From: a virus
IMG/VR virus record: IMGVR_UViG_3300030202_002850
Location: 1 to 49,115 of that record
Reading direction: 5' to 3' (one strand)
Length of the DNA stretch: 49,115 nucleotides
The first letter of the stretch is position 1. Each line of letters starts with the position of its first letter. A model generated the notes under the pieces. The model did no database searches and was not told the DNA's origin. It saw nothing but the letters and a program-made list of their open reading frames with translations. The position numbers and the translations under genes are program-made. Of the stretch, positions 1-49,115 are shown piece after piece.

Positions 1-2
1 TA

Positions 3-236
3 AGGATAAACGAAGTATGTAAAATTATTTCCCCATCCCTCTTCCACACAGGATGCATGCGGAAAGATGAAATAACTGAAGCTCTCGTAAACACCATAAA
101 AACCCTAAAGACTGACGGATTTGTCTTACACAGCAAACCAAGGTTAAGATACGCAGTGACAAGGGTTCACCATGAAATGCAGAGCTACGAAAAAACCTAC
201 AGAAATAAAGATACTGGGATTCCAGTACACCATTAA
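3..236 (+). CDS. 5'-truncated ORF, unknown function
   Basis: An open frame runs from the window edge to a TAA at 234-236, giving about 77 residues with no start codon needed inside the window. An in-frame ATG at 57-59 follows a Cys-rich turn (TGCMRKDE). The protein would be basic and mixed in composition, and I recognise no family. It overlaps the peptidase-like gene at 172-510 by 65 bases in another frame. This is long for a phage gene pair, so one of the two may end or start elsewhere. It is probably the tail of a gene that begins left of the window. Confidence 0.35.
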   Translation, partial: RINEVCKIISPSLFHTGCMRKDEITEALVNTIKTLKTDGFVLHSKPRLRYAVTRVHHEMQSYEKTYRNKDTGIPVHH

Positions 237-510
237 ATGGATTGAAGAATGCTCAGCCGGGGAAAACCTCGGATGGTGTGACACTACTGCATTAACTATT
301 TCTATAGTATCCAACCAACCAAGCACTGCACTAGCAAATACATTTCTTCACGAAGTAATCCACGCAATAAATTACTCAATGAACATAGACAGTGGAGACG
401 AAGAAAAGCTAACCAATAGACTAGCTAATGGTCTCTGCTCTGTATGGTCTGAAAATCCCAAGGTATGGTCTTGGTGGAGCGGTTTGTTTAAACCCATCAA
501 GAACAAGTAG
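172..510 (+). CDS. Small zinc-metallopeptidase-like phage protein
   Basis: A 112-residue protein. Residues 60-64 read HEVIH, an HExxH zinc-binding signature in a helix (TFLHEVIHAINYSM), followed by a helical part containing ERLANG-like text (KLTNRLANGL). Small phage proteins of about 100-130 residues with this order (beta-rich start, HExxH helix, conserved NGL near the C-terminus) are common and are thought to be metallopeptidases, but their substrates are unknown. The ATG lies in AGGGTTCACCATG with no clear Shine-Dalgarno. A downstream acidic residue (E at about position 79) could be the third zinc ligand. It ends in TAG at 508-510 and converges with a possible minus-strand micro-gene. Confidence 0.7.
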   Translation: MKCRATKKPTEIKILGFQYTIKWIEECSAGENLGWCDTTALTISIVSNQPSTALANTFLHEVIHAINYSMNIDSGDEEKLTNRLANGLCSVWSENPKVWSWWSGLFKPIKNK

Positions 511-640
511 TGCCAGACTTCTCATTGCTGAGCCTGTAAGCCTGTCTGAGAGCGTTTCTAAGTATCTTGAGAGCTTCTTCGCTCTTTGTGTATTTATCTT
601 CATTCAGTGCATTCTCAAGGCTTTGGATTAGATCAGACAT
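497..640 (-). CDS. Possible 47-residue protein, antisense end overlaps peptidase gene
   Basis: On the minus strand an ATG at 640-638 opens a 47-residue frame ending in TGA at 497-499. The product is predicted to be a single charged amphipathic helix with regular leucine spacing (LIQSLENALNE, ALKILRNALRQAYRL). The composition looks like a real small phage protein. No Shine-Dalgarno is visible upstream. It would overlap the 3' end of the convergent gene at 172-510 by 14 bases. I do not recognise a family. The alternative is a chance ORF antisense to a leader. Confidence 0.35.
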   Translation of the reverse strand: MSDLIQSLENALNEDKYTKSEEALKILRNALRQAYRLSNEKSGTTCS

Positions 641-729
641 GGGCGAAACAGCCTACACTATTTCAAGGAAGTAAGGGAGACCTTTTTGGGAAATTTTTCA
701 GAAATCTCGAAAAGGCATATATGTAGTGA

Positions 730-760
730 GAGGAGACATGGGCTGGTCGCCCCGCTCCTC
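730..760 (+). other. Two-tier GC-rich hairpin in a gene-free stretch
   Basis: GAGGAG (730-735) pairs with CTCCTC (755-760). Inside it GGGC (740-743) pairs with GCCC (749-752) around a short loop. A C-rich run and TTTT follow at 761-774. It could be a weak terminator or an RNA element. The rest of 641-960 shows no convincing gene, only an AT-rich tract (about 857-885) and a degenerate copy of the palindromic box. Confidence 0.4.
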
Positions 761-906
761 CCCCCTCCCCTTTTGAACACCCCCACAAATCCCCCAATAA
801 AAAGGCAAACAAACAAAGGAAAAAGCAAAACAACAAGAAACCCCAATGAAAACGCTGTTTATTTAATATATATAAATATTAGGCAAAGCTTTTATTTCAT
901 AAGCTC

Positions 907-926
907 AATATCTGTGCCAGTTATTA
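907..926 (-). repeat. Palindromic box, degenerate copy
   Basis: AATATCTG then TG then CCAGTTATTA. Compared with the consensus it has two changes at the centre, and its arms are in the minus orientation. It lies in the AT-rich stretch upstream of the putative large RNA, where a promoter would be expected. Confidence 0.5.
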
Positions 927-963
927 AAAGCGAGGGGGGGATATATAGCGAACGGGTAAAGCT

Positions 964-986
964 TTTTCCATCGGTGGAAATTTTTC
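964..986 (+). terminator. Probable rho-independent terminator upstream of the large RNA
   Basis: TTTCCA (965-970) pairs with TGGAAA (975-980) around a TCGG tetraloop and is followed by TTTTT (981-985). The flanking A/T runs make it readable from either strand. It would isolate the 990-1588 RNA region from upstream transcription, or mark the end of a leader. Confidence 0.55.
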
Positions 987-989
987 ACT

Positions 990-1588
990 TAGTGTAAGTT
1001 CACTACGCTTCGTGATTTGAATGATGATTCAAACAATGAATGCCGAACTTGTTGCAGTCTCTGGGACGAAGTAACCCAGACAGTTTATTTAGTAAGAAAG
1101 TGATGGCTAAATCAAGAGACCGGAATGACCCCCGCTTTTGTTAAGTTCGCGATCGGCCAAGAAGTTGGCGACGATGACCACTGACAAATTAAGACTCGAT
1201 CCAGTAGCGCGGATTTACGATAAGGCGGCACACATGCTAAATCGGAATAATTCTACGGAATATGCCTTTCCTTAAAACTGGACAGCGGACATGTCTTGAA
1301 ACGATCCGCACCGTGACCCACTAAGTTTTGGATCTCTTCAAAGCTTGTCGGGTCGAGATCCCCGCCCTTTGGCGGGGGAACCCCTCGACCTACCAAGTTA
1401 ATCTTTAAACGAGTATTGAGTTCACAATTGCCGCCCTTTGGGTCTGCAAGGTCACAACTGAGATCCCGCCATAAAATGGGCTTTTCAATCTCAGGGCGCA
1501 CAAGAAACTAATTGTCGATACTTCCGAGTAAATCCAGCGGACGCAATTGCGCTTTATAAATGAAGTAAGAGCCTTTTGGCTCCTTTCT
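990..1588 (+). ncRNA. Putative large structured non-coding RNA (about 600 nt)
   Basis: No frame here codes convincingly, but strong helices are packed along it. TTTGAAT 1016-1022 pairs with ATTCAAA 1027-1033. TCTGGG 1060-1065 pairs with CCCAGA 1075-1080. GCCAA 1156-1160 pairs with TTGGC 1165-1169 (loop GAAG). GCGGA 1285-1289 pairs with TCCGC 1305-1309. GGTCGAG 1351-1357 pairs with CTCGACC 1384-1390 and encloses CCCCGCC 1360-1366 with GGCGGGG 1371-1377. CTGAGAT 1458-1464 pairs with ATCTCAG 1488-1494. CGCAATTGCG lies at 1542-1551. A terminator hairpin closes the element. Large ornate RNAs of the GOLLD and ROOL classes, known from phages and prophages, have this size and density, but I cannot assign the class by eye. 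The 5' boundary is a guess. Confidence 0.6.
1569..1588 (+). terminator. Terminator at the 3' end of the putative large RNA
   Basis: GAGCC (1569-1573), loop TTTT, GGCTC (1578-1582), then a pyrimidine/T-rich tail CTTTCT. The stem is short but clean. It directly abuts a perfectly symmetric copy of the palindromic box (1588-1608). Confidence 0.5.
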
Positions 1589-1608
1589 AATATCTGGCTC
1601 AGATATTA
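1588..1608. repeat. Palindromic box, perfectly symmetric copy
   Basis: Arms TAATATCTG and CAGATATTA are exact reverse complements around GCT. This symmetric version lies between the RNA terminator and the leader of the first gene of the accessory block, where an operator would be expected. Confidence 0.75.
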
Positions 1609-1612
1609 GACA

Positions 1613-1676
1613 GGAGATAAAAATCTCCACTTCCCCCCAAATGCGGGAAGTTTAACCAAAAAATAATACACACAAA
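1613..1676 (+). promoter_or_regulatory. Structured 5' leader with two hairpins
   Basis: GGAGAT (1613-1618) pairs with ATCTCC (1623-1628) across AAAA. ACTTCCC (1629-1635) pairs with GGGAAGT (1645-1651). The leader then reads TTTAACCA and an A-rich ACACACAAA tract into the ATG at 1677. No Shine-Dalgarno sits at normal spacing. Similar leaders (hairpin, TAACCAT, A-rich tract) precede the genes at 2379, 3254, 5239 and, without an obvious hairpin, 7364. Confidence 0.5.
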
Positions 1677-2237
1677 ATGAAAAACAAAATCGAAAAGATC
1701 GCAAGTGAAGCCGCAACTGTAAAAGCTGAAAAGCGTATTTCTTCTGAGGAATTACCTGAGCTTGTTACTTGTGAAAAAGTTAAGTTTGAGAATGAGGATG
1801 ATGGGCATATTTCTGGTGATACAGAAACAGTTGAGATCAAAAAACTTCGCACTACAATTCAAGGCGCTGCAAAGTCAATCGCTAAACAAGGCAAAGTTTT
1901 ACATGATGCAATTGTTGAGGCAATTGAGATACACGAAGTTTCAAGAGAAACAATTATTAAATGGGTTGTAGATTGTGGGTATAGTGAATCACGCGCCCGT
2001 GATTTAGTCGCTCCGACTTGGCAAGAGAATCACGGTAAATCTACAAAGGGAAAGAAAAAGGGATCAACAAAAAATAAGGACAAAGTACAAGCGTTGATGA
2101 AATACGCTCGTAGCCTTTGCTCAGATGATGCAGAAGCTTCTAAGACTCTACGCGCTGCTCAACGTCAAATTGATGCCGCGCGAAAAGCTTCTAAGGAAGC
2201 TCCAGAAAACGTAGTTGAATTGGAAAAAGCCGCTTAA
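1677..2237 (+). CDS. Hypothetical helical, lysine-rich protein
   Basis: A 186-residue protein, mostly predicted helix. It has an acidic N-terminal third, a middle region (residues about 60-115) whose spacing loosely suggests a helix-turn-helix (VSRETIIKWVVDCGYSESRARDLV), a very basic linker (KSTKGKKKGSTKNKDK), and an Ala/Lys-rich C-terminus. I recognise no family. The basic linker and HTH-like middle would fit nucleic-acid binding, but this is inference. It is the first gene after the putative large RNA and has its own structured leader. A palindromic box begins on its stop codon and a strong terminator follows, so it is a single-gene unit that may be highly expressed. Confidence 0.75.
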   Translation: MKNKIEKIASEAATVKAEKRISSEELPELVTCEKVKFENEDDGHISGDTETVEIKKLRTTIQGAAKSIAKQGKVLHDAIVEAIEIHEVSRETIIKWVVDCGYSESRARDLVAPTWQENHGKSTKGKKKGSTKNKDKVQALMKYARSLCSDDAEASKTLRAAQRQIDAARKASKEAPENVVELEKAA

Positions 2238-2255
2238 TAACTGGGCCAGTTATAA
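2235..2255 (+). repeat. Palindromic box on the stop codon
   Basis: TAATAACTGG, centre G, CCAGTTATAA. The first TAA is the stop codon of the gene at 1677-2237. It is followed by a small hairpin (GAGATAATAATATCTC, 2257-2272) and then the terminator. Confidence 0.8.
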
Positions 2256-2282
2256 CGAGATAATAATATCTCAGTACAGGAC

Positions 2283-2310
2283 ATCGCTCTTCGGAGCGAT
2301 TTTCCTTTTT
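2283..2310 (+). terminator. Strong rho-independent terminator
   Basis: ATCGCTC (2283-2289), tetraloop TTCG, GAGCGAT (2294-2300), followed by TTTTCCTTTTT. This is a textbook intrinsic terminator separating the gene at 1677 from the small-gene block. Confidence 0.9.
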
Positions 2311-2320
2311 AGTATCTACT

Positions 2321-2341
2321 CAATAATTGGGCCAGATATTA
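2321..2341 (+). repeat. Palindromic box upstream of a new transcription unit
   Basis: CAATAATTGG, centre G, CCAGATATTA. It has one mismatch in the left arm. It sits just after the terminator at 2283-2310 and before the leader of the gene at 2379, and is one of the few copies not attached to a stop codon. Confidence 0.75.
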
Positions 2342-2344
2342 AAA

Positions 2345-2370
2345 AGGAGAATCGTTTCTCCTGTAACCAT
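2345..2370 (+). promoter_or_regulatory. Leader hairpin plus GTAACCAT element
   Basis: AGGAGA (2345-2350) pairs with TCTCCT (2357-2362), immediately followed by GTAACCAT (2363-2370) and an A-rich run into the ATG at 2379. The AGGAGA is a Shine-Dalgarno-like sequence, but it lies 28 bases from the start and is hidden in the stem. The arrangement recurs at 3222-3245 and 5184-5198. Confidence 0.5.
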
Positions 2371-2378
2371 ATATAAAA

Positions 2379-2777
2379 ATGAGTAAATTAGAAACATACA
2401 TGAGTGATAAAGACGCAGATATCTACGGAAAATCTATAGTATTGGGATTGATGCGAACTATAGAAATTGAAGACATCCCTGTTGATGTTTTAGAAAAGGC
2501 TAACAAATCTCTCCCTGAGAAAGTTCTTCCCCATGATGGGTCGGTTGCCTTGTTTGGTTGGTTGAAAAATGGAGCTAAGGCAAATCATCCCTTGAACCGC
2601 GAAAGAAGGATCTCAAAGGAAGTGCATCGGTGCATGAATTTATCAGGGCGCAGATTTGCGCTGGTTGATAATGATTTTGATCCAGATTATAAGCGCAAGC
2701 TCGACATTCAAAGCAAAGAAATAACTAGGCTTAATAAAGTTATAGACAGGATTAGGGGTGCAGTAAGTGAGGATTAA
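2379..2777 (+). CDS. Hypothetical protein
   Basis: A 132-residue protein of unknown family. The N-terminal half is acidic. The C-terminal third is a likely coiled coil (SKEITRLNKVIDRIRGAV). Internal HPLNRERRISKEVHRCM is basic. It starts after the hairpin/GTAACCAT leader and ends on a palindromic box whose last base is the A of the next ATG, so it is tightly linked to the gene at 2795. No catalytic motif is visible. Confidence 0.7.
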   Translation: MSKLETYMSDKDADIYGKSIVLGLMRTIEIEDIPVDVLEKANKSLPEKVLPHDGSVALFGWLKNGAKANHPLNRERRISKEVHRCMNLSGRRFALVDNDFDPDYKRKLDIQSKEITRLNKVIDRIRGAVSED

Positions 2778-2795
2778 TAACTGGGCCAGATATTA
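2775..2795 (+). repeat. Palindromic box spanning stop and start codons
   Basis: TAATAACTGG, centre G, CCAGATATTA. The first three bases are the stop of the upstream gene and the last base is the A of the next ATG. The box is therefore the whole intergenic region and leaves no room for a Shine-Dalgarno. Confidence 0.9.
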
Positions 2796-3013
2796 TGAAC
2801 TATATTAACAAACTACAAGAGGACAATGCCGAGCTTCGGAGTGAATTGAAATCGGCCTACAGCATGGCATTAGAGTTAAAAATCTACGCCATGTCTCCAA
2901 AATTCATGGGCGAATCTGGATACGGCGGTAAAACCTACATGTCAAAAGAAGATGTGATTAGGTTTGCTGAGAACATATTAGGAGAGATGCCTTCTGTTGT
3001 GCTAAATGATTAA
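2795..3013 (+). CDS. Hypothetical coiled-coil protein
   Basis: A 72-residue protein. Residues 1-30 form a likely coiled coil (INKLQEDNAELRSELKSAY). They are followed by a Gly-rich turn (GESGYGGKTY) and a helix with KEDVIRFAENILGEM. Its function is unknown. The start codon abuts the palindromic box and has no Shine-Dalgarno, so translation may depend on coupling or on the box sequence. The next box starts on its stop codon. Confidence 0.65.
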   Translation: MNYINKLQEDNAELRSELKSAYSMALELKIYAMSPKFMGESGYGGKTYMSKEDVIRFAENILGEMPSVVLND

Positions 3014-3031
3014 TAACTGGGCCAGATATGA
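3011..3031 (+). repeat. Palindromic box spanning stop and start codons
   Basis: TAATAACTGG, centre G, CCAGATATGA. The left end is the stop of the 2795 gene. The right arm has changed to include the ATG (3028-3030) of the next micro-gene. Confidence 0.85.
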
Positions 3032-3150
3032 AGATACTAAAAACAATAGGGTGGGCTATGCTCACAATAATAATGTACTCAGCCATTAGCTTTATGCTCA
3101 CTGCTTATCTGTTATCAGATACGATTAGTGGGGTGAAGCTATGGCAATAA
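3028..3150 (+). CDS. 40-residue single-pass membrane protein
   Basis: The ATG at 3028 lies inside the palindromic box and opens a 40-codon frame ending in TAA at 3148-3150. The product is a hydrophobic helix (WAMLTIIMYSAISFML, residues about 9-24) with a Lys-bearing N-terminus and a short tail (DTISGVKLWQ). Such micro-proteins are frequent in phage accessory blocks and may act on the host membrane, but function cannot be assigned. Confidence comes from precise placement between box and downstream structures, not from homology. Confidence 0.5.
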   Translation: MKILKTIGWAMLTIIMYSAISFMLTAYLLSDTISGVKLWQ

Positions 3151-3164
3151 CAATAACCGAAAGG

Positions 3165-3236
3165 GGTGCAGTCTTAGCACTGCACCTTCCCTAGTATGTC
3201 GTCATGTGACGCTGTACTAGGGAGGGTTTCTCCCTC
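3165..3236 (+). other. Three consecutive hairpins, structured RNA or leader
   Basis: GGTGCAGT (3165-3172) pairs with ACTGCACC (3179-3186). CCCTAGTA (3189-3196) pairs with TACTAGGG (3215-3222) with a smaller internal stem. GAGGG (3222-3226) pairs with CCCTC (3232-3236). The first two stems are perfect 8-bp helices separated by two bases. There is no T-run, so it is not a plain terminator. It leads into GTAACCAT and the gene at 3254, so it may be a regulatory leader or a small RNA. Confidence 0.55.
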
Positions 3237-3245
3237 TGTAACCAT
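3222..3245 (+). promoter_or_regulatory. Leader hairpin plus GTAACCAT element
   Basis: The stem GAGGG/CCCTC is followed by TGTAACCAT (GTAACCAT at 3238-3245) and then the ATG at 3254. It has the same order as the leaders at 2345-2370 and 5184-5198. Confidence 0.45.
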
Positions 3246-3253
3246 CAAGCATT

Positions 3254-3433
3254 ATGACAAGTGCAAACACAAACAAGCGGAGTCTACCCGTGAATAACGG
3301 TCGGGCTGTTATAAGCAGAAACGTCAAGGCATGGCAAAATCGCAAGGCTGTGACAAGTTTCAATAGAAAATGGGGATCTTTGGCATTGGCCAAGGGCGGG
3401 GCATCACTGGATGCTTTATTTCCTAACCTTTAA
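3254..3433 (+). CDS. Small basic hypothetical protein
   Basis: A 59-residue protein from the ATG at 3254 to the TAA at 3431. It is strongly basic (many Arg/Lys, e.g. NKRSLP, SRNVKAWQNRKAV, FNRKWGS), with a Gly/Ala-rich end. It could bind nucleic acid, but no family is recognised. The leader carries the hairpin and GTAACCAT element, and the next palindromic box begins on its stop codon. Confidence 0.6.
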   Translation: MTSANTNKRSLPVNNGRAVISRNVKAWQNRKAVTSFNRKWGSLALAKGGASLDALFPNL

Positions 3434-3451
3434 TAACTGGGCCAGATATTA
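3431..3451 (+). repeat. Palindromic box spanning stop and start codons
   Basis: TAATAACTGG, centre G, CCAGATATTA. It starts on the stop of the 3254 gene and ends on the A of the ATG at 3451. Confidence 0.9.
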
Positions 3452-3801
3452 TGAGTCGCTATTACGGTAAACCAGTATCAGCACCAGAGGGTTGGTTGTT
3501 CGTTGCTTGGGCTGGAACCAAGGAAATAAAAGAGGATCTCAAAGCATTGGGGTGCAAGTTCTGTTCCTTAATGCCAGACGGTAGAGAGAAGAAGGGTTAT
3601 TACTCTCCTCCTGAGAACCATGCTAAGGCTATGGCTTTGATGCCTGATCCTACAGACATGAAGAAGTGGACTCCAATTAAGGGAGATACCTTTGATGTCA
3701 GGGATGTACTCAAGGACAAGTACGGAGCTAGGTGCATATGGGTTGTGCCTAAGGATAAGCACAGGGAAGCACAAGAATTTGCTGATGCAGTATCAAGCTA
3801 A
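3451..3801 (+). CDS. Hypothetical protein with two similar segments
   Basis: A 116-residue protein. Two segments look alike: DLKALGCKF...GYYSPPENHAKAM and VLKDKYGARCIWVVPKDKHREAQ. Each has a leucine-lysine helix, a Gly turn, aromatic strands, a Pro and a basic/His helix. This resembles the short motif of DUF5710-type domains (a G-A-R/K, W-Y-V-P pattern), which often accompany DNA-metabolism proteins. The match is by eye and tentative. The gene is bounded by palindromic boxes at both ends and has no Shine-Dalgarno. Confidence 0.65.
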   Translation: MSRYYGKPVSAPEGWLFVAWAGTKEIKEDLKALGCKFCSLMPDGREKKGYYSPPENHAKAMALMPDPTDMKKWTPIKGDTFDVRDVLKDKYGARCIWVVPKDKHREAQEFADAVSS

Positions 3802-3819
3802 TAACTGGGCCAGATAAAT
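3799..3819 (+). repeat. Palindromic box on the stop codon
   Basis: TAATAACTGG, centre G, CCAGATAAAT. It begins on the stop of the 3451 gene. The right arm is partly degraded. A real Shine-Dalgarno (GAAAGGA) follows before the next gene. Confidence 0.8.
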
Positions 3820-3833
3820 AGAAAGGAAATAAT

Positions 3834-4061
3834 ATGCCACACGGATACAAAGTAATCATTGAAACAGTAAAACAAAATAAAATGACAGATCAAGAATTCA
3901 TAGACGAGGTGTATGAGTTAGCATTTGGAGACAACGCAAGGCACAGACTTACGGAAGAACAAGGCCCGTATGAACATGAAGAGGTTTTGGAAAAGCTAAA
4001 GCAGCAAGACGAATGGTCATACAAATGGGAAGAACAAGAAGGAGTTGGGAGCTTTGAATAA
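3834..4061 (+). CDS. Acidic hypothetical protein
   Basis: A 75-residue, strongly acidic protein (Glu-rich C-terminal half, EHEEVLEKLKQQDEW). Mostly predicted helix. No family recognised. The start is supported by AAAGGA about 8 bases before the ATG. The stop is followed two bases later by the next ATG, so the two genes form a translational pair. Small acidic phage proteins sometimes mimic DNA, but nothing specific supports that here. Confidence 0.65.
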   Translation: MPHGYKVIIETVKQNKMTDQEFIDEVYELAFGDNARHRLTEEQGPYEHEEVLEKLKQQDEWSYKWEEQEGVGSFE

Positions 4062-4062
4062 T

Positions 4063-4374
4063 ATGAGTAGGTTAGCAATAGTTATTGCACTATCGTTATG
4101 CGGCTACGCTAAAGCAGAACCTGAATTATTGGTCAAGCCTAGCGACAAAGAGATACTAATCACGGTTTCTAATTACCCTACAGGAAGGGCTGTCGCATTA
4201 TTAGTTAGCGATAACCTTAATGAATGGACATTGGCAACTGATAATGGCGGGGATTTTTATATCCATTACGCAAGGGAAACAAATGAACCAGTAAGCTGGG
4301 CTGTGCCAGTGAATAGTGACAAAGCTTTCTTCAAGGCTATTGTCTTAACATACAAAACAGAAAGGAACAAATGA
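4063..4374 (+). CDS. Small exported protein with a signal peptide
   Basis: A 103-residue protein starting at the ATG at 4063, which directly follows the upstream stop. An in-frame earlier start at 4045 would add six residues and lies inside the previous gene. Residues 1-18 form a good signal peptide (MSRLAIVIALSLCGYAKA, with AKA before EPE as a cleavage site). The mature part is beta-rich (ILITVSNYPTGRAVALLVS) and has no recognised motif. It likely acts in the periplasm or outside the cell, perhaps on surface properties or superinfection. Its TGA overlaps the next ATG (ATGA). Confidence 0.7.
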   Translation: MSRLAIVIALSLCGYAKAEPELLVKPSDKEILITVSNYPTGRAVALLVSDNLNEWTLATDNGGDFYIHYARETNEPVSWAVPVNSDKAFFKAIVLTYKTERNK

Positions 4375-5039
4375 AACGAAGCGTCCACACAACAGGATAC
4401 CCGCAAGGAGCGGGGAAAACCTACCCAATAACTGGGCCAGATATTGATTACGACAAGTACTGCAAGGTTAACACAAAGAACAAGAACATCCTTAAAAAGA
4501 TTAAGTTACAGTTAAAGTTGGCTGAAGAATTAGCATTCACACTATCAGTAAACTTTGTTTGGCCTGAAGCGCACAATGGCAAGGCGATAGCATACAATGT
4601 TGTTGGTGATAGCCAAACCTTTAACGGTAAGAAAGTGCTAAACCGATACTCAAGAGTAGTGCTCACAAGAATAAACAAGGATGGGACAGAAGATGTCCGA
4701 TCCTTTTGTGTGTCTACCTTGCCAAGAGCAATGATAAATTACATCTGCAAACAGAAAGGTATCAACCAAAGTATGCCGAGATTATTCAGGCTCAATGTTT
4801 GGTTTAAGGATGAGGCTCACAGTGTTCAGTTTGTGTCAGGCAAGAGGTCGCAAGCTAGATCACTCAAGGATGCTTTATTCCATGAAGATATACATAAAAT
4901 ACTCCATGAATTAGGAGGCATACCTAAGCCTGTACCGATGGGCCATCGTATTGAGGTGAAGTTAGATCCAGTGCAAGACCCTGATGTAATCGAGAAGCTC
5001 GATGACTTGCAGCGATTAAAGCTTGGGTGGCACTTATAA
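4371..5039 (+). CDS. Hypothetical protein with an HExxH-like motif
   Basis: A 222-residue protein. The start is supported by AAAGGAAC upstream and by ATGA overlap with the preceding gene. Near residue 170 it has FHEDIHKILHELGG, where HEDIH fits HExxH and could bind zinc, but the rest of the protein matches no peptidase family I know. The middle part is rich in beta strands and basic residues. A full copy of the palindromic box (4426-4446) lies inside the coding sequence and encodes PITGPDI near residue 20. The gene may have been extended across an old boundary. It ends on another box. Confidence 0.65.
   Translation: MKRSVHTTGYPQGAGKTYPITGPDIDYDKYCKVNTKNKNILKKIKLQLKLAEELAFTLSVNFVWPEAHNGKAIAYNVVGDSQTFNGKKVLNRYSRVVLTRINKDGTEDVRSFCVSTLPRAMINYICKQKGINQSMPRLFRLNVWFKDEAHSVQFVSGKRSQARSLKDALFHEDIHKILHELGGIPKPVPMGHRIEVKLDPVQDPDVIEKLDDLQRLKLGWHL
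4426..4446 (+). repeat. Palindromic box inside a coding sequence
   Basis: CAATAACTGG, centre G, CCAGATATTG. Its core matches the consensus exactly, but it lies within the first 25 codons of the 4371 gene and is read in frame. It suggests either that the real start lies downstream or that the box tolerates translation. Confidence 0.75.
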
Positions 5040-5054
5040 CTGGGCCAGATATAA
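5034..5054 (+). repeat. Palindromic box on the stop codon
   Basis: TTATAACTGG, centre G, CCAGATATAA. The stop TAA (5037-5039) forms part of the left arm. It opens the regulatory region before the MoxR-type gene. Confidence 0.85.
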
Positions 5055-5077
5055 CCCCATACTAATACAGGGATACA

Positions 5078-5189
5078 AGCTAGGGCTTCAACTCTAGCTA
5101 TTCCATTCGTATATTAACACATATAAATAGTTATTGACATGTGTTATTCAATATGCAATACTCTTTGTTGATGTACGAATGGAGTAGCT
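5078..5189 (+). promoter_or_regulatory. Nested inverted repeats around the 5134 promoter
   Basis: A 16-base sequence at 5096-5111 (ending TTCCATTCGTA) recurs as its reverse complement at 5174-5189 with one mismatch, bracketing the promoter. A smaller hairpin AGCTAG/CTAGCT (5078-5083, 5094-5099) overlaps the left arm. AACACAT (5116-5122) and ATGTGTT (5139-5145) form a 7-bp inverted repeat around the -35 box. This looks like an operator and/or switchable leader. Confidence 0.55.
5134..5162 (+). promoter_or_regulatory. Sigma70-type promoter for the MoxR-VWA operon
   Basis: TTGACA (5134-5139), 17-base spacer, AATACT (5157-5162). The -35 is consensus and the -10 matches at four of six positions. 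Transcription would start near 5170 and run into the structured leader before the ATG at 5239. This is the clearest host-type promoter in the window. Confidence 0.7.
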
Positions 5190-5198
5190 CGTAACCAT
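5184..5198 (+). promoter_or_regulatory. Leader GTAACCAT element in a hairpin loop
   Basis: GTAGC (5184-5188) can pair with GCTAC (5198-5202), placing GTAACCAT (5191-5198) largely in the loop. The A-rich AATACACACAAAA follows up to the ATG at 5239, as in the leader of the gene at 1677. Confidence 0.4.
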
Positions 5199-5238
5199 GC
5201 TACCCCGATAAGTAATAATAAAATACACACAAAATATT

Positions 5239-6357
5239 ATGGCAAAACAAACAGCATTAGAAGCGATGACAGTTGATATCGCTACAGCTAAGAGAGCAGC
5301 AGCAGTTTGCTTTCAGAACAAACGCCCCTTCATTGTATGGGGAAAGTACGGATGCGGTAAGTCTCAGATGATTGCTCAACTCGCAGAGAGTATGAGTGCA
5401 ACTCTGTACGACTTCCGAACATCAGATAAGGAGCCGCCCGACTTGGCTGGACTCCCTGTAGCAGATCAAGTGAACCGATGTGTTCAGTGGCTTATTAATC
5501 ACGACACGATTCCTTGGAAGCGATACGATGACAAAGGCAAGCACATCAAACCTAAGTACAAGAGAGCTATTCTCTTCCTCGATGAGTTCGATAGGAGCAT
5601 GGTCGAGGTGATGAACGTGGCTCTTCAGATACTACTAGACCGTAAGGTTAATGGGCATGAGCTAGAGGATAACGTCCTTATATGTGCCGCTGGTAACGGT
5701 GAGTCTGACTCTGGCACTACACCTATCACTGGTGCAGCAGCTACTAGGATGACTCACATTTACATTGATCCAACATTGGATTCATCCATCAAAGGATTCC
5801 AAGAGTACGCAAATAACAAAGGCATGGCTCCTTGGTTGTCATCTTATGTAGGATTCCGCAAGGAAGAGATACAAGGAGATCAGTTCACATTCGTTGAACG
5901 TGCTGAGCCTACGTTTAGAACATTGGAGTGGGCGCATGACTTGATTGAGTCTTGTTATAAGATTGGCACTGACTGGGCAACTAGCCCGTCTGTTATGAAC
6001 TGTCTTGTGTACGGAACAGTAGGGCAAGTGGTTGGTCGTAGCATGATGGCATATCGCAAGATGTGTACTGAGTGTCCTCAACCTGACGACATCTACGATT
6101 CACCCCTTCAGACAAAATTACCTAAGGACGCTGGTGTTTACTACGCTACTGGTGTGGCGTTAGTGCAAGACATTAAACCTAAAGGCAAGTCTGAAGACAT
6201 GAGCAAAACCAAAGCTGCATGTAGATATGTAGGGCGATGGCCTGAGGAACAGCAAGCTACGTTCTTTCGCAGAGCATCTGAAGCCAAGCTGAAAGTTGCG
6301 GCGACACCTGAGTACAAGGCGTGGGAGAAAGAATATAGGTCACTGCAAAGCAAGTAA
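5239..6357 (+). CDS. MoxR/CobS-type AAA+ ATPase
   Basis: A 372-residue AAA+ ATPase. The Walker A motif GKYGCGKSQ lies at residues 35-43 and the Walker B motif LFLDEFDR at about 112-119. It is followed by a sensor-type segment (ICAAGNGES) and an arginine-bearing stretch (GAAATRMTH). The arrangement fits the MoxR/RavA/CobS branch, whose members remodel partner complexes using ATP, usually together with a VWA-domain protein. Such a partner is encoded two genes downstream (7364). Expression is from the promoter at 5134. The leader has no Shine-Dalgarno but has the A-rich ACACACAAA tract. The C-terminal 150 residues are specific to this family and unassigned. Confidence 0.85.
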   Translation: MAKQTALEAMTVDIATAKRAAAVCFQNKRPFIVWGKYGCGKSQMIAQLAESMSATLYDFRTSDKEPPDLAGLPVADQVNRCVQWLINHDTIPWKRYDDKGKHIKPKYKRAILFLDEFDRSMVEVMNVALQILLDRKVNGHELEDNVLICAAGNGESDSGTTPITGAAATRMTHIYIDPTLDSSIKGFQEYANNKGMAPWLSSYVGFRKEEIQGDQFTFVERAEPTFRTLEWAHDLIESCYKIGTDWATSPSVMNCLVYGTVGQVVGRSMMAYRKMCTECPQPDDIYDSPLQTKLPKDAGVYYATGVALVQDIKPKGKSEDMSKTKAACRYVGRWPEEQQATFFRRASEAKLKVAATPEYKAWEKEYRSLQSK

Positions 6358-6375
6358 TAACTGGCCCAGATATAA
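6355..6375 (+). repeat. Palindromic box on the stop codon (centre C)
   Basis: TAATAACTGG, centre C, CCAGATATAA. The arms keep the plus orientation but the central base is flipped. It begins on the stop of the ATPase gene. Confidence 0.85.
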
Positions 6376-6395
6376 CCCAATAACAATATACGATT

Positions 6396-7343
6396 ATGAA
6401 ATTAGTAACCAAAGACAATGTAATACTAAAGCGGTTCAATGAGAACTGCATGCTGGTTAAGATCGGCATCAAGCTCCCCGGCTCCAAGCAATTGATTGTA
6501 CGGGCGGCTCAAGAGGCAGCGAACACGTTCAAGGCTGACGCTGAATCAATAGACAGTCACATTCGCAAGTTCACAAAGAAAGACTTGTCAGCCGTGCAAG
6601 AGATTGCAACTCAAGCTAGGCAGAAGATTAAGTTCTTCACAAGTACATGGGATGATCATGGATGGCGCATCTGCAAGACAGAGTTCTACCCTGACCTATC
6701 CCGTGAGCTTGAAGAACTGAAGCTCAAGTTTGATGATGCAGTTAGTACCATAGTTAATGATAGGTATGAAGAGATCAAAGCTGACAGTCAACGCCGTGCT
6801 GGTGACTTGTGGGAAGATGTTAGATTCCCTGAGAAGGAAGAGTTCGCTACTCAATTCGACTTCATCATTGAAGTGGACGAGATAAAAGATCCTAAGGATG
6901 TGAAGATCAGTGGCCCTGCTGGACTAATGAAGGAAGTTCAGGAGCAGATGCAAAAGCGCAATGAGACAAAGCTTAAAGAAGCACAAACAGAAACACTTGA
7001 AAGGGTTAAGAGTGTGCTTGCTGATACTGTATCAAGGCTAAAGCATTACGATGCAGGGAAGGCTAAGTTTAATGACGCTAAAAAGAAAGGTGACAAACCT
7101 ACTAAGGTTAGGATATCTGACAGCGTTATTAATAATGTAGTCGAGGTTGGTAAAGTCATTAAGCAGATCAACCTAACTGATGATGAGTCTCTGAACAAAG
7201 CAGCCGACTCGTTAACAGAAGTATTCTCTCGCTTCCAAGGCGAGGACAACATGAAAGAATTAAAAGAGAATTCTAAGAAAAGAAAGGAAGTAATCAAAGC
7301 ATCAGAAGATGTGACCGAGGTTCTTCAATCAATCGAACTGTAA
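6396..7343 (+). CDS. Helical partner protein of the MoxR-VWA module (DUF3150-like)
   Basis: A 315-residue protein, almost entirely helical, with long coiled-coil segments (residues about 105-130 and 170-230) and many charged residues. Proteins of this size placed between a MoxR/CobS-like ATPase and a VWA metallopeptidase in phages and bacteria are often labelled DUF3150. I think it belongs there, but I assign it from position and shape and not from a motif. It may bridge ATPase and VWA protein or recognise the client. It ends in TAA inside GTAACCAT, the leader element of the next gene. Confidence 0.65.
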   Translation: MKLVTKDNVILKRFNENCMLVKIGIKLPGSKQLIVRAAQEAANTFKADAESIDSHIRKFTKKDLSAVQEIATQARQKIKFFTSTWDDHGWRICKTEFYPDLSRELEELKLKFDDAVSTIVNDRYEEIKADSQRRAGDLWEDVRFPEKEEFATQFDFIIEVDEIKDPKDVKISGPAGLMKEVQEQMQKRNETKLKEAQTETLERVKSVLADTVSRLKHYDAGKAKFNDAKKKGDKPTKVRISDSVINNVVEVGKVIKQINLTDDESLNKAADSLTEVFSRFQGEDNMKELKENSKKRKEVIKASEDVTEVLQSIEL

Positions 7344-7347
7344 CCAT
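7340..7347 (+). promoter_or_regulatory. GTAACCAT leader element overlapping a stop codon
   Basis: GTAACCAT, where TAA (7341-7343) is the stop of the 6396 gene. The A-rich ATAACACACA tract follows, then the ATG at 7364. No hairpin is evident at this copy. Confidence 0.35.
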
Positions 7348-7363
7348 ATATCAATAACACACA

Positions 7364-8851
7364 ATGAACAAAGTAACAGAAGCAATCAACAACATAACTG
7401 AAGAGGAGTGGGCGGACTTACTCAAAACAGCTAAGTCTAAAGTTAATATTGGACACGACTATATATACACATCTCATCCAATAGGTGTTCCGTTCGTGGC
7501 CAAGTGGCAAGTCATACCTGACCCTTCAGTAGAAACAATGTGTACTGATGGTAAGACTCTGAGGTATAACCCTGAGTTCGCAAACAATCTGTCAGTCAAC
7601 GCAAACAAGTTTGTCATACTCCATGAAGCTGGGCATCTACTGTTTGCTCATCACCTGAGAAGAGAGGATCGCAATCCAGACTTGTGGAATGTTGCAGCAG
7701 ACTTGGCAATGAACAGCCACTTCGTCCCCTACATTAAACAGCTAGGAGTGTGGCATGAATTAGTAAATGATATTGGGATACTGCTACCCCGTGAAGGGAA
7801 GTTCACAAAGTTACCAGAGAACAAGTCAACTGAGTGGTACTACCATGAGTTAGAGATGGAGCTTCACGAACCTCCGCCTCCTCCGGGTGGTAGGCCATGC
7901 GATGACGGAAAGCCTGACGATGATGAGGGTAAAGGCAAGGGTGATAACAACGGAGATCCGAATGAACCTGAAGACTCCAAAGGTCAAGACCAAGACTCTG
8001 GTAAGGGCGAGAGCGGTAGCTCAAGTTCAAATTCTGGAAGCTCTGGCGGCAATGACTCTCCATCACAACCCAGTACCACTAAGTCATTAAGCGAGCGACT
8101 TAAAGATTACCTTGGCGATGAGGGTAAGATTGTTGGTCGTGTCGAGGACTCTGCGACCATGTGTGAAGAGGGCGCTGATGTTGCGGAGAATGAGTACCAA
8201 GAAACAGTATCCGAAGCAGTGGTTCTTATGAAGTCTCAAGGTCATGGCTTTGGCAACGAGTTGGACTTCCTTGAGGACATGCTTACACGAAAGGCAATCA
8301 ACGATGTGTCATGGTTGAAGAGGTTGTTAGTTCAGTATGCTCCGGGTGGACGCAACCATAAGAGAGTTAACAAGCGTTACTCATCTGGCGGTATCATCTT
8401 CCCTAAGAATGAAACCAAGGGTAGGAGTCACGGCCTTATCATGGTTGATACCTCTGGGTCTATGGGTAATGCAGAGTGTGACGAGGCATTTGTTCAGATG
8501 AACAAGATCATTCAAGAGTTCCCTCACACCAAGATAACAATGGTGCAGTGCGACACTGACATACATGAGGAATCTATACGAGAGTTCAGTCGAAGCGACT
8601 TACCATTACGAGTGCCTCGCAAATGGTACGGACGGGGAGGCACTGACATGGAGCCAGTATTAAAGTACGCTAAGGAAAACAAATACAAGTTTGATTGGGC
8701 GGTGTGCATCACTGACATGGAATGGGATTGGAAGAACTGTACTGATAGCGGAATAGTTACCAAGTTTGTTGCAGTTAATCCATACAAGCCGTTAGATATC
8801 AACATGCCGCAACGAGGGTACAGTTATGAAGAGGTTTATGTGAATGTATAA
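7364..8851 (+). CDS. Metallopeptidase-like plus VWA domain protein (DUF2201 type)
   Basis: A 495-residue two-domain protein. Residues 87-91 are HEAGH, an HExxH zinc site (VILHEAGHLLFAHHLRR), in the N-terminal putative metallopeptidase domain. Residues about 168-245 are a low-complexity acidic Pro/Gly/Ser linker. The C-terminal third is a VWA domain with the MIDAS motif DTSGS (from residue 362), a later Thr in GRGGTDME, and an Asp in CITDMEW. This architecture is typical of DUF2201/CobT-like partners of MoxR ATPases. The presence of all MIDAS positions suggests metal-dependent partner binding. The gene closes the module begun at 5239 and ends on a palindromic box. The cellular target is unknown. 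Confidence 0.85.
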   Translation: MNKVTEAINNITEEEWADLLKTAKSKVNIGHDYIYTSHPIGVPFVAKWQVIPDPSVETMCTDGKTLRYNPEFANNLSVNANKFVILHEAGHLLFAHHLRREDRNPDLWNVAADLAMNSHFVPYIKQLGVWHELVNDIGILLPREGKFTKLPENKSTEWYYHELEMELHEPPPPPGGRPCDDGKPDDDEGKGKGDNNGDPNEPEDSKGQDQDSGKGESGSSSSNSGSSGGNDSPSQPSTTKSLSERLKDYLGDEGKIVGRVEDSATMCEEGADVAENEYQETVSEAVVLMKSQGHGFGNELDFLEDMLTRKAINDVSWLKRLLVQYAPGGRNHKRVNKRYSSGGIIFPKNETKGRSHGLIMVDTSGSMGNAECDEAFVQMNKIIQEFPHTKITMVQCDTDIHEESIREFSRSDLPLRVPRKWYGRGGTDMEPVLKYAKENKYKFDWAVCITDMEWDWKNCTDSGIVTKFVAVNPYKPLDINMPQRGYSYEEVYVNV

Positions 8852-8866
8852 CTGGGCCAGATATTA
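8846..8866 (+). repeat. Palindromic box on the stop codon
   Basis: GTATAACTGG, centre G, CCAGATATTA. The stop of the VWA gene (8849-8851) is part of the left arm. Confidence 0.85.
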
Positions 8867-8885
8867 ACTTAAACAAAACAAAAGC

Positions 8886-9707
8886 ATGAACAATTATATA
8901 TCAAAATTCAACGGGACAGCGAACGATAATGCGTTTGCGAAAGTTGCAAGCGAGCTATGCAACGAGCTATCAATGCTCCTTTCTGTTCGCGGTATAGAGC
9001 CTGAGAGGACTGAGGTTTCTTCTAGTGATAGAGCATCTTCAATAGGATTCTATTGGGATGAGTTCGGTGATCCAATCATAGGTAATCACTGCTTGTTTCT
9101 TGACTACGATGAAGAGTCAGAAGAGTTGTCCTTAGGGTATGAATGGCCATCATTCATTGACCACATGGGTGCAACTAGAAGTTTAAGACCAACCGATTGG
9201 TATCAAACTTCACATAAACATGAGATGTCGGATGCTCAGAAGTTATTAAGTTCTGTCACTATTAGGAAATGGATAAGGAACCAAAGACATAAGATACCTT
9301 TAGCTCTTCTAAGTTCTCCTGAGAAATTAATTAAAAGAATAGAAAGGGAGCTTGATATCTATAAGGCATTTATAGATACGCTTATTCCTTATACTAATCA
9401 ACGAATTAAAAGCGTAGATAAGATAAAAGAATCATTAAAGAATAGGGATATGTGGATGCAAGGTTTCAAGCCAGAACACAACCACCACCACACCAGTAGT
9501 TGGTACTACCATGATTCTCTCGGAGAATCTGTGCAAGGATTTGTTGAGGTGGATGATGATTGGGCATCCAGTGAAGGCAAAGGAATAACTGAAGAAGAAA
9601 TGGAAATACGTTTTACATTTAAGGACGGTGCTGTTAGTAGGGAAAAGTATTCCAATATTGTTAGACAAGTAGCCAATATAATTAAGAAAGAAATTAAACA
9701 GGCATGA
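8886..9707 (+). CDS. Hypothetical protein
   Basis: A 273-residue protein with no family recognised. The N-terminal half is mixed and acidic (CLFLDYDEESEEL). The middle contains a helical basic part (RKWIRNQRHKIPLALL, IKRIERELDIYKAF). A histidine cluster (EHNHHHTSSWYYH) near residue 200 could bind metal. The ATG follows an A-rich tract without a Shine-Dalgarno. Its TGA overlaps the next ATG, starting a chain of coupled small genes. Confidence 0.7.
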   Translation: MNNYISKFNGTANDNAFAKVASELCNELSMLLSVRGIEPERTEVSSSDRASSIGFYWDEFGDPIIGNHCLFLDYDEESEELSLGYEWPSFIDHMGATRSLRPTDWYQTSHKHEMSDAQKLLSSVTIRKWIRNQRHKIPLALLSSPEKLIKRIERELDIYKAFIDTLIPYTNQRIKSVDKIKESLKNRDMWMQGFKPEHNHHHTSSWYYHDSLGESVQGFVEVDDDWASSEGKGITEEEMEIRFTFKDGAVSREKYSNIVRQVANIIKKEIKQA

Positions 9708-10159
9708 AAAGAACAGAAGCAGTAACCGCTTTTATCGAGAAGCGTCAGAAAAAAGTAGGAACACTTGAGTCAACTTTATTAAATGATAAAGATTATGGAC
9801 TGAAGCTACATGGTAACACTATCGCAAAGTGGGATGGTGAAAAACTGTATGGCACATTAGCTGGTTGGCCTACTGTTACGACTCGCAAGTGGCTTAACGA
9901 CTTGTGTGATCAAGTATATAGTAGCGTGTCAGAAGATGTTGAGTTGTATGGAAAACCAAGTCTCTGTCCTAGCATGAAGCTAATTAAGAGGTGTTATTTC
10001 TATCAACATAAGCATGAACAGTATATGTCTAGAGTCATATCAACTGTAAGGAAAGCTGAACCAATTGAAATGAAATGCAAAGGGGTAGGCTACATACTTG
10101 AGCCAAAGCACGATGATAAGACCGTGCTGGATTTCAATGAATGGATGAGGATATTGTAA
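9704..10159 (+). CDS. Conserved-looking phage hypothetical protein
   Basis: A 151-residue protein, coupled to the gene before by ATGA and to the gene after by TAATG. The segment LKLHGNTIAKWDGEKLYGTLAGWPTVTT, split here as LKLHGNTIAK and YGTLAGWPTVTTRKWLN, resembles a small phage family with a 'HGN-IA...GW-T-TT-R-LN' pattern seen in many tailed phages, whose function is unknown as far as I know. It is basic and probably cytoplasmic. Confidence 0.65.
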   Translation: MKRTEAVTAFIEKRQKKVGTLESTLLNDKDYGLKLHGNTIAKWDGEKLYGTLAGWPTVTTRKWLNDLCDQVYSSVSEDVELYGKPSLCPSMKLIKRCYFYQHKHEQYMSRVISTVRKAEPIEMKCKGVGYILEPKHDDKTVLDFNEWMRIL

Positions 10160-10374
10160 TGCCAGATGAGTATGTTATTAAACTAACACAAAGGGAAAAA
10201 GATTCTCTTAAATGCAAAACGTTTCAAGAGTTTCTGATAAAGGCTGAGAGCAACGGCCATCCTTACTGGACTCATGCAATTAAAAACATAACCGAACAAA
10301 TACATGAACAAAACAATAACAAAAAAGCGAAAGAAAAAAGATATTCTCAGCTTGAACTACAAGATAGTGTCTAA
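10159..10374 (+). CDS. Hypothetical small protein
   Basis: A 71-residue protein. I chose the ATG at 10159 because it overlaps the upstream stop as TAATG. An in-frame start at 10141 would lie inside the previous gene. The product is charged and helical (LTQREKDSLKCKTFQEFL) with an Asn/Lys-rich C-terminus. Its function is unknown. It overlaps the next gene by about 70 bases in another frame. Confidence 0.5.
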   Translation: MPDEYVIKLTQREKDSLKCKTFQEFLIKAESNGHPYWTHAIKNITEQIHEQNNNKKAKEKRYSQLELQDSV

Positions 10375-10843
10375 GAACTGCCCCTTCTTTCACAGCCTTA
10401 AAGGTTTTATTGAAGTGTGCGCTGACTGTGACGGGTGGAATGACGAGCAGCTAAATGATCTCTTTGGTATTAGCGTTAACGAGGTACATGAATTCTATGA
10501 TAAGTACACCATGCGGTCATGGAATGATGAGGTGCTTATCCCTATTGGGGTTTATCAGTTTGTTCTCTCTGCGATTAAGTCAAACAAGTATATATCTGAC
10601 CACACTGCCAACAAAGAAGACATTGCTATTAGGGTATGTACCGAAAGCATTAAGTCTGGGAGATGGTTTAAGACCGAGCCTGTACTGAAATACTTCTACA
10701 TCAGTAAAAATGCAAATGGCACGTTCACCTACAAGTTCAAGGAGTCTCAGTCAATTGTAATGAAGAGTGAAGTGCCTGAGTTATCAACAAGGTACGGAAC
10801 AGGAAGCATACACAACCAACAAGTATTAGTTAGAAACCCATGA
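10304..10843 (+). CDS. Hypothetical protein
   Basis: A 179-residue protein with a very basic N-terminus (NKTITKKRKKKD), a Cys/aromatic-rich middle (CPFFHS, CADCDGW) and a mostly beta C-terminal half. No family recognised. The long overlap with the previous gene suggests the true start may lie downstream (no good alternative ATG is seen before residue 90). It is coupled to the next gene by ATGA. Confidence 0.6.
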   Translation: MNKTITKKRKKKDILSLNYKIVSKNCPFFHSLKGFIEVCADCDGWNDEQLNDLFGISVNEVHEFYDKYTMRSWNDEVLIPIGVYQFVLSAIKSNKYISDHTANKEDIAIRVCTESIKSGRWFKTEPVLKYFYISKNANGTFTYKFKESQSIVMKSEVPELSTRYGTGSIHNQQVLVRNP

Positions 10844-11067
10844 ATAAACCTAAACATGCAACTCACGTTAAACTGCAAACAGTTTATGAAGGAACCAATC
10901 GCGTTGCGATTGAAGATATAAAAAACATGGACTGCTTCAGGGGTTCTCCCGGTATTATTACATACTTGAGGCAGCTTAGAGGAAACAACTGGGAAGAGCT
11001 TGGCTCTTTTGAGTTCGATGGTAAATGGCCTTTAACTGAAAAAGATAATGAGACAACAACCAAATAA
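10840..11067 (+). CDS. Hypothetical small protein
   Basis: A 75-residue protein of unknown function, starting on an ATGA overlap. It contains YLRQLRGNNWEELGSFEFDG and an acidic, Thr-rich end. Probably cytoplasmic. The next small gene overlaps its last 20 bases. Confidence 0.55.
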   Translation: MNKPKHATHVKLQTVYEGTNRVAIEDIKNMDCFRGSPGIITYLRQLRGNNWEELGSFEFDGKWPLTEKDNETTTK

Positions 11068-11221
11068 CTACGACTACGAAGTGAGTGACGCACTGCCTAT
11101 GAGTGAGCTTGGAGGAATCAAGGAAGAGGTAGAAGAGGGACTCAAACGGTTTGAGACTAAGCAAGCAAACAAAAAGCCCACATGGAAATGGGTTGAAGAT
11201 AAACCAAAAAAAAATGAGTGA
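11048..11221 (+). CDS. 57-residue hypothetical protein
   Basis: ATG at 11048-11050 to TGA at 11219-11221. The product has a Gln/Asn/Tyr N-terminus (RQQPNNYDYE), an acidic helix (GGIKEEVEEGLKRFE) and a Lys/Trp-rich tail (KKPTWKWVEDKPKK). The composition is protein-like, and it fills the gap between coupled neighbours: it overlaps the previous gene by 20 bases and the next by 8. No family recognised. Confidence 0.5.
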   Translation: MRQQPNNYDYEVSDALPMSELGGIKEEVEEGLKRFETKQANKKPTWKWVEDKPKKNE

Positions 11222-11708
11222 TGAAATACCAACAACTTATTGGGTAAAGATACAAGGAACTAATTACAGGCAACCGGGCTACTCTGAAGAGTTAACATAC
11301 AGACATCCGAGATATATTCATACTCTTGACTATCAAGTTGCTAATATTTTTACAGAAATAATTCCATATATTATAGCACCAACACAAGAGTTCATTGTTC
11401 ACCATGAAGCTCACCCTGAAATAATAAGGAAGACTGAAGCTGATCTTATTAAGTGGGGGGAGAGGCATTGTTTTATTACAATATTAATTAACCCGAAAGA
11501 CAATGAGTTTCTTAACTCTCCATTGCTATACAAGGAGAGATTCTGGAACCCTAATGTGTTTAATGGAATCGTTGATCAAGGAGATTACATAACACAAAAA
11601 CAGTGCGTTAAAATATTAAATCATTTGAGCATGCTGTATCCATTTATAGATGAGTACAGGATTAACCAAATGATTTCCGGGCGTAAGCCTATAGTGCAGT
11701 ACCAATAA
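11214..11708 (+). CDS. Hypothetical protein
   Basis: A 164-residue protein. The ATG at 11214 (MSDEIPTTYW) overlaps the upstream gene's end. A further upstream in-frame start at 11151 would read through the previous gene and gives an unlikely basic leader. The body is beta/alpha with YRHPRYIHTLDYQVANIF and a Lys/Glu-rich middle. Function unknown. Confidence 0.6.
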   Translation: MSDEIPTTYWVKIQGTNYRQPGYSEELTYRHPRYIHTLDYQVANIFTEIIPYIIAPTQEFIVHHEAHPEIIRKTEADLIKWGERHCFITILINPKDNEFLNSPLLYKERFWNPNVFNGIVDQGDYITQKQCVKILNHLSMLYPFIDEYRINQMISGRKPIVQYQ

Positions 11709-11720
11709 ATAAATAGACAA

Positions 11721-12539
11721 ATGAAAAACACAAATGAAAATAAAGTTAAACTAAAGTTAACTAAGGACTTGCTTACAGCGAGTTCTAAAATGACAGACAA
11801 CCAAGCTAGGTTCTTGGTAGACACCTATTACCAAATGCAAGACGCGAGGATTCGCTCCGCTGCACAAGTGAGGGGGTTGAAAGAAGGCAATGAGCCTTCA
11901 CATGTGATGAGTTGGATTGAAGATATTAATATCCAGCTTGAGGATAACATTAAAAAGGCGTTACATAAGTACGCTCTTGGTAATCCTGTTGGTCAGTGGT
12001 CTCTAGGAATAACTGGTATTGGCCCAGTGATATCCGCTGGACTTCTTGCTTACATAGACATTAAGCAAGCCCCTACTGTTGGACACATATGGCGCTACGC
12101 TGGACAAGACCCAACATGTAAATGGAATAAAGGAGAGAAGCGACCTTGGAACGCTAACCTCAAGACACTATGCTGGAAGATGGGCGAGTGTTTTGTGAAG
12201 GTTAAGAATAATGATTCCGATTTCTACGGAAAAATATTTGATGAACGTAAGATTTATGAGTCGGCTAACAACGAGAAGCTTATGTATAAATCCCAAGCTG
12301 ATGAGGGAGCTAAGCGCGTAGGAAAAACTACTGAAGCTTACAAGTCTTATAGTGTAGGTAAGTTACCCGCTGGTCATATCCACGCAAGAGCAAAGCGTTA
12401 CGCTGTGAAGTTGTTCCTTTCACATTGGCATGATATTGCTTACAGAAACCACTACAAGTCTGCACCCCCATTCCCGTATCCCATTGCACATATGGGACAC
12501 GCACACCAGATACCAGTACCAAATACAATTGCTGCATAA
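11721..12539 (+). CDS. Orphan IS110-like C-terminal (Transposase_20) domain protein
   Basis: A 272-residue protein. Residues about 98-135 (GITGIGPVISAGLLAYI, then HIWRYAGQDP) closely follow the helix-hairpin-helix start of the IS110/IS1111 C-terminal domain (GIGP...A..L...I, then L..Y.GL.P). A full IS110 recombinase also has an N-terminal RuvC-like DEDD domain and a catalytic serine after the HhH. Here the N-terminal 95 residues are a helical domain with no DEDD pattern, and the post-HhH region (KGEKRPWNANLKTLCW) lacks the usual serine. It is therefore probably a DNA/RNA-binding derivative and not an active transposase. No flanking element ends are seen. It lies 290 bases before the 18-bp repeat array. 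Confidence 0.65.
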   Translation: MKNTNENKVKLKLTKDLLTASSKMTDNQARFLVDTYYQMQDARIRSAAQVRGLKEGNEPSHVMSWIEDINIQLEDNIKKALHKYALGNPVGQWSLGITGIGPVISAGLLAYIDIKQAPTVGHIWRYAGQDPTCKWNKGEKRPWNANLKTLCWKMGECFVKVKNNDSDFYGKIFDERKIYESANNEKLMYKSQADEGAKRVGKTTEAYKSYSVGKLPAGHIHARAKRYAVKLFLSHWHDIAYRNHYKSAPPFPYPIAHMGHAHQIPVPNTIAA

Positions 12540-12557
12540 TCCCTAATCAGATTACAC

Positions 12558-12830
12558 ATGAGTAGAAAAATATTATATCAAGCAAAGTTTCTTGGACAAA
12601 AAGGGACAGAATCTTATCATACTAAGCATTACTCGACTAAGGAAGAAGCTCAAGACGAGTTAATGAAAATGTGTGGAGACTTCGGGTATCTTGGAACAGT
12701 TACCTTAGATGAAGAGGAAAACTTATATCCGCCTTGGAAATTTCTTGGAGATAAATGCCAATCTGGAGATAGAAATGGCGGCACTGTTTCTGTGCATGAA
12801 ATAACTCTTGGAGTTTGGGAAGGGGTTTAG
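12558..12830 (+). CDS. Hypothetical small protein beside the repeat array
   Basis: A 90-residue acidic protein of unknown family (YHTKHYSTKEEAQDELMKM suggests a small alpha/beta fold). Its TAG (12828-12830) lies within the first, partial unit of the repeat array, so gene and array are directly joined. Co-location may mean functional linkage, but nothing in the protein shows a DNA-binding motif. Confidence 0.55.
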   Translation: MSRKILYQAKFLGQKGTESYHTKHYSTKEEAQDELMKMCGDFGYLGTVTLDEEENLYPPWKFLGDKCQSGDRNGGTVSVHEITLGVWEGV

Positions 12831-13557
12831 AGTCACGAGAAAAGAGAGAACCAATGATGTAGAACGAGTCACCGTTTTTGTGAGAACCATGAGTGAAGAA
12901 CGAGTCACTCTCAGTGAGAGAGCCAATAAAGAAGAACGAGTCACCACCGTCGTGAGAACCATGTATAAAGAACGAGTCAGTCTAACTGAGAGAACCAAGG
13001 AGATAAAACGAGTCATACTTATTGAGAGAACCACAAATCTAGAACGAGTCACACCCAATGAGAGAACCAAAATCAGAGAACGAGTCACTTTTGCTGAGAG
13101 AACCAATGATGAAGAACGAGTCACTTGATGAGAGAGAACCAAAATGTGAGAACGAGTCAGTCTAGCTGAGAGAACCAAGATACGCGAACGAGTTATGCAT
13201 TAGGAGTGTGCCACTATGAACGAACGAGTCAACAAACAGGAGAGTACCAATAAACCCGAACGAACCACTAACAAGGAGAGAGCCAACGTTTTTGAGTGAG
13301 TCACAACTGCTGAGAGTGCCAAAAATATTGAACGAACCATCAACAAGGAGAGAGCCAACGTTTTTGAGTGAGTCAAATCGCCAGATAAGAAACATCAAAG
13401 CCGAACGAGTCACCCTAGCTGAGAGAACCATGACTGATGAACGAACCACTCAATGCGAGAGAACCAAATTATTAGAGTGAGTCATATTGAGCGAAGGAAA
13501 CAAATATTTAGAACGAGTTATAAAATGTAAGAGAACCAAATAACTAGAACGTTAAAA
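12826..13557. repeat. 18-bp-register array, about 41 units with alternating boxes
   Basis: Two 11-bp boxes alternate with constant 7-bp variable spacers: GAACGAGTCAC (at 12862, 12898, 12934, 12970, 13042, 13078 and so on) and GAGAGAACCAA (at 12844, 12916, 12988, 13060, 13096 and so on). Box starts fall every 18 bp from 12826 to 13547 with a single 1-bp slip between 13384 and 13403. Both boxes share GAnnGAnnCA. Later units recombine the variable pairs (GAACGAACCAC at 13258, 13330, 13439; GAGTGAGTCAC at 13294, 13366). A 46-bp block at 13258-13303 recurs at 13330-13375 with two changes, showing recent duplication. All frames of the + strand meet stops before the end. It is most likely a DNA-binding array; role unknown. 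Confidence 0.9.
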
Positions 13558-13558
13558 A

Positions 13559-13738
13559 ATGATAAAGAAAAATATAAAAGAATTAAGAATGGATGCTCTG
13601 AAGAATTGTGTTAAAACAGAGCAAAAAATTAACGGGTTAAAGAGGGCAGCAGTTAGAAAGTTACTGAGCGCCCTTAATCGTGAGGCTATTGCTAAGGTTT
13701 ATGCCATAGCAATAGACCGTAACAATCACATCAAGTAA
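13559..13738 (+). CDS. Small basic helical protein after the array
   Basis: A 59-residue protein (ATG 13559 to TAA 13736-13738), strongly basic and helical (IKKNIKELRMDALKNC, INGLKRAAVRKLLSALN, EAIAKVYAIAIDR). The pattern fits a small DNA-binding protein. The ATG begins two bases after the last array unit, so it is a candidate binder of the array or a product regulated by it. No known family recognised. Confidence 0.55.
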   Translation: MIKKNIKELRMDALKNCVKTEQKINGLKRAAVRKLLSALNREAIAKVYAIAIDRNNHIK

Positions 13739-13744
13739 GTAATA

Positions 13745-13773
13745 TTGACATGTATAAACTAATGAATTATTTT
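13745..13773 (+). promoter_or_regulatory. Possible sigma70 promoter
   Basis: TTGACA (13745-13750), 17-base spacer, TATTTT (13768-13773, four of six matches). ATTGACATGT is shared with the promoter at 5134. If used, transcription begins near 13780, inside the first codons of the RlpA-like ORF, and soon reaches the hairpin at 13821. Confidence 0.4.
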
Positions 13774-14184
13774 AAATGTTCTGCTAGTGCTGTTGTGTGT
13801 ATTAAGCAGATGGTTACAGGGGCGGGACTTTTATGTCCCGTCCTTTTACTTTTTGCCACTGGCAATGACACTTCTTTTACCACTAAAGCAAGCTGGTATG
13901 GTAAGCCAGATGGTAAAGGGGGGTACGTTGATTGTGGTACTGTTACCGCATACGGCAAAAGATATGACTCATCGAAATTGGTTTGTGCTAGTTGGGAATT
14001 TCCCGAAGGAACCAAACTAAAAGTAAGCCTTGGCAAGTCAAGGCATGTCATAGTAACAGTTGCCGACAAAGGGCCGGGGCGTAGATTTGCTAAAGAAAGA
14101 AGAATTGATTTAAGCCTTGGCGCTTTCAGTAAGTTGTGCAGCCCTAGCGCTGGGTTAATCACAGTGACTGTTCAAAAAATTTAG
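13750..14184 (+). CDS. RlpA-like double-psi beta-barrel protein, exported
   Basis: A 144-residue protein. A hydrophobic segment (residues about 23-37, GAGLLCPVLLLFATG) acts as signal peptide or anchor. Then comes a double-psi beta-barrel domain: ASWYGKPD at residue 48, TAYGKRYD, FPEGTKLKV, VADKGPG and RIDLSLGAF. These match RlpA, a peptidoglycan-binding septal transglycosylase-like protein. The usual Glu of the GERYD motif is Lys here, and the following His is absent, so lytic activity is doubtful. The DKGP Asp is kept. It may help lysis or remodel the cell wall. The start is uncertain: 13750, 13762 or a later ATG, because a terminator-like hairpin sits at 13821-13854. Confidence 0.7.
   Translation: MYKLMNYFKCSASAVVCIKQMVTGAGLLCPVLLLFATGNDTSFTTKASWYGKPDGKGGYVDCGTVTAYGKRYDSSKLVCASWEFPEGTKLKVSLGKSRHVIVTVADKGPGRRFAKERRIDLSLGAFSKLCSPSAGLITVTVQKI
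13821..13854 (+). terminator. Terminator-like hairpin inside the RlpA-like ORF
   Basis: GGCGGGAC (13821-13828), loop TTTTAT, GTCCCGTC (13835-13842), then TTTTACTTTTT. It is an 8-bp stem with a T-rich tail, as good as many real terminators, placed in the codons of the hydrophobic segment. It may attenuate the gene or end a short RNA begun near 13780. Confidence 0.55.
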
Positions 14185-14255
14185 GATATGTACAGCAATA
14201 ATGCTTTACATTCCGCAATGAGAAACTACATTGTTTCTTTTCAGTAAAACAAATT

Positions 14256-15191
14256 ATGTCATTATTCAAACAAGCAAAACGATCAGACCGTAAACTTAGA
14301 ATGGCTATTGCTGGCGTATCAGGCAGTGGCAAAACCTTCACCAGCCTTGGGCTGGCTTCGTTACTGGGTGACAGTACAGCAGTAATAGACACGGAGCGAT
14401 CAAGCTCAGAGATATACAGTACTAAGTGGCCATTCCTTGTGTGCAACTTAGACTCTTATCATCCTCAGAAATACATTGATGCTCTTAATGAGGCTGCTAA
14501 AGCTGGCATTGAAACAGTAGTAATAGACTCACTGAGTCACGCTTGGTCAGGTAAGGATGGGGCGCTCGATCAAGTGTCAAAGGCTGGCAAATCATTCAAC
14601 GCTTGGTCTAAAGTGACACCCCTCCAAGACAAGTTAATGGATACGATATTAAAATATCCGGGCCATGTCATATGTACGATGCGGCGCAAGACTTCTTACG
14701 AGCAGTCAAGAGATGACAACGGCAAACTTTCCATCACTAAGACAGGGATGGCTTCTATTCAGAGAGAAGGAGTGGACTATGAGTTTGATATCTTTGCGAC
14801 AATGGATGGCCAGAACAATATGACCATAGAGAAGTCAAGATGTCCTGAGTTAAGTGGTGAAATATTTGCACACCCCGGAGAGGAAGTGTCTAACATCATT
14901 AAGAAATGGCTTGAAGGCGAGGGCCAAGCTTCACCTAAGCTTGAAAAACCTAAAGATAAAGATGTCCCTATGCCTACATCCCCGCCTAAATCTAATCTAC
15001 CTGAGAAGGCGGTCAGTGAATTAAGCAAGCTCTTTGCTGGCAAGGAGGATATGGTTATGAAGTTTCTAAAAATAAAAGGGCAGATAAAAGAAGGAGAAAC
15101 TTGGCAGCAAATGACTTCAGAGTACGCATCAAAAGTGCTTCAATCTCCGTCTGTCTTCTTGGCTTCTGTTGTGGCGCAATGCGATTCGTAA
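14256..15191 (+). CDS. Sak4-like RecA-fold recombination ATPase
   Basis: A 311-residue P-loop ATPase. Walker A is GVSGSGKT (residues 20-27). A Walker B-like strand TVVIDSLSHAW lies near residue 90. CTMRRKTSY and a downstream KSRCPELSGEIF fit the phage Sak4 group, RecA/RadA-like single-strand annealing or recombination ATPases of about 230-300 residues. The C-terminal 80 residues (Pro-rich linker then a helical LSKLFAGKEDMVMKFL domain) are an extension. It is the first gene of the replication/recombination run, followed at once by a RecB/Cas4-like nuclease, which supports a role in repair-type recombination of replicating phage DNA. Confidence 0.75.
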   Translation: MSLFKQAKRSDRKLRMAIAGVSGSGKTFTSLGLASLLGDSTAVIDTERSSSEIYSTKWPFLVCNLDSYHPQKYIDALNEAAKAGIETVVIDSLSHAWSGKDGALDQVSKAGKSFNAWSKVTPLQDKLMDTILKYPGHVICTMRRKTSYEQSRDDNGKLSITKTGMASIQREGVDYEFDIFATMDGQNNMTIEKSRCPELSGEIFAHPGEEVSNIIKKWLEGEGQASPKLEKPKDKDVPMPTSPPKSNLPEKAVSELSKLFAGKEDMVMKFLKIKGQIKEGETWQQMTSEYASKVLQSPSVFLASVVAQCDS

Positions 15192-15198
15192 TTAAAAA

Positions 15199-16299
15199 AT
15201 GTCAAAAGGAGAAATACAAGAGCCTCCTGAGCAAGAGGCCGACGAAAGAGGAGGCAAGCCAAGTGCTTCAGGCATATCGAGAATCGCACTATGCCCCGGC
15301 TCTTTCCAAATGGAAAGCCAAGCGCCGCCGCAACCCAGTAGCCCTATAGCAGAACGGGGAACGCGCATTCATGCGTTCATGGAGGGCGATGATGTAGCTC
15401 TATCTAATGAGGAGCAAGCAGTAGCAGATGAGCTTAAAGAATTTGATTCACTAATACTGCATGACTGTGATGAGCTTATCCGTGAGGTCAGAATGTGGTA
15501 CGTTTGGGAAGATGGTGAAAAACTTTTCTCTGGTAAGCTGGATGTCGGAGGTGTTGATAAGCTTACTGGAGAGTCAGTGGTTGTTAACTATAAGACTGGC
15601 ATGGGTCAGGAGAATGCCAAAGAAAACTGGCAAGCTATGGCTGAGAGTGTACTGTTTCACGATCACTACAATCCGGGCAAGCCTGTCAGATATTGTTTTG
15701 TTCAGCCCGAATCTCCATACGGCAAGATGGTTTGCCATGTGTTCAGTGTTCCTGAGCTTGCTGCTGCTAGAAAAAAACTTCTTAAAGTTATAAGTCTTAG
15801 TAACAGTGATAACGCAAAATTATATCCAAGCGAGAAAGCCTGTAAGTGGTGTGATGCTGTTTCATTTTGTAAAGCTGCAAGCTGGACAGTTGAGAATGCA
15901 TTAGGTGAAGACGCTGGGCCTTTGGCTGATATCAATCCGCCAGACAGGGCCAACATACTTTCCACCCTTAAAGAAGCTAAAGAAAAAGCTGTAGCTGCAT
16001 ACGACTCACGGGCTGAAGAAGCAAGAGTGTTATTAGCAGAAGACTCAACTGCAATAACTGGCTGGAAGATCCGAAGCGGAAGATCAATAAGCAGAGTATC
16101 AAGCACAGAAAAAGCTTTTGCTGTTGCGAGAGAAGCTGGAGTAAGCACTGAAGATTTCCTAAAGTCATGCAGTGTTACAACTGGTAGGTTTAAAAAACTT
16201 GTTGGAGATCGCGGGGCAGTTAGCGATATGTTAATGAACCCCGCTTATGAAGATGTTATTAGTGTCACACAAAGTAAACCTAGTTTATTGAAATCATAA
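15199..16299 (+). CDS. RecB/Cas4-like PD-(D/E)XK nuclease with Fe-S cysteines (DUF2800-like)
   Basis: A 366-residue protein. An early Cys in ALCPGS (C31) and a distal CKWC...FC cluster (C215, C218, C224) fit the four-Cys Fe-S site of AddB/Cas4-type nucleases. The nuclease core has the Asp in GKLD (residue 115) and the Lys in VNYKTG (K132), followed by the QAMAES helix that carries the usual Q/Y motif. The acidic residue of the D-x-K motif is Asn (N130), which could weaken or alter cleavage. The likely role is end-processing nuclease working with the adjacent Sak4-like ATPase. It is coupled to the next gene by TAATG. Confidence 0.75.
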   Translation: MSKGEIQEPPEQEADERGGKPSASGISRIALCPGSFQMESQAPPQPSSPIAERGTRIHAFMEGDDVALSNEEQAVADELKEFDSLILHDCDELIREVRMWYVWEDGEKLFSGKLDVGGVDKLTGESVVVNYKTGMGQENAKENWQAMAESVLFHDHYNPGKPVRYCFVQPESPYGKMVCHVFSVPELAAARKKLLKVISLSNSDNAKLYPSEKACKWCDAVSFCKAASWTVENALGEDAGPLADINPPDRANILSTLKEAKEKAVAAYDSRAEEARVLLAEDSTAITGWKIRSGRSISRVSSTEKAFAVAREAGVSTEDFLKSCSVTTGRFKKLVGDRGAVSDMLMNPAYEDVISVTQSKPSLLKS

Positions 16300-16877
16300 T
16301 GGTAGAAGACTACCCCACTATATCTCTGGACTCAGGTCAAGTTGACCTTGCGATTAAGAAAGCTGAAGAACTCGTAGATCACTTCATGCCTAAGATTGTT
16401 AAAAGAAATAAAACAGGATCAACAATACCAGAGCAGACAGTTCAAGAACGTGTGAGTAGGTTATACAGAGACCAGCTTACAGGACAGTTATCTCAGTTAG
16501 CTATTACTCTTTACATGACAGGGACAGATCAAATGTACCGAGTGCAAAGGTGGAGTTGCATGCTCCATCCAGATAAAGGAGATGATGGTTATGATATACC
16601 GGGGCTTAGAATGGATGTTAAAGGAACTAGGATAAAGAAGGGCAAAGATCCAAGGGAATATTCCTTAGTCATTAGACCAAGGGAGAGGAAGCCTGAATGG
16701 ACATATGCTTTAGTGCTTGTTGAAGTGCGTGATGACAAAGCCCTATGTCATATTATGGGCTGGGCTACTGATGAAGAGCTAGAGGGTAACGTGCCTAGCT
16801 CTGGTATATTTAAGGGGGCGCATGTTCTTAGCTACAATAAGCTACACTCCCTGCCAAAATTTATTTGGGATTTATGA
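16299..16877 (+). CDS. Putative PD-(D/E)XK-type nuclease
   Basis: A 192-residue protein. Residues 96-110 contain GYDIPGLRMDVKGTR: an Asp (D99), then D106-V-K108, the spacing of a PD-(D/E)XK active site. The N-terminal 95 residues are helical and basic (KRNKTGST, RLYRDQLTG). The family is not otherwise recognised. Restriction-enzyme-like and Holliday-junction-type enzymes share this core. It is placed between two other nuclease genes and coupled to both (TAATG before, ATGA after), which supports a role in DNA processing. Confidence 0.6.
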   Translation: MVEDYPTISLDSGQVDLAIKKAEELVDHFMPKIVKRNKTGSTIPEQTVQERVSRLYRDQLTGQLSQLAITLYMTGTDQMYRVQRWSCMLHPDKGDDGYDIPGLRMDVKGTRIKKGKDPREYSLVIRPRERKPEWTYALVLVEVRDDKALCHIMGWATDEELEGNVPSSGIFKGAHVLSYNKLHSLPKFIWDL

Positions 16878-17254
16878 GTATCAACTCAAGACAGAAGGGG
16901 GCTAGGTCTGAACGTGAATTTGCATCAATGCTAAAGGAAGCTGGATGGGATACATGTACAATGAGAGGTTGCCAGAATGCTGGCCGAGATGCTGGAGGCA
17001 CTGCTGCTCCTGATATTATATGCGAAGACCTGAGCGCTTTTCATTTTGAAGTAAAGAACAGGCAAAAGGGAGCGACAAGAGATGGGTATGAGCAAGCGGC
17101 TAGGGATGCAAAGCCGGGGCAAATGCCAGTGTATGGATTTAAAAAGAACAATGCGCCTTGGTTAGTGTGCTTGAGCTTTGATGACTTTATGAAACTAACC
17201 AGAGAACTAGACGAAAGTATAAGAAAGAATGACGGAAACATTACCGAACAGTGA
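16874..17254 (+). CDS. Holliday-junction-resolvase-like PD-(D/E)XK nuclease
   Basis: A 126-residue protein starting at the ATG at 16874, chosen because it forms ATGA with the upstream stop. It opens with a conserved-looking RQKGARSEREFASML helix (E14-type motif), then GRDAGGTAAPDII and FHFEVKNR, giving the PD...ExK pattern typical of phage Hjc-like resolvases (about 110-130 residues). It likely resolves branched DNA before packaging. Its 3' end overlaps the helicase gene by 26 bases. Confidence 0.75.
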   Translation: MSINSRQKGARSEREFASMLKEAGWDTCTMRGCQNAGRDAGGTAAPDIICEDLSAFHFEVKNRQKGATRDGYEQAARDAKPGQMPVYGFKKNNAPWLVCLSFDDFMKLTRELDESIRKNDGNITEQ

Positions 17255-18557
17255 AGACATGGAGAAAGCCCTATTGGGCTGCATGATATTGGAACCCGAT
17301 GAGGTTGTTCCAAATATTATTAGTGAACACAAGAACATAGCTGAGTACTTCTTGTCCATTAGGACAAAGGTTGTGTTTAACACTATCATGGAATTGTTAT
17401 CAACGGGTAGGGCGATAGATGAAAACACAATAATCGATTCTCTTAAAAAGAAAGATAAGCTTGATAGTATAGGAGGGATTATATTTGTTTGCTCGTTAGC
17501 AGACCAAAGCCCTTCAGCAAAAAACTATTCTTATTACGCTGATATATTGAGGGATTATTATGTAAGAAGGAGTTTAATACTTATGAGCAAGGACGCTCTG
17601 CATGATGCACAAAAAGCAGACAGCGCTGAGATCGCACTTGAAAACACACAAAAGAAAGTGATGAGTATTGCTCAAGATCAAGCGCAAAAAGGTGAACGTC
17701 CTACTTCGGTGATGGTAACAGACTACCTACAAAAATTACAGGACAGCATAGACAACCCTCAAGAAACTTATGGGCTGATGACAGGCTGGGCTGATATTGA
17801 TAATACGGTTAAAGGATTGCAGCCAGCTAACATAGTAGTCATAGCAGCAAGGCCAAGCGTTGGTAAGACATCACTTGCAATGAACATGGCTAGGCATGTT
17901 GCTGTAGACCAGCGTAAGCCTGTTGGTGTTTTCAGCTTAGAGATGAGCGCTGACGCACTGATACAGCGCATGATTCATACTCAAGCAAGATGCCCAAAAG
18001 ATGACTGGGCTGGAAGGATTGACGACCTCAGTAAAGCCGCCTCTGATATTGCTAATGCCCCACTACATATTGATGATAGATCTGGGCTATCTGTGCAGCA
18101 GATTGCTGCTTCAGCAAGACGCATGATGGCGCAACATTCCATTGAGCTACTGGTAGTGGACTACTTGCAGCTTATAAGAAGCACAAAAACAAAAGGCACA
18201 AGGAACGATGAAGTCACTGAAATTTCTAGTGGCTGCAAAGCATTAGCTAAAGACTTAAACATACCGATACTACTGCTAAGCCAGATCAATAGGTCTGCTG
18301 AGATCGCGGAAAGAAAACCTAGATGTTCTGACCTGAGGGACTCTGGATCTATAGAACAAGATGCAGATCAAATATGGTTTATTTATAAAGACCTCGAACA
18401 CAAGCCAGATGAGAACGCATCAGGAGTTCCAGTGTGGATCTCGATTGATAAGAACAGGGACGGAGTTAGTGGTGTAAGATTTCCTTTCGTCTTCTTAAAG
18501 GACTACACTAGATTTGAGTCAGGGACAATTGCAGAACCATTAAGTGGTAATGCGTAA
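17229..18557 (+). CDS. dnaB: Replicative DNA helicase, DnaB type
   Basis: A 442-residue helicase. The N-terminal domain (SEDMEKALLGCMI, residues 8-20, onward) matches the DnaB N-domain that binds primase. The RecA-like domain has Walker A ARPSVGKT at residues 207-214, FSLEMS at about 235, a Walker B strand LLVVDYLQLI at about 312, the QINRS motif, and DLRDSGSIEQDAD. The length is near that of bacterial DnaB (about 450-470). All catalytic motifs are intact. It unwinds DNA at the phage fork, probably as a hexamer. No loader or primase is in the window, so host or out-of-window partners are needed. It is the last gene of the replication run. Confidence 0.95.
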   Translation: MTETLPNSEDMEKALLGCMILEPDEVVPNIISEHKNIAEYFLSIRTKVVFNTIMELLSTGRAIDENTIIDSLKKKDKLDSIGGIIFVCSLADQSPSAKNYSYYADILRDYYVRRSLILMSKDALHDAQKADSAEIALENTQKKVMSIAQDQAQKGERPTSVMVTDYLQKLQDSIDNPQETYGLMTGWADIDNTVKGLQPANIVVIAARPSVGKTSLAMNMARHVAVDQRKPVGVFSLEMSADALIQRMIHTQARCPKDDWAGRIDDLSKAASDIANAPLHIDDRSGLSVQQIAASARRMMAQHSIELLVVDYLQLIRSTKTKGTRNDEVTEISSGCKALAKDLNIPILLLSQINRSAEIAERKPRCSDLRDSGSIEQDADQIWFIYKDLEHKPDENASGVPVWISIDKNRDGVSGVRFPFVFLKDYTRFESGTIAEPLSGNA

Positions 18558-18646
18558 CGTGCTAGGTATATAAACATATCCTTAGGATAGTTAAGAACTA
18601 GCAAGGTTAAGGTGTTTTCATTTACAATGGTTAAGGAATTTTCTTA
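18558..18646 (+). promoter_or_regulatory. Short control region before the regulator genes
   Basis: It contains a palindrome TATCCTTAGGATA (about 18578-18590) and two direct copies of GGTTAAGG about 25 bases apart upstream of the ATG at 18647. These could be operator half-sites. No convincing -35/-10 pair was identified. Confidence 0.35.
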
Positions 18647-18901
18647 ATGAGCATAGAAGTTACAAAAGAAGAAGGAACAGTGACAGTACCTCTGTTCACT
18701 AACACAAGCAAAGCGGCAAAGATATTAGGGGTAAGCAAAGCTTATGTCTCTGCGTTAAAGAAAGCTGCTGATATAGGGGGAGCCAGAGTGTTTAGGTTCC
18801 AGAGATTAGTAGAATTTCTGGATGAGAACCCTGACTTTAGGGTGAGTAATGTTTACCCTCGTAAACATGTAAAGGATTCTAGTGAATCTGTTGAGGGTTA
18901 G
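18647..18901 (+). CDS. Small HTH-type DNA-binding protein, excisionase/regulator-like
   Basis: An 84-residue protein. Residues 22-55 (NTSKAAKILGVSKAYVSALKKAAD, split at KAAKILGVSK and AYVSALKKA) form a helix-turn-helix of the type found in excisionases and small regulators, followed by a strand (GARVFRF) and a short helix. Located three genes from the integrase and after its own leader, it could be an excisionase or a lysogeny regulator. It is one of two candidates for the protein that binds the palindromic boxes. Confidence 0.65.
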   Translation: MSIEVTKEEGTVTVPLFTNTSKAAKILGVSKAYVSALKKAADIGGARVFRFQRLVEFLDENPDFRVSNVYPRKHVKDSSESVEG

Positions 18902-18925
18902 TAATAAAGTATATTTTATATGATC

Positions 18926-18961
18926 GGGGAGATTAGGGCTTTGTCTCTGACTCCCCTTTTT
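18926..18961 (+). terminator. Terminator abutting the next start codon
   Basis: GGGGAG (18926-18931) pairs with CTCCCC (18951-18956) across a 19-base loop that can pair further, followed by TTTTT (18957-18961). The last T is immediately followed by the ATG at 18962. Confidence 0.6.
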
Positions 18962-19288
18962 ATGTCTCAAATTTTAAACATGGTTAAACATTTTGATAAG
19001 TTACCTCCATACTTGTGTCGAGTTCTGGCAAGGAAAGGAAGGAAAGCTTTAACAAATCAAGACATCTCTAATGTTAGCGGGCTAACAGTTAAGAGAGTTG
19101 GTGAGATATCAAGATTGAAAAGCTGGGGGTCTGTGCCTTTAGCTCAGATTAATGCATTCGCAAAAGCATGCGGAGTTGATTTGATTAATCAATCAAACGT
19201 TAGGAAGTATTTAAAACGAGGGCCAAAGATGGCTCACGTTAACAAGGCCAAAAACAAATCATACCTAATAAGGCTTATGGGTTTGTAA
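18962..19288 (+). CDS. Second HTH-type regulator
   Basis: A 108-residue protein from the ATG at 18962. An in-frame ATG at 18920 would place the terminator inside the coding sequence, so I reject it. Residues about 32-75 (LTNQDISNVSGLTVKRVGEI...SWGSVPLAQINAFAKACG) form a helix-turn-helix. The C-terminus is basic (RKYLKRGPKMAHVNKAKNKSY). It probably regulates lysogeny or binds DNA near the integrase. A near-symmetric palindromic box starts on its stop codon, making it the best candidate for an autoregulating box-binding protein. Confidence 0.6.
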   Translation: MSQILNMVKHFDKLPPYLCRVLARKGRKALTNQDISNVSGLTVKRVGEISRLKSWGSVPLAQINAFAKACGVDLINQSNVRKYLKRGPKMAHVNKAKNKSYLIRLMGL

Positions 19289-19306
19289 TATCTGGCCCAG
19301 ATAATA
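19286..19306. repeat. Palindromic box between regulator and integrase (symmetric)
   Basis: TAATATCTGG, centre C, CCAGATAATA. It begins on the regulator's stop and ends on the A of the integrase ATG. The inner arms are symmetric (ATCTGG and CCAGAT), unlike the oriented copies in the small-gene block. Confidence 0.9.
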
Positions 19307-20181
19307 TGAGAAAGAAAAAGACAAAAAACCTACCACAATTAATTAACGAGTACCTATCTTTCAAGATGGTAACTAAATCTAAAAACACTATAAACAATAT
19401 GGAGACAACACTTCTTCATTACGCGCAGTTTTGTTTAGACAGGAAGCGTCACCCCCTAAAAGAAGAAACAGTTTTTAAGTGGGTATCCAACCTTAGATTT
19501 GGAAGCAAGAAGAGAAAAGGTAATACAATAAACAACTATATATCTAGGCTTAAAACATTTCTTAGTTATCTAGTTAATGTCGGGTACATTGATTCAAACC
19601 CTGCCAAGATGGTTGACCTACTACCTCCAGAACACAAAGAGATAGTTGGGTTTAACCACAATGATGCTAAAATACTTATTCAGTATGCTGGTAAGCACAG
19701 GCACAGTAACTATTGGGTTCCGATGATACTACTTGGATGGCATTATGGTATGAGAATATCTGATTGCTCTCACATAAAACATGAAGAGGTGGACATGAAC
19801 CATAGACAAATTAAGTTTTTACCAAAGAAGCAAAGAAGAAGATACATAAGACTGCCTCTTCACCCCGACATTTACGATGCATTTAATAACGCTGAGCTAG
19901 GAGAAGGGGAGTATATGTTTCCAGATGCTGTCAGAAAGTACGAAGTTAAGACTTTAAGTTGTGAGTTTAAATCAATTATCAAGTCAGCCAAACTCCCAGA
20001 AAGCTATACATTCCATTGCTTGCGTCATGGAGCAGCTACTAACATGCTAAAGATGGGTATAAGAATGACAACCATTACCGAGATCATTGGTTGGTCTAGC
20101 CCTACAATGCTGTATAAATATATGGATACAGACCAAGAAGAAATGGATAAGGTTTTAGATATGAAATCTATTGCTGTTTAG
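19306..20181 (+). CDS. int: Tyrosine recombinase / phage integrase
   Basis: A 291-residue tyrosine recombinase. The N-terminal SAM-like DNA-binding domain (residues about 8-100, INEYLSFKMVTKSKNTINN) is followed by the catalytic domain with Arg in YGMRISD (R150), a Lys in KKQRRR (about 174), H237 and R240 in HCLRHG, W263 in GWSS and the nucleophile Tyr in MLYKYMD (Y272). The full R-K-H-R-W/H-Y set is present, so the enzyme should be active. It lacks the usual arm-binding N-domain extension and resembles XerC/D-like integrases. The presence of an integrase argues for a temperate phage. Its stop overlaps the stop of the opposing 3,160-codon gene. Confidence 0.92.
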   Translation: MRKKKTKNLPQLINEYLSFKMVTKSKNTINNMETTLLHYAQFCLDRKRHPLKEETVFKWVSNLRFGSKKRKGNTINNYISRLKTFLSYLVNVGYIDSNPAKMVDLLPPEHKEIVGFNHNDAKILIQYAGKHRHSNYWVPMILLGWHYGMRISDCSHIKHEEVDMNHRQIKFLPKKQRRRYIRLPLHPDIYDAFNNAELGEGEYMFPDAVRKYEVKTLSCEFKSIIKSAKLPESYTFHCLRHGAATNMLKMGIRMTTITEIIGWSSPTMLYKYMDTDQEEMDKVLDMKSIAV

Positions 20182-23100
20182 CGACTAAGGTTTCTAGATA
20201 AATTTCTACTTAGGTTTCTTCCGGGTCTTCCACTAGAGCTAACTCTCCTAGTTGTTGACTCTCTGAAGACACTTCCTCCCCCTATTTGCCTAAGCCCTTT
20301 ATCCCAATCATCTAACAAATCTTTAACATACCTTAAATCTTCTGGGTTGTTAGTTCTTAACCCTTCGTAAAAAGCCCTCTTGGTTGGTGAGGATTTCCAA
20401 GCTCCACGAATAGGGCTTAACCCTCTAAGGGCAGATCTTATTTGCCTCCTTGCTTCATCCCTGTTCTTGTAAAGCTTTTGCTCTACGGCAATTTCAACCA
20501 TATAGTTAAAGGTTCGTTTAGCTTCTTTGAAGTTTCCATTACCAACATGCCCAGCCCATATCTTCTTAGGAGCAGTTAAAGCATTTGAGTTTCCTGTAGA
20601 AAACGGTGAACGAGTAAATGCTGTTGGTGACTTCATGTTGTCCTCCCTATTTAAAGTAAGTCTTCTGATCAGCCTCACCCCGTTCAAGTTCCTATTCATC
20701 CCTTCAGCATAAGGCATGAACCTAGTTACTGCTCTAGTAATAGGGAGAAAACTGTTTGCAAATTTAACACCATGCACCGACCAAGCATCTCCTTTAAAGT
20801 CTCCCCCTGCTACATCAGAAGCAAAGTGAACTACATCACCTATTTTACCTATTAAAAGATTGCCCGGAGTGTTAATGGCTCTACCCGGCAACCCAGTGAA
20901 GTAAGCATTCAAAGCCCCTCCAACGAATGGTACTGGCGTTGAAGCTAGCCCTAGATAAGACAATGCTTTTTCTTCCGTTGAGCTAGTCTCATTTGGCAGA
21001 ACAGTTATTCTCTGCCTACCAAATGCTACTTGCTCTACCTCTCGCATCAACATTTCAAACACCCAGTTCTCTGGGACAGCGGAACCTAATGCCATCCCTA
21101 TCCAAATCATTGAATTGAAAAACTCTCTAAGCCTACCAGCTTGACCTGACCTACCAAATGCTGCCTTAGCCCATACTGTTGCTGCATTAGCTGGCCAACC
21201 CATCAAAGGAAAGAACCATCTGGCTGCTGAGCTTGTCCTGAATTGAAGCGGTCTGTTACTTGGCGTTGCCATGTTAATGGTTGTCACCATAACTGAGGCC
21301 ATGCTGTCTCTTTGTGGAGCGGTAAAAAGATTTATATGGCGTGTGCTTTCGCCTGTTCTTTCAGCAGCTTCAAGCTTAGCCCAAAATTCTTTAACTGTTT
21401 CGTCGATGTTTGAAACCCCAGCCTTCGACGCAAAGTTTCTCATTTCAGAAAATGAAGCTTTGTTCCCATTTGTTAATTCTTCTGGTGTTATAAACTCATC
21501 AAGACTAACCCCTTCTTCTTTCCTAGCATAGTAAGCTTCTCTTGCTCTCTTTTCTAAATGATGAGCAACGTTATATCCTAGCTTAGCTAAGATGTTATTG
21601 CCGTATAAATCACCTAACCTTGGGAAGATTGGTTTACCAACAAGAGCTAAGCCAGACTCATACTGCCCCATTATTCCACCAAGTGTTCTAGCTAACAAGT
21701 TGTCGCTAGATTCTACTAGCCTTCCTCCTGTCTCCACAAACCTATCAAAGTTCCCAGCAGTTTCTGATGGATCAACGGGCATAGACAGCCCCCGCTGCGC
21801 CAACATCTCATACTCCCTGTTGCGTTGAGGTATAACATTTGCAATCTCTTCTGTTATAGGGTGCAGAAACCCTCTCAATATAGCGTCAGGTCTCCCTTTA
21901 GTTTCAATTCCTTTCTTAATTGCGCTGGGTAAACTCTTTGTAACGACACCTACAGTTGCGGCTTTGCCTCCGTAGTATCCAGTTTTAAGCGCAAGGGTCA
22001 GTGCTTGTTGTAATGTGTAAACCATTCCAATCGCAAAACCCTTAGGGGTTAAGACTGCACCATTACCAAGTAAATTATTGTAAGTTACACCACCGTGTAT
22101 AGGAGCTTCTGCTAAGTTTCTAGACAGTGTTAAGATAGACATCAAAACACCACCAATTGTAGATCTATAAAATCTTTCCCCGCCTCCCGGCGCTAGATCA
22201 GCGCTATACTCTGAGCTTCCTACCTGAGTAAAAGCTTTCTTGTAGCCATCAGAATACTTTTCAAGTAAGGCTATTTTAGATCTAATAAACTTCCTTACAT
22301 CTGGATATACCCCGCCAACTTTTATATCCATACCAAGCTCTTTTGCTATAGCTTCTTGAACCTTTCTGTTTTTCTTTCTTAAACCAAGTCTCTTAGCGTA
22401 CTTTTCTTCAAGCTTACCAATAAGATTTCCAGTGCTTAAATTATTTAACTCTTGAACAGCAGAGTCGATTGCCCGAACAACGTTAGCTGCTGGGCCAGTA
22501 GCTCCTTTAAATCCAAATCCACCAAACTCGTAATCATTATTAAACCCATAGTCGTAAAAGAAGTAAGGAGCTAATACATCTTTCCTTTGAGTTTCAAAAG
22601 GACTTGCACTCCTATAGTTCTGCACAGTTACAGAGCTTTCCCCCTCTGGTTCCTTAACCTCCTTGCCCATAACTTTCTCAAGATTATCAAGCACTGGGGC
22701 AATGTCTTCCATTAACATTTCTTTAGCTTTACTAACGCTTTCAAGTGATCCGATATCAGCTATCCTTTGAGCAACATAATCAGGGACTGACATATCAACA
22801 TCTTCGTGGCGTTTCTCCCTGACCTCTGCTGCTATAGTGTTATAAACAGATTCGCTTATCCCGTCTTCTTTAGTAGAGCGAACCCATTGCGGATTTCTAT
22901 CTCCTATAAAAGCTATTAAAGCATTTGATGTTTCTTCTGATTCATTAAATAATATATCGTACAGACTTGATTTAGGGCTATCCTTAAACTGTGCATACTC
23001 TTCTATTAAATTTATTCCTGTATCACTAAACCTTCTAGGCAACATCATCTTACCACGCTTAACTGGTAATCGCATAGTGCCAAGTATGCCTTTAATTTTT

Positions 23101-26100
23101 TGAGGCTGAATATCCTCGTTGTACTCAGTTACTTCCTTATTAAATTGAAATGCTTCCTCTGTGATCTGAGCTTCATACTGAAGTAACTCTATATCCTCAT
23201 TGGTAACAACATGTCCATTGCTAAGAGCTTGTCCAGCTTCGTAGTTATTACCGTCTTCTTGGTAACTTGCCCTTAATTCTCGGCCAACATCTTCGTTCCA
23301 TTGCCTTACAGCTTCAATTGCTGTAGTCCTTTCCCCGAACCATTGCTTTTCATAGCCGTGACTTTTAGCTGCATCATAAACAAGATTCCTCCACTTAGGC
23401 TGAGTCCTTTCTTGCCATGCTGAGAACCAAGAGTAGTAAAGGTTATGCGCTTCAACATATTTCTTGGCGATAGCCGCAGACTTAGTTGGTAAATCAGACA
23501 GCATAGCATCCATTACACCAAGAAAGATAGTCTGCCCGTATTTAGTTGGAGTGGCCCGTTGATTTGTCGTGTGGTGCATAACCATCTCCGACAAGTACAT
23601 ACTATTAATTCGTTTAAGAGTGTTATTGTAAAACCCAAAGTAAGGACTGTCAGGGTTCTCGCTTAACCAGTTTTGTATATCCGAAGCCGCCTCTTTTAAT
23701 TTAGCTAGGTTTTCTAAAGCTGAAACATCTCCGTTTTTACCTCCACTAAGCAGCTTAACTTTAACGACATTTTCTTGCTTATCTTGGGAATCAATTTTAT
23801 TTGGAGGCTTAGGTATAGTAATGTAACCCTCTGCAAACTCTTCAAAAATATCAGGCAATCCAGAAGGCTTATCTTCTGAGAGGCCAGCCGCTTCACCAGT
23901 TACCCTTCTGTACTCCACGAACTCTGGGTCACTAAGAACTCGGTCTAATGTGGCAATAGCTTCCTTTGTGTTAGAAAGACTTCTTAGTTTAGCTTTTATA
24001 TTACCGAGTGATTGCTGCATTAAAAGCTGCGCTCTGGCTTTCTTTGTTGTTAGGTCTCGCACATCTTTCATTGCGTCTTTGATAGCCTTAGCTCTTGTAG
24101 ACGGGTCTTTGATTGCACCTATTAAAGCTTTAGCGCTTGACTCAACATCAAGCATATTAATGTCAGGATCTTCTGATAAAGCAACAGCGAGCATGTTCTT
24201 TTTAATGTTCGCATTACTTGAGATAAGTGTGGATGCGACACGATACATATCTCTATCCTTGCTTGTTATCTTTTCACCTAAACCTTTCTTAACTTCTTTT
24301 AACCAATTAAATATTTCGTTACCAAACTCGGCTGTATTTGGAATAGTCGATGGGTCTTTAAGTAAAATCTCTTGTCCAGTAGGAGTAGAGTACAACAAGG
24401 ACACAACCTCCTTAACTTTGTTATTTAAGTCTGGAGTGTTTCTTTGCATTTGCTGTAGCACAGCAAGATCAGATACGGCTTGGACTACTGAAGAATTCCT
24501 AGCCATCTCGCTAGTGATTTCCCCTGTTGAAAGAATCTTAATTGCTGTATCAAGAGCCTTGCTTGCATCAGCTTCAGCTTCTCTATACCAATCAGCAGCA
24601 GTCTTCTTACCAACTACATCACGCATCCTTTTAGCAAACTGCTCCCCTTTTATTTCCTCTTCAAGTTTGGTTAATCTTTTGTTAAGTACCTCTCTTCGCC
24701 TCTCAATTATTTTGAGGAACTCAAAAGCATAAAGAGAAGTAGCATTTGCTAACTCAGGATGCCCATCGTCTATAAACTTTTGAATAATTGTTTCAAACTC
24801 TGCCTTCTCTGGAAGTTGGTTAGTGAGTGCATTAATCCTGTCTCCTTTAGACAAGTTCAACATTTTTCTGACAGACTCATTAGCGTCCGCTGGTATATGT
24901 TTTCTTATTAAAGTGTCTACTTTGCTAGTAGCAGCAGCAGACTGACGAACAAGATTGGCAGCTTTATCATCTTTGCCTTGTTCTTGTAAGAGCCTGACAC
25001 CAGATTCAACCCTGCTTGGATTTGTTACTGCACTAACACTAGCTGACTCCACATTATTCCTAAACAACATTCCTCCGGGCATAGCTGCTCTGACTATGCT
25101 GGCTTGTTTAGGGACATTAAATATAGCGGCAACCTCAGAATAAAACTGTCTCTCACGATTTCTTAATCTAGCTCCTTTTAAGGAAGCTGCACTTAGTATC
25201 GCATCTACAATCGACTTAACATACTCAACACCTTTCCTGAATGCGCTTTGATTGTTCCTGTTTACTAAGCCATTAGCATAGTACTCATCAGTGTTTGATA
25301 AGTAATATGTGTCTTGAATTATTTCATTAAGAGCTTCCTCGTTAAGATCTGGTAGTAGCTCCGGGTATTGCTGAGATGTTACTTCCCCTCTGCTTTGAAT
25401 CTGCTTTAGCACTTGATAGGATCGCTTACCTCTCTCATCTTTACGCTTACTTAGCTGTGCAACCTTCTTGGAAAGTTCGCTGTTCCTGAGAGACCTTGCC
25501 TCGCTTCTTAAATTTTGAGGTAAAAGCTTTGCTGTGAAGTGGGCTATTTCTTCCGCAACAACATCGGGGCTAGTGTTACCATTAGAAGCAATGCGAGCTA
25601 AGTTTAAAACAGAATTAAAAGTGCCTTCGTAAGTTATGTTAGTGTTGCCATCAGAATCAATCTTAGGAACAACTTCCATTGTTAACGATTGAAGCAAGTC
25701 GGGATGTATTGATTGTAAAAGCCTTAAACCTTGGCTTCTTTGTTCTTGTGATAACCCTATATCATCTCTGGATAATAAATCTTCAAGCTGCTGTTTGCCT
25801 TGGGCTGTTTGAGTTTCATTAGCTACGCCCGTAGTGTTTTCAGCTTGAGGTTTTTTTGCTTTTATCTTGGCTTGTGATCCATGAATCCTCTGGTAAAGCT
25901 CATAAGCAACATCAGCTATTGCATTTGCTGTTCTAGGATCAACAGCTTTTGCCCACTCAAGAACTTTTTCTGGGTTATTTATAAAGCCTTGTTCATCTAT
26001 ATGACCCTCTTCCCTTAGCGCTTCAAGCCTACCAGCTAATACTTTGCTGTTTGATATTACATCAATATATTTTTGAATAACATCAGCCTGTCTTCCCCCT

Positions 26101-29100
26101 AGTGACTCTCTTTCTATAGCAGCTTCATTTGTCTCAGGAGCCGCATCAACTTCACTGGACGGAACATCAGCTAACCTATTTGAAACTTCCCCATCTTCAA
26201 CCTTAGACTCATCAATAGATTCTAAAGTTCTTGATTGGGTTTCTTCCATTCCTTTCTGCTCTTTACTCCTAGCAACTATATTAGATATAGCTACCAAGTT
26301 CATACCCTCAAAATCTTCTTGAACAATTTTAACCAACTCCTTCTTTGCTTGGGTTTGGTTTTTAGAATTAAGTTTAGAGTCTTCACTTACCTTAGAGTAG
26401 TCAGGGCTTTCTTCTTTTACACTCTTCTTATCGTATGCAAAAGCAAACCCTTGCTTGTACTGCCTAAGGTACATTGTCCTACCAGAAACCTTTAACTTTA
26501 TAATCCCATCTTTATCTTTATTTTCAGTAACGGTTACTTCACCAGAAAGTTTTTTTAATGAGTCTTGCTCTAGGTTTTCAGTGTCAGTTATTTGCCTCCC
26601 TTGAGTATTCCTACCCATTATCTCATTATACCTACTGCCTTCAGTTAGTAACTGAAATGAGTTCTCTAATAACTGGCCCAGTTTTTGAGCGCTTAACTCT
26701 GCTCTAGGGTAAACACCTTCTTTCCTGTATCTGTTGGTAGCAAGTATGATTGAGTTAATACCCTCCTCGCTTAGCATTCCAGACTCTAACATCAAACCTA
26801 AAGCGGTTTTAGTTTTCTCATCTTTTACATTAGAAATAATTTCTTCGGCAAATGTCTTATCGCTACCTTTTCTCTTTAACTTTGTTTTAGCTTCGCTGAC
26901 TTTTTTAGAAATTTTATTACTTGAATTAAATTCCCATATTGGATTCTCTAATGGATTACCCTCTTCATCTAAATTAGCTAAAGCGTTTTTAGTAAGCATG
27001 CTATCAGGGATGATTGCCCCGTTTATAACTTGCTTTCCTTTCTTGCCATCTCTTGAGTCAACTGTAACTTGATTCAACCCTTCTTCAGTTAGCCTGTAAA
27101 CCCACTGTCTTTTGCCTTGTCGAATATACCCAACATCAATTTTACCAGTAGTTCTGTTTATCTTAATAGATAATGGATTTTGATTCGGGCCAAGAGTTAA
27201 ATTAATGTCGTATTCTTCTGAAGCTTTCTTGCCCTGTATTGCTTCTGGGTAATAACGTTTATTCCCAGCGCCTCTTTGACTAGCAAGAACAATAGTGCCG
27301 GGATCTGGATCAGTATAAGATTCACGCTCTTGCTTTATCTCTGTTTCTAATTCTTTTTGATCTTCAGATTTTTTTCTAGATACAGGTTTTGCTGCCTTAT
27401 CTTGTTTGGTTTCTGGGAGCTTAGCACTCGGCCCTTTTTTCTTAGCAACTTTTTTCTTAGTAGCTTTTTTCTTTTCGTCTGGCTTTGATACTTCAAGATA
27501 CCTTTGCGTCTTGTTTAAGTCTTTGAATACAGATTCTGGGAGAGGTTCGCTTGTGGATTTTTTAGGTGTAGGTTTTTTTCTAACCTTCCTGTTAGCTACA
27601 TCTTTAATATTATTAAGAAGACCTTTAGCTTTATTTCTAAAATTATTTAACCCTCCACCGCTTTCGTTCTCTCGGCTAAGCTTATTATAACCATCTTTTA
27701 TCTTGTTTCTGGCTTCACTCAACCCCGGCTCAAGTTCTTCCTCTTCTGTAACTCTTTCTTCCCTATTAAAACCAAATCTATCTGTAGGATTAACACCTTC
27801 CATTGCGCTGCGAGGAGTTCCGTCATCTTCTGGGATAGTGTTTGTAGCTACAGATTCTCTGGCTTGATCTAAACTTCCAGCATCCTCGTCCTTCTCAGCT
27901 TTCTTTTGGTTTAAATTTTGATATCTAGTTGAATCCATTGGGGTGGATTCGTCTTTAACCTCTTGCCTTAAAGTAGTTGGCTGGCCTATTGGGGCAGTAT
28001 CATCTTCAAGTTGTTTTTCTAGCTGTGTTTGATCTACACTAGAGAACCCTTCCATATAAGCTGAAGCAACCTCTTCACCAAACTCCTTTTTAAGCCTGTT
28101 GTATTTAGTTATTGATGAGCTAGTAAACCCTGACTCAGCATCAGCCTTGCCTTCAGCGAAAGATTGATTAAGCATATCTTCACCTACAACTGGCTCTGAC
28201 AATCCATCATCAGGAGTAACAACATCTTCTTCAGTCTGCTCTGGAGTAACGCCTTCAGCTTCCTTGCTGTACTGGTCGTACTGCTTGAGCATCGCTTCCT
28301 CAATTTTCTTTGCAGCATTTGGTATGTCTTCTTCAGCGATGTCAAACTCTTCAGCATGCTTTCTTATGAAAGCCTCAATATCTGGAGCAAAGTCATCTAC
28401 TTCCCTTCCTTCTATACCTCGCTTTCCAGTTTTAGTATTAACCCAGCTTTCAAAGTTCTGAGCAAATGCTGTCGTGCCTCCAATCTTAGCCCCAGATAAT
28501 CCACCTAGAAATCCATCATGCAAACCACGGGTAAAGATATCTATGTTTGACCTTTTAGGGTCGAAAGTTTTTTGAGCTAAAATTCCCTGAAGGGTAGAAT
28601 CCAACCCTTCCTCTACAAACTCAGCGCCGAACTGCTTAGAAGCATCTGATCCTGTTCTGGTAAATATACCATAGAAATCTTTAATAACTTCCCTACCTTT
28701 AGTCGGGTTAGCGAACACTCTTTCAATACCAGTAGCGCCAAACAAACTAACCAATGAGGCAGTGATAGCGCCAGAAGCTATAGCTGGCTTGAGTGCGCCG
28801 TACTGAGCTTGTAAATATGCTTGATCCCTAGCTTCTAACGGGTCAATTCCCGGTTCTGCTGATAAAATCTTCTTGTAGTTGTCGGCTGCAATTTGCTCAG
28901 CCGCTTCAGTGAAAGTTCCACTCGCTGAACGAACACCATGAACACTGGCTAAGCTACCCATTGTAGCTCTCCTTCCTATTGTGTTTACAGTGTCATCAAA
29001 TTTCTCAACTATTTGACGCTCTACAAGACTAGCCCCTAAGTCGCCACCTCTTTTTGCTGCTGTTGCTTTAGCAAGATTTTTAGTAGCCGCCTTCTTTAGT

Positions 29101-29660
29101 AATTGCTTAGCCCCAGCTTTAGCTACAGTACCAACTCCGCCAGTACCAATTAAAAAAGGAAGCTCTTGTGTTAGAGCTTCAGTCGCTTGGTAAGATAAGT
29201 TTGTAAGCTCACCGCCGCCAACAGCATCAAGCTCATCAACAACGTCATCTTGATACAACTGGCGAGCCATCTCGCTTTCTTTCCTAGCTGCAAGGACATC
29301 TTGATCGTCTCCAAAGATTGAAGCTCCTAATGCTTTTGCATCGGTAAGTGATTTATAAAGTGTTGGGGCCGCTCCAATACTTGGGAGCGTAAACATTTCT
29401 GGCTCTGACTTTATTCCTAAACCCTCAAGAGCTACGCTTGCTCCACCAGCAATTGTAGTTGGAGTGTCTTTCTCTCTCTCGAAAGCTATATCACTGTACT
29501 CCCCTATCAGTGATGCATAATCGCTATCAGTTGCGAGCCTGTTTCTTATCTTATCAAATTCGTCCTCTTCTTTTTTTTTACGTTGAGCTATAAGATCAGC
29601 CTCGTAATCTTCATAACTAAGAAAAGGAGTGAATTGATTAGGTGTTAAAAAGCTAGACAT
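20178..29660 (-). CDS. Giant internal-virion-type protein (3,160 residues)
   Basis: One ORF of 9,483 bases. The N-terminus (residues 1-60) is charged. Residues about 130-430 contain Gly/Ala-rich hydrophobic stretches (LPFLIGTGGVGTVAKAG, ASGAITASLVSLFGATG). Residues about 430-1,150 are Lys/Glu-rich low complexity (KKATKKKVAKKKG). A degenerate metallopeptidase-like AEEIAHF lies near 1370. Long helical regions follow. The C-terminal third again has hydrophobic segments (SSAARWFFPLMGWPANAATV, VPFVGGALNAYFTGL). It ends in a three-fold SRNL repeat. Phages of the podovirus type carry such large 'polyvalent' ejection or internal proteins, often injected with DNA. The position at the end of the virion operon supports this. 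The enzymatic domain content is not resolved by eye. Confidence 0.75.
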   Translation of the reverse strand: MSSFLTPNQFTPFLSYEDYEADLIAQRKKKEEDEFDKIRNRLATDSDYASLIGEYSDIAFEREKDTPTTIAGGASVALEGLGIKSEPEMFTLPSIGAAPTLYKSLTDAKALGASIFGDDQDVLAARKESEMARQLYQDDVVDELDAVGGGELTNLSYQATEALTQELPFLIGTGGVGTVAKAGAKQLLKKAATKNLAKATAAKRGGDLGASLVERQIVEKFDDTVNTIGRRATMGSLASVHGVRSASGTFTEAAEQIAADNYKKILSAEPGIDPLEARDQAYLQAQYGALKPAIASGAITASLVSLFGATGIERVFANPTKGREVIKDFYGIFTRTGSDASKQFGAEFVEEGLDSTLQGILAQKTFDPKRSNIDIFTRGLHDGFLGGLSGAKIGGTTAFAQNFESWVNTKTGKRGIEGREVDDFAPDIEAFIRKHAEEFDIAEEDIPNAAKKIEEAMLKQYDQYSKEAEGVTPEQTEEDVVTPDDGLSEPVVGEDMLNQSFAEGKADAESGFTSSSITKYNRLKKEFGEEVASAYMEGFSSVDQTQLEKQLEDDTAPIGQPTTLRQEVKDESTPMDSTRYQNLNQKKAEKDEDAGSLDQARESVATNTIPEDDGTPRSAMEGVNPTDRFGFNREERVTEEEELEPGLSEARNKIKDGYNKLSRENESGGGLNNFRNKAKGLLNNIKDVANRKVRKKPTPKKSTSEPLPESVFKDLNKTQRYLEVSKPDEKKKATKKKVAKKKGPSAKLPETKQDKAAKPVSRKKSEDQKELETEIKQERESYTDPDPGTIVLASQRGAGNKRYYPEAIQGKKASEEYDINLTLGPNQNPLSIKINRTTGKIDVGYIRQGKRQWVYRLTEEGLNQVTVDSRDGKKGKQVINGAIIPDSMLTKNALANLDEEGNPLENPIWEFNSSNKISKKVSEAKTKLKRKGSDKTFAEEIISNVKDEKTKTALGLMLESGMLSEEGINSIILATNRYRKEGVYPRAELSAQKLGQLLENSFQLLTEGSRYNEIMGRNTQGRQITDTENLEQDSLKKLSGEVTVTENKDKDGIIKLKVSGRTMYLRQYKQGFAFAYDKKSVKEESPDYSKVSEDSKLNSKNQTQAKKELVKIVQEDFEGMNLVAISNIVARSKEQKGMEETQSRTLESIDESKVEDGEVSNRLADVPSSEVDAAPETNEAAIERESLGGRQADVIQKYIDVISNSKVLAGRLEALREEGHIDEQGFINNPEKVLEWAKAVDPRTANAIADVAYELYQRIHGSQAKIKAKKPQAENTTGVANETQTAQGKQQLEDLLSRDDIGLSQEQRSQGLRLLQSIHPDLLQSLTMEVVPKIDSDGNTNITYEGTFNSVLNLARIASNGNTSPDVVAEEIAHFTAKLLPQNLRSEARSLRNSELSKKVAQLSKRKDERGKRSYQVLKQIQSRGEVTSQQYPELLPDLNEEALNEIIQDTYYLSNTDEYYANGLVNRNNQSAFRKGVEYVKSIVDAILSAASLKGARLRNRERQFYSEVAAIFNVPKQASIVRAAMPGGMLFRNNVESASVSAVTNPSRVESGVRLLQEQGKDDKAANLVRQSAAATSKVDTLIRKHIPADANESVRKMLNLSKGDRINALTNQLPEKAEFETIIQKFIDDGHPELANATSLYAFEFLKIIERRREVLNKRLTKLEEEIKGEQFAKRMRDVVGKKTAADWYREAEADASKALDTAIKILSTGEITSEMARNSSVVQAVSDLAVLQQMQRNTPDLNNKVKEVVSLLYSTPTGQEILLKDPSTIPNTAEFGNEIFNWLKEVKKGLGEKITSKDRDMYRVASTLISSNANIKKNMLAVALSEDPDINMLDVESSAKALIGAIKDPSTRAKAIKDAMKDVRDLTTKKARAQLLMQQSLGNIKAKLRSLSNTKEAIATLDRVLSDPEFVEYRRVTGEAAGLSEDKPSGLPDIFEEFAEGYITIPKPPNKIDSQDKQENVVKVKLLSGGKNGDVSALENLAKLKEAASDIQNWLSENPDSPYFGFYNNTLKRINSMYLSEMVMHHTTNQRATPTKYGQTIFLGVMDAMLSDLPTKSAAIAKKYVEAHNLYYSWFSAWQERTQPKWRNLVYDAAKSHGYEKQWFGERTTAIEAVRQWNEDVGRELRASYQEDGNNYEAGQALSNGHVVTNEDIELLQYEAQITEEAFQFNKEVTEYNEDIQPQKIKGILGTMRLPVKRGKMMLPRRFSDTGINLIEEYAQFKDSPKSSLYDILFNESEETSNALIAFIGDRNPQWVRSTKEDGISESVYNTIAAEVREKRHEDVDMSVPDYVAQRIADIGSLESVSKAKEMLMEDIAPVLDNLEKVMGKEVKEPEGESSVTVQNYRSASPFETQRKDVLAPYFFYDYGFNNDYEFGGFGFKGATGPAANVVRAIDSAVQELNNLSTGNLIGKLEEKYAKRLGLRKKNRKVQEAIAKELGMDIKVGGVYPDVRKFIRSKIALLEKYSDGYKKAFTQVGSSEYSADLAPGGGERFYRSTIGGVLMSILTLSRNLAEAPIHGGVTYNNLLGNGAVLTPKGFAIGMVYTLQQALTLALKTGYYGGKAATVGVVTKSLPSAIKKGIETKGRPDAILRGFLHPITEEIANVIPQRNREYEMLAQRGLSMPVDPSETAGNFDRFVETGGRLVESSDNLLARTLGGIMGQYESGLALVGKPIFPRLGDLYGNNILAKLGYNVAHHLEKRAREAYYARKEEGVSLDEFITPEELTNGNKASFSEMRNFASKAGVSNIDETVKEFWAKLEAAERTGESTRHINLFTAPQRDSMASVMVTTINMATPSNRPLQFRTSSAARWFFPLMGWPANAATVWAKAAFGRSGQAGRLREFFNSMIWIGMALGSAVPENWVFEMLMREVEQVAFGRQRITVLPNETSSTEEKALSYLGLASTPVPFVGGALNAYFTGLPGRAINTPGNLLIGKIGDVVHFASDVAGGDFKGDAWSVHGVKFANSFLPITRAVTRFMPYAEGMNRNLNGVRLIRRLTLNREDNMKSPTAFTRSPFSTGNSNALTAPKKIWAGHVGNGNFKEAKRTFNYMVEIAVEQKLYKNRDEARRQIRSALRGLSPIRGAWKSSPTKRAFYEGLRTNNPEDLRYVKDLLDDWDKGLRQIGGGSVFRESTTRRVSSSGRPGRNLSRNLSRNLSR
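26667..26687. repeat. Palindromic box core inside the giant gene
   Basis: TAATAACTGG, centre C, CCAGTTTTTG. The left arm and core match and the right arm is degraded. On the minus strand it codes KLGQLLE. It could be a chance match or a decayed copy. Confidence 0.45.
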
Positions 29661-31663
29661 TAAATTAAATCCTCAATAATTAAATAATTCTTAGAAAGCC
29701 TATCTGTTGCTATAGCCATTGCCTGTTCTCCTGAGATTTCTGGAGATTCGACTTGTTTAAGATAAGCTGGTAGCAAAACATTCATTGCATATTCTTTTGT
29801 TACAGGAGCTTTATTTGCTCCAAACTTGCCATACTCATAAGGATCAAGCATTGGAATGCTTTTTGAATCAGTGCTAAGAAGGGGCTTCCCAGTAAAAACT
29901 GTCCCGTAAGCTCCTTGTATAGCCTGAATAGGAAGCTTTCCTATGCCAGCAGCCATGCCTCCTAAATTAGTCCAAGCTTTACTTCCTTGATGTAGATTAC
30001 TTCCAGATATAGTAGTTCCCCCTCTTTGGAACCAGTTTCCAGATGGATCAAACATACCTTCATCTCCCTGAATTGTTGGTGGAGTACCCATTATCTCTTC
30101 TGGTGTTTGGCCTTGGGCTAAACGCTCTTGAACCTCAGAAGTTATTTTATTATCTCCTGTTTGGAATCCAACCATTTCATCTGGCAGTGGTGGTGGCTCG
30201 CTAGAATCTGGTGTTGGCTCTGGTGTTGGCTCTGGTGTTGGAGTCATAGGAGACACAAGATCAGCCGCTCCTTGCCCTATGTTATATAAACTGTTCGGTA
30301 TTCCGCCCTCGCTTACATTCTGAACTTGATCTCCGTAATAATAGTTAGGGTCGTCTGAAAAATCACCCGGCTCTAATGGGAAAACTTGTCCTGTTTTTTC
30401 GTCAACCACACCAGTAAATCGATCACCAACCATTCCTTTAGTTGGGAACAAAAACTTACTTGGCTCTTTGAGTGATTTTGCGAATCTTGGGTTACGAAGA
30501 TCTCCCATTATAAACTTGCCGTACTGTTTATCTCCCAACAATTTACCAATGCTTTCAGAATCTTCAGCGGCATCGTTTATCCACTGATCAGTGGTATCAA
30601 CTTCTAATATAGCTTCATCACGACTTTTACCACCCTCTATAAGTTCTTCTATTTTATCTGCTCTTGCTTGACCTAGCAGCCTCCCGTATTCACGTTCAAC
30701 ATATGCAGAATCTTGATTCATTCGCTCAGCTTCTAAGTTCTGATTTCTCATAAGCTCATTAAGCCTGTACTTATCTTGCATTGTAAGCTGAGAAATGTTT
30801 TCAGGTTCTTTTGAATAAGTATATAGCGAGCGAGGGTTGTTCTTTATAATGTCTTCAACCGCCTTGATTTGATCATCTCTTAGAGATTGATCTACTTTCG
30901 CTTGTTCTTCTTCTGTTGTTTTATTAAAAGCATCAAAACCTCCAACTGCTTGAGTTATATCTAATGGATTTTTAACACCAGACTTATCAAGCATATTAAC
31001 AAACTGATCTCTAGACATATCAGAATAGTAACCCTTGGAAGCATTATCCATTAATTGCTTCATTCGATTAGACTGGGCTGTTCTACTAGCTGATCTGCTT
31101 GCTGTTGCTTGCCTCTTTAAAGCAGCATCTCTTTTTTGTGCAATTGAAGCAGCCCTATAAGCATTAAGTTGCCTTTGCTGCGCCATGCTTTGTTGGCGAG
31201 CTAAGGCTTTATCTCTTTCAGAGATGCGAAGCGCTCTTTCTTTTTCAAAGATCTGCCTAGCTACAGCGGCATTCTTTTGTGACTGAGCTTGCTCTTGCTG
31301 CCTTTCTGCTCCTTTTTCTTTTCGATAAGAATCAAACCCTTCTGCGCTAGGAGTTATTCCAAATGAATTCGCATATGAATTATAATCCTCTAAATCTTGT
31401 GTGTCCCTTGCCTCCTTGCCTACCGCTAAAGCTTCCTCGAAAGAGTCATAAGCTATACCCGGAGTGAATGCTGAAAAAAACTTTTGGTTAGTATTAAACC
31501 CTTGCTCACTAGGAGTATTGGAGTAGCCTAAATTAGATGAAGCAAAGTTACTCCCTCCAAATCTGCCAGTGCCTCCAGTACTTGTGCCAAACATAGGCTT
31601 ATAGTCTTTCATGTACGGACGCTTATAAGCAGTCCTTCTTAGGATTTCATCAAAAGTTGCCAT
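29660..31663 (-). CDS. Internal virion / ejection-type protein
   Basis: A 667-residue protein. Residues about 120-200 are an Arg/Gln/Ala-rich coiled coil (QQEQAQSQKNAAVARQIF, RQQSMAQQRQLNAYRA). A middle helical domain (RDQFVNMLDKSGVKN) and a Pro/Thr-rich segment (TPTPEPTPEPTPDS) follow. Such coiled-coil proteins beside a giant ORF are typical of podoviral internal core proteins that form the ejection channel. Start and stop overlap both neighbours as TAATG, so translation is coupled. The assignment is by position and shape. Confidence 0.65.
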   Translation of the reverse strand: MATFDEILRRTAYKRPYMKDYKPMFGTSTGGTGRFGGSNFASSNLGYSNTPSEQGFNTNQKFFSAFTPGIAYDSFEEALAVGKEARDTQDLEDYNSYANSFGITPSAEGFDSYRKEKGAERQQEQAQSQKNAAVARQIFEKERALRISERDKALARQQSMAQQRQLNAYRAASIAQKRDAALKRQATASRSASRTAQSNRMKQLMDNASKGYYSDMSRDQFVNMLDKSGVKNPLDITQAVGGFDAFNKTTEEEQAKVDQSLRDDQIKAVEDIIKNNPRSLYTYSKEPENISQLTMQDKYRLNELMRNQNLEAERMNQDSAYVEREYGRLLGQARADKIEELIEGGKSRDEAILEVDTTDQWINDAAEDSESIGKLLGDKQYGKFIMGDLRNPRFAKSLKEPSKFLFPTKGMVGDRFTGVVDEKTGQVFPLEPGDFSDDPNYYYGDQVQNVSEGGIPNSLYNIGQGAADLVSPMTPTPEPTPEPTPDSSEPPPLPDEMVGFQTGDNKITSEVQERLAQGQTPEEIMGTPPTIQGDEGMFDPSGNWFQRGGTTISGSNLHQGSKAWTNLGGMAAGIGKLPIQAIQGAYGTVFTGKPLLSTDSKSIPMLDPYEYGKFGANKAPVTKEYAMNVLLPAYLKQVESPEISGEQAMAIATDRLSKNYLIIEDLI

Positions 31664-32589
31664 TATACTTGCCTTAAAACTTTAGGGTATGTGTTGACTG
31701 GCTCTGCATATTGATAGCCATAAAGGTTATTTACAGGGTTAACTCCGTACCCTAAAAAGGGCCGACTAGGAAACCTTGCAAAAGGTTCAGATTGATTCAT
31801 GTCATATGCATAACCATCACCCGGAACAACCATAGGCTCCATACCTTGAGCCTGAAGTGCTGCTTGATATTCTTGTTGTTGTGTAAATTCTGGTGTTTCT
31901 GCTAATTGGTAAACAGTGTTAGCCCTATCTGCTGCGCCTAACTGACCTAATAAACCAGCTTGTTGACCTAGAAGCCCAAGCCTAGCTTGTTCCCCCATTA
32001 GCTCTCTACCAGCCAGCCTGTCGTATATCCCCTGCCTTTGACCAACTGCTCCACTCCTAAGCCTATTGAGGTAATCAAAGTCCGCCCTCCTCTGGTCGGC
32101 CATACGATTAGCAATATCAGTTTCTATTGCTAGGTTTCGATCCAAGGCCATTCTGTCCAACCTACTTGAAGCGCCGCCCCTGCTTCTAAAGCCTGAAAGT
32201 TTTAAATCTCTTCGGGCATTTTGTCTTGCTAAGTCACCAGCACGACGAAGCGCGTCAGCAGAATCATTGCGAATATCAGATAAGTTAGACTCTGCTGTGC
32301 CATCAAAATAACTTGATAAGTAATCGGACTCTTGACCAGCAAACTGCTTTGCTTTGCCTTGGTTTAAAGCGTTATCGTAATTTCGTAGAGTTCTGTCAGT
32401 AGATTTTTGATCCCCAACATTACCCATTATCCCCCTTATCTTGTCAGATAAATCGCCTGACTTTTTATTTTCTATGATTTGGTAAGGATTTTGAGTCTGA
32501 CTAGGCTGGTCAGATTGGATTCCACTTACAGGCTGGGCAATCATATTGCCTCCGCGCTGGTTCTTTTTAAGCCTGTCAAATACAGCCAT
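31663..32589 (-). CDS. Small internal virion-type protein
   Basis: A 308-residue protein, rich in Arg/Gln/Gly, with a long helical middle (ADALRRAGDLARQNARRDLKL, split at ADALRRAGDLARQ, and RLGLLGQQAGLLGQLGAADRA) and a Tyr/Pro-rich C-terminus. The amphipathic glutamine/leucine helix fits an ejection or core protein. Its stop overlaps the start of the 667-residue gene. No catalytic motif. It starts about 37 bases after the 254-residue gene ends. Confidence 0.6.
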   Translation of the reverse strand: MAVFDRLKKNQRGGNMIAQPVSGIQSDQPSQTQNPYQIIENKKSGDLSDKIRGIMGNVGDQKSTDRTLRNYDNALNQGKAKQFAGQESDYLSSYFDGTAESNLSDIRNDSADALRRAGDLARQNARRDLKLSGFRSRGGASSRLDRMALDRNLAIETDIANRMADQRRADFDYLNRLRSGAVGQRQGIYDRLAGRELMGEQARLGLLGQQAGLLGQLGAADRANTVYQLAETPEFTQQQEYQAALQAQGMEPMVVPGDGYAYDMNQSEPFARFPSRPFLGYGVNPVNNLYGYQYAEPVNTYPKVLRQV

Positions 32590-32625
32590 AACAGCCGAAT
32601 TTTATCACAAGCACATATGAACTAG

Positions 32626-33390
32626 CTAATTACCTTTAAGTATATTTTCAACAGAAACAACCCAGTCATCTAAAGCCTTACTGTACTCTTGTATTTCTGG
32701 GTCAGTAGATCGATGGAATTTATCTATAATATCGTCACTCCACTTCGGCATAAACGGAACAACTGGTATGGCAATATCAGCAGAAATATTTTGAGAGTCT
32801 TGCGATTGAGATCCTGTAGATGAACCAGAAAAATCCTCATACTTGTATGCAGCTATAGCATAATAATTTGTTGGAGCTTGAGGGTATTCAAATGCTGTTC
32901 CTTCGAGACCGTTTATGTCACTTAACAAAGATGTGTAAACAGAAATTCTTGGCCTCTCTTCTTTATACTCCTTAATGTAAAAACTCCCACCATTGGTTAT
33001 AAAGGTATCAAGCCAATATTTAAGAAACAGATATTCGTATTCATTTAGTTTTCTTCTTGCTGCAAATGTTAGAATAACTATGACATGTCCTCCCCAGTTT
33101 ACAGGGCCACCCCAAACTCCGCTTTTACTTTGCCCGGTGCTTCTTGGTCTTCTTTGATTCCAAGGACTGCTTAGCTTTATGTTGAATCCATTCCTCGACC
33201 TTCTCCACTCATCATATGAATTATTAGGCTCAACACTAGAAGCGTAATCTGCATATTCATTAAGCAAATCTAACTCCTCATTAGTCCACGCATTGCTATT
33301 AACCATCCTGTCCCAAGATTCTACAAGGTTTTTTGTTTGGTTATCGGTAAGGGCATCAGCCCACATGCTATAAATTAACTCATCTGGCAT
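32626..33390 (-). CDS. Virion-associated hypothetical protein with shared C-terminal tail
   Basis: A 254-residue protein. The middle is beta-rich with aromatic residues (GGPVNWGGHVIVILTF, WLDTFITNGGSFYIKEY). Near the end SPAIPVVPFMPKW is followed by a helix EYSKALDDWVVSVENILKG. The upstream protein (33390-33881) ends with a similar Pro-rich stretch and EEELQEWVKSVQDNL, so the two share a C-terminal module. Coupled by TAATG overlap at 33390. The function is unknown; a tail or head-completion role is likely by position. Confidence 0.6.
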   Translation of the reverse strand: MPDELIYSMWADALTDNQTKNLVESWDRMVNSNAWTNEELDLLNEYADYASSVEPNNSYDEWRRSRNGFNIKLSSPWNQRRPRSTGQSKSGVWGGPVNWGGHVIVILTFAARRKLNEYEYLFLKYWLDTFITNGGSFYIKEYKEERPRISVYTSLLSDINGLEGTAFEYPQAPTNYYAIAAYKYEDFSGSSTGSQSQDSQNISADIAIPVVPFMPKWSDDIIDKFHRSTDPEIQEYSKALDDWVVSVENILKGN

Positions 33391-33881
33391 TAGCTTAAAT
33401 TGTCTTGAACAGATTTAACCCATTCTTGCAACTCTTCCTCATATTTATTCCAGTCTTTTAATAATTCTGGGAACTTCACCTTCACTCCGTGAGGCACTCT
33501 AGGGAATTCTGGCAAGGGGTTTTTCAAAGCTTTAGATTTTACAGGGGCAAACCTAGCAAAAACTCCACCACCTCTATTTGATCCACCACCTCCAGAAGAG
33601 ACATTTAAAAAATCAGAAAGCTTTTCATCAATAAAATGAACATATGATCTTGTTATACCATCTTCAAGAAGTTCATAGATTTGCCCATTATATAAATCTA
33701 AATACAATGGAGGCGCTTCTGTTCCTCTACCCGGAAAGTCTATCTTATAATCGTTATCTGGATTAGATAAAAACCAAAGCCGCCTTATCTCGTCAGACGT
33801 TAGCGGCCTTGCCCTTGCTTGATCAATAAGGGAATCAATAGTTCCCCTGTCTTCAGCATTAAGATTTCTTAGTCTCGGCAT
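33390..33881 (-). CDS. Virion-associated hypothetical protein
   Basis: A 163-residue protein. It has a helical N-terminus (GTIDSLIDQARARPLTSDEI), a central strand-rich part (PPLYLDLYNGQIYELL), a Gly/Ser linker (SSGGGGSNRGGG) and a Pro-rich segment leading to the tail KYEEELQEWVKSVQDNL that resembles the end of the next protein. It overlaps the upstream gene by 23 bases. Probably a small virion or assembly protein. Confidence 0.55.
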   Translation of the reverse strand: MPRLRNLNAEDRGTIDSLIDQARARPLTSDEIRRLWFLSNPDNDYKIDFPGRGTEAPPLYLDLYNGQIYELLEDGITRSYVHFIDEKLSDFLNVSSGGGGSNRGGGVFARFAPVKSKALKNPLPEFPRVPHGVKVKFPELLKDWNKYEEELQEWVKSVQDNLS

Positions 33882-35853
33882 ATAACCTAATTGCGCTTAA
33901 CTCAAACTGACCATCAGTACCATACACTGATATCTGGTAATAAATGTTTCTACCCCTTGTGTAACACGGCCAATTCAATTCTTCATTAGCCCTAGTTCCA
34001 TCTTCTTTGTGGGCTTTACTTCCTTTATCGGTAACGCACTTAATATTCTTACTAACAGGGTCAGTCCAGACAAGACCACACCCTAAAGTTTTCGTATTAG
34101 AATCCACAGCTTGTGCTGATTGACCAACAATTAAATCAATTCCACCGCCGTTAGACGCATGTTCAAATTCAAGAATAAACGTCCTTAAAAGTTTTTCATG
34201 TTGAGGGCTATTGAGCCTTAAAGCTGGGCTTCTTAGTAAAGACCTGAAATCAGTTTCTTCATATGTTCCGCATCCAGATTTTGATATGCATTTAGTTCTT
34301 GTAAAGCTACCTCCATCAGCCTTTAAACAATTGTCTGTAGCATAAGACATAACAAAAACCGCTTCTTCATCACAAGTATCAGAACAAAGATCAGCAAATT
34401 TTTGATTTGCTAATTTAGTAAACAAGCTTCCAGAGGCTGCGGCTCCAAATAAATCTTCTGATGTCGTAGTGTCTGAGTCGTATTCAGTATTATATACCTT
34501 TGCTGTTGTTGAATAAATACTATCAATAGCAGGGGAACATAATGTAGTGCTAAAATTATCAGAACCATCACAATTACTTGGGCCTTCAGGGGTTTCCCTA
34601 AAGCTTGCAATTTTAGCCTCAGTACACACGCAATTGTTTATTAAAAATTCACCAAGGCTTGTGTAAGATTTAGATGTATGAGTAACAAAATCATGGAAAC
34701 CAGCATCCATGTAAGAAACGTGCTGATGTTTAATATTAATAATAATTGTTTTTGAATTTTTTGTTGATCCTTTTTCTGGCCAACTAATCCAAACTTCATC
34801 TGTAAGAGAATTGAAAGACGCTACAGGAAGATCACATAAGTCAGAATTAATATCATTCACAATAATACTACTAGCAACATGCAACCAGTCTGGCTTATCT
34901 GGTTTTGCTCTATACGCATTATAAAAGTACACACCATCTCTCCCTAAGTAAAAATGATTATCACCCGCTGCAATCAATGTGTTCTTATAAAAGGGAAGAG
35001 AGTTTCCATTGTCTTCATCTGTATATCTTTTACGAAAAGAAAGAACATCTGTGCCTGTTCCTCCAGCAATATCGAACTGCCATATTCCTCTTTCAGTGTA
35101 AACAAGAAGTGAATTTGCTATAGGCTCCATGCCCACAATGTTCTCACCATGTCCAAGGTCTTGATACCCAGCAAGAGAATCGTCCACTTCAGCTTCAACT
35201 CTTAAAGGGTTTTTAAAGTCACTCCAAACAAGTCTATCGGGTATCCATTCATTGTGTTCATGCACATTTCCGTAGAACATTAACCCTCTCCATTCTTTAA
35301 TATGCTTGATTCTATTTAAACCAACAGCCGAGAATCCTTCTATTTCTTTTACAGAGTTAACATTGCTTGAGCTTGTTCCTTCTACTGGTTGATCTATATT
35401 CCAGTAATAAGGTTTAGAGGATTCATTTACAAAGACACAATGATTACCAAGATAAGCAACTTTCCATCTTCCAGAGCCACCTAGTTCATCACCAATTATT
35501 TTCCAATTTTTTGTTTTAGGGTTGTACGAGTAAAGGCGAGATTTAGTTCCAGCTATCAACTTCCCAAAGCCTTCTGTAGTTTTTACTTGCTCAACCAGTG
35601 TAATATCTTCTTCGACTGCATTAGAGTTTGATGACTTGGAAAGAAGCTGATCCCTCAAATCAGAGTTAACCCCGGCAGTAGGGAACAACTTAGTCCAACC
35701 CTTTGATCTTTCAAGAGTCCCTGCTGCGTTCACCCTAAAGTTTTGAACCCATCTATGCGCCCCAGCAACTACACTATCTGGTGATGTTTGAGGGTCTAAA
35801 GGCCCAGTTAAAGGTCTAATCTCGTATAATTTAGCTCTTGGTGAAACTTGCAT
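33859..35853 (-). CDS. Propeller-like tail / stabilisation protein
   Basis: A 664-residue beta-rich protein. The N-terminus (VSPRAKLYEIRPLTGPLDPQTSPDSV in parts, then RVNAAGTLERSKGW) and repeated blade-like strands (FGKLIAGTKSRLYSYN, WKVAYLGNHCVFVNE, LVYTERGIWQFDI) resemble phage head-tail stabilisation proteins of the P22 gp10 kind. Residues about 405-515 hold at least 14 cysteines (CVCTEAK, CSDTCDEE, KCISKSGCG), unusual for an intracellular virion protein and perhaps disulfide-bonded. The start abuts a palindromic box with no Shine-Dalgarno. Confidence 0.6.
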   Translation of the reverse strand: MQVSPRAKLYEIRPLTGPLDPQTSPDSVVAGAHRWVQNFRVNAAGTLERSKGWTKLFPTAGVNSDLRDQLLSKSSNSNAVEEDITLVEQVKTTEGFGKLIAGTKSRLYSYNPKTKNWKIIGDELGGSGRWKVAYLGNHCVFVNESSKPYYWNIDQPVEGTSSSNVNSVKEIEGFSAVGLNRIKHIKEWRGLMFYGNVHEHNEWIPDRLVWSDFKNPLRVEAEVDDSLAGYQDLGHGENIVGMEPIANSLLVYTERGIWQFDIAGGTGTDVLSFRKRYTDEDNGNSLPFYKNTLIAAGDNHFYLGRDGVYFYNAYRAKPDKPDWLHVASSIIVNDINSDLCDLPVASFNSLTDEVWISWPEKGSTKNSKTIIINIKHQHVSYMDAGFHDFVTHTSKSYTSLGEFLINNCVCTEAKIASFRETPEGPSNCDGSDNFSTTLCSPAIDSIYSTTAKVYNTEYDSDTTTSEDLFGAAASGSLFTKLANQKFADLCSDTCDEEAVFVMSYATDNCLKADGGSFTRTKCISKSGCGTYEETDFRSLLRSPALRLNSPQHEKLLRTFILEFEHASNGGGIDLIVGQSAQAVDSNTKTLGCGLVWTDPVSKNIKCVTDKGSKAHKEDGTRANEELNWPCYTRGRNIYYQISVYGTDGQFELSAIRLYAETKKS

Positions 35854-35873
35854 AATATCTGGCCCAGTTATTT
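35853..35873 (-). repeat. Palindromic box, minus orientation, stop-to-start linker
   Basis: Read on the minus strand: AAATAACTGG, centre G, CCAGATATTA, ending on the A of the ATG at 35853 and beginning in the stop of the 673-residue gene. Same sense relative to transcription as the plus-strand copies. Confidence 0.9.
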
Positions 35874-37893
35874 AATAATCATTTTGAGCAGTAGAAGAAT
35901 AAGTAATCCAAGCTGCGCCCCCAAATGCATGCCCCCCCTTAGCATATGGAGCAATATTTTCTTTTGTTGACCCAATTGATCCAGAACCCCCGGAACCCGG
36001 AGCGCCTAAATCAAATCCATTAGATGGCCTACCGAATTTATTTGCATCAGCACTGCCCGGACTATTGAACGAAGGCTTAGCTGAATCCCAAATGTAACCA
36101 CCAACTCCAGCATCTCCGCCTAGTGATGTCCCTTTTTGACCAGAAGTACTATCAGTTCCAGACGTACCAGCATATTCAAGTTTTCCTACTGCTGATGCAG
36201 TCCCAAGTTTTGCGCCTGTATTTAAAGTGCAAACCCCTGTTGCTCCAACTGATCTATTTGTTGTTGATGCAGCCCCAAGCTTCGCTCCTCCGTCACCGCC
36301 TCGACCAGTAAAGTCGCTAGTTACATCTTTGTAGCCGCCACCTTTACCATGAGAAACTCTTGCAACTTCTTGCCAGTTGTTACTGCTTGTAAATATCTCT
36401 AAAACTGTCACATAACCACTACCGCTTCCGTTGTTTGTAGCGTTTGAATCACTTGCATGAGGCTCTCCAGCTTTAGGCTCAGTAGCAGCATTTGCTCTGC
36501 CCTCTCCTCCTCTGTTAAACGGAAGCACCTGAGATAAGTGATCCGCTCCAGACATTGAGTTTGTAGTTTGGTTTCTTGCTGCGTAATCAACTAATGCGCC
36601 AGCACTGTCTAATGTTCTGCACCTTACTTTAGATACGCCGTTTGTTCCATCAACACTTGAATTCAAAATATTGAAAGAAGCAATAAGCAATGCTCCACCT
36701 CCTCCGCCAGCACCCGGAATGTTTAATGCAACCTCATCAGAAGTTTTATTAAGTTTACCGTAGGAAGCAACAGACTGCCCTGTTGGGGTAAATGTAGTCC
36801 TTGCCGCCGAAACAGAATGAGCAACATAATCCGTACCTTTAATCTTAACAGTTTTGGAATTCACATATTCACTTACAACATAAAGACCATCCCAAGAAGT
36901 GCCTCCGTTTGAATCGATTGATTCTGTTAACCTTAATTGATCTCCTCTAGAAAAACCATGATCAGTGTAAGTTTCAAAAGTTGTTTCTGTTCCAGTGTCA
37001 TTTAAGTTTTTAATAAACGGTGAGTCATAAGTCTGAACTACATAATCTCCTCCACCAGCGCCACCACCTCCACCACCTCTAAGAACAACTCGCATAAAGC
37101 TTTTACCAGAGGGAACGGTTTGCTCATTCCCAGACCATAAAAGCTCATCGGAGTTGCCAGAAGATGAATAGCTAGTTGGATACTTAGCAAAAGCTTTTAC
37201 ATAATTGCTTAATGCCCCAGTTATGGTTTGATCAGTATCAAGATTCCTCCCTACAACCCAATAATGGTATAGAGTTTGGCTATCAACCTGACTCCCTGTG
37301 AAGTCAATACCGCCTTTACCGTCATAAATAGGGCCACCATTTATATCAACATACAAACAAGTGTTATCTTGCTTTCTGTGATACAAATAACCATCACTTG
37401 TTGTTCCTGTACCTTCAATTAATTGTTGGCCTTTCTGTATTCCTCCCCCACTCGGAGATATATCTTTTCTTAGCCTAGTTGCAAGCGTAGGAACTTCAGC
37501 ATCTGTTAATGTTGGCTTTGAATCTGTTGGTTTATATCTATATATATCGTAATGAGTTGCATTGCCAACATTATTCCATATTAAAGGTATGCCCCCGTCA
37601 TGCCTAAGCCCAGCAATTGTTTTAAGTATTGGCTTCTTTATTCTTCCTCCACCACTAGAGCCTGAACCCGGATTTGGGTCTACAGTTTCATCTACAGATT
37701 CACAATCAATAGCGCATACATCGTCCTTGAAGCTCTCTGTTAGATTTCCATCTTCATCCCAAATGTAAGCAACAAATTCATATACTTGTTTTGGGAAGTC
37801 AACCAGCACCCTTTTTAACCTATCACACACGGTTGGTGCATCCATGTTAGGTAACTTGTCTTTTAGATTGTTTGGTGTAATCGGACTAGGCAT
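35872..37893 (-). CDS. Glycine-rich tail adhesin with conserved N-terminal anchor
   Basis: A 673-residue protein. Residues 1-75 (MPSPITPNNLKDKLP...DEDGNLTESFKDDVCAID) are related to the N-terminus of the next upstream protein and likely bind the same tail part. A module with HGFSRGDQLRL and YVVSEYVNSKTVKI resembles the HGF-GD insert in the VWA protein. The rest has Gly-rich blocks (RGGGGGGAGGGDY, GAGGGGGALL, GSGGSGSIGS), similar in style to glycine-rich receptor-binding adhesins. The likely role is host recognition. A palindromic box begins on its stop codon. Confidence 0.6.
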   Translation of the reverse strand: MPSPITPNNLKDKLPNMDAPTVCDRLKRVLVDFPKQVYEFVAYIWDEDGNLTESFKDDVCAIDCESVDETVDPNPGSGSSGGGRIKKPILKTIAGLRHDGGIPLIWNNVGNATHYDIYRYKPTDSKPTLTDAEVPTLATRLRKDISPSGGGIQKGQQLIEGTGTTSDGYLYHRKQDNTCLYVDINGGPIYDGKGGIDFTGSQVDSQTLYHYWVVGRNLDTDQTITGALSNYVKAFAKYPTSYSSSGNSDELLWSGNEQTVPSGKSFMRVVLRGGGGGGAGGGDYVVQTYDSPFIKNLNDTGTETTFETYTDHGFSRGDQLRLTESIDSNGGTSWDGLYVVSEYVNSKTVKIKGTDYVAHSVSAARTTFTPTGQSVASYGKLNKTSDEVALNIPGAGGGGGALLIASFNILNSSVDGTNGVSKVRCRTLDSAGALVDYAARNQTTNSMSGADHLSQVLPFNRGGEGRANAATEPKAGEPHASDSNATNNGSGSGYVTVLEIFTSSNNWQEVARVSHGKGGGYKDVTSDFTGRGGDGGAKLGAASTTNRSVGATGVCTLNTGAKLGTASAVGKLEYAGTSGTDSTSGQKGTSLGGDAGVGGYIWDSAKPSFNSPGSADANKFGRPSNGFDLGAPGSGGSGSIGSTKENIAPYAKGGHAFGGAAWITYSSTAQNDY

Positions 37894-37895
37894 TT

Positions 37896-39233
37896 TTATT
37901 TCTTTCCTTGGTAGTTATCAAAAAATATTCTTCCTCTATCTATAACCCAATTTTTAAGGTAATTAGGAAAAAAAGGTCTTTGGTTTGTGTTTCTATTTGT
38001 CCACAAAAATTGCAACGAATCCATACCAGAAAAACTACCTGAATCTATGGCATTGTAATAACAACCTTCAGGGTCTTCATCTAACCATCTCTCTTCAAAG
38101 ATAGTTAAAACAGTATTCCAGCCATATGAGTTAGCGTAACCCAAGCCATAGGGCAATGGTGTCTCGTTTCCTTCAAGGTAATCTCCAGTAAAAAGTCTTG
38201 ATGATTCCGCTAACCCTTTATTGAAAACAGAAACTCTTATTCCGCCAATTTTTGTTAAAACAGATTGATGTATATTTCTCTCACCTTGCTTGATGTGGGT
38301 AGGAAAGTGCCTGTTTTCGTTTTTGTTTATTTGGTCTGCTGAATTTTCTTCACGAACAATTAAACCGCCTTCATTAGTAATTTTTAAATTCAAAGAAAAA
38401 TTAGAAAAGAAATAATCAGTATCAAAAGTGCTTGATTCTTTTCTTAAAGCACCCCTCAAGTCTGTAACAATAAGTCTAGCCATCCAGAAATCATTGTTCT
38501 TCATCAAGAAATCAACTTTCTTTACATTACATAATTCAACCTGACCGACTAAATGGTGATTACTTTTCCCTTTGTTGTCTATCAGCTTAGGTGTTTGCCC
38601 CCAAATTAAAACTTCAACATGTGGCCAAACATTCCACATTATCCCTGTCTCAACCCCTCCCCCCATATGTTCAGGGTATATAATTTTGTTACCATTTAGG
38701 TCTACTTGAAAGTTGCCAGTACTGTCTTCATCATGTGGACTCTCACTTAATATAATAGGAAGACCATCAAGGACATCAGTAAACTCTTGATTTGATGTTA
38801 AATTAACATCATGCCCAAGGTTTTTAACAACAGCATATCTGGTGTTATTAATACACTTTAAATCAATGTAGTTTTCATTTGTGAGCGCACCGCTAACATT
38901 AAAGTAAGTGAAAGAATTATTATCTTTATCTAATACTTCGTTACAGCATCCAACCTCACCACTCGGAGGGGGAGTACTTGGGGGCGTGTCGTTGGTTCCG
39001 GGGTCTGGGCCTACTTCACCTTCATTTGGGTTTATATTTTTGCCAGCGCAACCAAGACCGCAAAGTTGTTGCTTGAAGTCATCAGTAAAATTTCCATCAG
39101 ATTTGACTATTCCTTTAAACCAACGCCAGAATGTAATAGTAAACTTTAAATACTTTAATAAAGCTTTTGCGACTGTATCTGTTTCCTCTGGGAGATTCTT
39201 CTCAAGTTGAGATGGTTTAATTAGATTAGGCAT
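37896..39233 (-). CDS. Tail protein with conserved N-terminal anchor
   Basis: A 445-residue protein. Residues 1-75 (MPNLIKPSQLEKNLP...SDGNFTDDFKQQLCGLGC) share the pattern MP-I-P-L-LP, DGN-T-FK-C-C with the next gene. A Pro/Gly linker (DPGTNDTPPSTPPPSGEVG) separates it from a beta-rich C-terminal domain of about 340 residues of unknown family (possible lectin- or jellyroll-like strand density, not proven). Probably a second tail fibre or spike that attaches at the same site. It overlaps the glycosyltransferase-like gene by 8 bases. Confidence 0.6.
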   Translation of the reverse strand: MPNLIKPSQLEKNLPEETDTVAKALLKYLKFTITFWRWFKGIVKSDGNFTDDFKQQLCGLGCAGKNINPNEGEVGPDPGTNDTPPSTPPPSGEVGCCNEVLDKDNNSFTYFNVSGALTNENYIDLKCINNTRYAVVKNLGHDVNLTSNQEFTDVLDGLPIILSESPHDEDSTGNFQVDLNGNKIIYPEHMGGGVETGIMWNVWPHVEVLIWGQTPKLIDNKGKSNHHLVGQVELCNVKKVDFLMKNNDFWMARLIVTDLRGALRKESSTFDTDYFFSNFSLNLKITNEGGLIVREENSADQINKNENRHFPTHIKQGERNIHQSVLTKIGGIRVSVFNKGLAESSRLFTGDYLEGNETPLPYGLGYANSYGWNTVLTIFEERWLDEDPEGCYYNAIDSGSFSGMDSLQFLWTNRNTNQRPFFPNYLKNWVIDRGRIFFDNYQGKK

Positions 39234-48394: not shown

Positions 48395-48693
48395 AACAGT
48401 TCTTCCGTTACACTTATTTCAGTGTACAAAAAATTATAGTCACCCTTTTTAACCGCCTCTATAAGCTCTAACATTTTTTTTAAATCCCATGCTTGATGAG
48501 ATAAGCTTCTAGCTTCTCCTAATTTTCTATCATCCTCATTTGCTTCAATAAGCAAACGAGAAGACTCTTCTTGTAGTGAGGCAATCTTTTGATGTATTAG
48601 TTTTTTAAATAAAGAAGCCTCATCTTGTCTCAGCCAACTCTGGAGTCGGATTATCTTGCTGTCCTCCACCGGGGAGTTGGACACTTGAATCAT
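48379..48693 (-). CDS. Small helical protein between portal and scaffold
   Basis: A 104-residue protein. I chose the ATG at 48693 (MIQVSNSPVED). A more upstream in-frame start at 48732 would lie deeper inside the portal gene. The protein is helical and charged (FKKLIHQKIASLQEESSRLLIE, split; LKKMLELIEAVKKG). It overlaps the portal gene's end and the scaffold start. Similar small genes sit here in many podoviruses. Function unknown. Confidence 0.55.
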   Translation of the reverse strand: MIQVSNSPVEDSKIIRLQSWLRQDEASLFKKLIHQKIASLQEESSRLLIEANEDDRKLGEARSLSHQAWDLKKMLELIEAVKKGDYNFLYTEISVTEELLWHQK

Positions 48694-49115
48694 ACTGTTC
48701 TTGTTGTGGCGGCTGCGGAGGTTGCAGCGCATCTAATATTTGATTAATTGCTTGTGTGTTCTGCTGGGTATTTTCTGACAAAGGCTGAATAACTCCACCA
48801 ACTTCCTCCATAATGGATGCTTTTATTTGCTCAGCAATCTGAACCATTTGTTCTTGCTGTTGCTCGCCTCCTTCAGAAACTTTTTGTAGTTTAAAATCTT
48901 TAGGAAGCCCCATCATATTCCCCATCTGATTGATAACATCAAGCACTTGATCAATACCAATCGTTTGCCGAACTTCTGGATCTCCTATTATTACTTGATA
49001 AAGCTGAGATAAAGCATTAGCCATAGCACTGTCAGAAACCCTATCTAAAGCATCTCGGTAAGAACCAATAGATTCAAGATCAAGGGCAGTTTTCTGTCCT
49101 TTAACACGAACAGAT
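48620..49115 (-). CDS. C-terminal part of the portal (head-tail connector) protein, truncated by the window
   Basis: The minus-strand frame stays open to the window edge, so this is the last 164 or so codons of a larger protein, although an internal ATG lies at 49024. It begins KGQKTALDLESIGSYRDAL, then DSAMANALSQLY, IGIDQVLDVINQMG and a Gln/Pro-rich end (PPQPPQQEQ). This is like the C-terminal tail of T7-type portal proteins and fits the order portal, scaffold, capsid. The N-terminal portal core and the terminase should lie to the right. Confidence 0.65.
   Translation of the reverse strand, partial: SVRVKGQKTALDLESIGSYRDALDRVSDSAMANALSQLYQVIIGDPEVRQTIGIDQVLDVINQMGNMMGLPKDFKLQKVSEGGEQQQEQMVQIAEQIKASIMEEVGGVIQPLSENTQQNTQAINQILDALQPPQPPQQEQYDSSVQLPGGGQQDNPTPELAETR

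Follow-up and report, generated by a model that had tools for sequence, protein, structure and literature searches.

A candidate large folded RNA at a fixed locus in uncultivated tailed phages

The window analyzed here comprises 49,115 nucleotides, bases 1–49115 of the 71,220-base IMG/VR record IMGVR_UViG_3300030202_002850. The phage is about 71 kb in size. A sister contig spans the end and the start of the record, which points to a circular or circularly permuted map and a record that is close to complete. PHROGs matches to a DnaB helicase, a Sak4-like protein, an exonuclease, a terminase large subunit and tail-fibre/head-decoration proteins identify it as a tailed bacteriophage. A match to a transposase-named PHROG is located at 11721–12539 on the + strand (phrog_4285, E 9.1e-48). 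Some of the proteins tested against an isolate collection had no match, and others were matched at less than 60% identity, among them the ATPase (745 records) and the SprT-like protein (10 records). The gene-free stretch described below gave no match in this collection except one at chance level. An N4-like phage, with a giant virion RNA polymerase, was considered and rejected on the database results for the 3160-aa protein (Table 1).

The stretch of interest is about 600 nt long and lies between a SprT-like gene and a gene encoding a 186-aa protein (Table 1). It is preceded by an AT-rich, promoter-like element and a GC-rich hairpin, and palindromic boxes are found on both sides. No sigma-70-like promoter was called in 500–1700. 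The fold model of the 186-aa protein is weak, with a mean pLDDT of 56.1. The possibility of one downstream protein family across lineages, suggested by a common GYS motif, was rejected (BLASTP E 0.61 against L024 and 2.1 against L029).

Table 1. Features at the locus and elsewhere in the window
Feature	Position	Strand	Remarks
SprT-like gene (phrog_1233)	172..510	+	upstream of the stretch
47-aa ORF before the AT element	497..640	-	counterparts in L004 (903-1043, 46 aa) and L030 (5441-5593, 50 aa); likeness by eye
AT element CAGAAANNNNGAAANNNCATATAT	699..722	+	putative promoter
GC-rich hairpin directly 3' of the AT element	740..752	+	stem varies among phages (by eye)
Intergenic palindromic box, upstream	907..927		pattern match
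Candidate structured RNA, ~600 nt	986..1590	+	ends approximate; homologues in 5 contigs; no frame beyond chance; no Rfam match
Helix H1	1016..1033	+	UUUGAAU-GAUG-AUUCAAA; clade B GCGAA-GAUG-UUCGC, same loop, stem replaced
Helix H2	1060..1080	+	UCUGGG/CCCAGA; L006 UCUAGG/CCUAGA; L020 CCCGGC/GUCGGG
Helix H5	1285..1309	+	GCGGA/UCCGC; L004 GGGAA/UUCCC; L011 GGGAU/AUCCC; loop core GUCUUG(A/U)AAC
Helix H7	1350..1390	+	outer GGUCGAG/CUCGACC same in both clades; inner stem varies, stays paired; AAC(C/A)CC kept
Helix H9	1458..1494	+	CUGAGAU/AUCUCAG; clade B GGUAGGUUU/AAACCUACC; flanked by invariant CAA and GCGCAC
Terminator-like hairpin, tail CTTTCTAATA	1569..1582	+	GAGCC-UUUU-GGCUC, weak U tail; same hairpin letters in L006, L004, L011, L014
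Intergenic palindromic box, downstream	1588..1608		pattern match
186-aa gene	1677..2237	+	downstream of the stretch; no Pfam/PHROG match; 64% identical in clade B
3160-aa protein	20178-29660	-	no Pfam or PHROG match; PDB only a chance match, E 0.75

The symmetric box noted earlier after the stretch was confirmed, and a single pattern locates 14 such copies between genes, this one included (at 910, 1592, 2239, 2325, 2779, 3015, 3435, 3803, 5038, 6359, 8850, 19290, 35857 and 44817). Each box is a stem-loop with a CTG-NNN-CAG core and AT-rich arms. The boxes often occupy stop-to-start gaps, mostly along the gene direction. Boxes with different arms, CTTATACTGTNACAGTATAAG, are found in the sister phages L024, L030 and L087. 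L029 carries 8–9 copies of TTATACTTAAAAGTATAA, which has an asymmetric center. The box may form a hairpin when the nucleic acid is single-stranded, or serve as the operator of a fast-evolving regulator.

The preliminary description placed a terminator on each side of the stretch. The right-hand one was called by our scan. The left hairpin, at about 966–985, was not called, and its stem is weakened by eye in clade B, the divergent relatives described below. The three sites called in 500–1700 are within chance (mean 1.5, sd 1.3). In L004 the right-hand hairpin was called in its - strand version only; L087 gave no call, and L030 gave 14 vs 2.2.

The stretch does not appear to encode a protein. 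Its longest stop-free run is 84 codons, within the range of shuffled sequences (median 77, 95% value 125), which bears out the preliminary description's statement that no coding frame of quality is present. A reverse 82-aa ORF at 1253–1501 is open over 84 codons in the window and its close relative L006, but is not kept open in L004, L011 and L014, where the run is no longer than 39–40 codons. The absence of a protein-coding frame is expected of a large structured phage non-coding RNA, and no frame is kept between the clades. Stop-free lengths are within chance in seven of eight stretches. L024 is the exception; its 166-codon run on the reverse strand exceeds the 95% value of 127, and the L024 stretch may therefore contain a reverse ORF. 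The higher GC content reported earlier was confirmed, at 0.46 in 990–1588 against 0.41 both upstream (1–989) and downstream (1677–5000).

Dense perfect helices had been the main ground for proposing an RNA, and their number is not above chance. We counted non-overlapping perfect stems with loops of 3–12 in the stretch and in 300 dinucleotide shuffles. There are six stems of at least 5 bp (mean 4.4; as many in 73/300 shuffles), three of at least 6 bp (1.32 expected, 41/300) and two of at least 7 bp (0.34 expected, 15/300). Folding energies are mildly low for either strand (z -1.71 on + and -2.10 on -, 20 shuffles each). In other contigs the single-sequence z is ordinary in L024 (-0.74) and L030 (-0.58), mild in L004 (-1.64) and L087 (-1.86), and low in L025 (-3.46). 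With hairpin density and folding energy near chance, the sequence alone is insufficient for an RNA claim. The credibility of a structured RNA comes instead from conservation in relatives.

Homologous loci were located by protein and pattern scans. Five other IMG/VR contigs, six with the window, have recognizable homologues of the stretch at the same locus in the same gene order. L006 is a close relative, 89.8% identical over window 1–2382 and 93% within the stretch when columns with gaps are set aside. L004, L011 and L014 form clade B and contain divergent homologues. The L020 contig ends inside the stretch. The SprT-like gene is also present in clade B and L087, both found without it; L020, L024, L025 and L030 were reached through it, and L087 through the AT-element pattern. 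In L024, L025, L030 and L087 a largely gene-free region of 490–690 nt occupies the same place, with palindromic boxes on both sides in three of the four. The stretches of L024, L025 and L030 have no blastn similarity to that of the window. We built a model, R1, of 118 positions in the 3' half from the window, L006, L004 and L011. On the + strand it matches these four and L014. Its - strand matches are weak (E 0.012–0.02 in L011, L014 and L004, 1.2 in the window, and one chance match in L006). It detects nothing in L024, L025, L030, L087, L029, L026 and L020. Homology of the first four of these stretches to that of the window is thus positional only.

The AT-element pattern matched 14 viral contigs, nine with the locus context and five without. 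The strict pattern is present in one of 18 loci (L025), and a variant is found in L026 and L029. By eye, the locus is absent from the AT-element matches L084, L085, L090, L091 and L093, from all six matches of a further scan, and from the matches in L008, L009, L013 and L015. Among the 62 loci of the SprT route, L044–L080 were examined by blastn and box count only. L026 ends before the stretch, and L027 and L028 carry reverse-strand genes there. At the L029 locus the AT element, the box and a gene are present without the large stretch. Hairpins also turn over, as seen in a 47-column insertion in L006 and a duplicated hairpin in L087.

Alignment of the homologues revealed stems that are replaced with pairing kept. 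Between the two clades H1, H5, the inner stem of H7 and H9 are replaced yet fully paired, and H2 likewise within the window's clade. For H2, no clear equivalent is visible by eye in clade B. Because it does not vary, the outer stem of H7 is uninformative on covariation. The nested hairpins at 1351–1390 and 1458–1494 singled out in the preliminary description are present, with paired counterparts in the relatives. The covarying stems were hand-picked after viewing the alignments, and every case entered was paired. The H2 loop reads (A/G)C(G/C)AAGUAA, and a joined strand, GCGCAC(A/U)AGAAA, is conserved on changing stems. Together with the constant loops (GAUG, C(G/C)AAGUAA and GUCUUG(A/U)AAC), this strand suggests an RNA that is recognized by a partner or packs on itself. 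Covarying stems are characteristic of large structured phage non-coding RNAs, and their absence in homologues would have argued against the original proposal; the stems do covary, in two alignable lineages only.

A mapping test was used that involves no hand-picking, in which one sequence is folded alone and its relative is read on that fold. On the + strand minimum free energy (MFE) folds, window to L006 gave three compensatory pairs vs 0.44 expected (16/2000) and eight broken pairs vs 14.7 expected (11/2000). L006 to window gave four compensatory pairs vs 0.37 (0/2000), L004 to L011 three vs 0.15 (0/2000), and L011 to L004 two (9/2000). The - strand folds gave zero, four (0/2000), two and two compensatory pairs in the same order. 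Compensatory pairs on MFE folds are higher on + in four of six comparisons and equal in two. The + strand is equal or better, yet the - strand also scores, so the strand preference is mild. In coding controls from window/L006 there was no excess, with zero or one compensatory pair. With a single substitution, the coding control of clade B is uninformative. RNAalifold on window/L006 gave seven compensatory and no broken pairs on +, and five compensatory pairs on -; at most three were found in 40 shuffles and zero to three in coding controls.

Energies from column shuffling were less discriminating. The + strand is better in four of five alignments. Window vs L004 is better on - (z -4.38) than on + (-3.09). 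Four of eight tests on coding controls reached z of -3 or below, down to -4.1, and these energy scores are therefore not decisive. The z of -9.67 for L030/L087 was rejected as evidence, as it derives mostly from the 3' box hairpin and becomes -3.31 without it. Without that hairpin the pair has nine compensatory pairs vs up to nine in shuffles. We do not count L030/L087 as evidence because a coding control does equally well (17 vs 7.28 in the mapping test).

No family in Rfam 15 credibly matches the candidate. At the gathering score no match was found in the window or in six sister loci. A relaxed search gave six chance-like matches in 700–1700, and none with E of 0.5 or less in 1–12000. Four relaxed matches in L087, L024, L025 and L030 include none that is credible in the stretch. 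One of them, outside the stretch and flanked by two phage genes, is a candidate Twister-P1 ribozyme (L025:5965–6042, +, 30.3 bits vs a gathering score of 67.2, E 0.0082). According to the available part of Kretsch et al., GOLLD and ROOL models are included in Rfam (PMC12286853). Neither covariance model matched the stretch at the gathering score, or credibly at relaxed scores. Of the earlier proposal of GOLLD, ROOL or a new class, a large RNA stands as the best reading, and membership of GOLLD or ROOL does not. ARAGORN called no tRNA or tmRNA in the window or in 13 loci including the rest of its record.

Two further motifs were observed in sister phages. GCTCTACCAACTGAG, an exact 15-nt complement of the tRNA D-arm consensus, lies inside the gene-free stretch at L030:6243–6257 and L087:1274–1288, where no tRNA gene was called. 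The match extends to 16 of 18 positions, vs a maximum of 13 among 60 shuffles of each contig's sequence. A repeated motif, CCAGUAAAAACAAGG, occurs with variants in L030 (6037, 6317, 6468), L087 (1032, 1349, 1495, 1563) and L024 (6604). In these loci it is confined to the gene-free stretch. It is absent from the window, L006, L004, L011, L014, L020 and L025.

Homologues are found at the same place, their stems are re-paired, no frame is kept between clades, and no Rfam family matches. The reading we favor, with moderate confidence, is an untranslated folded RNA of about 500–650 nt, most likely on the + strand, that belongs to an undescribed family in uncultivated phages and acts in trans. Its transcription, ends, strand and trans action are all inferred from sequence. 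It would be transcribed from the conserved AT-rich element or from a site closer to the beginning of the RNA, and would end near the terminator-like hairpin. It appears to lie close to the beginning of an operon of the early type, and it might act during takeover or replication. By likeness to GOLLD and ROOL, without membership of either, it probably acts in trans, as a fold whose hairpins are gained and lost.

The main rival, ranked next, places the stretch in the leader of the first operon, where it would act in cis. In this model transcripts would begin at the AT element. RNA polymerase during elongation, or else the following gene, would be the target of the large fold and of the GC hairpin, which would work as an attenuator or, like HK022 put, as an antiterminator. 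This is possible, though we doubt it. The stretch precedes an operon, with a conserved promoter-like element on one side and the following gene on the other; this arrangement fits such a leader, as do the GC hairpin directly 3' of the AT element and the terminator-like hairpin just 5' of the gene. However, at several hundred nucleotides the stretch is far longer than put, and L029 has the AT element, the box and a gene at this place without it. In L024 and L029 the protein encoded by the following gene has no BLASTP similarity to that of the window. The number of terminator calls does not exceed chance in the window, and L087 has none, yet L030 is well above expectation.

An element that functions as DNA, with its palindromes serving a replication origin or a packaging or recombination site, is unlikely. 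The boxes flank the stretch on both sides, some tests are passed by the - strand, window vs L004 has the better energy on -, and the cumulative GC skew, binned at 2.5 kb, reaches its lowest value near 70 kb, about 2–3 kb away on the circular map. That minimum, however, coincides with a change of gene direction and not with the stretch. Loops are kept while stems vary, which is typical of RNA, and both compensatory pairs and alignment energies lean towards the + strand. A fast-evolving spacer with chance structure, its covariation an artefact of a few hand-picked stems, is rated slightly lower still. In its favor, neither the density of helices nor the fold energy departs far from chance, just two lineages can be aligned and the L030/L087 test is equalled by a coding control. 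Against it, four stems are replaced in a fixed context with pairing kept, and compensatory pairs are in excess without hand-picking in window/L006 and clade B, with 0 or 1 in the window/L006 coding controls.

A folded trans-acting RNA remains our preferred reading, and large folded phage RNAs are a kind already known; the family here is undescribed. The literature searched contained no description of it, which is not proof of absence, and Rfam 15 lacks it. More tentatively, these stretches could represent ornate phage RNAs of a new class that has no sequence relation to GOLLD and ROOL, is held at one fixed locus across a whole group of uncultivated phages with gain and loss of hairpins, and has a trans-acting role such as scaffold, cage or sponge. 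The D-arm complement in L030 and L087 could then capture host tRNAs.

To our knowledge, only a small number of large phage RNAs have been described, with functions still to be established. An abundant transcript is characteristic of ROOL, and a homo-oligomeric cage of GOLLD. The put RNA acts in cis on RNA polymerase, suppresses pausing and termination, and is less than 100 nt long. Sponge RNAs of the CsrB/RsmZ type carry a repeated motif. The CCAGUAAAAACAAGG repeats in the sister phages resemble this arrangement (three copies in L030, four in L087, one in L024), but the motif is absent from the window, from the five contigs with recognizable homologues and from L025. In the part of the report by Kretsch et al. 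(2025) available to us, GOLLD and ROOL are phage or prophage RNAs of unknown function that are often near tRNA islands and form cages; many GOLLD members exceed 800 nt, and proximity to tRNA genes is frequent, not general, among them (PMC12286853). On the same partial account, our candidate resembles GOLLD as a large, many-stemmed phage non-coding RNA with one part more variable than another, and ROOL as phage-borne, several hundred nucleotides long and rich in stems (PMC12286853). It differs from GOLLD in being shorter, in having no Rfam match, and in the lack of a tRNA gene in the window, the rest of the record and the sister loci scanned. It differs from ROOL in having no Rfam match and in not being near a tRNA island. 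HK022 put, in the section of the source consulted, is a folded RNA of an early phage transcript that acts in cis (PMC9378689). The position of our stretch would fit a folded RNA of an early transcript by analogy, whereas its length is several hundred nucleotides and its cis role is putative. Human-microbiome RNA candidates are 27–219 bp in the accessible portion of one survey, which has none of about 600 nt (PMC8040213). A further unrelated family at a fixed locus before an operon, together with the L029 locus that lacks it, would offer a direct comparison on what such RNAs do.
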